Shown here: positions 1 to 34,470 of the stretch, one piece after another | Position numbering within the stretch: position 1 is the first letter of the stretch | How the letters are laid out: each line of letters starts with the position of its first letter | Virus record (IMG/VR): IMGVR_UViG_3300024265_000147 | Location: 1-34,470 of that record | Source: a virus | Strand: one strand, 5' to 3' | DNA: 34,470 nt | Notes under the pieces: generated by a model | Databases searched by the model: none | Told to the model about the DNA's origin: nothing | The model's input: only the letters and a program-made list of their open reading frames with translations | Translations under genes and position numbers: made by a program

Positions 1-183
1 GTTCACGCCGGACATCCGGACGCGGCCCCAGATCAAGGGAACGGCTCGGCCCTCGGTCGCCGTCGGGACGTTGAAGTCGCCCAGGCCGGCCGGCTTCGCG
101 TCCTCGATGTTCGGCTTCGGACGGAGGAGCTCGGTCACGAGGAACGTGATGACGTTGATGAGGAGCATGACCCAGAAGACCAC
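1..183 (-). CDS. Tail-tip / host-attachment protein, N-terminal 61 codons (partial)
   Basis: Partial gene whose remainder lies beyond the left edge. I start it at a GTG at 183, six bases after a GGAG ribosome site that overlaps the stop of the preceding gene. The peptide opens with a hydrophobic stretch (VFWVMLLINVITFLV). It then has a P-N-I-E-D-A-K-P-A-G-L-G-D-F segment and the motif GRAVPLIWGRVRMSGVN. That 'pathway to a custom interface' motif is typical of large siphovirus tail-tip proteins of the J-like or megatron class, which follow the DUF2460- and DUF2163-like genes. Its position directly after the hub gene fits. The role, host contact and DNA-delivery tip, is inferred from family and position. 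Confidence 0.7.
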   Translation of the reverse strand, partial: MVFWVMLLINVITFLVTELLRPKPNIEDAKPAGLGDFNVPTATEGRAVPLIWGRVRMSGVN

Positions 184-192
184 GGCGCGCTC

Positions 193-1020
193 CTATGATC
201 CGCCGCGGAGTCGCGTGTTGAACGGGTTCTTCCTGGGGACGAACGGGAAGCCGCCGTAGTCCAGGACGGCCGCGAACTTCGTGTCGCAAGTCGCGAGCGA
301 GTGATCGCAACCGGCGAAGACGTCGACGTCCGAGCCGATGACCGTCTCGGCGAACGGGAGGAGGAGCGTGAGCGTGTCGCCCGCCTGGGCGAGAATCATC
401 CGCGCGTCGTCCAGGGTCCCGGCGGGGAACCTGGCGAAGCCGCCGACGAAGTTGTCCGCCGGACCGACGCCGCCGGCGCCGTTGACCGTGATGTCGTTCC
501 CGGAGACCGCCGAGACGAGCCCGGTGAACGTGAAGAGGCCGATCGAGACCTTGCATCGCTCATCGTAGAGGATGTGATTACAGAGCCCGAGGTAGGTGAA
601 GCGCGGCGCCGCCCGGTTGAAGACCTTCGTGTTCGGATTACAGAGGAGCTTCGCCTCGAGCTCGCCGTCGAAGGAGGCGTTCGCGATGAAGCCCTCGAAC
701 AGAACCAGGACTTCCTCGGCTGGGTCGGTCAAGTGAGCCCGGAGGATCTGGACCGTCCCGACCTGGCCGGGGAGGTTGACGATGAACTTCGCCGGGACCG
801 GGTTGTCGAGCGGGAGCGTGATCGTGAGTTGACCGGCGGAGTCCTCGACCGTGGCCTCGGTGTTCGTCCTCGAGATCCTCTCGGTCGTGTAGGCGAAGCC
901 GTTCCAGACGATGTCGCGCTGGAACGACGTGAAGCGGAAGATCTCGAGGCCGAAGATGAACGTGTAGAGCTCGATGACCTGGCCGGACTCTCGGCTGGTC
1001 TCCTGGGCGGCGAAGGTCAT
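193..1020 (-). CDS. Tail baseplate hub protein, DUF2163 / BR0599 family (gpL-like)
   Basis: 275-residue protein. The C-terminus carries GCDHSLATC followed by a YGGFPFVP segment, the signature of the DUF2163/BR0599 family found in siphoviruses and gene transfer agents, where it forms the hub at the distal tail. Cysteines fall in two pairs: C147-X8-C156 (LGLC...ERC) and C238-X6-C245 (AGC...ATC), with an extra C127. This spacing matches what I recall for the four cysteines of lambda gpL that hold a [4Fe-4S] cluster, so metal binding is inferred. The start overlaps the stop of the upstream gene as ATGA, implying coupled translation. Its neighbours are distal tail genes on both sides. Confidence 0.85.
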   Translation of the reverse strand: MTFAAQETSRESGQVIELYTFIFGLEIFRFTSFQRDIVWNGFAYTTERISRTNTEATVEDSAGQLTITLPLDNPVPAKFIVNLPGQVGTVQILRAHLTDPAEEVLVLFEGFIANASFDGELEAKLLCNPNTKVFNRAAPRFTYLGLCNHILYDERCKVSIGLFTFTGLVSAVSGNDITVNGAGGVGPADNFVGGFARFPAGTLDDARMILAQAGDTLTLLLPFAETVIGSDVDVFAGCDHSLATCDTKFAAVLDYGGFPFVPRKNPFNTRLRGGS

Positions 1021-2861
1021 GACGGGACTCCGGTGAGGTTGAAGTCGATCCTAGACTCTCCGGGCCGTTGATGCGAGAAGCCCGGCGCGTCGTTCGAGAT
1101 CCGCGAGAGCGTGAGGAACTCGATCCGGTTGATGTCGACGAGCGGGAGCGCCGGCGTGATCCCTGGCGAGAGCGTGATCCGCTCGACGGTGTCGGAGACG
1201 ACGGAGGAGCCCGTGATGAGATGCTGGGAGACCGTCCCGTCGACGCGGATGATCTGGATGTCCGAGCGCGGCGTGATCTCCTGGACGAACTGGGTGAAGC
1301 CGAAGGCCTCGAAGTCGATCTGGGTCGACGTGTCGGCGATGTCGGCGATCGCCTTGAAGTCGTTCCGGCCGGTCCCGACGTAGAACGCAAGCTGGGACCC
1401 CTTGAGGAAGTGGAGGAGTTGACGGAAGTCCCAGGTGTCCTCGAAGCTCTTCCCCTCGAAGCCGTAGTTGAACGACGGCTTCCCCTTCGTCCACGAGGAG
1501 AACTGGAGCGCCGGGCCGGTCTCCGGATCCAGGCGGACGACCTTCCGGCGGATCCCCTCCTTCACGGTCGAGCCCTTCATGAAGTTCAAGCGGTCGATGA
1601 GCGGCTTCGCGACCGTCTGGCCGCCGCCGAGGTAGGTCGGGAACGCCGCCTGGCTCGCGAGGTTGACGTTGTCGAGGACCGTGAACTCGATCTGGAAGTC
1701 CGTCGGGCCGATGGCGAAGCGGGACGCGGAAAGCTGGGGCCGCGTGAGCGCGGTCCGGACCGGGATGACGATCGTCTCGACGGCGTCGAAGGCCGTCCCG
1801 ATCCCGACCTGGAGCTCGATGTCGTTCGGGTTCACGGTGAGGATCTCGAGCGTCTCGGCCTTGAAGTTGTTGTCGTAGATCATGACCAGGCCGCCGGCGC
1901 GGAAGTCGGCGAAGGCGGTGTCGACGATGACCGTCGTGTTCCCGATGTTGAGCGGAGCGCCGAGCGGCTTCGACTCGTGCCAGACCGGGACGCCGAACAC
2001 GCGGCTCTGCCAGTCGAAGAGGACCGCGTTGATCGAGTCGCGCGTCCGATCGTCGTCGGTCCGGACCGTGAACTTGAAGATCTGGCGCGGGTTCTCGCGG
2101 ACGTTGATCCGTTGCTCGCTCCCGTCGTTGACCTCGATGACGTCCGTCTTGAACTGGAGGGTCTCGCCGATCGGCGACTGGGGCCGATACTGGAAGAGCG
2201 TGATCCGGTTCCCCGTGATCGGGACGATGAGGAAGTCGATCGCGGTGTCGATGTCGAAGTCGAGCGTCCCGGTGATGCTCGGCGGGCCGGCCGTCGTGAC
2301 CTGGACGTCGAGGATGAAGTTGTCGAGCGACGCCATGAGGAGCGGGAGGGCCGGGAGGTTCGTCGCGGCGACGCCGGCGCCGGCATTGTTGACGAAGGCC
2401 TCCCAGGTTCGCGCCTCGTTGCGGAAGGCGTTGAAGAGCTCGAGCGTCCGGATCTGGGTCGTCAAGACGTTCCCGAGATCCAGTCGGCCGGGGAAGACGT
2501 GCCACTTCTCGAACCAGTCGCTCGGCTGGTCGAGGTCGACGAAGCCGGCGACGTCCTTGAACGGCCCGAGGTTCGCCTCCTGGAGCGCGGCCGTCCCGAC
2601 GACGACCGAGCCGTCCTCGATCGTCGCGACGTTGTCGGGGTCGAACGGGTCGACGCCGAAGCCGGTGATGAACGTCCGGACCCGCTCGAAGGGGTCGTAG
2701 TTGCTGGGGACCGTGGCCGGATCCGACGGGTCGTAGGGCGCGGACGGGTAGGCGAAGCCGCCGACCGCGAAGCCGGGCGGCTTCGGATCGCCGACATCCG
2801 GATCCGGGAAGGGTCCGGCCGGGCCGGGTCGCGGTTGTACGTTGCCGGCGAAGTCGGTCAT
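1017..2861 (-). CDS. Distal tail / baseplate structural protein (DUF2460-like C-terminal part)
   Basis: 614-residue protein with no signal or membrane segment. Residues 1-60 are rich in proline and glycine. The middle has DWQSRVFGVPVWHESKPLG followed by a beta-rich segment (TTVIVDTAF, GLVMIYD). The C-terminal third contains WDFRQLLHFLKGSQLAFYVG, then FTQFVQEITPRSDIQIIRV and IEFLTLSRI. These are recognisable as a siphovirus tail family that precedes the DUF2163 hub gene, comparable in place to DUF2460/TIGR02217 proteins. It probably forms the adaptor between tail tube and hub. Start is ATG with an AGAGGCGG ribosome site; the 3' end overlaps the hub gene by four bases. Confidence 0.75.
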   Translation of the reverse strand: MTDFAGNVQPRPGPAGPFPDPDVGDPKPPGFAVGGFAYPSAPYDPSDPATVPSNYDPFERVRTFITGFGVDPFDPDNVATIEDGSVVVGTAALQEANLGPFKDVAGFVDLDQPSDWFEKWHVFPGRLDLGNVLTTQIRTLELFNAFRNEARTWEAFVNNAGAGVAATNLPALPLLMASLDNFILDVQVTTAGPPSITGTLDFDIDTAIDFLIVPITGNRITLFQYRPQSPIGETLQFKTDVIEVNDGSEQRINVRENPRQIFKFTVRTDDDRTRDSINAVLFDWQSRVFGVPVWHESKPLGAPLNIGNTTVIVDTAFADFRAGGLVMIYDNNFKAETLEILTVNPNDIELQVGIGTAFDAVETIVIPVRTALTRPQLSASRFAIGPTDFQIEFTVLDNVNLASQAAFPTYLGGGQTVAKPLIDRLNFMKGSTVKEGIRRKVVRLDPETGPALQFSSWTKGKPSFNYGFEGKSFEDTWDFRQLLHFLKGSQLAFYVGTGRNDFKAIADIADTSTQIDFEAFGFTQFVQEITPRSDIQIIRVDGTVSQHLITGSSVVSDTVERITLSPGITPALPLVDINRIEFLTLSRISNDAPGFSHQRPGESRIDFNLTGVPS

Positions 2862-2873
2862 CGCGGGCCGCCT

Positions 2874-3881
2874 CTAGGCGTTCTCGCGCCGGTAGGCGAT
2901 CCCGCCGTTCCAGGACTCCTCGGTGTTGTTCTGGAGGAATTGCTTCCGGACCCAGGGGAAAAAATACCAATCCTCGCCGGCGATCGAGATGATCTGGCCC
3001 GGCTGGATGTTGGCGATGTTGCACATCCGGACGTCGGCCTGGAAGCCGACCCGCCGCGCGAGGTCCGGCGCCGGGACGCGGTCCTCGAGCTCGAGCGGGA
3101 TCGGGAAGAGCGGCTTGTAGGCGGTCGCGAGCGTGATCTCGAAGCCGCCGAAGGCGGCGAACTCTCGCGAGGTACGCCAGCCGCCGGCGCCGATCCAGCG
3201 CGGGTTCCCGGCGCGGTCGTTCCCTGGCGTGGCGGTGTTCGCCATACAAGCCCAGGCCGTCGCCGGATCCGGCTCGCCCGGATACCCGTCGACCCGCATC
3301 GTCGCCGCGAGCGAGAGGTTGTTCCCGAAGCCGTCGATCCCGAAGGAGTGCTGGGTGATCGCTGGGACGTCGATCCGGCTCGAGGACTGGTCCCAGAAGT
3401 GGCCGTAGCAATACTCGCCGCCGACCCAGTCGCCGATCTTGAGGATCTCGCCGAAGCCGAAGTGACGGTAGCGGCCGGCGTCGACCTCGACGACGACGTG
3501 GACGTATGCCGGCGAGGCGTCGTTCTCGAAGAAGAAGAAGGACGTGTGAGGCCCGGCGAACTGGTTGCAGCATCGTTGCGTGTCGAGGTTCGTGAGGACG
3601 TTCGTCGGGAGGCCGTTCCCGGAGTCGCCCGTGGCCGTCCAGGGGTCGGTCGTCGGCGACGGATCCGCGGCGGTCGCCTGGTAGATCCCCATCGTCCCGT
3701 TATCGGTCGCCTCGGTGTATTGCATCGAGACGAAGATCGAGTTCTTCGAGAAGCCGATCGAGCCGACGTCGGCGGTGATCGTGTTGAAGAAGGTCTCGGT
3801 CCAGCCGTTCGCCTGGAGGAAGGTCGAGAGTTGCGTGAGGAGGTTCTCGATCGAAGTCGATGTTCCGGTCTGGAAGGCCAT
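2874..3881 (-). CDS. Distal tail structural protein of unknown precise role
   Basis: 335-residue soluble protein beginning MAFQTGTSTSIENLLTQL. I recognise this opening (MAF-x-TGTAT-x-x-x-LL...L) from uncharacterised virion proteins located between the tape measure and the tail-tip genes of several siphoviruses. The remainder is rich in aromatic and glycine residues with many small beta-type segments and a Cys pair (QRCCNQF). The last third includes WIGAGGWRTSREFAAFGGF and ends near ESWNGGIAYRRENA. The phrase W-x-x-GIAYR also ends the preceding 446-residue protein in similar form (IVGGIHYRAFQ), so the two may share a C-terminal fold. Function is inferred only from position. Confidence 0.6.
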   Translation of the reverse strand: MAFQTGTSTSIENLLTQLSTFLQANGWTETFFNTITADVGSIGFSKNSIFVSMQYTEATDNGTMGIYQATAADPSPTTDPWTATGDSGNGLPTNVLTNLDTQRCCNQFAGPHTSFFFFENDASPAYVHVVVEVDAGRYRHFGFGEILKIGDWVGGEYCYGHFWDQSSSRIDVPAITQHSFGIDGFGNNLSLAATMRVDGYPGEPDPATAWACMANTATPGNDRAGNPRWIGAGGWRTSREFAAFGGFEITLATAYKPLFPIPLELEDRVPAPDLARRVGFQADVRMCNIANIQPGQIISIAGEDWYFFPWVRKQFLQNNTEESWNGGIAYRRENA

Positions 3882-3884
3882 GAT

Positions 3885-5225
3885 CTAGGCGTCCTCTCGT
3901 AAAAATTGGAACGCGAATTGCTCGGTCCGGTTCGCGCTCTGGAAGGCGCGGTAGTGTATCCCGCCGACGATGACCCGGTCCTGGGCGAGGATGTTGTTCC
4001 CGGCCGTGGACGCCCAGAAGACCGAGTCGAGCTCGCCGAGGATCTGGAGCGACGGGATCGAGAACCAGACGATCGTCGGGACGAGGATCGTGATGTTGCC
4101 GCCGGAGTCTTCGGTCTCGCGGAGCGTCGTCGTCGGGACCCCAGGGCTCCCGGTCGTCGGGATGACCCCGTCCCACTGGCGGCCCGGACTGTTCGGGAGG
4201 AACTTCGAGGCGGGGTTGTACTCGTTCGAGGTCGGCGGGTTCGGCCGGGCTGGATAGACGGATCGCTCGGTGAACGACTGGCGCGTCCCGCCGAATTGCC
4301 AGTTCCTCACGAATTGCCAGGTCCCGTCGAAGAAGCGCAAGCCGGCCGGGCCGCGCGAGTTGCCGCCGGTGAAGGTCGAGGCGCCAGGGTCCGCGATCCC
4401 CGCCTGGGAGAGCCCCGACGCGGAGAAGCTCGTGTTCCACTTTGAAGTCGTGCCGGCGATGTAGAGCGGGTACGGATACTCGACCGGCGTCGCGAACGGG
4501 TTGAGGAAGCCCAGGTAGAACGACTGATAAGTCGAGCCGATCCTCATGATCCCGGAGAGGACGCGCGGCGTGACGTGGAACCAGCACTCGATCGAGCCGT
4601 CGGTGAGCGGGACGAAGGCCGCGATCTCGTTCGGCGAGAGGTAGGAGAAGCCCGGCTGGTCCTCGAGGAGGAGGAGGGTGTTGAAGCCGGTGAAGCCGAA
4701 GAGTTGCCAGTTGAAGACCGCGGGGCCGGTGTCGCGGACCTCGAGGATCCCGACGAAGATCTGGTCGGCGCCGGCGTTGCCTGGCCCCTGGAGGAGGAGC
4801 TCGCGCTCGAGGACTTGGATCCCGCCGCCGCCGGCGATGATCGGGTTGTCGATCGTCGAGGTCGAGACGGCGTCGTTCCGATTGATCGCCCAGTTCTGGA
4901 CCTCGAAGGTGAGGTTGAAGGTCGCGTCGTCCGCGCCGGTTCCGCCGGTCACGGCGACCGGGTTCCCTGGCGCGGCCGAGTAGGCGCCCGTGTTGAAGAC
5001 GCGGATCCCGTCGATGACGCCGGCGGCGACGCTCGTGACTTCGAGGGTCGCGACGAGCGAGTTGACGACGGTCCCGCCGGAGACGGTGAGGATGTCGCCG
5101 ACGGTGTAGCCGGTCCCGCCGGCAACGATCGCGGCGGCGATGACGTTGTCGTTCGTGGCGAGATCCAGGAGCCGGAGGAGGGCTTCATCGTAGCCGGTGA
5201 CGGTGACGTTGTGCGTGGCGCTCAC
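3885..5225 (-). CDS. Tail structural protein
   Basis: I place the start at GTG 5225, seven bases after a GGAG box that sits on the stop codon of the tape measure gene. This gives 446 residues (MSATHNVTVTGYDEALLRLL...). The open frame continues upstream into the tape measure gene, but those codons are a low-complexity shadow. Residues 30-100 contain a glycine-rich beta pattern (VAGGTGYTVGDILTVSGGT, then VTGGTGADDATFNLTFEV) common in phage virion proteins. The C-terminal part has YLGFLNPFATPVEYPYPLY and ends with VGGIHYRAFQ and FQFLRED. It is followed four bases later by another distal tail gene. Probably a tail-tip or baseplate component; no enzymatic motif seen. Confidence 0.65.
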   Translation of the reverse strand: MSATHNVTVTGYDEALLRLLDLATNDNVIAAAIVAGGTGYTVGDILTVSGGTVVNSLVATLEVTSVAAGVIDGIRVFNTGAYSAAPGNPVAVTGGTGADDATFNLTFEVQNWAINRNDAVSTSTIDNPIIAGGGGIQVLERELLLQGPGNAGADQIFVGILEVRDTGPAVFNWQLFGFTGFNTLLLLEDQPGFSYLSPNEIAAFVPLTDGSIECWFHVTPRVLSGIMRIGSTYQSFYLGFLNPFATPVEYPYPLYIAGTTSKWNTSFSASGLSQAGIADPGASTFTGGNSRGPAGLRFFDGTWQFVRNWQFGGTRQSFTERSVYPARPNPPTSNEYNPASKFLPNSPGRQWDGVIPTTGSPGVPTTTLRETEDSGGNITILVPTIVWFSIPSLQILGELDSVFWASTAGNNILAQDRVIVGGIHYRAFQSANRTEQFAFQFLREDA

Positions 5226-5235
5226 TGGTTCGCTC

Positions 5236-7581
5236 CTATCCGAGGACCCGGCGGATCGTTTCCGGGTTCTTCTGGATGACGTTGATGATCGCCTGGGCGC
5301 CCTCCGGCGTCTCGATCCCGCTCGGGATGTCGGCCGGGTCGGTGACGTTGATGACGTTGACCTGGGGCGGCGCCTGGGCGGCCTGGTTGATGTTGATGTT
5401 CGGGTCGATCTGGCCGGAGCCTGGCGGCGTGAAGAGCTCGGGCCCACGTTCGCCGACGAGGACCGGCTGGCCGCCGCGGACCGTTCCGCCGGCCTGGAAG
5501 CCGCCGCCGAAGAGTCCGCCGACGAACGAGAGGAAGCCGCCCTCGGCGCCTCCGCCCAGGTTCCCCAGGATCTCGAAGACCTCGGCCGCCAGGGCCTCGG
5601 CGGCGAGTTGCTGGAGGAGTTGCGCGAACTTGAACGGGATCTCGTCGAGGCCGTCGCTCAAGGGGTCGGCGATGATGCCGGCGAGCGTTCGCTCCGAGGC
5701 CTCCGAGACGTCGTCGAAGAAGTCCTGGAGGGTCGGGAGCGCGTCGGCCGCGGCGTCCTTCTCGTCGAGGAGCGTCTGGGTGAGCTCGCGGATCCGGGCC
5801 GCTTGCTCTTCCGTTGCGCCGGAGGCCAGGGCGCGGAGCTCGGCGTTCGCGGCGAGCTCGACGTTCGTCGCCTGGAGGAGAAGGATCTCCTCCTCGAGGG
5901 CCTCGATCTGTTCCTGGAACGTCGCCGCCAGTTCGGACGCCTCGATCTCTTCGCGGAGCGCCCGCTGGGCGGCGATGCTTTGCTCGGCTTGCTCGAGGAA
6001 CGCCACGCGGAGCGCCTCGATCTCCGGCCCCGGTGTCGACTCGCCGAAGATCTCGTTCTCCGCCGCGGCCAGCGCCAGGTCTTCACGGTAGCGCCGGATC
6101 GCCTCGGCCGCGCCTTCGCCCGCCGTGGCCGTGAGCCGAAGCTCCTCCTCGCTCATCCGGAGCGACGAGAGGAACTCCTCGATCCCTTCGGCGACTTCAC
6201 GGAGCTCCTCCGGGTCGACCGCCACGGCGCCGGCGGCGCCTTCGCCCTCCGGTCCCTTCGCGGCTTCGGCGATGTCGCGAGCGCCTTCGTCCCAGAGCTC
6301 GACGAGGGCTTCGATCGTCCCGCTCGTGTCGGCGATGAGCTCGTCGCGGAGCTCGCGGAAGTTCTCGAAGAAGAGGTCGGCCGTGTCGCCGCCGGCTTCG
6401 GAGAGGATCGTCCCGATCCGGCCGGCCGACTCCCCGAGCCCGGAGACCAGATCGTCGCCGAGGTTCGCGAAGATGTCCCGCGCCTCGCCGAAGTCGCCAC
6501 GGAGGACCGCCATGATCCCCGAGACGAGGTTCGAGATCCCGACGCCGATCTCCCCGAAGATGCCGAAGAAGACCTCGCCCAGGACCGCGCCCACGGCGCC
6601 GAGCGTCCGGCCGACGAACTGGAACGCCGTGACGAGGACCGTGATGAGTGAGTCGGCCAGAAGACCGACCGCGCGCGTCGCCAGGAGGACGACCGTCGCG
6701 AAGACCTGGACGCCGCTCGTGACTTCCGTCGTGTCGTCGAGCGACCCGGTCAGAGCGTCCGAGAGAAGGTCGACCGCGTCCGCGAGGCCCTTGATCGCCT
6801 GGGCCGCGGAAGATCCCGCGCCGCTGGCTTCGTTGATCCCGCCGACGAACGAGAGGAGGGAGTTGTTGAGGACCGTGAACGCCTGGCCGATCGTCGAGAC
6901 GGTCGTCGCGAACTGGGCGTCGAGCTCCCCTCCGCCCTTGAGGATCGCGCGGAAGAACTCCTCCGACGAGACCTTCCCCTCGATGACGAGCGTCCGGAGA
7001 CGCCCGACCGATCCGCCGGCGGCGTCGAGTCCACGGGCGGCGGCCTGGGCGAGCGGGAACGCGCCCTCGAGGATCGAGTTGAACTCCTCGCCGCGGACGA
7101 TGCCGCTCGAGAAGGACTGGGAGAGTTGACGAAGCGCGCCGGCCGACTCGGCGGCGGCGCCGCCCTGGATCGCGAGCGCCTTCCCGGAGATCTCGACCAG
7201 GCGGAAGAGCTCCTCCTGGCTCGCGCCGAGCTCGTCCGCCGCGATCGACGCGCGCGAGAAGAGCCCGACCGTCGCCTCGAACGAGGTCCGCGTGTCCTGG
7301 GAGATGTCGAAGAGGCGCTCCTGGGCCGCGGTGAGCTCCTCGGTCGAGTCGGTGACGACGCGGAGCCGGTTCTGGAGGGCCTGGTAGGTGTCGACCGCGC
7401 GGACGATCTCACGGACGCCCAGGGCGAGCCCGAAGCCGGCGGCGGCTCCCGCCGCGACCTTGAACGCGCCCGAGAGGCCGCTGACCTGGCCGCGAAGTCC
7501 ACGGAGAGGACCGCCCGCCCGGCGCGCGCCGGAGGCGACTCCGCGAGAGTCCAGGACGACGCGGATGACTCGGTCGGTCAT
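5236..7581 (-). CDS. Tail tape measure protein
   Basis: 781 residues. After a basic N-terminus, residues about 65-250 form the tape-measure domain: YQALQNRLRVVTDSTEEL, then TRTSFEATVGLFSRAS and FNSILEGAFPLAQAAARGL. Residues about 310-370 contain hydrophobic glycine-rich segments suited to membrane insertion. Residues about 460-640 are charged, Glu- and Ala-rich coiled coil. The C-terminus has the usual GGFQAGGTVRGGQPVLVGERGPELF motif class. Tape measure length sets tail length; at about 0.15 nm per residue this implies a tail a little over 100 nm (inference). It follows the frameshifted chaperone gene, its usual partner, and its ATG overlaps that gene's TGA. Confidence 0.95.
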   Translation of the reverse strand: MTDRVIRVVLDSRGVASGARRAGGPLRGLRGQVSGLSGAFKVAAGAAAGFGLALGVREIVRAVDTYQALQNRLRVVTDSTEELTAAQERLFDISQDTRTSFEATVGLFSRASIAADELGASQEELFRLVEISGKALAIQGGAAAESAGALRQLSQSFSSGIVRGEEFNSILEGAFPLAQAAARGLDAAGGSVGRLRTLVIEGKVSSEEFFRAILKGGGELDAQFATTVSTIGQAFTVLNNSLLSFVGGINEASGAGSSAAQAIKGLADAVDLLSDALTGSLDDTTEVTSGVQVFATVVLLATRAVGLLADSLITVLVTAFQFVGRTLGAVGAVLGEVFFGIFGEIGVGISNLVSGIMAVLRGDFGEARDIFANLGDDLVSGLGESAGRIGTILSEAGGDTADLFFENFRELRDELIADTSGTIEALVELWDEGARDIAEAAKGPEGEGAAGAVAVDPEELREVAEGIEEFLSSLRMSEEELRLTATAGEGAAEAIRRYREDLALAAAENEIFGESTPGPEIEALRVAFLEQAEQSIAAQRALREEIEASELAATFQEQIEALEEEILLLQATNVELAANAELRALASGATEEQAARIRELTQTLLDEKDAAADALPTLQDFFDDVSEASERTLAGIIADPLSDGLDEIPFKFAQLLQQLAAEALAAEVFEILGNLGGGAEGGFLSFVGGLFGGGFQAGGTVRGGQPVLVGERGPELFTPPGSGQIDPNININQAAQAPPQVNVINVTDPADIPSGIETPEGAQAIINVIQKNPETIRRVLG

Positions 7582-8371
7582 GAGCGAGTCCTCGCCGGCT
7601 TATGGGCGAGGGCGGCCTTCCGCTTCCGCTCCTCCGTCTCGTCGATGCTCTTCCAGTGATCGACCAGAACCTTGTCGACCTTCCAGACGATCCGCTTCAA
7701 GCGGTCCAGGTTGAGCCCGTAGGCGTCACAGTAGGCGGCGATCGCGGAGATCGGGATCGGCCCGCGCGGGTGTCGTCGCTCGCCCTGGAGATCCTGGAAG
7801 GCCTCCCAGTAGAGGAGGAAGGCCGGGTCGACCGTCGGCGGCGCCTCGAGATGTTCCGGAGGCGCGAGGCCTCGCTCCTTCATGGCCGCGATGATCTGGT
7901 CCGAGACCTTCGCGTCCCCGATCCGGAGCGTGTGATCGAGGACTTCTATGAGTTTCCCGCGGCGTCCTCTTCGTGGGCCGCGCGGTAGTGACCCCAGCGA
8001 AGCGCGACGACCTGGATCGCCTGGAAGAACTTCGGCGCGCGCTTGAAGAGGCGGACGGCGTTCGTCTCGGTGAACTTGAGCTTCGCGTCCTTTTTGTCCT
8101 TCGGATCCGTCCAGGTCCAGCCGAGGACGACCGTCCGGGCGTAGAGCTTCCAGAGAAGCTCGCGGTCGACATCGTCCTCGATCGAGTCCAGGCCGTTGCC
8201 CTTCATCCCGACCGCCAGTTCGGCGAGCTCGCGCCTGTAGTGGGAATTGAGCGCGGCGTCGGCCGGCCGGACCTTCACGACCGCGATCACTTTCCCGCCG
8301 AACTCGATCTCGCACTCTCGCCCCTCGCTCGCTAGTTTCTCGGATACTTCAAAGGCCTCTAAGACTCTCAC
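7578..8371 (-). CDS. Tail assembly chaperone GT fusion (made by -1 frameshift)
   Basis: Product expected if ribosomes slip back one base at the GGGAAAC heptamer at 7952-7958. The first 140 residues are shared with the short chaperone (start 8371). After ...DAAGN the reading continues LIEVLDHTLRIGDAKVSDQ... for 124 residues to the TGA that overlaps the tape measure start. Total is about 264 residues. The downstream part has no convincing start codon or ribosome site of its own, which supports production only as a fusion. This is the arrangement of lambda G/GT: the short form coats, and the T extension recruits, tape measure and tail tube protein during tail assembly. Coordinates span both frames: 8371-7952, then 7952-7578. 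Confidence 0.85.
7946..8371 (-). CDS. Tail assembly chaperone G (short form)
   Basis: 141 residues starting at GTG 8371 after AGGAGGAAGACC. The sequence begins MRVLEAFEVSEKLASEG and includes the segment KLFGGK-like FGGKVIAVVKVRPADAALN, then a conserved acidic-aromatic centre DRELLWKLYARTVVLGWTW typical of G-type chaperones of proteobacterial siphoviruses. It ends four codons after the slippery site (...AAGNS, TAG). It sits between the tail tube gene and the tape measure gene, the standard place. Immediately upstream of the ribosome site is a perfect hairpin (8384-8398). The first codons resemble a 12-codon ORF before the capsid gene (see findings). Confidence 0.85.
   Translation of the reverse strand: MRVLEAFEVSEKLASEGRECEIEFGGKVIAVVKVRPADAALNSHYRRELAELAVGMKGNGLDSIEDDVDRELLWKLYARTVVLGWTWTDPKDKKDAKLKFTETNAVRLFKRAPKFFQAIQVVALRWGHYRAAHEEDAAGNS
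7952..7958 (-). promoter_or_regulatory. Slippery heptamer GGGAAAC for -1 frameshifting
   Basis: On the coding strand the zero frame reads GCG GGA AAC TCA TAG. Slipping one base back reads GGG AAA and continues CTC ATA GAA in the long downstream frame. The heptamer fits the X-XXY-YYZ rule and differs in one base from the lambda GGGAAAG site. It lies six bases before the zero-frame stop codon, at the 3' end of a G-type chaperone gene, exactly where such sites are found. I did not establish a downstream pseudoknot. Confidence 0.88.
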
Positions 8372-8383
8372 GGTCTTCCTCCT

Positions 8384-8398
8384 GGGCCTCGAAGGCCC
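8384..8398 (-). other. Perfect hairpin just before the chaperone ribosome site
   Basis: The coding strand reads GGGCCT-TCG-AGGCCC, a six-base-pair stem with a three-base loop, followed directly by AGGAGG and the GTG start at 8371. There is no U-tract, so it is not a standard terminator. It could protect the mRNA end, mark a processing site, or lower the terminator-like read-through between the highly expressed tail tube gene and the chaperone gene. Role unknown. Confidence 0.45.
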
Positions 8399-8413
8399 GG
8401 TTGTCGTGATGAA

Positions 8414-9928
8414 CTACCGGGCGAAGTTCACGCGCTGGGTCGACATCGTGTAGCCGAACACCGACGAGAGGATCGCCTGGTAGGTTCCGGGGATCGTGAC
8501 GTCCGCGTTTTTGCCTGGGACATCCGGCGCTCCTCCGGAGAACTTGATCCGCGGGAGGTCGAAGATCAAGCTCCGCCCGTCGCCGCCCTGGGTGATGAGA
8601 TCGAGCGAGGTCTCCGCGTTCTGGAGGATGACCTGGAGGATCTCGTCGTTGTCGAAGTAAGTCGAGAGCGTTCCCGTGACCGAGAACTCGCCGACCCCGA
8701 TCCCAGACGCGCCGAAGACCCCGACCGCCGGCTGGCGGCGGAGGTTGTTGTTGATCTCGATCGTCGCCTCGAGGACGAAGTTGAGACCGGCGGCGTCGAC
8801 CGGGTCGATCCCTCGGCCGAGCCGGCCGATGTCGCTCGACGTGTTGTAGACGTCAAACTGTTCCGCGGCGAGGTCGTTCGGGAGGGTCGCGTAGAGCTCC
8901 GGGTAGGTCGGCGTGTTGTCCGAGACCGCCAAGTTGAAGCCAAAGAACGTGAGCGAGCCGACCGCGATCGCCTGGGGCGCGAGCGTGAGGTTGAAGGCGT
9001 TGATCGCCATCCCCAGGAAGAGCTCGCGCGTGATCGGGGAGTGATCCTCGAAGCGCCGCTCGAGCGCGAACTGGTGAGCCGAGATCGCCTGGGCGCCGTT
9101 CTCGATCCGCGAGCCGTAGAAGGCGAGGACCTGTTCGGTCCCCGCGGCGTCCGTGACCATGCCGGTCTGTGCCTCGGTCGTCATCGTGTCGGCCGTGAGG
9201 TCGATCTCACGAGCTCGGACCCAGATGTTGTTCCCGACGCTCGCAAAATCGGCGAACTTGAACCACTGGCCGATCAAGGCCGGAAGGCCTGGGCCGAAGG
9301 CGTTGTCGAGCGCGCCGGCGGGGAACTGGAACACGGCGTCGCCGCCGCCGACCGTGACGGAGATGTCGCCGACGCCCTGGGCCGCGAAGCCGGTGACGTT
9401 GATCCGGGTGAAGGCGTCGGCCGTCTCCGTTCCGAGGACCGCCGTCGTCGCGGTTCCCGCGAGCGGGTTGACCGTGAGGACGTTGACCGCGATCCCGGTG
9501 ATCTCGAAGATCCCGTCGCCGACGTCGCCCGTCGCGAGCTTCTGGAGGCGGATGATCTGGCCGACGATGAAGTCGGCGCCGTCGTCGACCGTGATCGTCC
9601 CCACGCCGAACGCGGTGATCTCGGCGGTCCCGACCTTCTCGATCGTCGCCGCGAACGTCGAGAACATCGACGACTCGATGAGTTGATCGAAGGCCTCGAA
9701 GGAGAGCTCGATCCCGGTGTCTCCTCCGGCTTCGGCCCCGACAAGGATGAGGTCGGAGATCTGGCGATCGGGCCTGATCTCCTCCGAGACGATCGTGTTC
9801 GGGACGAAGGCGAGGTTCGGCGTCCCGGTGAACCTTAACTGGTTGAGCGTGAAGGGTCCGCCAGGGATGGGGGCGGTCCGCTGGGAGCTTCGGAAAAAGC
9901 GAAGCCCGACTCGGTTCGTGTCAGACAT
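8414..9928 (-). CDS. Major tail tube protein
   Basis: 504 residues, start ATG with AGGAGAAG upstream. The N-terminus carries the hallmark of the siphovirus tail tube family I know as TTP_13: LRFTGTPNLAFVPNT, then SEEIRPDRQISDLI, then GAEAGGDTGIELSFEAFDQLIESSM. Residues about 100-180 add a beta-rich insertion (ITVDDGADFIVGQIIRL, ITGIAVNVLTVNPL) of the type inserted in many tube proteins, and a longer C-terminal domain follows (FGASGIGVGEFSVTGTLSTYF). It polymerises into the tail tube around the tape measure protein. The gene lies between the tail terminator and the assembly chaperones, the usual order. The length is greater than the roughly 300 residues typical of the core family. Confidence 0.9.
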   Translation of the reverse strand: MSDTNRVGLRFFRSSQRTAPIPGGPFTLNQLRFTGTPNLAFVPNTIVSEEIRPDRQISDLILVGAEAGGDTGIELSFEAFDQLIESSMFSTFAATIEKVGTAEITAFGVGTITVDDGADFIVGQIIRLQKLATGDVGDGIFEITGIAVNVLTVNPLAGTATTAVLGTETADAFTRINVTGFAAQGVGDISVTVGGGDAVFQFPAGALDNAFGPGLPALIGQWFKFADFASVGNNIWVRAREIDLTADTMTTEAQTGMVTDAAGTEQVLAFYGSRIENGAQAISAHQFALERRFEDHSPITRELFLGMAINAFNLTLAPQAIAVGSLTFFGFNLAVSDNTPTYPELYATLPNDLAAEQFDVYNTSSDIGRLGRGIDPVDAAGLNFVLEATIEINNNLRRQPAVGVFGASGIGVGEFSVTGTLSTYFDNDEILQVILQNAETSLDLITQGGDGRSLIFDLPRIKFSGGAPDVPGKNADVTIPGTYQAILSSVFGYTMSTQRVNFAR

Positions 9929-9957
9929 GGCGGTCTTCTCCTAGAGTTGAGGCCGTC

Positions 9958-10392
9958 TCACACGGACCGGAATGAGTCATATTCGACGAGGGCGTTGACG
10001 TTGACCTGGAACCATCCCTGGATCCGGCCGGCTTCGACGACGCCCTGGTCGCGGAAGCGGATCCCCGTGAGATGAACCGACTCGACGAAGTCGAGAAGGA
10101 TCTCCGCCAGGGTGTCCGCTCGAGCCTGGCCGGTATTATGCCGGACAAATACCTGGGCCGCGAAGATTGCCGTCCGGCGGACTTGCACCGACGCGCCGGC
10201 GCCGAGGCTGGCGAGCTCGCCGGTCGCGTGAGCGAGTGACGCGAAGACGTAGTCGTCGAGGCCGGCGGGATCGAAGTCCAGGTTGTCCCAGGCCACGGTC
10301 TCGAGGTCTTCGCCGGCGCCGGTCCAGTGACTCCCGAACGCGGTCCGAACCGTGTCGCGGAACTGGGCCGGGGTTCGTGTGCTGGCGCCCAT
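9958..10392 (-). CDS. Tail terminator protein (DUF4128-like)
   Basis: 144 residues: TPAQFRDTVRTAFGSHWTG, an acidic loop, then VRRTAIFAAQVFVRHNTGQ, a helix (ADTLAEILLDFVES) and a final strand QVNVNALVEYDSF. This alternation and the closing beta segment are characteristic of small tail-terminator proteins that cap the tail tube and join it to the neck. It directly precedes the tail tube gene. Its ATG overlaps the stop of the upstream gap/neck gene as ATGA. Confidence 0.75.
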   Translation of the reverse strand: MGASTRTPAQFRDTVRTAFGSHWTGAGEDLETVAWDNLDFDPAGLDDYVFASLAHATGELASLGAGASVQVRRTAIFAAQVFVRHNTGQARADTLAEILLDFVESVHLTGIRFRDQGVVEAGRIQGWFQVNVNALVEYDSFRSV

Positions 10393-10841
10393 CAGTCGAG
10401 AACCTTCCGCCCGCCGGGGATCGTGAGCGCGGCGTCGATCGCGCGATCGACCCAGCCGGCCGGCGCTTGTGTCGAGTGACCCTCCGCGAGTCGGCTCGCA
10501 TAAGGGACATTATTCTGGAGGATGAGCGGGCGGCCGATCTTGCCGCGCGCGTAGATCCGGAGCTCGCCCAGGCCGGCGGCGAGAGTCGACGCGCCGGCGG
10601 GATCGACCCCGTCGCGCTCTCCTGGACTCGGGACGGCGATCGAGACGACCCAGTTCCTCCGGAAGTGTCCGCCGACGTAGCCGGTCGGCGGTGTCGGATT
10701 TTGCCAGAGCGTCGGGTTCCCGACCGGCGAGGCGAAGATCAAGTTCCGGAGCATCGCGAACGCGGTCTTCGCGAAGTCGTCGGCCGTCTCGGCCTCGATC
10801 TGGCGAACGATCTCCGCGGGGTTGTAGGGTTTCGTCGCCAT
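10392..10841 (-). CDS. Neck protein, HK97 gp10-like
   Basis: 149 residues from ATG 10841 (MATKPYNPAEIVRQIEAET...); that ATG shares bases with the TAA stop of the gene before it. The diagnostic part is the C-terminal LILQNNVPYASRLAEGHSTQAPAGWV, written here only as the pieces NNVPYASRLAEGHS and QAPAGWV. It is the conserved segment of HK97-gp10-like head-tail or tail-completion proteins. The N-terminal half holds FRRNWVVSI, also usual in the family. The protein likely completes the head-tail interface. Longer upstream reading in this frame lies inside the preceding gene and is rejected. Confidence 0.75.
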   Translation of the reverse strand: MATKPYNPAEIVRQIEAETADDFAKTAFAMLRNLIFASPVGNPTLWQNPTPPTGYVGGHFRRNWVVSIAVPSPGERDGVDPAGASTLAAGLGELRIYARGKIGRPLILQNNVPYASRLAEGHSTQAPAGWVDRAIDAALTIPGGRKVLD

Positions 10842-11212
10842 TAGGAGGGCGCCCGGACCTGGAGCTTGTAGAGGAAGTCGGTCTTCCCTGGGTGAATCCG
10901 ATCGAGCGAGATGATGTTCTTCTCGATCCCCTCGTCGAAGATCTTGTCGGCCGTCGTCGGGATCGTTGCGCCCAGGGAGAGCCCGGCGAGGAGGACGGTC
11001 TCGTCGCCCTGGCGGATCGAGCTCCCATCGACGAGCGACCGCTTGATCGGGACGACGACCGCCGGCGCCGTGACGACGGTCTCGGTCACGGTCGGGTCGA
11101 CCTCCCACGGCTTCGCCGGGTCGGCCGGCGCGGTGTTCGGGATCCGGAGCTCGACCTGGCGGTCCTCTCCGAACTTCCGGATCAAGCGGAGGGCGGTGTC
11201 TTCGAGTGCCAT
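10841..11212 (-). CDS. Head closure / head-tail connector protein
   Basis: 123 residues: a short helical N-terminus (LEDTALRLIRKFGED), a beta-rich body with VVVPIKRSLVDGSSIRQGDETVLLAG and a closing LDRIHPGKTDFLYKLQVRAP. The pattern 'IKRSLVDG...IQ-x-GD...LLA' is familiar from small neck proteins encoded between the DnaT-like connector and the gp10-like protein in proteobacterial siphoviruses. It has no enzymatic motif or membrane segment. Spacing to both neighbours is zero to two bases. The exact neck layer it forms is inferred from order. Confidence 0.65.
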   Translation of the reverse strand: MALEDTALRLIRKFGEDRQVELRIPNTAPADPAKPWEVDPTVTETVVTAPAVVVPIKRSLVDGSSIRQGDETVLLAGLSLGATIPTTADKIFDEGIEKNIISLDRIHPGKTDFLYKLQVRAPS

Positions 11213-11213
11213 G

Positions 11214-11768
11214 TCATCCGGCTCGGAGGGTGAGGCCGGCGGTCCCGCGACGGAGCCAGCGACGAAGAACGAGCTCGGCGCGCGGGAACTTTTTGAACTT
11301 CGCGGTCGAGATGTCGCGGTACTTCGTCCAGGTCTCCAAGACGTCGACCTTCTCGCGGAGCTCGACGACTTCGCGGCCGGTCTCGTCGACGACCGGCGTC
11401 GGCGCGAGGACGGCCTGGGCCGCCTCGAAGGCGTACTCGATCGAGGAGTTCCCGATCTCCTCGGGGATGCTACCGGCCAGGCCGGCGGCTGGCGTTGTGA
11501 GGTTCCCGAGCTCGTCGAAGACCTCGATCCGCGGCCACTCGAGCCGCTGGGCGCTCGAGAATCGCTGGCCCTTGTATCGGTTGCGGAAGGTCTGGTCGAT
11601 GTAGTCGGCGCCCTGGATGAGGGCGGCCTGGCGTTCCTTCGAGGAGAAGGTTCTCCAGGTCGTCTTCCGGTCGGAGTTCTCGAGGTACTGGTCCGCCGCG
11701 TCGAGGTCGGCGTAGGCCGTCGCGTCGACGAGGCCGGTCCCGTCTTCGATGATGAACTGGATCGCCAT
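11214..11768 (-). CDS. Head-tail adaptor, 'DnaT-like' family (DnaT_2)
   Basis: 184 residues. It starts MAIQFIIEDGTGLVDATAYADLDAADQYLEN, matched by the family pattern 'V-EDGTG...A-x-AY-x-x-x-x-x-AD-Y', followed by KERQAALIQGADYIDQTFRNR and QRLEWPR. This family is annotated in databases as a DnaT-like ssDNA-binding protein. Its constant location between capsid and tail genes indicates a head-tail adaptor, so I take the adaptor role as more likely than DNA replication. The C-terminus is basic (AELVLRRWLRRGTAGLTLRAG). ATG start; ten bases separate it from the upstream gene. Confidence 0.75.
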   Translation of the reverse strand: MAIQFIIEDGTGLVDATAYADLDAADQYLENSDRKTTWRTFSSKERQAALIQGADYIDQTFRNRYKGQRFSSAQRLEWPRIEVFDELGNLTTPAAGLAGSIPEEIGNSSIEYAFEAAQAVLAPTPVVDETGREVVELREKVDVLETWTKYRDISTAKFKKFPRAELVLRRWLRRGTAGLTLRAG

Positions 11769-11777
11769 GATGAACTC

Positions 11778-12158
11778 CTACTTCGAGACGTCTTGCTGGA
11801 ATTGATAACGCTCCTTCGCGATCGTCAAGATCCGGCCGCTCGTGTCGGTCTGTTCGATGTCGTAGAAGTAATCCTCGGGGACCTGGTCGGCGTCGCCTGG
11901 ACTCCAGGGGAACTCGACCTCGCCGCCCGTCGGGTTCGTGATCGTGCCGTTGATCGAGGCGACCTCGACGCCGATGATCGGCGGACCGACTGGGTCTGGA
12001 TCTTGCTCGGTGTTGACGCTCATCCGGAACGAGAAGCCGGTGACGTCGAGCGGGACGCCGTTGTTCTCGGGATCCGTGACGAAGATCTTGTCGGGCGCGG
12101 TGTCGCCGCGCTTCCTGGCGATGCACTCGCCGAAGAGATCCGTGTCGCATAGGGCCAT
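11778..12158 (-). CDS. Ig-like virion protein, BppU-N-terminus-like
   Basis: 126 residues beginning MALCDTDLFGECIARKRGDTAPDKIF. The stretch GVPLDVTGFSFRMSVNT and later GEVEFPWSPGDADQ resembles the N-terminal beta-sandwich domain of receptor-binding upper baseplate proteins (RGDT...DVTG-x-x-x...V). Two cysteines (C4, C12) lie at the N-terminus. The gene sits between the giant repeat protein and the neck genes rather than in the tail-fibre region. It may attach or chaperone the repeat protein, or decorate the head or neck (inference). Strong AGGAGGAACTC ribosome site before the ATG. Confidence 0.5.
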   Translation of the reverse strand: MALCDTDLFGECIARKRGDTAPDKIFVTDPENNGVPLDVTGFSFRMSVNTEQDPDPVGPPIIGVEVASINGTITNPTGGEVEFPWSPGDADQVPEDYFYDIEQTDTSGRILTIAKERYQFQQDVSK

Positions 12159-12167
12159 GAGTTCCTC

Positions 12168-15100
12168 CTACTGGCTCGAGTTCGACGCCGGCGACGAGAG
12201 CGACTGGACGGAGTTGAAGAGCCCGCTCGCGGGATCTTGCCGGCTATTCTCCAGGAATACCAGAAGCGATTGTAGCGAGTTCGGGATCCGTCGCGCGCCC
12301 TGGTCGAACATGATCCCGCTCAAGGTGAACGCGAGCTCGGCCAGGCCGGCGAGGTCGCCGACCCCGCGGAGGGTTCCGTCGGGCGTGATCGTGAGCGCCG
12401 CGGATCCGGAGATCCCCGCCATCCCGGCCAGGTTCCCGACTGGCGTGAGCGTCATGTCGATCGTCCCCTGGGCGAGGGCCTTCGCGACCATGTTCCCGGT
12501 CGCGTCGATGACGATGTCGATCGAGCCGGCGAGGTCTCCCTGGGAGACGAGCGTCCCCGTCGGCGTGAAGACGAGGGCGGCGGCGCCGGCAAGCGCGCCG
12601 AGGCCGACGATCGTCCCCGTCGGTGTCATGACCAGGGCGACCGATCCGGCCAGCGCGCCACGGGCGACCAGGGCGCCGGCGGCGTCGATCGTGATCGGGA
12701 TGACGCCGGCGAGATCGCCTCTCGACTGGAGGTTCCCGGCGACGTCGAAGACCAGGGCGGCGGATCCCGCGAGGGCTCCCTGGCCCGCCAGGGTTCCGGC
12801 CGCGGTGATCGTGAGCGGGATCGTCCCCGCGATGAGTTGCATCCCCTGGAGGATCCCGGTCGGCGTGAGGACCAGGTCGGCCGAGCCCAGGAGCTCGCCG
12901 ACGGCCGCGAGGATCCCCGCCGGCGTGATCGTCAAGGGGATCGTCCCCGCCAGGGCGCCGTCTCCGGTGAGGGTTCCGGTCGGTGTCAGAACGAGGTCGG
13001 AGGAGCCCAGGAGCTCGCCCAGGGCGACGAGGTTCCCCGTGAGGGTGAACGTCAAGGTCGCGGTCCCCAGGAGCCCGCCGGTCGCCTGGAGCGTCCCCGC
13101 GGGAGTGATGACCAGGCTCGCCGCGCCGGCAAGCGCGCCCAGGGCCTCGAGGGTTCCGGTCGCGACAAGGGTGAGCGGGATGACGCCGGCCAGGTTCCCG
13201 CCGACGGCGTTGAGGTCGCCGGTCGGAGTGATGACCAGGGCCGCGGATCCGATGAGCTCGCCCTGGGCCTGGAGGGTCGCCGTAGGTGTCAGAAGGAGCG
13301 CCACGGCCCCGGAGAGCTCGCCCAGGGCCTCGAGGGTTCCGGCTGGCGTGATCGTAAGGGCCGCCGCGCCGGCGAGGTCTCCGCGCGCCTGGATCGTGCC
13401 GGCTGGCGTGATGAGAAGCGCCGCGGATCCGGCCAGGGCCCCGACGCCGACCAGGGCGCCGGCTGGCGTGAGGACCATCGCCACGGTCCCGGAGAGCGGC
13501 CCAGCGCCCCGGAGGTTCCCCGTAGGTGTCAAGACAAGGGCCGCCGAGCCCGCGAGAGCTCCGAGCGCCTGGAGGGTCGCGGCTGGCGTGAGGACCAGGT
13601 CGGCGGATCCAGCGAGAGCTCCGCGCCCGACCAGAGCGCCGGCTGGCGTGAGGGCGAGGTCGATCGTCCCCTGGGCCGCCGCCTTCGCGATCATCGCGCC
13701 GGCTGGCGTGATGAGGAGGTCCGAGGATCCCGCGAGCTCGCCACGGGCCGCGAGCGTAGCCGCCGGCGTGAAGACCAGGTCCGAGGATCCGGCCAGGGCG
13801 CCTCGAGCGACGAGGTCGCCCGTCGGCGTGATGAGGAGGTCGATCGTCCCGAAGATGAGGTTGTTCCCTCCCTCCAGGACGCCGGCGACGGTGAAGACGA
13901 GCGGGATGTTCCCGGCCAGATCTCCGAGCCCGAAGATCGTCCCCGCCGGCGTGAGGGTGAGCGGGATCGTCCCGGCGATCTCCGCGTCCGCGCGGAGGAC
14001 GCCGGCCGGCGTGAGGACCAGGGAGGCGGAGCCCATCATCCGGCCGGTCCCCGAGAGCGCGTAGTAGCCGATGATCTCCGGCTGGTTCGTGTTCGGGTCG
14101 AAGATGATCGTCGGCTGTTGATCGAAGAACGGCTGGGCCTCTCCCATGCTTTGCACGTTGCCGCCGACGAAGTCCTGGCCCATGTTGAGGACGTTGATCG
14201 ACGAGCTCAAGGACTCGACCGGCGTCGTCGCGCTCGCGGTCGAGATCGCGTTGATCGAGTGACCCGTCGCCAGGCCGTCGAACGAGCCGAACGACGAGCG
14301 ACAGTTCTGATTGACATCCCGGTCCTCGTTCACGTCACTCGCCGAGCCGACCGAGTAGCCCTGGGGCACGAAGCCCAGGTCGGGGAAGACGTGAGTCGCC
14401 GGCGTCCCGCCGGTGTCCTTCGTCATCGTCCCGACGGCGACATCGAGGCCGCCGAGGTCGAGGATCATGTAGGCGAAGTGATCGGCGTTAGTGCCGGCCC
14501 AGGTGAAGCCGTCGCCCGAGAGCGCGGTGATCTGGATCGTCCAGTCGGCGAAGTCGACGTCGTACTGGCCGAGGAAGTCGGTCGACGTGACCGCCGAGCC
14601 CATGAAGTCCTCGTCGTTGTCGCCGACGTACTGGAAGAGCGCCCACTGGTCGATCGAGACGCCGTTGTCGTGTGCGACGCCGTAGGTCTGGAAGGCGAAC
14701 GGGGACTCGGCCGGAAACTGTTCGCCGGACGTGAAGCCCAGGAGGAGGTCGCCGTTCGCCAGGCCGAGCCCGGTGACGGGTGAGGCGTCGGCCCCGACGT
14801 CGGCCACGAACGCGGCGCCGGCTCCGCCGAAGACCTCGTAGTGGATCCGGAAGCCCGCCGCGGTCGTCGAATAGTCGACGGTGAACGTCCCCGCCTGGAA
14901 GGTGACGGTCGCGACGACTTGTTCGACGTCGTCGACCGGGTTCACGATGAGGATCGACGCGGTGATCGTTGACTGGCGGAGCGTGTTCGAGGCGCCGTCC
15001 TCGCGGTTGTGCATGATGGCCCGCTCGTTCGTGCCATCACTGAATCCGTGGCCGGTCTGGAAGTCGAGCTCGATGACCTGGTCCGAGAGGTTGTCGGTCC

Positions 15101-16049
15101 AATAGAAGTGAATCCCGAACGGGTCCTGGCCCTTGTCGCTCACGTCGATCACGGTGTCGGTCGACGCGAGCGCCGGCGTGACGAACTCGCCGGTCTTATA
15201 CCAGACCGCCGGCGGCGGCTCGCCGGAGATCACGGCCGAAGGCGTGAGGACGAGCGGGATCGTCCCGGAGATCGGGGCGTCGACGGCGACGGCTCCCGTC
15301 ACGGTGAAGGCGAGGTCGGCCGAGCCCTGGACGTTCGCGAGGGCCTCGATCGTGGCGGCCGGCGTGAGGGCGAGAGCGATCGAGCCGGAGAGGTTCCCGA
15401 CTACTGGGGCGAGCTCGATCGCGCACACGACCGCGCGGTTCTGGTCCGCCCAGGTCGCCTCGACGTTGACGTTCTGGCCGGTCGCGAAGAGGCCGGTCGC
15501 CATCGAGCCAGTCGTCGTCGGTGTTCCGCTTCCGTCTTGCTGGTCGGTTTGTTCGGTGAGGTCGGCGCCCCAGGTCGCGGTCGTCGCGTTGCCGACGCCG
15601 GCCAGGGCGACCACGGCCGCGCCATCGCCGGCGACGATGTCGGAGCCGGTGAGCGGGTTCGGAGTGTCGGCGGCCGTCTGGTCCGTGTTCGTCTCGGGGA
15701 CGCTCGCGGCGCCGCCGCCCTGGTTGACGTTCTCGAAGCTGATCGCGTGGAAGGAGAAGGCCGCCGCCTCGCCGGTGATGGCGATCGTCGTCCCGACGCC
15801 GGCGGTGATCCCCGCGTCGAGGAGGAGGAAGAGGAAGGCCTCCTGGTCGTTCGCGCCGGACTCCTCGAACACGGTGACGAGTTGGGTCATCGCCTGGCCG
15901 CCCCAAGTGACCGAGACCTGGTCGGCGGTGAGGTCGCCCTCGTGCTGGATCCCGACGATGAGGCCGCGGTCGACGCCGGCCGAGACCGGGAAGCTCGGGT
16001 TGTCCGTGTTACCGGACGCCGCCGCGTCGAGGATCGTGACGTCGGCCAT
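12168..16049 (-). CDS. Giant repeat protein, putative head/neck fibre
   Basis: 1293 residues, the largest gene here. Residues 1-215 form a beta-rich globular domain (VTWGGQAMTQLV, TTIAITGEAAAFSFHAISFENV, NRAVVCAIELAP). Three 20-residue repeats follow, then a domain of about 390 residues with lectin- or sandwich-like character. Residues about 670-1251 are 29 uninterrupted copies of a 20-residue unit, consensus ALAGSAALVLTPAGTLxAxG. A 42-residue tail rich in Ser, Asn and Gln ends the protein. Short hydrophobic strands alternating with Gly turns suggest a beta-solenoid or extended fibre. No signal peptide or membrane anchor. It lies between accessory virion genes and the neck genes, so a fibre or whisker attached to head or neck is my inference; an adhesin role is possible. 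Confidence 0.65.
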   Translation of the reverse strand: MADVTILDAAASGNTDNPSFPVSAGVDRGLIVGIQHEGDLTADQVSVTWGGQAMTQLVTVFEESGANDQEAFLFLLLDAGITAGVGTTIAITGEAAAFSFHAISFENVNQGGGAASVPETNTDQTAADTPNPLTGSDIVAGDGAAVVALAGVGNATTATWGADLTEQTDQQDGSGTPTTTGSMATGLFATGQNVNVEATWADQNRAVVCAIELAPVVGNLSGSIALALTPAATIEALANVQGSADLAFTVTGAVAVDAPISGTIPLVLTPSAVISGEPPPAVWYKTGEFVTPALASTDTVIDVSDKGQDPFGIHFYWTDNLSDQVIELDFQTGHGFSDGTNERAIMHNREDGASNTLRQSTITASILIVNPVDDVEQVVATVTFQAGTFTVDYSTTAAGFRIHYEVFGGAGAAFVADVGADASPVTGLGLANGDLLLGFTSGEQFPAESPFAFQTYGVAHDNGVSIDQWALFQYVGDNDEDFMGSAVTSTDFLGQYDVDFADWTIQITALSGDGFTWAGTNADHFAYMILDLGGLDVAVGTMTKDTGGTPATHVFPDLGFVPQGYSVGSASDVNEDRDVNQNCRSSFGSFDGLATGHSINAISTASATTPVESLSSSINVLNMGQDFVGGNVQSMGEAQPFFDQQPTIIFDPNTNQPEIIGYYALSGTGRMMGSASLVLTPAGVLRADAEIAGTIPLTLTPAGTIFGLGDLAGNIPLVFTVAGVLEGGNNLIFGTIDLLITPTGDLVARGALAGSSDLVFTPAATLAARGELAGSSDLLITPAGAMIAKAAAQGTIDLALTPAGALVGRGALAGSADLVLTPAATLQALGALAGSAALVLTPTGNLRGAGPLSGTVAMVLTPAGALVGVGALAGSAALLITPAGTIQARGDLAGAAALTITPAGTLEALGELSGAVALLLTPTATLQAQGELIGSAALVITPTGDLNAVGGNLAGVIPLTLVATGTLEALGALAGAASLVITPAGTLQATGGLLGTATLTFTLTGNLVALGELLGSSDLVLTPTGTLTGDGALAGTIPLTITPAGILAAVGELLGSADLVLTPTGILQGMQLIAGTIPLTITAAGTLAGQGALAGSAALVFDVAGNLQSRGDLAGVIPITIDAAGALVARGALAGSVALVMTPTGTIVGLGALAGAAALVFTPTGTLVSQGDLAGSIDIVIDATGNMVAKALAQGTIDMTLTPVGNLAGMAGISGSAALTITPDGTLRGVGDLAGLAELAFTLSGIMFDQGARRIPNSLQSLLVFLENSRQDPASGLFNSVQSLSSPASNSSQ
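12297..14042 (-). repeat. 29 tandem 60-bp repeats inside the giant gene
   Basis: The block encodes 582 residues = 29 units of 20, with a 22/19-residue pair at units 3-4 and one 21-residue unit (14). Position 4 of each unit is Gly, positions 6-10 hydrophobic, and TPAG or TPTG occupies positions 11-14 in most units. The codons differ between units, so the array is old and kept at the protein level, but runs such as GCCGGCTGGCGTGA (plus strand) recur. Confidence 0.9.
15222..15395 (-). repeat. Three further copies of the 20-residue unit, separated from the main array
   Basis: Encodes NLSGSIALALTPAATIEALA, then a unit with NVQGSADLAFTVTG and a unit with PISGTIPLVLTPSAVISG: 58 residues in all. The same consensus as the main array, about 1.2 kb upstream in the reading direction. 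The intervening segment encodes a non-repeat domain, as if inserted into a once longer array. Confidence 0.85.
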
Positions 16050-16052
16050 CGT

Positions 16053-16370
16053 CTAGTCTTCGGTCACGACCCAGGCGAAACCGTCGACCGCCGCGCCCTG
16101 GACGTGTTTCGAGAAGCCGGCGCCGAGCGCCGTGAGGAGCGCGTCCGCCTGGGCTTCCGTCTTCGTGATCGCGACCGGCGAGCTCGTGAAGTCCTCGAGC
16201 CGCCGGAAGCGGCCCTGGGTGAGAACCTCGTCGCCTTCGTTCTGGAGTGAGTTGAGCGCGGTCCGGAAGGCCGCCCGATCGCCGAAGGCGAGCGTGAGGG
16301 CCGGGCCGTTGCGGTCGATGTTCTCGCGGAAGACGAGACGCCCTCCGCGGAGCTTGATCTGGATCGCCAT
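16053..16370 (-). CDS. Hypothetical protein
   Basis: 105 residues if the second of two adjacent ATG codons is used. AGGAGG lies five bases from ATG 16370 but only two from ATG 16373, so I prefer the second. The sequence MAIQIKLRGGRLVFRENID... is followed by a mixed helical region (DRAAFRTALNSLQNEGDE) and ends GFAWVVTED. No family recognised, no membrane segment. The stop lies three bases from the start of the giant repeat protein, so coupled expression is likely and it could assist that protein. Confidence 0.6.
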   Translation of the reverse strand: MAIQIKLRGGRLVFRENIDRNGPALTLAFGDRAAFRTALNSLQNEGDEVLTQGRFRRLEDFTSSPVAITKTEAQADALLTALGAGFSKHVQGAAVDGFAWVVTED

Positions 16371-16414
16371 CATGTCCTCCTTCGGACTACTGGGGCCCGG
16401 TTGTCGGAGGCCAT
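16370..16414 (-). CDS. Possible 14-residue leader ORF
   Basis: ATG at 16414 opens MASDNRAPVVRRRT, with TGA overlapping the double ATG of the following gene (ACATGATGG). A weak GAGGG box precedes the start. Nothing shows that it is translated. It is listed because similar tiny ORFs end on the start codons of two other genes in this region. Confidence 0.25.
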   Translation of the reverse strand: MASDNRAPVVRRRT

Positions 16415-16424
16415 CACGCCCTCG

Positions 16425-16889
16425 TCAATTCCCGAGCCGTCGGTTCTCCTCGGCGTCGGTCAAGATGCCGGCGAGCCGGAGCGTCTTCGACGTGTCGCCG
16501 GCCCATCGTTTCGCCTGGCGTCCGCCTTCGCGGATCCAGCCGGCGATCGTGAGCGTCGCGGGAGCTTCCCAGCGAGCCGTCACTTCGCCCAGGCGGACGG
16601 CTACGACCGCGCCTTCGTTCCAGACGTCCCAGGGCTTCGTCGATTGCCTGGCGGCGCCGTTGCCGATCGGTCGGAGGTTCGTCTCGTCCGCGTCGCGCTT
16701 GAGGGCGCTCCGCTCCTCGGAGCTCGCGCCAGCGATCCGGGCGGCTTGCCCGGCGAAGAGCCTCATCCGTTGCGCGACCATGAAGGCCGACGTGTAGGAG
16801 AAGCGCGCCATCTTGTCGCCGACACGGAGAACGACGACGTCGTTCTCGACGTCGACGGAGACGTCGGTCCGCGCGAAGATCTCGCTCAC
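16425..16889 (-). CDS. Hypothetical virion-region protein
   Basis: 154 residues from a GTG start that shares one base with the TAG of the gene before it. The N-terminal half is beta-rich (VDVENDVVVLRVGDKMARFSYTS) and runs into a helical segment (AFMVAQRMRLFAGQAARI). The second half contains DVWNEGAVVAVRLGEVTARWEAPATL, suggesting a second small beta domain, then a basic tail. I do not recognise the family. Codon use is like its neighbours. It is one of six genes between the capsid and the giant repeat gene; a structural or assembly role is guessed from position. Confidence 0.6.
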   Translation of the reverse strand: MSEIFARTDVSVDVENDVVVLRVGDKMARFSYTSAFMVAQRMRLFAGQAARIAGASSEERSALKRDADETNLRPIGNGAARQSTKPWDVWNEGAVVAVRLGEVTARWEAPATLTIAGWIREGGRQAKRWAGDTSKTLRLAGILTDAEENRRLGN

Positions 16890-17188
16890 TAGCCGGCGCC
16901 GGCGACGATCGCCTTCGCGGTCGATGATCCTCGGCTTCCGGCCAGGACGGCGTCGCGTAGAGCGCCGGCTTCCTTGAGACCGTCGGCGTCGAGATCCTCG
17001 AGGTCCGCTTCGACACGGAGCGAGAGGTAGTTCGCCTCGGCGGCGCGTCTCTTCGTCTCCTTCCCGTAGGCCTCGACGAGGGCGGTGTTCCCGGCCTTCG
17101 TCGCGCGTTCCGTCAAGGTGACGATCCGAGCTCCGCGGAGCTCCAGCCGAGCGAGCCGGCGGATGTTTTTCGCGAGTGCTTTGTTCAC
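16889..17188 (-). CDS. Hypothetical helical protein
   Basis: 99 residues starting GTG after GGAGGATTGAA. The N-terminal part is basic and helical (NKALAKNIRRLARLELRGA), and the centre is an acidic helix (VEADLEDLDADGLKEAGALRDAVL). The C-terminus is small-residue rich (GSRGSSTAKAIVAGAG). Repeated charged heptad-like patterns suggest a short coiled coil. No family recognised. It is coupled at its 3' end to the 154-residue gene. Confidence 0.6.
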   Translation of the reverse strand: MNKALAKNIRRLARLELRGARIVTLTERATKAGNTALVEAYGKETKRRAAEANYLSLRVEADLEDLDADGLKEAGALRDAVLAGSRGSSTAKAIVAGAG

Positions 17189-17220
17189 TTCAATCCTCCA
17201 AGTGACCCGAGGGCCAGGAA

Positions 17221-17664
17221 TTAGTCGAGCGAGACGTCGAGATCGCCGGCGGCGAACTCGGGCGTGATGCCCGTCGAGATCGCGAGCGAGCTCGCGAGGA
17301 CCCCGACCATGTTGAGGAAGCCCGCGCCGGACACGGCGAAGCCGAGGCCGAAGTGGGTCACGGTGTCGGATCCCGCGGTCGCCTGGGCGAACGTGATCGC
17401 GGCGTCGTTGTCGACTACTCCCGCCGCGACGGTCCAGCCGGCGAGCGAACGCGCGACTCCGATCCGAGCGTAGGGCGTGTACGTCGCCTCGTTCGTTGTC
17501 TGGTCGCTCACGGTCTCCGCGGGGAGGGCGGTCATGAGTGACGTGAAGAACGAGCCGGCTCCGACGGACGGCTGGAGCCCTCCGGCGTCCCCGACGTTCG
17601 GGGCGGCGACGTTCGTGAAGATCAAGTCGAGGAGATCGTCCTCGAAGAAGTCTTGAGCGGACAT
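17221..17664 (-). CDS. Virion structural protein (small fibre or decoration type)
   Basis: 147 residues. The pattern DFFEDDLLDLIFTNVAAPNVGDAGGLQPS, here quoted as LLDLIF and NVGDAGGLQPS, then GSFFTSLMTALPAET, TTNEATYTPYARIGVARS and HFGLGFAVSGAGFL, belongs to a family I recognise from many phage genomes (N-D-LL-x-L-IF...GD...FY-SLHTADP...Y-x-GYARVAV). It is found among head or tail-fibre genes. Its usual annotation is 'structural protein' or tail fibre; the location just after the capsid region favours head decoration. ATG start with GGAAGGAG. No catalytic residues noted. Confidence 0.6.
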   Translation of the reverse strand: MSAQDFFEDDLLDLIFTNVAAPNVGDAGGLQPSVGAGSFFTSLMTALPAETVSDQTTNEATYTPYARIGVARSLAGWTVAAGVVDNDAAITFAQATAGSDTVTHFGLGFAVSGAGFLNMVGVLASSLAISTGITPEFAAGDLDVSLD

Positions 17665-17736
17665 AGTGGGCTCCTTCCTAGTTGCTGGCGCTGGCGCGGT
17701 GAAGAGTAAACAAAAAAGCGGGCGAGGTCGATGTCA

Positions 17737-18168
17737 TCACGAGAACGTCCCCGTCCCGATGAGGATCCGCTGGCTCTTCGGTCCGAAGAAGAAGACCTGG
17801 AGAGTCCCCGTCGAGACGGCCGCGCCGCGCGTGATCGTAAGGGCCCGCGCCTCGATGAAGAGCGCGCGGATCGTTGTGAGGTTCGCCAGGTCTTCGGAGT
17901 TCCGAGCCTGGGCGGATCCGTCCGAGAAGAGCGTGTCGCCGGCGGGGATCGCGCCGGAGGCCGCGACGACCTGGGCGAGGATCCGGACGTTCGCCGGGAG
18001 GGTCAAGGTGTTCGGGAAGGCGGCGGACGGAAGCGCCGCTCCGAAGTCGAACGGCGAGGCGACGAGCCCCGCGATGTCGAAGTCCTTCTGGTCTTGTTTC
18101 TTCCGGCGTCTCACACGAGAGAAGAAGCCGCGCGCCTCATCGGCGGGGCGTCCCGTCGGCGTTGCCAT
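17737..18168 (-). CDS. Hypothetical protein, possible head decoration
   Basis: 143 residues. The first 28 are basic (ARGFFSRVRRRKKQDQK). The rest is a single beta-rich domain with hydrophobic strands (LPANVRILAQVVAASGAIP, TLQVFFFGPKSQRILIGTG). The lack of helices and small size fit a decoration or stabilisation protein, but no family was recognised. It follows the Pro/Ala-rich 217-residue gene after three bases. The stop TGA is overlapped by the ATG of a possible 19-codon ORF. Confidence 0.55.
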   Translation of the reverse strand: MATPTGRPADEARGFFSRVRRRKKQDQKDFDIAGLVASPFDFGAALPSAAFPNTLTLPANVRILAQVVAASGAIPAGDTLFSDGSAQARNSEDLANLTTIRALFIEARALTITRGAAVSTGTLQVFFFGPKSQRILIGTGTFS

Positions 18169-18171
18169 GCT

Positions 18172-18825
18172 CTACTCCGAGCCGGCGTTCGCGTCCGAGC
18201 CGCCTCCCGAGTCGTCGGCCGCCGGCTTCGCCTGGGACCTGGTCGGGCGGCCCATGCCGCGGGCGCGCTGAACGTGGAAGGCGTTGTCGATCGGAGACCT
18301 CCCGGCCGCCTTCAAGATCTCGGCGATCCTGGCGGGGTTCGTGGCGCGGCTTGCGCGGATCCTCTTCTGGGCCTTGATGTGACCGCGGACCGCGTCGACG
18401 AGCTTGTCGCTCTCCTGGGCGTGAGGGTAGAGCTCGGCCATGAGCTCGCGCGCTCGGGCCTTGCAATCATCGACGGCCGCCAGGGCTTCCACGAGCTCGC
18501 CCTGGACCGTCTCGAGCTTCTCGTAGATCCCGGCCTTCCGCTTGTCCTCGGCGTCCTCGACGGACGTGTCGGGTGTCGGAGAGGCGGCGATCGTCTCCTT
18601 CCGCCTGGTCGTGTCGGCGGCCTTTTTGTCGGCCTGGGCGGTGTTGAGGGGCGGGGCGATCGTCTGGGCTGGCGCGGGATCCGCTGGCGCCTCCGGAGCG
18701 GGCTCCGAAGCTGGGGCGGTCTCGGGTTCGGTCGAGCCGGTGTCGGCGTTGCCGGCGGCCGTCTCGAGTTCCTCGAGCTCGCTCGCCAGTTCGTCCGGGG
18801 TCGGCTGGTCGGTTCCGTTCGTCAT
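18172..18825 (-). CDS. Hypothetical acidic, proline/alanine-rich protein
   Basis: 217 residues in two halves. Residues 1-90 are low complexity, acidic and rich in Pro, Ala, Thr and Glu (EELETAAGNADTGS, APASEPAPEAPADPAPA) and are probably disordered. Residues 95-185 are predicted helical coiled coil (AEDKRKAGIYEKLETVQGEL, LMAELYPHAQESDKLVD) with a basic stretch (GHIKAQKRIRASRATNPARIAEIL). No family recognised. It follows the major capsid gene, a place often used for head accessory or neck genes. Confidence 0.6.
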   Translation of the reverse strand: MTNGTDQPTPDELASELEELETAAGNADTGSTEPETAPASEPAPEAPADPAPAQTIAPPLNTAQADKKAADTTRRKETIAASPTPDTSVEDAEDKRKAGIYEKLETVQGELVEALAAVDDCKARARELMAELYPHAQESDKLVDAVRGHIKAQKRIRASRATNPARIAEILKAAGRSPIDNAFHVQRARGMGRPTRSQAKPAADDSGGGSDANAGSE

Positions 18826-18860
18826 GTCGTCGGGTCTCCTGGTTGAAGGGAGCCGGCCAT
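18822..18860 (-). CDS. Possible 12-residue leader ORF before the 217-residue gene
   Basis: Opens MAGSLQPGDPTT from ATG 18860; the TGA overlaps the ATG of the next gene as ATGA. The ATG lies in the loop of the perfect hairpin at 18852-18870, with GGAGG at its base. Length and junction match the mini-ORF before the capsid gene. Translation is unproven. Confidence 0.3.
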   Translation of the reverse strand: MAGSLQPGDPTT

Positions 18861-18870
18861 CACGGCCGGC
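18852..18870 (-). other. Perfect hairpin downstream of the major capsid gene
   Basis: Coding strand: GCCGGCC-GTGAT-GGCCGGC, a seven-pair stem with a five-base loop. No U-tract follows, so full termination is unlikely. It may act as an mRNA stabiliser or partial attenuator that sets capsid expression above the next genes, or hide the mini-ORF start in its loop. Confidence 0.5.
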
Positions 18871-18894
18871 CTCCGACTGGGTGGAGTGAAGGGC

Positions 18895-19956
18895 CTAGAA
18901 CTCGGTCGTCACAAGGCGCGCGGCCTTGATCTGTTTCCTCTCCGGGAACGTCCGCGCCCAGTTGTTGACGCCGTCCGTGATCTCGGTGTTCGTCGGTCCG
19001 CCGTCGGGGTTCGCGACCGACGCGCCGAGGAAGTTATGGCCGACCGGGTGCATCGACCACTCGATCCGCGAGAAGAGCTCCTCGCCGCCGCCGCCGTTGC
19101 CCTGGCCGGGCTCGCGATCGACTTCGGCCGGGACCTTCGGGTTCCCGACGCCCCAGCGAGAGGCCATCGGTCCGAAGATCCAGGTGTCGAAGACGCCCGC
19201 CGCGTTCGGCATGGTGTCGTCCACGATCACGCGCCGACCGAGGAAGGTCGGGATGTCGGCCGCCGCCGCGTTCGTCGAGTCCGGGATGAAGTCGATGAGG
19301 TTGTTCTTCTGGGCCTTCGAGAAGACGATCGAGTGCATGAAGACCGCGACGAAGTCGCTCTGGGAATCGCCGGCGGTCGTGATGGCGTCGATGAACGCCT
19401 CCGCCGAGAAGTCCGTGACGCCGGGCGTGAAGACGCCCGAGATGTCGACCGTGAGGTCGTCCTGGGCGGCGTTGTTGGTGATGCCGGCCCGCGGGTCGTC
19501 GTTCGGCGTGACCTGGGCGTTGTCGGCGAAGATGCCGGTCCAGGTAGCGACGAACACGGCCTGGAGGCGTCTCCGCCAGTAGGCCGCCACGTTCGAGGCG
19601 ATCGAGTTCGCCGGGTCATCGCCCGCAAGCGCCGCGGCGAGGTCCATCGTCTTCCAGGACTGGTTCCGCGAGAGGCGTCTCGCGATCTCCTGGTTCGACT
19701 GGATGTTCGCCGGCGTGGCTACGGTCGCCGGGTTATCGCTCGAGACTCGATCGTCGAGGACGTTCGAGTCGTCATCGTTGTCACGCCACGAGGGCGCGTT
19801 GAATGAGGTCCCGCCGCCTACCAGAAAACCATCGAGCGCCGGATCACGAACGACGACGCCGGAGTCGACGAGCGCGGTCTTTTGCTCGGTAAGTGTTCTA
19901 ACGTAAGGGGCGAAGATCTCCGGGACTACTACGTCAGCGACGCGGACTTCGGCCAT
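18895..19956 (-). CDS. Major capsid protein
   Basis: 353 residues. The opening MAEVRVADVVVPEIFAPYV, then ALVDSGVVVRDPALDG, FNAPSWRD, WKTMDLAAALAGDDPANSI and a VAAYWRRRLQAVFVATW segment, is typical of a siphovirus coat protein family (V-x-x-A-D-x-x-VPE-F-x-PY). The middle holds FVAVFMHSIVFSKAQK and GRRVIVDDTMP, as in other coat proteins. An HK97-type fold is assumed from family knowledge, not shown. It follows the scaffold gene, has one of the strongest ribosome sites in the window (AAAGGAGAGATTCTG) and is preceded by an overlapping mini-ORF. No N-terminal protease-cleaved region is evident. Confidence 0.9.
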   Translation of the reverse strand: MAEVRVADVVVPEIFAPYVRTLTEQKTALVDSGVVVRDPALDGFLVGGGTSFNAPSWRDNDDDSNVLDDRVSSDNPATVATPANIQSNQEIARRLSRNQSWKTMDLAAALAGDDPANSIASNVAAYWRRRLQAVFVATWTGIFADNAQVTPNDDPRAGITNNAAQDDLTVDISGVFTPGVTDFSAEAFIDAITTAGDSQSDFVAVFMHSIVFSKAQKNNLIDFIPDSTNAAAADIPTFLGRRVIVDDTMPNAAGVFDTWIFGPMASRWGVGNPKVPAEVDREPGQGNGGGGEELFSRIEWSMHPVGHNFLGASVANPDGGPTNTEITDGVNNWARTFPERKQIKAARLVTTEF

Positions 19957-19994
19957 CAGAATCTCTCCTTTGCTTCAAAGGCCGAGACCCTCAC
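19956..19994 (-). CDS. Possible 12-residue leader ORF ending on the capsid start codon
   Basis: GTG 19994 opens MRVSAFEAKERF, with TGA sharing bases with the capsid ATG (CTGATGG). The peptide and its DNA (GTGAGGGTCT...GGCCTTTGAAG) resemble the first codons of the tail chaperone gene at 8371 (MRVLEAFEVSEK). It also contains the capsid ribosome site. A regulatory or vestigial role is inference. Confidence 0.35.
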   Translation of the reverse strand: MRVSAFEAKERF

Positions 19995-20023
19995 GGAGTC
20001 GGCGGATGTTTACAGGCGCGAGT

Positions 20024-20866
20024 CTACCGCACAGGAGCGACCGCGCCTAGTTCTACGCCGGCGGCCTTCATGAGCCGCTCGGCTTCGGGCTTGTTCTCGG
20101 TGTAGAGCTTCCCCTGGGCCGTCATGTTCCAGCCGGCCTTCGCCCACGGGTTCCCCTTGCTGAGATCTCCGCCGGCGCCAGGGCCTCCCGCCCCGTCGCC
20201 ATCGGCTCCGGCTCCGACCGACTTCGGCCAGAACATCCGGAACGCCTTGTCGCGCGCGACCGCCGCGATGAAGTCCTCGGGCTTCTGGTTCGGAGTCACT
20301 CCGGGACCGGCCTCGAGTTTCGTCACGACGCTCCCATCTTGCGCGAGCTCGAAGTTCCGCTCGATGAGCGAGACGAGGTTCGTCACGCCTTCCGGCGTCG
20401 CGCCGGCGGCGTTCGCGGCCTGGGTGAGCGAGTTTCTAATTGTTGTGTCCTTGCTCTTCCCCAGGGCGTCGTCTCGTTCCGCGTTCGACTTCTCGAGCTC
20501 CTTCGTGACCGAGGCGAGGTTCCTCTCGAGGTCGTGGAGACGCGCGGACACGTCTCCGTCGGCTCCGTTCCCGCCGTCGGTCCCGTCGCCCTTGCCCGGC
20601 GTCGCGCCAGGCTTGACGAACTTCTTGAGCGACGCCTCGATGATGTCCGTGACATCGTCACGGGAGAGGCCCGCGCCTTGCTTCCTCGCGAAGTCGGCGC
20701 CGGCGTCGGTGAGCCGTTTCTTCAAGGCCTCGGCGTAGTCGTCGAAGTCCTTCTGGGTCTTCATCCCCGTCACGTCCAGGACGAACACGCCGTCGGTCTC
20801 GACGTAGTGCGCGGCCAGGCCTTCCGGGATCTTCGCCTTGTCTTGAATCGTGGCTTCGAGGGTCAT
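20024..20866 (-). CDS. Capsid scaffolding protein
   Basis: 280 residues, strongly charged. Residues about 105-135 form a coiled coil (VSARLHDLERNLASVTKELEKS), preceded by a Gly/Asp/Lys-rich linker (GKGDGTDGGNGADG). Residues 140-190 hold RNSLTQAANAAGATPEGVTNLVSLI. The C-terminal part ends NPWAKAGWNMTAQGKLY...NKPEAERLMKAAGV, a pattern usual in phage scaffolds. It sits directly before the major capsid gene. Scaffolds direct shell assembly and leave the mature head. ATG start; the intergenic interval before it (63 bases) contains promoter-like hexamers with wrong spacing. Confidence 0.85.
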   Translation of the reverse strand: MTLEATIQDKAKIPEGLAAHYVETDGVFVLDVTGMKTQKDFDDYAEALKKRLTDAGADFARKQGAGLSRDDVTDIIEASLKKFVKPGATPGKGDGTDGGNGADGDVSARLHDLERNLASVTKELEKSNAERDDALGKSKDTTIRNSLTQAANAAGATPEGVTNLVSLIERNFELAQDGSVVTKLEAGPGVTPNQKPEDFIAAVARDKAFRMFWPKSVGAGADGDGAGGPGAGGDLSKGNPWAKAGWNMTAQGKLYTENKPEAERLMKAAGVELGAVAPVR

Positions 20867-20929
20867 GTCGGCTTCCTCTCACAGGATCGCGCCGATCATA
20901 GCGCGAGACTTATGTCAAATCTAGCCGGA

Positions 20930-22093
20930 TCACGGTGACGGGACGGGAGCGCCTGGAAGCCGCGGGGCGGGGACGCCGGCCCGCTGGAAGGCGCCGGGGT
21001 CCGTGTCGTAGAGTTGCCGGAGCGTGAGGCGCTTCCCGGAGTTGTCGACGAAGCGGTCCAGGCCGAGCTCGCCAGAGCGGAAGAGGCGACCGCGCGCGGG
21101 TCCCAGGACGTCGTCCTGGAAGGCCGCCGACGAGCTCTCGAGGAAGTCCGTGTAGTTCGTCGTCCCTGGGACGGTCCCGACGAGCTTCTCGACCGCGCGC
21201 CGGCGAGCCGGTCCTCGAAGTCCGCGGAGTTGTCGCTCGGTCGCGCGGTTCGCCGGACGTCGTCCGAGCTTGCGCCCGTCGATGACCGGGACCCGGATCG
21301 AGCGACAGTTGATATGGATCGGCGGGTGAGGTCCCTCGCCGACCTTGAAGACCTGGCCGTCGAGCGATTGACAGATCGGCGTCGTCCTCGCGTCCAGGGT
21401 CGCGACGTACTGTTCGCGCCGGATGATCCGCTTGTTCGCCTGGAAGAACTCCGAGCGGACGCCGTTCGTGATCGCCGCCGTCGCGGTCTGGGCGAGGGTC
21501 TGGGCGCCGCGCCGGGTGATCTCCCGGACGCCGTCGACGCCGCCGAGGGCTCGGGTCCCGAAGATCCTCCTCGAGATCTGGGTCGGCGTATCGCCGAAGA
21601 CGAGGCCCTGGCGGATCTGGTCCATCATCCGCCGGCGGTCGCCGAGCTCGTAGGTCGAGAGCCAGTCGCGGAGGATCCGCTTGTCGATCGGCCGGGCGAA
21701 CACGATCCCGCGAAGATCACGCGGCGACGGAAGCGCCGGGTCGAACTGGACCGGAAGGTTCTCGACGACGAGGTCGGAGATGAAGCGGGTCTCGGCGATC
21801 GAGAGGCCGACGAGCTCGCGCCGGACGAGCGAGTTGATCTCCTGGAAGGTCGGCCGGTTGATGTCGGCGATGAGCTTCGAGGTCCGGATCATCCGCTTCG
21901 TCGTCGCCGGCCCAGGGTCCCAGCCGAGCGCCGCGATCCGCTCGAGGCGCGCGTTGAGCCTGGCGCGGAGCTCGGGCTCGGCCCGGTTGAGGAGCTTGAC
22001 CATCCCGTTCGAGAAGCTCCGCGTGAAGCGGAGGATCTGGATCTGGTGAACGATGAGGTCGTCGCGGATCGCGGTGTTCGACGTGTGCGCCAC
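20930..22093 (-). CDS. Mu F-like head morphogenesis / minor capsid protein
   Basis: 387 residues from GTG 22093, preceded by GAGGAG. The diagnostic part is the Mu F-type signature: LDARTTPICQSLDG ending at C241, then H256 and HINCRS at 260-265, the putative metal-binding Cys/His set of this family. The N-terminal two thirds are helical. The C-terminal part (AAFQDDVLGPARGRLFRSGEL, then KRLTLRQLYDTDPGAFQRAG) is a typical extension in proteobacterial phages. Such proteins sit near the portal and aid head maturation or injection. The gene lies between portal and scaffold, as expected. Confidence 0.88.
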   Translation of the reverse strand: MAHTSNTAIRDDLIVHQIQILRFTRSFSNGMVKLLNRAEPELRARLNARLERIAALGWDPGPATTKRMIRTSKLIADINRPTFQEINSLVRRELVGLSIAETRFISDLVVENLPVQFDPALPSPRDLRGIVFARPIDKRILRDWLSTYELGDRRRMMDQIRQGLVFGDTPTQISRRIFGTRALGGVDGVREITRRGAQTLAQTATAAITNGVRSEFFQANKRIIRREQYVATLDARTTPICQSLDGQVFKVGEGPHPPIHINCRSIRVPVIDGRKLGRRPANRATERQLRGLRGPARRRAVEKLVGTVPGTTNYTDFLESSSAAFQDDVLGPARGRLFRSGELGLDRFVDNSGKRLTLRQLYDTDPGAFQRAGVPAPRLPGAPVPSP

Positions 22094-22096
22094 GCG

Positions 22097-23815
22097 CTAC
22101 TCCTCGGCGTCGCCCTGGTCTCCTCCGCCTCCTGGCGGGATCTGGGCGGCGCCGTCCGCCCCTGGGGCGCCGTCGATCGCGACCTGGCGGGCCCGGACCA
22201 TCGCGGGGTCGTTGATGTCCGCGCCGCCTGGCATGGGTTGACCGTCCTCTCCGATGAAGGCGTCGCCGCCGGTGTCGAAGGCGTCCATGTCGGCCTCGTC
22301 CTCGATCTGTTCGATCTCCTCGTCGAAGGTGAGCTCGGTGAAGTCCTTCTGGCGGAGCCAGTTGTGGACCGACTTCCAGGAGAGCGGGACCTTCGACTTC
22401 TTCGCCGTGGCGAAGGCGACCAGGTCGGCGGGATCCTGGTCCTCGGTGATGAAGTCCAGGTTCGGCTCGACCTTGACCTCTTCGGGATCCGCGCCGACCC
22501 AGACCGCGGCCTGGCGGAGGGCCGTCTCGAGGCCCGTCGCCGAGGTCATCGCGATCGTCTGGAGCGTCGCCGTCCTACCGGCGACACGGATCCGGAGGGT
22601 CTCGGCCGCCTCGGCGCTGGCGCCGCTCGAGAGGAGCTTGATCCCCTCCTCGCCGGCGCGCTTGTAGTCGTCGGCCAGGCTCTCGCGTTGCTCGGAGAGC
22701 GCCAGGGAATCGGGGCCGATGAACTTCGCGTCGCCCTCCGGGTCGGGGATGTTGAGGTAGGCGCCCGAGCCGATGATCGGGCTCTGGTTGTCGTCCGGGT
22801 TCTCCGAGGATCCGCTCGAGATGTCGTAGCCGGTGATGACGAGCGTGTCCTGGCCGGACATGAAGAGCGCGCTCCGGTGATCGGCCTCGCCGCGGTAGAT
22901 CGCGAGCCCCAGGTTCGCGAGGTTGATGAGCGGGACCTCGCCCGGCTGGGTCGCGAGGTCGGTCGTGTTGATGAACGTGAAGGGGATCTCCTCCGATGTC
23001 TTGCCGCGGATCGCCGGGATGACCGCCTCCTGGAGGTTCCCGTCGCGCTCGACCTGGCTCGTGAAGACGTTCGCGTCGGCCTCGCCCAGGTTCAACACGC
23101 GATAACGCGGGACGAGGTTCCAGGTGAACTTGTTCCCGGTGTCGCGCTCGAAGCGCGTCTCGTCGAGGACGACCATGAGGAGCCGGCGGATCGCCTCGCT
23201 CCGCTTCTGGTCGTCTTGTTGCTTGATGTCCTTCGTCACGGTCAAGTCGTCCCAGTTGAGGATCTGGGGCGCCGGGTAGCGGACGATGAGCGGGAGGTCC
23301 CGGTTCGGATCCACGTCCAGGAGGAGCCCGAGCCGGCCGTAGAGGAGTTGATTGATGTGAATCTGGACGAGGAGGTCGTTGAGCGACTCGCCCTTCGGCG
23401 TCGCGAGCTCCCTCATGTCCTCGAGGGCCTCGGGGAGCTCGATGTTCGCCGGCTCGCGGTCGAGGATCCCGGTGAGCGCGCGGACGGTCTCCTTCACGAG
23501 ATCCGGGAAGAAGGACCGGATGAGGTAGGCCGTATAAAGCGCGAGCCCCTCGCCGTCGAGCTTCGTCGGCTTCGCCGAGAGCGCCCTCATCCCCGACGTC
23601 GCGGGGAGGTAGGTCGTCGTCTTGCTTTTGATGTGACGCTGGCCCTCGTTCGTGTCGAACATGAGGACCCAGTCGGAGCGCCTGGCGTTGTGGTCCGGGT
23701 GCGGGTCGGAGATGTTCGAGCCGCCCTGGGCGGACTGGGGCGGCGTCGTGATCCCCGCCTGGAAGGGCGCGGTCGCGTTCGGGAGGATCAAGCTCGTCGT
23801 CTGGTCGGTCATCAT
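22097..23815 (-). CDS. Portal protein (DUF4055 family)
   Basis: 572 residues with two adjacent ATG codons (23815, 23812) after GAGGAGCCGC. Family DUF4055, now taken as portal, is supported by ARRSDWVLMFDTNEGQRHIK, YLPATSG, then LYTAYLIRSFFPDLVKETVRALTGIL and INQLLYGRLGLLLDVD. Near the C-terminus, helices with acidic repeats (IEQIEDEADMDAFDTGG) are followed by a disordered Gly/Pro tail (ADGAAQIPPGGGGDQGDAEE). The portal forms the dodecameric vertex channel for DNA packaging and joins head to neck. It overlaps the large terminase stop codon, the standard neighbour. Confidence 0.88.
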   Translation of the reverse strand: MMTDQTTSLILPNATAPFQAGITTPPQSAQGGSNISDPHPDHNARRSDWVLMFDTNEGQRHIKSKTTTYLPATSGMRALSAKPTKLDGEGLALYTAYLIRSFFPDLVKETVRALTGILDREPANIELPEALEDMRELATPKGESLNDLLVQIHINQLLYGRLGLLLDVDPNRDLPLIVRYPAPQILNWDDLTVTKDIKQQDDQKRSEAIRRLLMVVLDETRFERDTGNKFTWNLVPRYRVLNLGEADANVFTSQVERDGNLQEAVIPAIRGKTSEEIPFTFINTTDLATQPGEVPLINLANLGLAIYRGEADHRSALFMSGQDTLVITGYDISSGSSENPDDNQSPIIGSGAYLNIPDPEGDAKFIGPDSLALSEQRESLADDYKRAGEEGIKLLSSGASAEAAETLRIRVAGRTATLQTIAMTSATGLETALRQAAVWVGADPEEVKVEPNLDFITEDQDPADLVAFATAKKSKVPLSWKSVHNWLRQKDFTELTFDEEIEQIEDEADMDAFDTGGDAFIGEDGQPMPGGADINDPAMVRARQVAIDGAPGADGAAQIPPGGGGDQGDAEE

Positions 23816-25263
23816 GCGGCTCCTCTAATCGAGCCCGACTTCGGGCGTCGGGGTTGTCTCACGGCTCGGTGATACGCTCGAGAGAAGGCGTCGACCTGGT
23901 CCTTGAACGTGCTCCCAGGGAAGGCCGCGGCCTCATCCAGGAAGACACCATTCCAGGCTCCACGAACGAGGAACACGTTCCCCGCTTCGACTTGTGCCGC
24001 TGGCGCCTCGGCTCGGGTCTCCTTCGCGCCGCTCTCCGGCGTGTAGAAGATCCGACGGTCCGGGAAGTCCGCGGCGATGTCTTGCGCCTGGGCCTTCCCG
24101 GCCTGGCCGGGATCCTGCGGGAAGTCGATGATGACGACCTTCCCGTCCTGGTCCGCCGCGGTTCTCATTGTTGTCCGGACTTTATGCGGCGAGCCTCGGA
24201 GACGAATCACGTCCTCGACGTAGATCTTCCGCTTAACGTAGCGGAGTTTCAAGCCGACGGTCCAGGCCGCCTTCTTCGCCTCGACGGCCGCGGCGTCGGT
24301 CGCCGCCAGGTCCCAGCCGCGGACAATGGTCCCGCCCTTCGGGACGTCGGCCGCGTCGATGATCTGGAAGTCGTCGCGCTTCATCATCCCGCCCTCGCGA
24401 GGGTGCGGGCGTTGTTGAAGTTGTCCGGCTTCGCCGTACTCGGTGAGCCCGACCGTGAGCTCGTCGATCCGGGCCTGGTCGAAGAGCTCCGGGAAGAGGA
24501 GCTCGCCGTCCGTCTTGCGCCAGTCGAACGGACACGGGTGAGGATGATCGAGCTCGAACTTCGCGGGGAGACATAGGTGAGTCCAGAGCTCGCCCTCCTC
24601 GTCCAGGAAGACGCCGGTGAGATCGCGCGGGTGTAGCCGTTGCATGATGACGACGACGGCGCCGGTCTTCGAGCGGATCCTGGTCGGGAGCGCGAGGCGG
24701 ATCTTCCGGATCGTCTCGTCGCGGACCGTGTCGCTCTCGGCTTGTTCGACGTTGTGCGGGTCATCGAGGACGACGATGTCGCCGCCCTCTCCCATGATGC
24801 CGGCGACGGCGCTCGAGAATCGGTAGCCGCCCTGATTGTTCGCGAAGCGGCTCTTCGTATCCTGGCCGGCGCGGAGGAGGGCCCACTGGCTCGGCCGGCC
24901 CGTGAGGAGCTCCTGGTAGAACTCCGAGCGGATGAGATCCCGCGAGCGATCGGCGTCACGGAGCGCCAGGTCGCCGCGGTAGGACGTGAACGCGAAGCGG
25001 ACCTCGGGCTTCATGAGCCAGGCCCAGGCCGGCCAGAAGACCGACACGGTGAGGCTCTTCATGTGACCGGGCGGGACGTTGATGATGAGCCGGCGGATCC
25101 GGCCCTTGAGGACTTGCTCGAGGATCCAGGCGAGCGTCCGGGTGTAGCGGCCGAAGGACGGCGGCGCCGGGTCGACCCAGCGCCAGGCGTCGCGGATGAA
25201 GTCGTGGAGGCCGAGCCCTCGGCGAGCTCGTTCGGCTCTAATCCTCGCGAGGGCCGGCTTCAT
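23812..25263 (-). CDS. terL: Terminase large subunit
   Basis: 483 residues. The ATPase half has Walker A NVPPGHMKS (62-70), Walker B VVLDDPH with D167/D168, and the coupling-like segment IMQRLHPRDLTG (207-218). The nuclease half has the RNase H-type acidic residues: GWDLA with D318, VVIIDFPQDPG with D380 and D384, and a final acidic helix with D455 and D458. Length is normal. It pumps and cuts DNA at the portal during packaging. The ATG lies inside the end of the small terminase gene (26-base overlap) without a clear ribosome site, so coupled translation is likely. Confidence 0.95.
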   Translation of the reverse strand: MKPALARIRAERARRGLGLHDFIRDAWRWVDPAPPSFGRYTRTLAWILEQVLKGRIRRLIINVPPGHMKSLTVSVFWPAWAWLMKPEVRFAFTSYRGDLALRDADRSRDLIRSEFYQELLTGRPSQWALLRAGQDTKSRFANNQGGYRFSSAVAGIMGEGGDIVVLDDPHNVEQAESDTVRDETIRKIRLALPTRIRSKTGAVVVIMQRLHPRDLTGVFLDEEGELWTHLCLPAKFELDHPHPCPFDWRKTDGELLFPELFDQARIDELTVGLTEYGEAGQLQQRPHPREGGMMKRDDFQIIDAADVPKGGTIVRGWDLAATDAAAVEAKKAAWTVGLKLRYVKRKIYVEDVIRLRGSPHKVRTTMRTAADQDGKVVIIDFPQDPGQAGKAQAQDIAADFPDRRIFYTPESGAKETRAEAPAAQVEAGNVFLVRGAWNGVFLDEAAAFPGSTFKDQVDAFSRAYHRAVRQPRRPKSGSIRGAA

Positions 25264-25756
25264 CGGCGCCCGCCTTCACGAGAATCCGCTCGAGAGCTTC
25301 GAGCTCGTGGTCCTCGAGGAGGGTGAGGTCCGCGGTCGCCGGGAGAAGATCGTCGGCCGGGCGTTCGTCGCCGCGGCTGGGCTTGAACTCGGGGAAGTAG
25401 CCGCCGATGAGTTGCGAGAGGAGTCGGTCCGAGGGTTCCTTGACGCGGAGCGTCCCCTTCGTGTCGACGTACTCGGTCCAGTTGTAAGCGCGCCGCCATC
25501 CCTCGCCGACCAGGAGCTCGCGGCCTTCGGTGAGCGCCTCCCTCATCGCCTCCCGGAAGCTCGGGTTCTTCCCGGCGAAGGCGTAGATCGTCGAGCGGCT
25601 CCAGCCGATCATCCGAGCGGAGAGCGAGACGTTCCCATTGTGCCGGAGCGCCTCGAGGAAGCGGACGATGTGAAGCGGGACGACCTTCGACGAACGGCCG
25701 GTCGCGCGCGCGTCGGGGGCGTCTGGTTTTTGTTCGTTCGGCGGGTCCTGGGCCAT
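25238..25756 (-). CDS. terS: Terminase small subunit
   Basis: 172 residues from ATG 25756, five bases after GGAGG. An upstream extension to 25822 is possible but overlaps the RusA gene and lacks a ribosome site. Residues 30-75 carry a helix-turn-helix: HIVRFLEALRHNGNVSLSA followed by IGWSRSTIYAFAGKNPSF. This is the DNA-recognition domain that picks the packaging start site. The rest is helical with a Gly/Tyr segment (SQLIGGYFPEFKPS) and an acidic C-terminus suited to oligomerisation. The start codon lies in the loop of a short GGCC/GGCC hairpin. Confidence 0.85.
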   Translation of the reverse strand: MAQDPPNEQKPDAPDARATGRSSKVVPLHIVRFLEALRHNGNVSLSARMIGWSRSTIYAFAGKNPSFREAMREALTEGRELLVGEGWRRAYNWTEYVDTKGTLRVKEPSDRLLSQLIGGYFPEFKPSRGDERPADDLLPATADLTLLEDHELEALERILVKAGADEAGPRED

Positions 25757-25775
25757 CACGGCCTCCGGGGTCGTC

Positions 25776-26228
25776 TCACACGATCGGGGTCCGATCGTAG
25801 ACTTCCCAGGATCCCCGCACAAGGGCGCCCAGGTCGACCGGGAGCTCGTAGAAGGGGAGCCAGTCGTCGGAGATCACGATGACGCCGGTGAAGCCCCAGA
25901 GCTTCGTCGCGGCGTAGTTCCAGACGTGGGAGTCCTCGCGGTCGCGATAGACCCCGTCGATGAGCGCCTTGACGAGGTTGTCGGTGTCGGGCTTGAGCTC
26001 GTGAGGATGTCCGCAGAGCTCGAGCTTCTTCTTCCGCGACCAGGACTCGGACATCGGGATCACGAAGACGACGTGAAAAAAGTCCGCGGGGAGCTCCTGG
26101 ACCTTGTAGCCGATGTGATCCCGGAAGGCGCGGTAGTTCTGGACGGCCCTCGAGGGCGCCCACTTGTCGCGCCGAGATTGCCTGGGCGCCGCGACGGGTG
26201 CGATGTCGAGGACCCGGAGCTCGCTCAC
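25776..26228 (-). CDS. rusA: RusA-like Holliday junction resolvase
   Basis: 150 residues, GTG start overlapping the TGA of the upstream mini membrane gene (GTGA). RusA signature: P-x-x-R-x-x-x-K at the N-terminus, KPDTDNLVKALIDG with D81, D83 and K87, and a following acidic loop (REDSHV, D99). E. coli RusA uses D70, D72, K76 and D91, so all key residues are represented. The enzyme cuts four-way junctions as dimers and would resolve branched DNA before packaging, which suits its place directly before the terminase genes. A C-terminal extension of about 30 residues (LPFYELPVDLGALVRG...) is not part of the core. Confidence 0.9.
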   Translation of the reverse strand: MSELRVLDIAPVAAPRQSRRDKWAPSRAVQNYRAFRDHIGYKVQELPADFFHVVFVIPMSESWSRKKKLELCGHPHELKPDTDNLVKALIDGVYRDREDSHVWNYAATKLWGFTGVIVISDDWLPFYELPVDLGALVRGSWEVYDRTPIV

Positions 26229-26332
26229 GGATCGAAGCCGGGCCCGATGAGGAGCGCGCCGATGTTGATGACGACGAGGCCGGCGAAGATCACGACCGCC
26301 GCGATGAAGATCCAGAACGCGATCCGCTTCAT
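26225..26332 (-). CDS. Small membrane protein (35 residues)
   Basis: MKRIAFWIFIAAVVIFAGLV followed by VINIGALLIGPGFDP: one transmembrane helix with a basic start. Its ATG lies on the TGA of the upstream 45-residue gene and its own TGA on the GTG of RusA, so it is locked between two coupled genes, which argues for real translation. Function unknown; perhaps a lysis accessory or a membrane exclusion protein. Confidence 0.6.
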   Translation of the reverse strand: MKRIAFWIFIAAVVIFAGLVVINIGALLIGPGFDP

Positions 26333-26466
26333 GACGGCGGCCTGGGCTTCGTCTTCATCTTGAGCTTCGAGCGGATCCAGTCCTCGGCGACGATCGCGAA
26401 GCCCGGCTGGGGCACGTTCCAACCGACGAAGGCGCCGGCGACGAAGGCGATGATGATCCAGAACAT
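26329..26466 (-). CDS. Small membrane protein (45 residues), 'WNVPQP' type
   Basis: Starts MFWIIIAFVAGAFVGWNVPQ and ends with a basic tail (IRSKLKMKTKPRPPS). One membrane helix followed by the motif GWN-VPQP, which I recognise from tiny membrane proteins in phage lysis-to-packaging regions. AGGAGAAGCTC precedes the ATG at 26466. Its stop overlaps the next start as ATGA. Role unproven. Confidence 0.7.
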   Translation of the reverse strand: MFWIIIAFVAGAFVGWNVPQPGFAIVAEDWIRSKLKMKTKPRPPS

Positions 26467-26534
26467 GAGCTTCTCCTAGTCGTTGCAAGTCGTGACGATG
26501 ACGGCGATGAGGACGAGGGCGAGCGCGGCGTAGA

Positions 26535-26858
26535 TTAGACGTCGACGATCTGGCCGCCCGTCGCCGGGGGCGGCGGGCTCAAATCTAAAGGGACCGCCGT
26601 CCAGGACGCGAAGGTCATCGGGTCGCTCTCGTTGCCGGCGTTGTCCTTCTGGACGACCGCGAAGTCGAACTCGCCCTCGATGGGCGGGATCTCCGCCTCG
26701 GGTTCCGTCGTTGTCGCGAACGGCGTGACCGTTCCGCCGGCGTCGATCGACGCGAGCCAGACATCGACGTCCGCCGCGGCGTTGCGTTGATACCAGTCCC
26801 AGGAGTCGGTCGCGGGGTTCGGGTCGACCGTGAGCTTCTTCCGCTTGATCTTCGACAT
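26535..26858 (-). CDS. Ig/Fn3-like small protein
   Basis: 107 residues with a basic start (MSKIKRKKLTVDPNPATD). A single Ig or fibronectin-type fold is suggested by WDWYQRNAAADVDVWLASID, then FDFAVVQKDNAGNESDPM, in which 'DNAGNES' is a common Fn3 turn, and a proline-rich end (PLDLSPPPPATGGQ). No signal peptide or membrane anchor. The neighbour before it is a membrane-anchored protein with a similar C-terminal end (APATGGG), so the pair may interact or derive from one another. Function unknown. Confidence 0.6.
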   Translation of the reverse strand: MSKIKRKKLTVDPNPATDSWDWYQRNAAADVDVWLASIDAGGTVTPFATTTEPEAEIPPIEGEFDFAVVQKDNAGNESDPMTFASWTAVPLDLSPPPPATGGQIVDV

Positions 26859-26867
26859 GAGGTTCCC

Positions 26868-27533
26868 CTATTCGATGCCGCCGCCGGTCGCCGGGGCGAG
26901 CTTGATGAGCATCACGAAGCCGCGAGGATACACTCCCGCGGCGACGTGTGCCGGATCCGTACTCGAGGCGATGATCGAGCACAAGATCACGCCGCGGGTC
27001 GGGTGTTGTTCGGCTTCTGGTTCGCTCGCCAGGTCGCCGTCGGTTCGACACGCCCGCGCGTTCACGAAGTAGGTCCCGGCGCGGTTCGGCGTCCAGCCGA
27101 TCGACCGATCGACCTCCGGGAGCTCGGCCTTCATGACCGGGAAGGCGGCGGTCTTCGGCGGGAACTCGAACACGGTGATCTCGGTGAAGAGCGTCATGTT
27201 CGCGACGTCGTTCGGATCCAGCGCCCAGCCGATCGTCCGCTCGTCGCCGGTGAGGGCGAAGACGAAGGCCTGGTTGTAGACCGTACACTCGCCGCTCGAA
27301 CACGGCGTCGAGAGCGGGACGGGGATCTCCTGGGCCTCCGACCTGGACGAGAAGAAGAGCGCCAGGGCGACGAGGATGAAGCCGATCGCGAAGACCCAGG
27401 AGAGCGGCCGGAGCATCTCCTCGCGGTGTCGGAGCTTGCGGTCGTAGTAGGAGCGCGTCGCGTGTTCGCGGGCGAGATCTTCGCCGGCTTGCCGGATCCT
27501 CTCGTAGTCCTCCGGAGCGCCGTCGGGTCTCAC
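26868..27533 (-). CDS. Membrane-anchored protein with periplasmic ectodomain
   Basis: 221 residues, GTG start sharing bases with the TAG of the gene before it. Residues 1-40 are charged and cytoplasmic. Residues about 42-62 form one transmembrane helix (LSWVFAIGFILVALALFF). The remaining 155 residues, outside the membrane, form a beta-type domain with a close Cys pair (C78, C83: STPCSSGEC), two later cysteines (RACRT, ILCSI) and an Ig-like pattern (GTYFVNARAC). A type II orientation with disulphides in the periplasm is inferred. No family recognised. It could act in lysis control or exclusion of other phages. Confidence 0.6.
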   Translation of the reverse strand: MRPDGAPEDYERIRQAGEDLAREHATRSYYDRKLRHREEMLRPLSWVFAIGFILVALALFFSSRSEAQEIPVPLSTPCSSGECTVYNQAFVFALTGDERTIGWALDPNDVANMTLFTEITVFEFPPKTAAFPVMKAELPEVDRSIGWTPNRAGTYFVNARACRTDGDLASEPEAEQHPTRGVILCSIIASSTDPAHVAAGVYPRGFVMLIKLAPATGGGIE

Positions 27534-27853
27534 TAGCCGACGCCTTCCGCCTCGGCGTCCTGGGTCGGGCCTTGCTCGCCGAGGATCCTCGAGAGCTCGA
27601 TCTGGGCGGTGATCTCGTTGTCGTAGCCGCCGCCGTCGACGGGTTCGCCCGAGTTGAACTTCGCGAGGTTGCGGGTCTCGGCGTAGGCGATCCGGAAGAG
27701 CTTCCCCATCCGTTGAACCTTGAGGGCCGGGATCGGCGGGCGTTCCTCTTCGGGCGGCGTTCCTCGGGCCTGGGTGATCTCGGCGGCTCGTTCGCGATCA
27801 CGCTCTCGCCGGCGGGTCTTCTGGTCTTCGGTTCTGGGCTTGCGTTCTGCCAT
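27533..27853 (-). CDS. Hypothetical charged protein
   Basis: 106 residues. The first 45 are very basic and charged (RKPRTEDQKTRRRERDRERA), followed by PPIPALKVQRMGKLFRIAY and AKFNSGEPVDGGGYDNEI. No domain recognised and no membrane segment. It sits between two membrane protein genes in the lysis-to-packaging interval; its stop overlaps the GTG of the next gene (TAGTG). Probably a small cytoplasmic accessory protein. Confidence 0.6.
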   Translation of the reverse strand: MAERKPRTEDQKTRRRERDRERAAEITQARGTPPEEERPPIPALKVQRMGKLFRIAYAETRNLAKFNSGEPVDGGGYDNEITAQIELSRILGEQGPTQDAEAEGVG

Positions 27854-27856
27854 CGT

Positions 27857-28108
27857 TTACTCCTCGAGGTCGTCGAACTGGTCCTGGATGTCCTTCCGGG
27901 TCTGGGCGTCGTGCCAGGCGATCCGGCTCCGGATCTTCTCGCGGAGCCAGGAGCCGAAGAGGTAGGAGCCGAGGATCCCGAACGCGATCGCGATGACGAC
28001 GCCGGTCCAGAACGGCCAGGCGAAGAACATGACGGCCCAGAAGGCGACGGAGATCGCGATCATGTAGAAGATCGGGGCGATCTTCCGGAGCTCGTCGGAG
28101 TAGAACAT
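27857..28108 (-). CDS. Two-helix membrane protein
   Basis: I start at ATG 28108, six bases after GGGAGG, giving 83 residues (MFYSDELRKIAPIF...). A TTG 60 bases earlier lacks a ribosome site. Two hydrophobic helices are clear: IAPIFYMIAISVAFWAVMFF and FWTGVVIAIAFGILGSYLF, separated by a short turn, with a charged C-terminal tail (REKIRSRIAWHDAQTRKDIQ). Size and topology fit a holin or antiholin, but no family was recognised. It follows the spanin pair, so a lysis role is plausible. Confidence 0.6.
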   Translation of the reverse strand: MFYSDELRKIAPIFYMIAISVAFWAVMFFAWPFWTGVVIAIAFGILGSYLFGSWLREKIRSRIAWHDAQTRKDIQDQFDDLEE

Positions 28109-28169
28109 CACGGGCCTCCCGTCCGCGTCGGTCTTCCCTCGGGAAGGTAACACGCGCCGAGACGTCAAG

Positions 28170-28517
28170 CTACTCGTCCGGATCCTCGGGTTCGATGCTC
28201 TCGTTGTGGTCTTCGATACAGTCGACCAGGGCGCCGCGGATCGCCGTCGACTGGATCATCCAGGTCTTCATCGCCTGGAGGTTCTCCGCGAGCGCGGCGT
28301 AGAGCTCGGAGTTGAACCAATAGCCCCAGACCTCCTCGGGGTTCATCACGAGCGTCGGCGGCGTGTCCTTCAAGTTCAACACGTCCGGGGCGGCCGAGGT
28401 CTGGCACACGACGCGGACCGGCCGCTCCTCGATGACGATGTCGGGGATCTTCGCGCCGAAGAGTGAGCAACCAGGCAGAGCCAGGAAGAAGACCAGGAGC
28501 GGCGCCCGCCTATTCAC
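28170..28517 (-). CDS. Outer spanin lipoprotein (Rz1-like)
   Basis: 115 residues from GTG 28517, which lies eight bases inside the inner spanin gene. The N-terminus NRRAPLLVFFLALPGC is a lipoprotein signal with a lipobox (ALPGC) and lipidated C17. The mature part has VVCQTSAAPDVLN, then VWGYWFNSELYAALAENLQA, a helical pattern common at the ends of phage outer spanins. Together with the inner spanin it bridges the cell envelope and fuses the two membranes at the end of lysis. The overlap in a different frame is typical of Rz/Rz1 pairs. Confidence 0.8.
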   Translation of the reverse strand: MNRRAPLLVFFLALPGCSLFGAKIPDIVIEERPVRVVCQTSAAPDVLNLKDTPPTLVMNPEEVWGYWFNSELYAALAENLQAMKTWMIQSTAIRGALVDCIEDHNESIEPEDPDE

Positions 28518-28887
28518 GGGAGCGGAGCTCGATGTCCTCCCAGACGGCGGTCGTCGCCCTTCTCGCCTGGAGCTCGATGAGCCCCGGCTTCGCCTGGGTG
28601 AGGCGGGTGAGCCGCTCTCGGTCTTCGAGGACTTCGGTCGTCTGGTCTTCACGTTCTCGGGCGGCCTGGAGCTCCTCCGTGAGCTCTGCCTGGCGCTCGT
28701 GCTCGTTGTCGATCGCGACCGTGAGGCGATCGCGTTCTCGTTCGGCGAGCGACGCCCGTGTCCGCTCGGCCGTTGCGGCGACTTCCGCCGCGACTCTCAT
28801 GTCGATCTGACCCTTGACCAGGAAGAACCCGCCGGCCATCATGCCGCCACCTAGAACGAGCACAACGAGGAGCGCCTGGATGTTCAA
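28510..28887 (-). CDS. Inner spanin (Rz-like)
   Basis: 125 residues, TTG start at 28887 six bases after GGCGGG. N-terminal membrane helix (IQALLVVLVLGGGMMAGGFF), then a long charged coiled coil (ERTRASLAERERDRLTVAID, RQAELTEELQAARERED) in the periplasm. The end (TQAKPGLIELQARRATTAVW) matches the 'KPGLIE...RAT' tail seen in inner spanins of other phages. It pairs with the overlapping lipoprotein gene. The start is less certain, since GTG further in could also serve. Confidence 0.8.
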   Translation of the reverse strand: MNIQALLVVLVLGGGMMAGGFFLVKGQIDMRVAAEVAATAERTRASLAERERDRLTVAIDNEHERQAELTEELQAAREREDQTTEVLEDRERLTRLTQAKPGLIELQARRATTAVWEDIELRSRE

Positions 28888-28890
28888 GTT

Positions 28891-29172
28891 CTACCCGCCA
28901 TTGACCGAGCCCGTTCGGAAGTAGTTGTTCGTCAGCGTCCCGAGGACGCCAGTCATCACGCCCAGGATCCCGACCGGGAAGCCCGCGATCGCGAGAGCGA
29001 CCGTCGGGTCCTGGACCGTCGTCCAGTCGAAGGCCATGAACCAGTCGGTCACGAACCAGGCGAACTTGATGAAGAAGGCGTAGTAGAGGATGACCAGGAA
29101 GCGCGGGATAATTCTCAAGGCGTCGAGCCTCTCGGCGAAGCGGATCACGGCGTCGTCCGACCGCTCGGTCAT
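28891..29172 (-). CDS. Putative holin
   Basis: 93 residues from ATG 29172, preceded by GGAGAGGAAC. The longer open frame upstream is low complexity and is rejected. N-terminal amphipathic segment (VIRFAERLDALRIIPRF), then membrane helix 1 (LVILYYAFFIKFAWFV) and helix 2 (ALAIAGFPVGILGVMTGVLG), ending with an N-Y-F-R-x-G tail. The 'RLIPR...YY-x-FF...TDWFM' pattern is familiar from small two-helix membrane proteins next to endolysin and spanin genes. A holin that forms the membrane lesions for endolysin release is the most likely role. Confidence 0.6.
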   Translation of the reverse strand: MTERSDDAVIRFAERLDALRIIPRFLVILYYAFFIKFAWFVTDWFMAFDWTTVQDPTVALAIAGFPVGILGVMTGVLGTLTNNYFRTGSVNGG

Positions 29173-29257
29173 GGCGTTCCTCTCCGTTGTCGGGGTCCGC
29201 TCGGCTCGCCTCGTGTGCGGCGACATCGAGATCCTCGACGGGGAAGGTGTCCTCCGT

Positions 29258-29638
29258 TCATGGCGACCGTCTCGAGAGGATCCGGGTGATGGTAGCGTTC
29301 CGCTCCGTTGTGAGATCTTGAAGGTCCCGACGGTCATCGGCTAGGAGTGACGCCTCCGCCGCGGTGAGCTCGTCCTGGTCCTCGAGCGAGCGGATCTCGT
29401 TCTCGAGCTCCTCGATCCGGATGTCGAAGACCTGGACCAGGAGCGTGTCGACCGAGGCGACCGTCGCCTTCTGGGCGTTCGAGTTCTCCTCGACGATCTC
29501 GCCGAGGGCGTCGATGTCCTCCTTCTGGGCGTAGCGTTGATCGGCGCCCCACACGACCAGGGAGCCGCCGCCGCCGAACAGGAACGCCACGACGGCGCCG
29601 ATCGAGATCCCCTTCTGGGTCGTTGTGAATTGCTTCAT
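29258..29638 (-). CDS. Membrane-anchored coiled-coil protein of the lysis module
   Basis: 126 residues starting two bases after the endolysin stop, with GGAGGATTGAC before the ATG. Residues 12-31 form one membrane helix (ISIGAVVAFLFGGGGSLVVW). The rest is acidic helical coiled coil (IRIEELENEIRSLEDQDELT) ending in a basic stretch (TRILSRRSP). Topology resembles an inner spanin or a pinholin partner, but a convincing Rz/Rz1 pair is present further on. It may be an antiholin or holin regulator; function not established. About 85 noncoding bases separate it from the holin gene. Confidence 0.6.
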   Translation of the reverse strand: MKQFTTTQKGISIGAVVAFLFGGGGSLVVWGADQRYAQKEDIDALGEIVEENSNAQKATVASVDTLLVQVFDIRIEELENEIRSLEDQDELTAAEASLLADDRRDLQDLTTERNATITRILSRRSP

Positions 29639-29639
29639 G

Positions 29640-30119
29640 TCAATCCTCCGCCGGCGGCCTGGGCGCCGCGTTCGTTCGCTGGATGTGACCGACGTCCGCG
29701 AGCGTCTGGTCCTCGGTTGAGCCGTCCCGGTCGAAGTCGCCGCCCCAGGTGATCTCGATGTTGAGCGTGTGCGCCGCCGCCTGGATGATGCCGGCGACGA
29801 AGGAGAAGAGCTTCACGTCGGTCCAGGGGATCCCCTTCTTCCCGGATCGGAGCGTGATGTAGGGCGCGAAGTCGCAAGCGTCCGAACACGCGAGGCCGTC
29901 GCCGTCGGTCGCGTTGTGGTAGGAGGCCGGCCAGCGCGCGTTCGTGAAGCGCGGGTCGATGTCGTTCTGTTCGACCTTGTCGCGGAAGCCGTGGACGATC
30001 GTGATGTCGATCGCGGCCGGCGTCATCTTGAGGGCCTCGGCCATGACGAGACGGATCTCGTCGTGGCACGTCATGAGCTTCGCGGTTGATCTCGTTCCGT
30101 ATTGATGCGACGCGGCCAT
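29640..30119 (-). CDS. Endolysin, M15-type (L-Ala-D-Glu or D,D) peptidase
   Basis: 159 residues, no signal peptide, so release needs the holin. Family pattern: YGTRSTAKLMTCHDEIRLVM at the start, ITIVHGFRDKVEQN, then ARWPASYHN with H68, DFAPY with D83, WGGDFDRDG (125-133) and a final GHIQ with H145. H68, D83 and H145 are the expected zinc ligands. Compared with relatives, the H-to-D loop carries about six extra residues including Cys78 and Cys82 (ACSDAC). It cuts the peptide part of peptidoglycan. The gene is the first after the strong terminator at 30210, with CAGGAGG before the ATG. Confidence 0.88.
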   Translation of the reverse strand: MAASHQYGTRSTAKLMTCHDEIRLVMAEALKMTPAAIDITIVHGFRDKVEQNDIDPRFTNARWPASYHNATDGDGLACSDACDFAPYITLRSGKKGIPWTDVKLFSFVAGIIQAAAHTLNIEITWGGDFDRDGSTEDQTLADVGHIQRTNAAPRPPAED

Positions 30120-30209
30120 GAGGGCCTCCTGGATCCCGCCGACGGCTACCAGTCAGGGTTCGACGGCTTCGAGTGACTCACGGCCCTCACGGCCTGGGTC
30201 GAGCATAGC

Positions 30210-30237
30210 AAAAAAAAAGGCCCCGAAAAACGGGGCC
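30210..30237 (-). terminator. Intrinsic terminator between early and lysis genes
   Basis: Coding strand: GGCCCCG-TTTTT-CGGGGCC followed by nine T. A seven-pair GC stem with a five-base loop and a U-tract is a textbook Rho-independent terminator. It ends transcripts of the recombination and regulatory operon before the endolysin gene, so lysis and structural genes probably need their own promoter or antitermination. The reverse strand would give an A-tract, so it acts one way only. Confidence 0.92.
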
Positions 30238-30314
30238 GAGGCGAGACGTCACGATCGACTTCTTCGTCCGACTCGCGCGCCGGCGCCCAGGAGGACGCCC
30301 GGCGCCGGCGTTAA

Positions 30315-30560
30315 TCAATGGCGGGTGACGTCGGGCTTCCCTTCGGCCTCGACGGTGAGCTCGCCGGTCTCGTCGCGGATCGTCACGGTGATCTCGGTCA
30401 TGTCCTTCACGGCGTTCAAGATCCGGATGATCTCGTTCTTCGCGATGAGGAACGAGGCGGCGACCTGGGCCTTCTTCCGCTCCTGGCCCTTGTAGGAGAG
30501 CCAGGCCGCCAGGATGAAGCCCAGGCAGAACCAGAAGCCGTTCACGGCGAACTCGGTCAC
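30315..30560 (-). CDS. Small membrane protein
   Basis: 81 residues, GTG start overlapping the preceding TGA (GTGA). One N-terminal membrane helix (FAVNGFWFCLGFILAAWLSY), followed by a basic-acidic soluble part (KGQERKKAQVAASFLIAKNE) and a beta-type end with ITVTIRDETGELTVEAEGK. No family recognised. It is the last gene before the terminator at 30210, so it belongs to the early operon. Confidence 0.6.
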   Translation of the reverse strand: MTEFAVNGFWFCLGFILAAWLSYKGQERKKAQVAASFLIAKNEIIRILNAVKDMTEITVTIRDETGELTVEAEGKPDVTRH

Positions 30561-30889
30561 GTCATCGAGCTCCGGAGATCCTTCACGAACTTCTCGAGCT
30601 CGGGGCCTCGAGGGCCGGCGATGACGTCGGCGGTGAACGTGCCGGCGAGCGACTTCTTCACGATGACGAGGTCCCAGGTCCCGGTCGAGTCGCGGTAGAA
30701 GATCTCATAGTCCTCGAGCGATCGCTGGACCTTCGTCGCGACCAGGTTGAGGACGTTCTCGAGGTCGTTCGTGACCGACATCCCGCCGAGATCCTTGTCG
30801 ACGATCCGGATCTCGAGCCGGTTCTCTTCGACGTGAAGCTCGAAGTCGGCGCGGACCAGGCGGACGACCATGTCGAGCCGGAGCTTCAT
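30557..30889 (-). CDS. Hypothetical protein
   Basis: 110 residues: a beta-rich N-terminus (KLRLDMVVRLVRADFELHV) followed by LEIRIVDKDLGGMSV, a helix (LENVLNLVATKVQRSL) and DSTGTWDLVIVKKSLAGTF. The mix suggests a small alpha/beta fold. No family recognised. Its start overlaps the stop of the coiled-coil gene by four bases and its stop the start of the next, so the three are translated as a coupled unit. It may assist the recombination proteins upstream. Confidence 0.6.
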   Translation of the reverse strand: MKLRLDMVVRLVRADFELHVEENRLEIRIVDKDLGGMSVTNDLENVLNLVATKVQRSLEDYEIFYRDSTGTWDLVIVKKSLAGTFTADVIAGPRGPELEKFVKDLRSSMT

Positions 30890-31602
30890 CGGACGCTCGT
30901 CGAGACATCCTCGAAGAAGCGGATCCCGTTGATCGTGCCGGGGTCCTTCTTCTCGCGGGCGATGTCGTTGAGGGCGGTCATGTTGGGCTCGAGGACGGTC
31001 GTCGGGAGTTTACCATCGGCGACCGCCTTGACGAGTTCGAGGAGATCGACGACCTCGGCCTTCCAGGTCTTCGCGATGATGACGCTCGACTCCCGGCCGC
31101 GGGTCGTGGCGACCTTCGCCGGCTTCGCCGCCTGGACGACCTTCTTCTCGGCCTCCTCCTCGATGACCTGGGCGACCGGCTCGGCGTCGACGCCGGCCTT
31201 CTTCCGGAGCGCCTCGGCGAGCTCCTCCGCCTCCTTCCGCTCGGCCGCGGCGGTCTCCCGCTCGATCCGCTTCTTCTCCGCCTCGAGGGCGACCTGGGCC
31301 TGGGCGAATCGGTTCATCTTCTTCCGGGCGATCCCGACGATCTCGTCGATCCGATCGCGCGGCGGCTTGAAGAGCGCGTTGATCTCGTTGACGACGCCGT
31401 TGAGCGGCTTCACGAGCGAGATCCGCTTGTCCTCGAGCTTCTTCCGCCGGTGGTTCATCATCTTCACGAGGTCGCCGACCTGGCCCTGGGTCTCTTCATC
31501 GGCGACGTCGATCCCCTCGATCGTGCCGGCGAAGGCCGCGATGTCGGTGACGATCGGGTTGAGCTCCGCGACCGCGAGGGCGCGTTGTGTGCTGGTTTCC
31601 AT
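30886..31602 (-). CDS. Coiled-coil protein of the recombination operon
   Basis: 238 residues from ATG 31602, after AGGAGGACACA. It contains ETQGQVGDLVKMMNHRRKKL, KRISLVKPLNGVVNEINALFKPP and a long charged coiled coil (AQVALEAEKKRIERETAAAERKEAEELAEA, given here in two parts: AQVALEAEKKRIERE and TAAAERKEAEELAE). The C-terminal end is globular (AREKKDPGTINGIRFFED). Similar proteins occur beside phage single-strand annealing genes and are named only as coiled-coil or DUF1351-like. It might regulate a nuclease, like Gam, or scaffold the recombinase, but this is inference. Confidence 0.6.
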   Translation of the reverse strand: METSTQRALAVAELNPIVTDIAAFAGTIEGIDVADEETQGQVGDLVKMMNHRRKKLEDKRISLVKPLNGVVNEINALFKPPRDRIDEIVGIARKKMNRFAQAQVALEAEKKRIERETAAAERKEAEELAEALRKKAGVDAEPVAQVIEEEAEKKVVQAAKPAKVATTRGRESSVIIAKTWKAEVVDLLELVKAVADGKLPTTVLEPNMTALNDIAREKKDPGTINGIRFFEDVSTSVR

Positions 31603-31619
31603 TGTGTCCTCCTGGCGCC

Positions 31620-32642
31620 TCACGCGCCGCTTGATGATCCAGGCCCGAGGGCCGCTTCACGTTCCGCGATGAAGACGCGGAGCCCCGGCTCGAAGTCGGC
31701 CGGGAGTTCTTCCTTGATGACGATGATCTGGTCGAGCGATGTCGCCAGGGCGAGTTCTCGGGCGTAGTCCGAGACCTTCTTCTTCGTTCCGTCCAGTCTA
31801 GCATCCGACCGGCGCTCGATGGCCTCCGGGGTCTCGACCGATCGGCTCTCGATCTCCTGGACGGCTCGGTCGCGGAGGTCCGGCTTGTCGTCGATGTTCG
31901 TGATGATCCAGTTGAGGAAGCCGGCGTCGACCTCGGACCAGGGGACGCCCTTCCAGTCCTTCCCGATCGGACAATGGGACGAGAGCGGCTTCGCGTTCCT
32001 GGGGATCGCCGACTCGACGCGCTCCTCGCCAGGCTGGAACGGGTCGCGCTGGCCGCCGAGCTTCTCGGGATCCATGTCCTCGAGGTCCTGGGTGAAGACC
32101 TCGGAGAGGCCTCCGACGTTGAGGACGGCGTCGATCTGGCCGCTCTTCTTCGACATCTTGATCGCTTTGTTGAGATCATCCCCGGCGTCGCGGGCGCCGA
32201 TCCCCTCGGCGATGATGACGCCGTCGGAGTTGAGGAGCTCGCAACGGAGGAGGATCTGGGTGACGGGTTCGCCGCGGATGATCCGGTCCTCGTAGGCCCG
32301 GAGCGTCGGCCAGGTGACACGGAGGCCGAGGATCCCCGCGATCTTCTCGGCGCCGGCCTTCCACAAGCTCGGCTTCGAGAAGTGGTACGGGTTCGCACAG
32401 TAGCGGCCGTCGGGACATCGGTCCTTCGGGATGACGTGGATCCTCCCGAAGTCGGTCCCCTCGACCAGGGCCTCGCGGATGTGCTCGATGAGGGCGTCGC
32501 GGTTCTTCTTCCGGCGGTCGAGGCCGGCCTTGAAGACGGAGGGCTTGATGTCGAGAGCGGAGCGGACATCGAGGTCGCGGCCGTTCTCGTTGATGACGTT
32601 GACGACGGCCGGGACGGCCGCCTGGTCGGGCTTGTCGTTCAT
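31620..32642 (-). CDS. Putative single-strand annealing recombinase with DUF3820-like tail
   Basis: 340 residues from ATG 32642 (GCAGGAGATCAAC before it). Residues 45-190: ALVEGTDFGRIHVIP, a Cys-containing loop (DRCPDGRYCANPYHF), KPSLWKAGAEKIAGILGL, ILLRCELLNSDGVIIAEGIG, then DLNKAIKMSKKSGQIDAVLN. The 'EG-x-DFG...KPSL-KAGAEKI...K-AKKRA-VDAVL' pattern marks a phage family I associate with Rad52-like annealing. Residues 224-255 (CPIGKDWKGVPWSEV, GFLNWIITN) match the DUF3820/exonuclease C-terminal motif 'G-K-x-KG-x-W-x-E...YL-WL'. It likely binds ssDNA for recombination or replication restart. Confidence 0.6.
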   Translation of the reverse strand: MNDKPDQAAVPAVVNVINENGRDLDVRSALDIKPSVFKAGLDRRKKNRDALIEHIREALVEGTDFGRIHVIPKDRCPDGRYCANPYHFSKPSLWKAGAEKIAGILGLRVTWPTLRAYEDRIIRGEPVTQILLRCELLNSDGVIIAEGIGARDAGDDLNKAIKMSKKSGQIDAVLNVGGLSEVFTQDLEDMDPEKLGGQRDPFQPGEERVESAIPRNAKPLSSHCPIGKDWKGVPWSEVDAGFLNWIITNIDDKPDLRDRAVQEIESRSVETPEAIERRSDARLDGTKKKVSDYARELALATSLDQIIVIKEELPADFEPGLRVFIAEREAALGPGSSSGA

Positions 32643-32679
32643 GTTGATCTCCTGCAAAGGGCCCGCCCAGTGTACCATC

Positions 32680-32865
32680 TCACGGGACGCGAGTCTCTTC
32701 TCCTGGGTCCTCTCGGATGTTCGGCGACAGGCACTCGGGGCACATGAAGAGGGCCTGGGCGAAGCGGACGTTCTCGACGCCGGTCTCCGGGTCCTTCGTC
32801 TTCGGGCCCTCCGAGAAGCTGGGCTCCTCGAAGATCGCGCCGCAATCGCGGCAACGACCGCTCAC
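32680..32865 (-). CDS. Zinc-ribbon protein
   Basis: 61 residues from GTG 32865, overlapping the TGA of the winged-helix gene. Two CxxC pairs, CRDCG at the start and CPEC near residue 47, form a zinc ribbon, with a charged stretch between (GPKTKDPETGVENVRFAQ). Tiny zinc ribbons in phages often modulate host RNA polymerase or nucleases, but here the partner is unknown. It sits 37 bases before the recombinase gene. Confidence 0.65.
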   Translation of the reverse strand: MSGRCRDCGAIFEEPSFSEGPKTKDPETGVENVRFAQALFMCPECLSPNIREDPGEETRVP

Positions 32866-33245
32866 TCGAAGAAGTCCGCCTGGTCGGGCTCGAGCTCGAC
32901 CGCGCGCCAGGTGTGCGCCAGGTAGCCGGAGCTCCGACACTTCCGCGGCTCGCCACGTTCGACGAGGCCGAGCTTCTCGAGCTCCGGGAGGCGCTTCTGG
33001 GGCGAGGCGGACGCCGCTCGGAGTTCGAGATCGGGGAAGGTCTGGGTCATCCGGAGGCCGAGCTCGTTCGAGGTCTCGTCGGGGAACTTGACGGTCACGT
33101 CGTAGACCTGGCGACGACGGCGCGAGAGGGCGCTCGCGACGTGACGGAGCGCGCCGATGTGCGAGGTCGCCGGGTCGGTCGACTTCGCCATCGGGAAGAC
33201 CGTGATCGTGATCTCGCCGTTGTCGTCGTCGTCGTCGTCCTTCAT
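32862..33245 (-). CDS. Winged-helix DNA-binding protein 1
   Basis: 127 residues from ATG 33245, overlapping the previous stop (ATGA). N-terminal acidic run of six Asp encoded by a GAC tract, then KSTDPATSHIGALRHVASAL and a winged-helix core: TSNELGLRMTQTFPDLELRA, SPQKRLPELEKLGLVERGEP, ending with a wing strand (SGYLAHTWRA). The 'T-S-x-x-x-L...P-R-x-x-x-L-x-x-x-GLV' layout is usual for phage regulatory winged helices. A role in controlling this operon or phage DNA replication is inferred. Confidence 0.65.
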   Translation of the reverse strand: MKDDDDDDNGEITITVFPMAKSTDPATSHIGALRHVASALSRRRRQVYDVTVKFPDETSNELGLRMTQTFPDLELRAASASPQKRLPELEKLGLVERGEPRKCRSSGYLAHTWRAVELEPDQADFFE

Positions 33246-33529
33246 CCGTAGGGATCCCCGAAGCCGGCGGCGGCGATCGCGTCGCGGAAGAGCTCGACCT
33301 GGAGGATCGAGTCCTCGGCCCGGTTCGCGCGGAACATCTTCTTCGGCCGACCCCACGCGAACGAGCTCACGGTGTCGACGGCCTCGAGCTTCGACTCGGC
33401 GGTCAACCAGCCGACGATCTTCCGGGTCCGCCGGCGGCCGACGCTGACCTGGGCGGCGACATGGTCCTCGGTGAAGAACTTGTCGGCGTGTTCCTGGAAG
33501 TAGAGGAAGATCTTCTCGGGGTCGGTCAC
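33242..33529 (-). CDS. Winged-helix-like DNA-binding protein 2
   Basis: 95 residues from GTG 33529, five bases after GGAAGAG. A GTG seven codons earlier (33550) overlaps the previous TGA and is an alternative. The sequence TDPEKIFLYFQEHADKFFTE, DHVAAQVSVGRRRTRKIVGW, LTAESKLEAVDTVSSFAWGR has helix-turn-helix plus wing form (V-S-V-G-R-R-R-T-R as recognition helix). No family name given. It pairs with the adjacent winged-helix gene; both may act on phage promoters or on replication. Confidence 0.55.
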   Translation of the reverse strand: MTDPEKIFLYFQEHADKFFTEDHVAAQVSVGRRRTRKIVGWLTAESKLEAVDTVSSFAWGRPKKMFRANRAEDSILQVELFRDAIAAAGFGDPYG

Positions 33530-33546
33530 GGCGCTCTTCCAGGCCC

Positions 33547-33873
33547 TCACGGGGAGAGCTCGCGCTCGGTGATGAGATGCCAGACGGCGGGCTCGTTGCC
33601 GGCGTCCAGGGGAACGCCGTGAGCGAAGAGCCGGCCCAGGTTCGAGAGTCCGAAGAGCGTCGCGCCGACGGCCTGGATCGAGATGATGATCTCCTGGTCG
33701 ACGCCGGCGGCCTGGCGGAGCTTGTCCTCGAAGATGTCCTGGCGGATGTAGCCGATCGGCTCGTCGGTCCCGCCGGCGGCGTCCTCGGCGGCGGCGGCCT
33801 TCGTGTTCGGGAGGCGGAAGGCGACCCTCGGGTCGATGAAGACGAGCTCGGGCGCCTCGCTCGACCGGATCAT
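33547..33873 (-). CDS. Hypothetical protein
   Basis: 108 residues from ATG 33873, which overlaps the stop of the zinc-ribbon gene. The chain is acidic with alternating strands and helices (PELVFIDPRVAFRLPNTKAA, GGTDEPIGYIRQDIFEDKL, QEIIISIQAVGATLFGLSN). It ends in NEPAVWHLITERELSP. No known motif. It is one of a run of coupled small early genes. Confidence 0.55.
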   Translation of the reverse strand: MIRSSEAPELVFIDPRVAFRLPNTKAAAAEDAAGGTDEPIGYIRQDIFEDKLRQAAGVDQEIIISIQAVGATLFGLSNLGRLFAHGVPLDAGNEPAVWHLITERELSP

Positions 33874-34064
33874 GACGCCCTCCCGCGCTTCTCGGGCGGC
33901 GGCGCCGGCTGGATCTCCTCCCAGGCCTGGGTCCGATCCTTGCCACACTGGGCGCAAGCGTAGAACGTGGCGGGCGGCTTCCCCTCTTCGGTCGGTCGGT
34001 GTACGGCGCGAACTTTCCGCGACCCGCAAGCCGGACACGCCGGCAAGTCGGACGAGCTCATCAT
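33870..34064 (-). CDS. Zinc-ribbon protein 2
   Basis: 64 residues: two CxxC pairs, CPACG (10-14) and CAQCG (36-40), spaced as in Zn-ribbon proteins, with a short basic loop between (SRKVRAVHRPTEEGK) and a Pro/basic tail. Start at the first of two ATG codons after GGAGAAG. The architecture resembles a single-domain TFIIS-like ribbon. It overlaps the next gene by four bases. Role in transcription or host takeover is possible but unproven. Confidence 0.65.
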   Translation of the reverse strand: MMSSSDLPACPACGSRKVRAVHRPTEEGKPPATFYACAQCGKDRTQAWEEIQPAPPPEKRGRAS

Positions 34065-34088
34065 GTTCTTCTTCTCCTCACGAGAAAC

Positions 34089-34144
34089 AAAAAAACCAGA
34101 CCGCCCCAGGACCCCTCACGGATCGCGCCAGCGGGACGGCCTGG
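34089..34144 (-). terminator. Probable terminator or attenuator after the HTH gene
   Basis: On the coding strand CCAGGCCGTCCC pairs with GGGGCGGTCTGG, twelve pairs of which two are G-U wobbles, followed at once by seven T. The loop is 25 bases, larger than usual and itself rich in G. It starts 7 bases after the HTH stop codon and ends 25 bases before the zinc-ribbon gene. RNA pairing works only on the minus strand, since the wobbles become mismatches on the other. Could be a terminator or an attenuator that lets part of the transcripts through. Confidence 0.55.
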
Positions 34145-34150
34145 CGTCAA

Positions 34151-34378
34151 CTATGCCGCGCGGACCTCGCCGGCGAACTCCGGGTCGTAGATGTGCGCGA
34201 GCGGGACGCGGCCCTTGTAGATCCGGAAGAGCGCGCGAGCGAGCGGGCGCTTCGGCGTGACCTCGCCGGCCTCGACGCGGTAGAGCGTCGGCCGGGTGCA
34301 TCCGGCCGCGTCACAGATCTCCTCGGCCGTCTTGCCGGACTCCTGGCGAGCGCGCCGGAGAAGGTTGTGTTGTTTCAC
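34151..34378 (-). CDS. XRE-family HTH transcriptional regulator
   Basis: 75 residues from GTG 34378, nine bases after GAGGAG. An earlier GTG at 34411 would add 11 residues but has no ribosome site. The HTH is clear: LRRARQESGKTAEEICDAAG, then CTRPTLYRVEAGEVTPKRPL, with the third helix T-R-P-T-L-Y-R-V-E-A-G as recognition helix, in cI/Cro style. The C-terminus (KGRVPLAHIYDPEFAGEVR) is a short tail. It may repress or activate the early operon. The upstream 60 bases contain no clear promoter. Confidence 0.75.
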   Translation of the reverse strand: MKQHNLLRRARQESGKTAEEICDAAGCTRPTLYRVEAGEVTPKRPLARALFRIYKGRVPLAHIYDPEFAGEVRAA

Positions 34379-34407
34379 TGGGGACATCTCCTCGAGTTGT
34401 CGTCCGC

Positions 34408-34470
34408 TCACTGTAACACGACGCGAGAACGCCCGCCCCAGGGAGCCGAGACCAGGGCGTCGACCAGGGC
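34408..34470 (-). CDS. Possible C-terminal end of a further gene (partial)
   Basis: The last bases of the window contain an open frame reading ALVDALVSAPWGGRSRVVLQ and a TGA at 34408-34410, with mostly G/C third positions. The TGA overlaps the upstream GTG of the HTH frame (GTGA), a junction type used throughout this genome. With only 20 codons and no start in view, it is weakly supported. Confidence 0.3.
   Translation of the reverse strand, partial: ALVDALVSAPWGGRSRVVLQ

Follow-up and report, generated by a model that had tools for sequence, protein, structure and literature searches.

A short RNA hairpin with a fixed loop recurs at the starts of nine genes in a virus-derived stretch of 34,470 nucleotides (IMG/VR record IMGVR_UViG_3300024265_000147, analysed over its whole length and called the window hereafter), and, judging from sequence comparison, it probably serves as a common post-transcriptional operator at about nine gene starts, read by a putative trans-acting RNA-binding protein. 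The hairpins form one family, placed on the sense strand at gene starts, whose arms covary around an invariant loop. In the window there are 10 such GUGAN-loop hairpins at 9 genes, all on the minus strand, which is the coding strand; their consensus has the form stem-Y-[GUGAN]-R-stem, namely a loop of GUGA plus any base closed by a pyrimidine-purine pair. Eight of the ten are counted by at least four contiguous pairs, and the capsid and chaperone sites by orthology. Gene starts were assigned by a simple Shine-Dalgarno (SD) rule, and the contigs compared are uncultured, part of them redundant and part incomplete. The features are listed below, with loops in brackets.

7946-8371, minus strand: tail assembly chaperone gene (phrog_313, E 1.4e-14)
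8362-8376, minus strand: chaperone start hairpin AGAC-C[GTGAG]A-GTCT, with the GTG start codon inside the loop and a closing C.A mismatch followed by four pairs; counted by orthology
8414-9928, minus strand: tail tube gene (Phage_tube_2, PF18906, E 4.3e-28)
9953-9965, minus strand: hairpin CCGT[GTGAG]ACGG 5' of the tail tube gene; the TGA in the loop terminates ORF 9958-10392
18851-18871, minus strand: hairpin GGCCGGCC[GTGAT]GGCCGGCT 5' of gene 18172-18825; a loop variant
18895-19956, minus strand: major capsid gene (phrog_247 major head protein, E 1.7e-92)
19956-19994, minus strand: mini-ORF of the earlier note, from GTG at 19994 to TGA at 19958-19956; not conserved and judged incidental
19988-19996, minus strand: capsid-leader element CC[GTGAG]GG, its GTG 38 nt 5' of the ATG; two local pairs only, counted by orthology
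20024-20866, minus strand: scaffold gene (phrog_206)
20874-20886, minus strand: hairpin TCCT[GTGAG]AGGA, the 3' arm of which is part of the scaffold SD
25238-25756, minus strand: small terminase gene (phrog_4044)
25771-25783, minus strand: hairpin TCGT[GTGAG]ACGA 5' of the small terminase gene; the TGA in the loop terminates ORF 25776-26228
29640-30119, minus strand: endolysin gene (phrog_465)
30182-30194, minus strand: hairpin GGCC[GTGAG]GGCC in the endolysin leader, 3' of a -10-like TATGCT and complementary also to GGCCCTCATGGCC at the start
30886-31602, minus strand: exonuclease-like gene (phrog_10477)
31614-31628, minus strand: hairpin GGCGC[GTGAG]GCGCC, abutting the AGGAGG of the exonuclease-like gene; the loop TGA ends ORF 31620-32678
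32680-32940, minus strand: second small CxxC..CxxC zinc-ribbon protein; second candidate trans-acting factor
33870-34064, minus strand: small CxxC..CxxC zinc-ribbon (Zn-ribbon) protein; candidate trans-acting factor
34071-34087, minus strand: second hairpin of the Zn-ribbon gene, TTTCTC[GTGAG]GAGAAG, overlapping its SD
34089-34143, minus strand: terminator-like hairpin with T-run around the 34110-34124 hairpin (predicted fold)
34110-34124, minus strand: hairpin GATCC[GTGAG]GGGTC in the Zn-ribbon gene leader, nested within the terminator-like stem

The mini-ORF before the capsid gene and the element within it

The earlier note had pointed to a mini-ORF in front of the capsid gene that mimics the start of the chaperone gene. 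The letters of both stretches are present as it described, with the genes on the minus strand: the capsid side reads CCGTGAGGGTCT (19996-19985), a 1-nt gap and GGCCTTTGAAG (19983-19973), and the chaperone side CCGTGAGAGTCT (8373-8362), a 4-nt gap and GGCCTTTGAAG (8357-8347). Two similar 12-residue peptides are indeed encoded, and the frame does stop on the capsid start, the TGA of the mini-ORF overlapping the ATG by one base (TGATG). GGCCTTTGAAG with at most one mismatch has two matches in the window, against 0.22 expected. The look-alike pair alone is weak evidence, because 18 of 100 sense strands shuffled by dinucleotide contain at least one gapped match of equal quality; such pair-and-gap combinations number 16 in the real sense strand and 45 in the opposite one, not sorted by origin.

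How can the conserved unit be delimited? Capsid leaders were collected in 41 rows, 40 related loci plus the window, of which 32 are distinct over 90 nt; four distant loci (L041-L044, 49% identity), all of which do not have CCGTGAGGG, were left out of the set. All 32 distinct leaders have CCGTGAGGG unchanged, while the remaining leader, the distance and the frame are variable: its GTG lies 31 to 41 nt 5' of the ATG, and its frame class relative to the ATG is 1, 2 and 0 in 17, 13 and 2 leaders, respectively. GGCCTTTGAAG, on the other hand, is present in one of the 32, the window itself, and a frame overlapping the start as TGATG in none of the 31 others, so that the stop on the ATG belongs to the window only. 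Thus, the note was right about the letters, and the unit it chose, the mini-ORF with the GGCCTTTGAAG half, is specific to the window; the conserved part is CCGTGAGGG. GGCCTTTGAAG was also dropped as a part of any shared element, since beyond its single capsid occurrence it codes for a conserved EAF(E) on the chaperone side. That the mini-ORF is translated into a leader peptide, coupled to the capsid start and derived by copying or mimicry from the chaperone gene, is suggested in the window by the TGATG overlap and the similar peptides; no SD is visible before it there, and with its frame, length and stop unconserved in the 31 other distinct leaders and GGCCTTTGAAG found in the window alone, we rejected this explanation as extremely improbable.

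At the chaperone gene, the window and each of the 15 loci that include the start (of 16; not all distinct) begin with GTG-AG[A/G]. AGA and AGG make up 9.6% of Arg codons in 12 window genes, yet one of them is the first Arg codon of every such chaperone, and this constancy of a rare codon suggests selection on nucleotides. Many chaperones, that of the window included, have the C.A mismatch at the closing position. The tail tube gene gives a view of a single orthologous site: GTGAG is present in 28 of 28 distinct leaders (39 rows, with L143 and L144 left out for a missing start), and among 19 distinct 21-mers 84.2% of cells are paired against 72.5% after shuffling, doubly changed cells number 14 against 4.5, both sides change in five of seven pairs, and covariation scores 0.384, a value matched by 0 of 500 shuffles (0.196 when shuffled), with slid partners giving 0.035-0.146. 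A hairpin is present at seven of seven exonuclease loci besides the window. Of 13 endolysin loci seven keep the local hairpin, as the window does; the six which do not are five at 30-42% identity and L162 at 70%. The window's loop variant GTGAT at 18851-18871 is GTGAG in G003 and G010.

The note had offered three meanings for the likeness, and they fared differently. A shared translational operator stands in outline, as the CCGTGAG core belongs to the recurring GUGAN-loop hairpin at translation starts; the mini-ORF and the GGCCTTTGAAG half have no part in it. A scar of recombination between the capsid and chaperone loci is disfavoured because seven more genes of the window bear the hairpin, with different arms. 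The third, a promoter element, is taken up below with the strand data.

Recurrence, covariation and placement in related phages

CCGTGAGGG occurs in 24 of 26 related viral records (absent from G022 and G024), while a reversed-letter control gave 0 in all. Each record having any carries 1 to 6 coding-strand copies, and the 25 relatives together, redundant ones included, hold 69 copies on the coding strand against 14 on the opposite one; near-duplicates of others make up seven of the 26 contigs, counting that of the window. Read in context, many copies precede different genes, and their flanks differ yet pair, as in TTCGACC-GTGAG-GGTCGAA, GGCCC-GTGAG-GGGCC, GCCGGCC-GTGAG-GGCCGGC and AAACC-GTGAG-GGTTT. 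At the level of sequence, flanks that differ and still pair are the signature of an RNA hairpin.

An unbiased scan for 5-nt loops closed by at least five strict pairs, on both strands of 19 non-redundant contigs (502,647 nt; strand set by the capsid gene where there is one, otherwise as deposited), placed GTGAG at the top by count and, when only loops with 100 or more occurrences are ranked, by rate as well: 31 of 1198 occurrences (2.6%) are closed, against 0.21% overall (binomial 3e-23). GTGAT loops, closed in 13 of 1069 cases, are partly variants of the same element at orthologous sites, such as 18851-18871 in the window. When GTGAG sites were picked by location alone, 12-60 nt before an SD-preceded start, 53 of 84 had four pairs or more, whereas 10,000 shuffles of the 3' arms gave 8.9 such sites on average and 19 at most; 22 of the 84 had no pairs. 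Orthologous sites are included, so that these are non-independent. Placement follows pairing and strand: an SD and ORF start lie within 95 nt of 110 of 125 sense sites with a stem of at least four pairs, against 141 of 323 sites with a stem of 0-2 and 11 of 29 antisense sites with a stem of at least four (redundant contigs included).

Thirty distinct hairpins from outside the window have 91.7% paired cells with covariation at all six pairs; since they were chosen for pairing, this between-gene covariation merely describes the element. A covariance model built from them was run on the window, in a test not fully independent because orthologs share sequence with it, and eight of the top 11 matches were coding-strand leaders (two with E < 0.01, six with E 0.07-0.54), the other three not being leaders. 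The scaffold site ranked 19th (E 0.91) and the window capsid site 37th (E 4.2). On NP1 (Nipunavirus) the model has a single match in 50,000 nt with E 0.22, and therefore it cannot by itself separate the weaker sites. An Rfam scan of the window gave 0 matches at gathering score; with E up to 1 there were four, all below their gathering scores, one of which, asX2 (30169-30238, opposite strand), overlaps the endolysin leader. A motif first noticed as a mini-ORF mimicking another gene start can turn out to be the part that shows of an RNA regulon spanning the genome, one that the Rfam scans of this window do not pick up.

On this comparative evidence the element is a structured RNA, a cis-regulatory hairpin whose paired positions covary around a conserved loop. 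Could it instead be a site on DNA, such as a repressor operator or a packaging or replication signal? A short motif repeated in intergenic DNA would fit such a site. The arms, however, vary and remain complementary around a fixed asymmetric loop, and of the 31 strong GTGAG hairpins 29 are sense and 2 antisense, which makes a DNA-level site very improbable; for the same two reasons, arms covarying as RNA and strong hairpins nearly all on the sense strand, the promoter element of the earlier note, like a DNA operator, is disfavoured.

Another explanation leaves the element in RNA and lets it act on RNA polymerase, as a transcription-elongation signal at 5' transcript ends like lambda boxB or HK022 put. 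boxB of lambda and P22 is a short stem with a 5-nt loop beginning with G and a pyrimidine-purine closing pair, and it works in antitermination at few sites; lambda has two nut sites. The shape of the present hairpin, with its short stem, 5-nt loop and Y-R closing pair, recalls boxB. In addition, 40 of the 127 Y[GTGAN] sites have a TANNNT-type -10-like box 6-30 nt upstream, as do 4.6% of random positions, and in the Zn-ribbon leader the hairpin is nested in a terminator-like stem; a similar arrangement, with other arms, is seen by eye also in G001, G005, G006 and G025. Against this, the tail tube, exonuclease and small terminase sites are located between neighbouring genes and contain the end of the preceding ORF in their loops, the chaperone start codon is in the loop and the scaffold 3' arm is part of the SD, ten sites sit on gene starts here against the two nut sites of lambda, and no consistent boxA is seen by eye in the capsid leaders. 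Loop sequences also differ from those of boxB, and the sites are many more. An elongation signal is therefore regarded as unlikely, and an operator acting after transcription is preferred.

As far as these comparisons reach, the hairpin family belongs to a family of uncultured phages related to the window. All 709 capsid matches among named relatives are below 60% identity; over its whole record NP1 has a single CCGTGAGGG, and its first 50,000 nt (of 58,566) are without a set of hairpins. As to the host, alignment of the capsid against genome contigs found no relative; the large terminase has three distant ones, the best (34%) in a Nitrospira MAG, which has no such hairpin in the 13,032 nt examined.

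Predicted pairing with translation starts

Computed folds show an alternative, predicted pairing of the element with the translation start. Of the nine window leaders, only four (scaffold, exonuclease, Zn-ribbon and gene 18172) have the local hairpin as their predicted minimum-energy fold; the capsid, chaperone, tail tube, small terminase and endolysin leaders take other folds. Folded to minimum energy, 31 of the 32 distinct capsid leaders engage five or more of the nine CCGUGAGGG bases in pairs with the start region, typically GCCGUGAGGG with CCCUCAUGGC and with the SD in the enclosed part, and the local closing pair has a probability of 0.00-0.01 in the 32 leaders. A YYTCA-like partner precedes the capsid ATG in 27 of the 32, and is missing in the window, L012, L033, L036 and L045. 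For the window a different start-occluding fold is predicted (GGGUCUC:GAGAUUC plus CCUUUG:CAAAGG), and its GGCCTTTGAAG lies within the predicted SD-occluding stem CCTTTG-AAG-CAAAGG.

Over all 90 sites the predicted duplex energy is -9.3 kcal/mol with the own start, -8.5 with other hairpin genes and -7.2 with 96 control starts. Pairing with the own start is thus, in these predictions, a feature of few genes and only slightly stronger over the whole set. At the capsid it amounts to -18.5 against -9.5 kcal/mol to other hairpin genes in 14 MAEV sites, and to -15.5 against -11.0 kcal/mol in two MSEV sites. At the endolysin position it is strong in six of seven groups (-14.6 to -28.8), two of the six encoding an unassigned protein other than endolysin; in L154-L156 the hairpin is kept with other arms and start pairing is weak (-8.3 to -9.3). 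The portal-position gene has own-start pairing in G017 and G018 and not in G014, and by duplex energies none is predicted at the exonuclease, scaffold, Zn-ribbon, small-terminase and most tail-tube sites. In the capsid and most endolysin-position leaders, GUGAGGG can, according to these models, take two mutually exclusive states.

Such pairing is what a purely cis-acting structure would use, be it for sequestering or spacing of the ribosome binding site, for stabilisation of mRNA or for re-initiation after an upstream stop, with no trans-acting factor at all. The start pairing in the capsid and most endolysin-position leaders would suit it, as would the loop TGA, which is the stop of the upstream ORF at the tail tube, exonuclease-like and small terminase sites. 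It leaves unexplained, however, why the loop is identical where no start pairing is predicted (exonuclease, Zn-ribbon and most tail-tube sites), and at the capsid, endolysin and Zn-ribbon genes no likely gene ends in the loop, because these leaders follow the end of the previous likely gene; only chance open frames end there. A structure working in cis alone thus seems rather improbable. Because GUGA is kept even where pairing with nothing is predicted, while stems change, a sequence-specific reader, most simply a protein, is the preferred reading.

From these sequences we infer a protein binder and translation as the level of its action, and tentatively the sign of regulation and the kind of factor. 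Translational control is favoured because the translation start is the common denominator of promoter-proximal and intergenic sites, and the hairpin touches an SD or start at four. A trans-acting protein, probably encoded by the phage, would read the fixed loop and leave the stem sequence free provided that pairing is kept. Binding to a hairpin that overlies or adjoins the SD or start codon would compete with the 30S subunit and lead to repression; the genes expected to be repressed are the scaffold, the second Zn-ribbon site, the exonuclease-like gene and the chaperone. In the capsid and most endolysin-position leaders GUGAGGG would pair instead with the AUG region, and it would follow from this alternative pairing, as we propose, that binding to the local hairpin frees the start and activates. 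Under this proposal, one tailed phage family would keep its early, structural and lysis genes under a common RNA operator. A loop that stays the same with covarying stems at many genes is also a handle for finding the binding protein, and the element could perhaps be of use as a compact part for translation control.

Candidate readers and comparison with known operators

Which protein could read the loop? The Zn-ribbon protein at 33870-34064, preceded by two hairpins in its own leader, has homologs in nine of ten large contigs, and leader hairpins in eight of the nine contigs having the gene. The exception is G003, where no GTGA hairpin of at least three pairs lies within 99 nt; in G014 no homolog was found in 39,900 of 43,089 nt searched though hairpins are kept, and tandem hairpins, as read by eye, precede a short membrane-like peptide frame instead. 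This protein was therefore rejected as a proven regulator. The second Zn-ribbon (32680-32940) has homologs in all ten (that of G014 linked only via G003 and G017), and a Cys-rich protein is in nine of ten, the contig of the window not among them. Since homologs are spread over 9/10, 10/10 and 9/10 contigs, presence singles out no candidate. Further candidate readers in the window are a 102-aa protein (33242-33550) and an XRE protein (34151-34411). Both Zn-ribbon candidates match generic zinc-ribbon models below the cut-offs of those models. The Com family (PF10122) is above cut-off in none of ten contigs, some of which may be fragments; one sub-threshold match is in G005 (13.9 bits against 22.9).

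Com of phage Mu is nevertheless the closest model. By one account, Com, a small protein with zinc, recognises CC(N)2-3GAG within the loop of a hairpin and activates translation of mom, where a structure near the Com hairpin holds the start codon (PMC6483171). The present element is alike in its variable stems, in the predicted occlusion of the start by capsid and endolysin leaders, and in that small CxxC..CxxC proteins are encoded, one with two hairpins in its own leader. A start codon within a competing inhibitory structure is predicted in 31 of 32 capsid leaders and six of seven endolysin-position groups. The CCGUGAG core of all 32 capsid leaders can be read as CC-N2-GAG, but only 16 of the 30 seed hairpins have CC ahead of the loop, and this CC is paired in the stem, the loop being GUGAG. 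By this analogy the element may work in a Com-like way. Unlike Com, which in that account serves one mRNA (PMC6483171), there are about ten hairpins in one phage. It is a doubtful extension that one small zinc-ribbon (or winged-helix) phage protein reads the GUGA hairpins on about 10 mRNAs, holding down scaffold, chaperone, recombination and its own gene while it activates the capsid and endolysin genes by opening their start-occluding structure; if true, a switch of the Com/mom type would have grown to a phage-wide regulon timing assembly and lysis.

A comparable phage-wide hairpin over early, structural and lysis genes was not found in searches of the openly licensed PMC literature. MS2-type coat operators are short hairpins with a specific loop that repress translation of a single autogenous target. 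The passages on gp43 of T4 and RB69 in PMC3014915 likewise describe a hairpin operator with a specific loop, translation repressed and a single autogenous target; the operator here differs from both in being common to many genes. In the breadth of its targets T4 RegA comes nearer, one phage protein acting on the translation initiation regions of about 30 mRNAs, at sites which that source gives as A+U-rich and without apparent structure (PMC3014915). Sites here are, in contrast, hairpins with a fixed loop, mostly G+C-rich, and structural and lysis genes have them too. Start-associated sequences of cluster K mycobacteriophages, as their description in PMC3203893 runs, are a fixed 13-bp GGGATAGGAGCCC with an SD core, mostly in one orientation and in the genome half with non-structural genes, for which a role in translation initiation is proposed by the authors, who found little support for RNA pairing of the extended inverted repeats. 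GGGATAGGAGCCC is in none of the ten window hairpins, to which this comparison was limited. Like those sequences, the present element is short, conserved and repeated at many phage gene starts; unlike them, its arms covary.

A nested hairpin in the Zn-ribbon leader

The proposed operator hairpin, an RNA element with a GUGAN loop at gene starts, does not stand alone in the leader of the Zn-ribbon gene (33870-34064, minus strand), nor does the small terminase gene carry just one hairpin of GUGA type. Features in the window, and in the related viral contig G014 under its own coordinates, are as follows (loops in square brackets).

34089-34143, minus strand: terminator-like stem, then a T-run, with the Zn-ribbon leader's operator hairpin inside the stem (predicted fold)
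25749-25765, minus strand: second GUGA-type hairpin, GGCC[GTGAT]GGC(C/T), at the small terminase start
18107-18117, minus strand: (T)CGT[GTGAG]ACG(A), within apparently coding sequence of the gene that follows 18172-18825
33544-33552, minus strand: CCGTGAGGG, at the stop/start overlap (GTGA) of two frames
G014, 5339 and 5381: GGGGAGT[GTGAG]ACTCCTC and TCCTGGC[GTGAG]GCCAGGA, in tandem, downstream of an XRE gene

Comparable layouts, with different arms, were seen by eye in the related contigs G001, G005, G006 and G025, and this recurrence of an operator hairpin nested in a terminator-like stem with a T-run suggests attenuation. In G014, a T-run lies between the two tandem hairpins 3′ of the XRE gene; no counterpart of the Zn-ribbon gene 33870-34064 was found after them in the 39,900 of 43,089 nt searched, and by eye a short membrane-like peptide frame comes next.

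Hairpins over start codons and upstream boxes

The second hairpin directly follows the first one of the small terminase gene. The ATG begins inside its loop, its 5′ arm is entered by AGGAGG or GGAGG, and hairpins of this type are repeatedly seen at similar places in G002, G003, G005, G006, G012, G014, G021 and G023. As for Y[GTGAN] sites, promoter-like TANNNT boxes lie 6-30 nt upstream on the sense strand in 40 of the 127, frequently as TAGACTCG, TATGCTCG or TACGATCGG. TTGACATAAGTCTCGCG-N-TATRRTC, whose spacer is unusually short, is common to several leaders of the scaffold gene.

GTGAG copies outside the operator count

The copy at 18107-18117 was left out of the operator count; it also occurs at G005 4679, G006 8547 and G010 4707, apparently inside the coding region of the same gene. 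CCGTGAGGG has just two pairs, and its GTGA joins the stop of ORF 33547-34038 to the start of a 102-aa frame (33242-33550). Separately, a long array of diverged repeats with a periodicity of about 60 nt was observed at 12300-15400, within a 1293-aa ORF (12168-16049).
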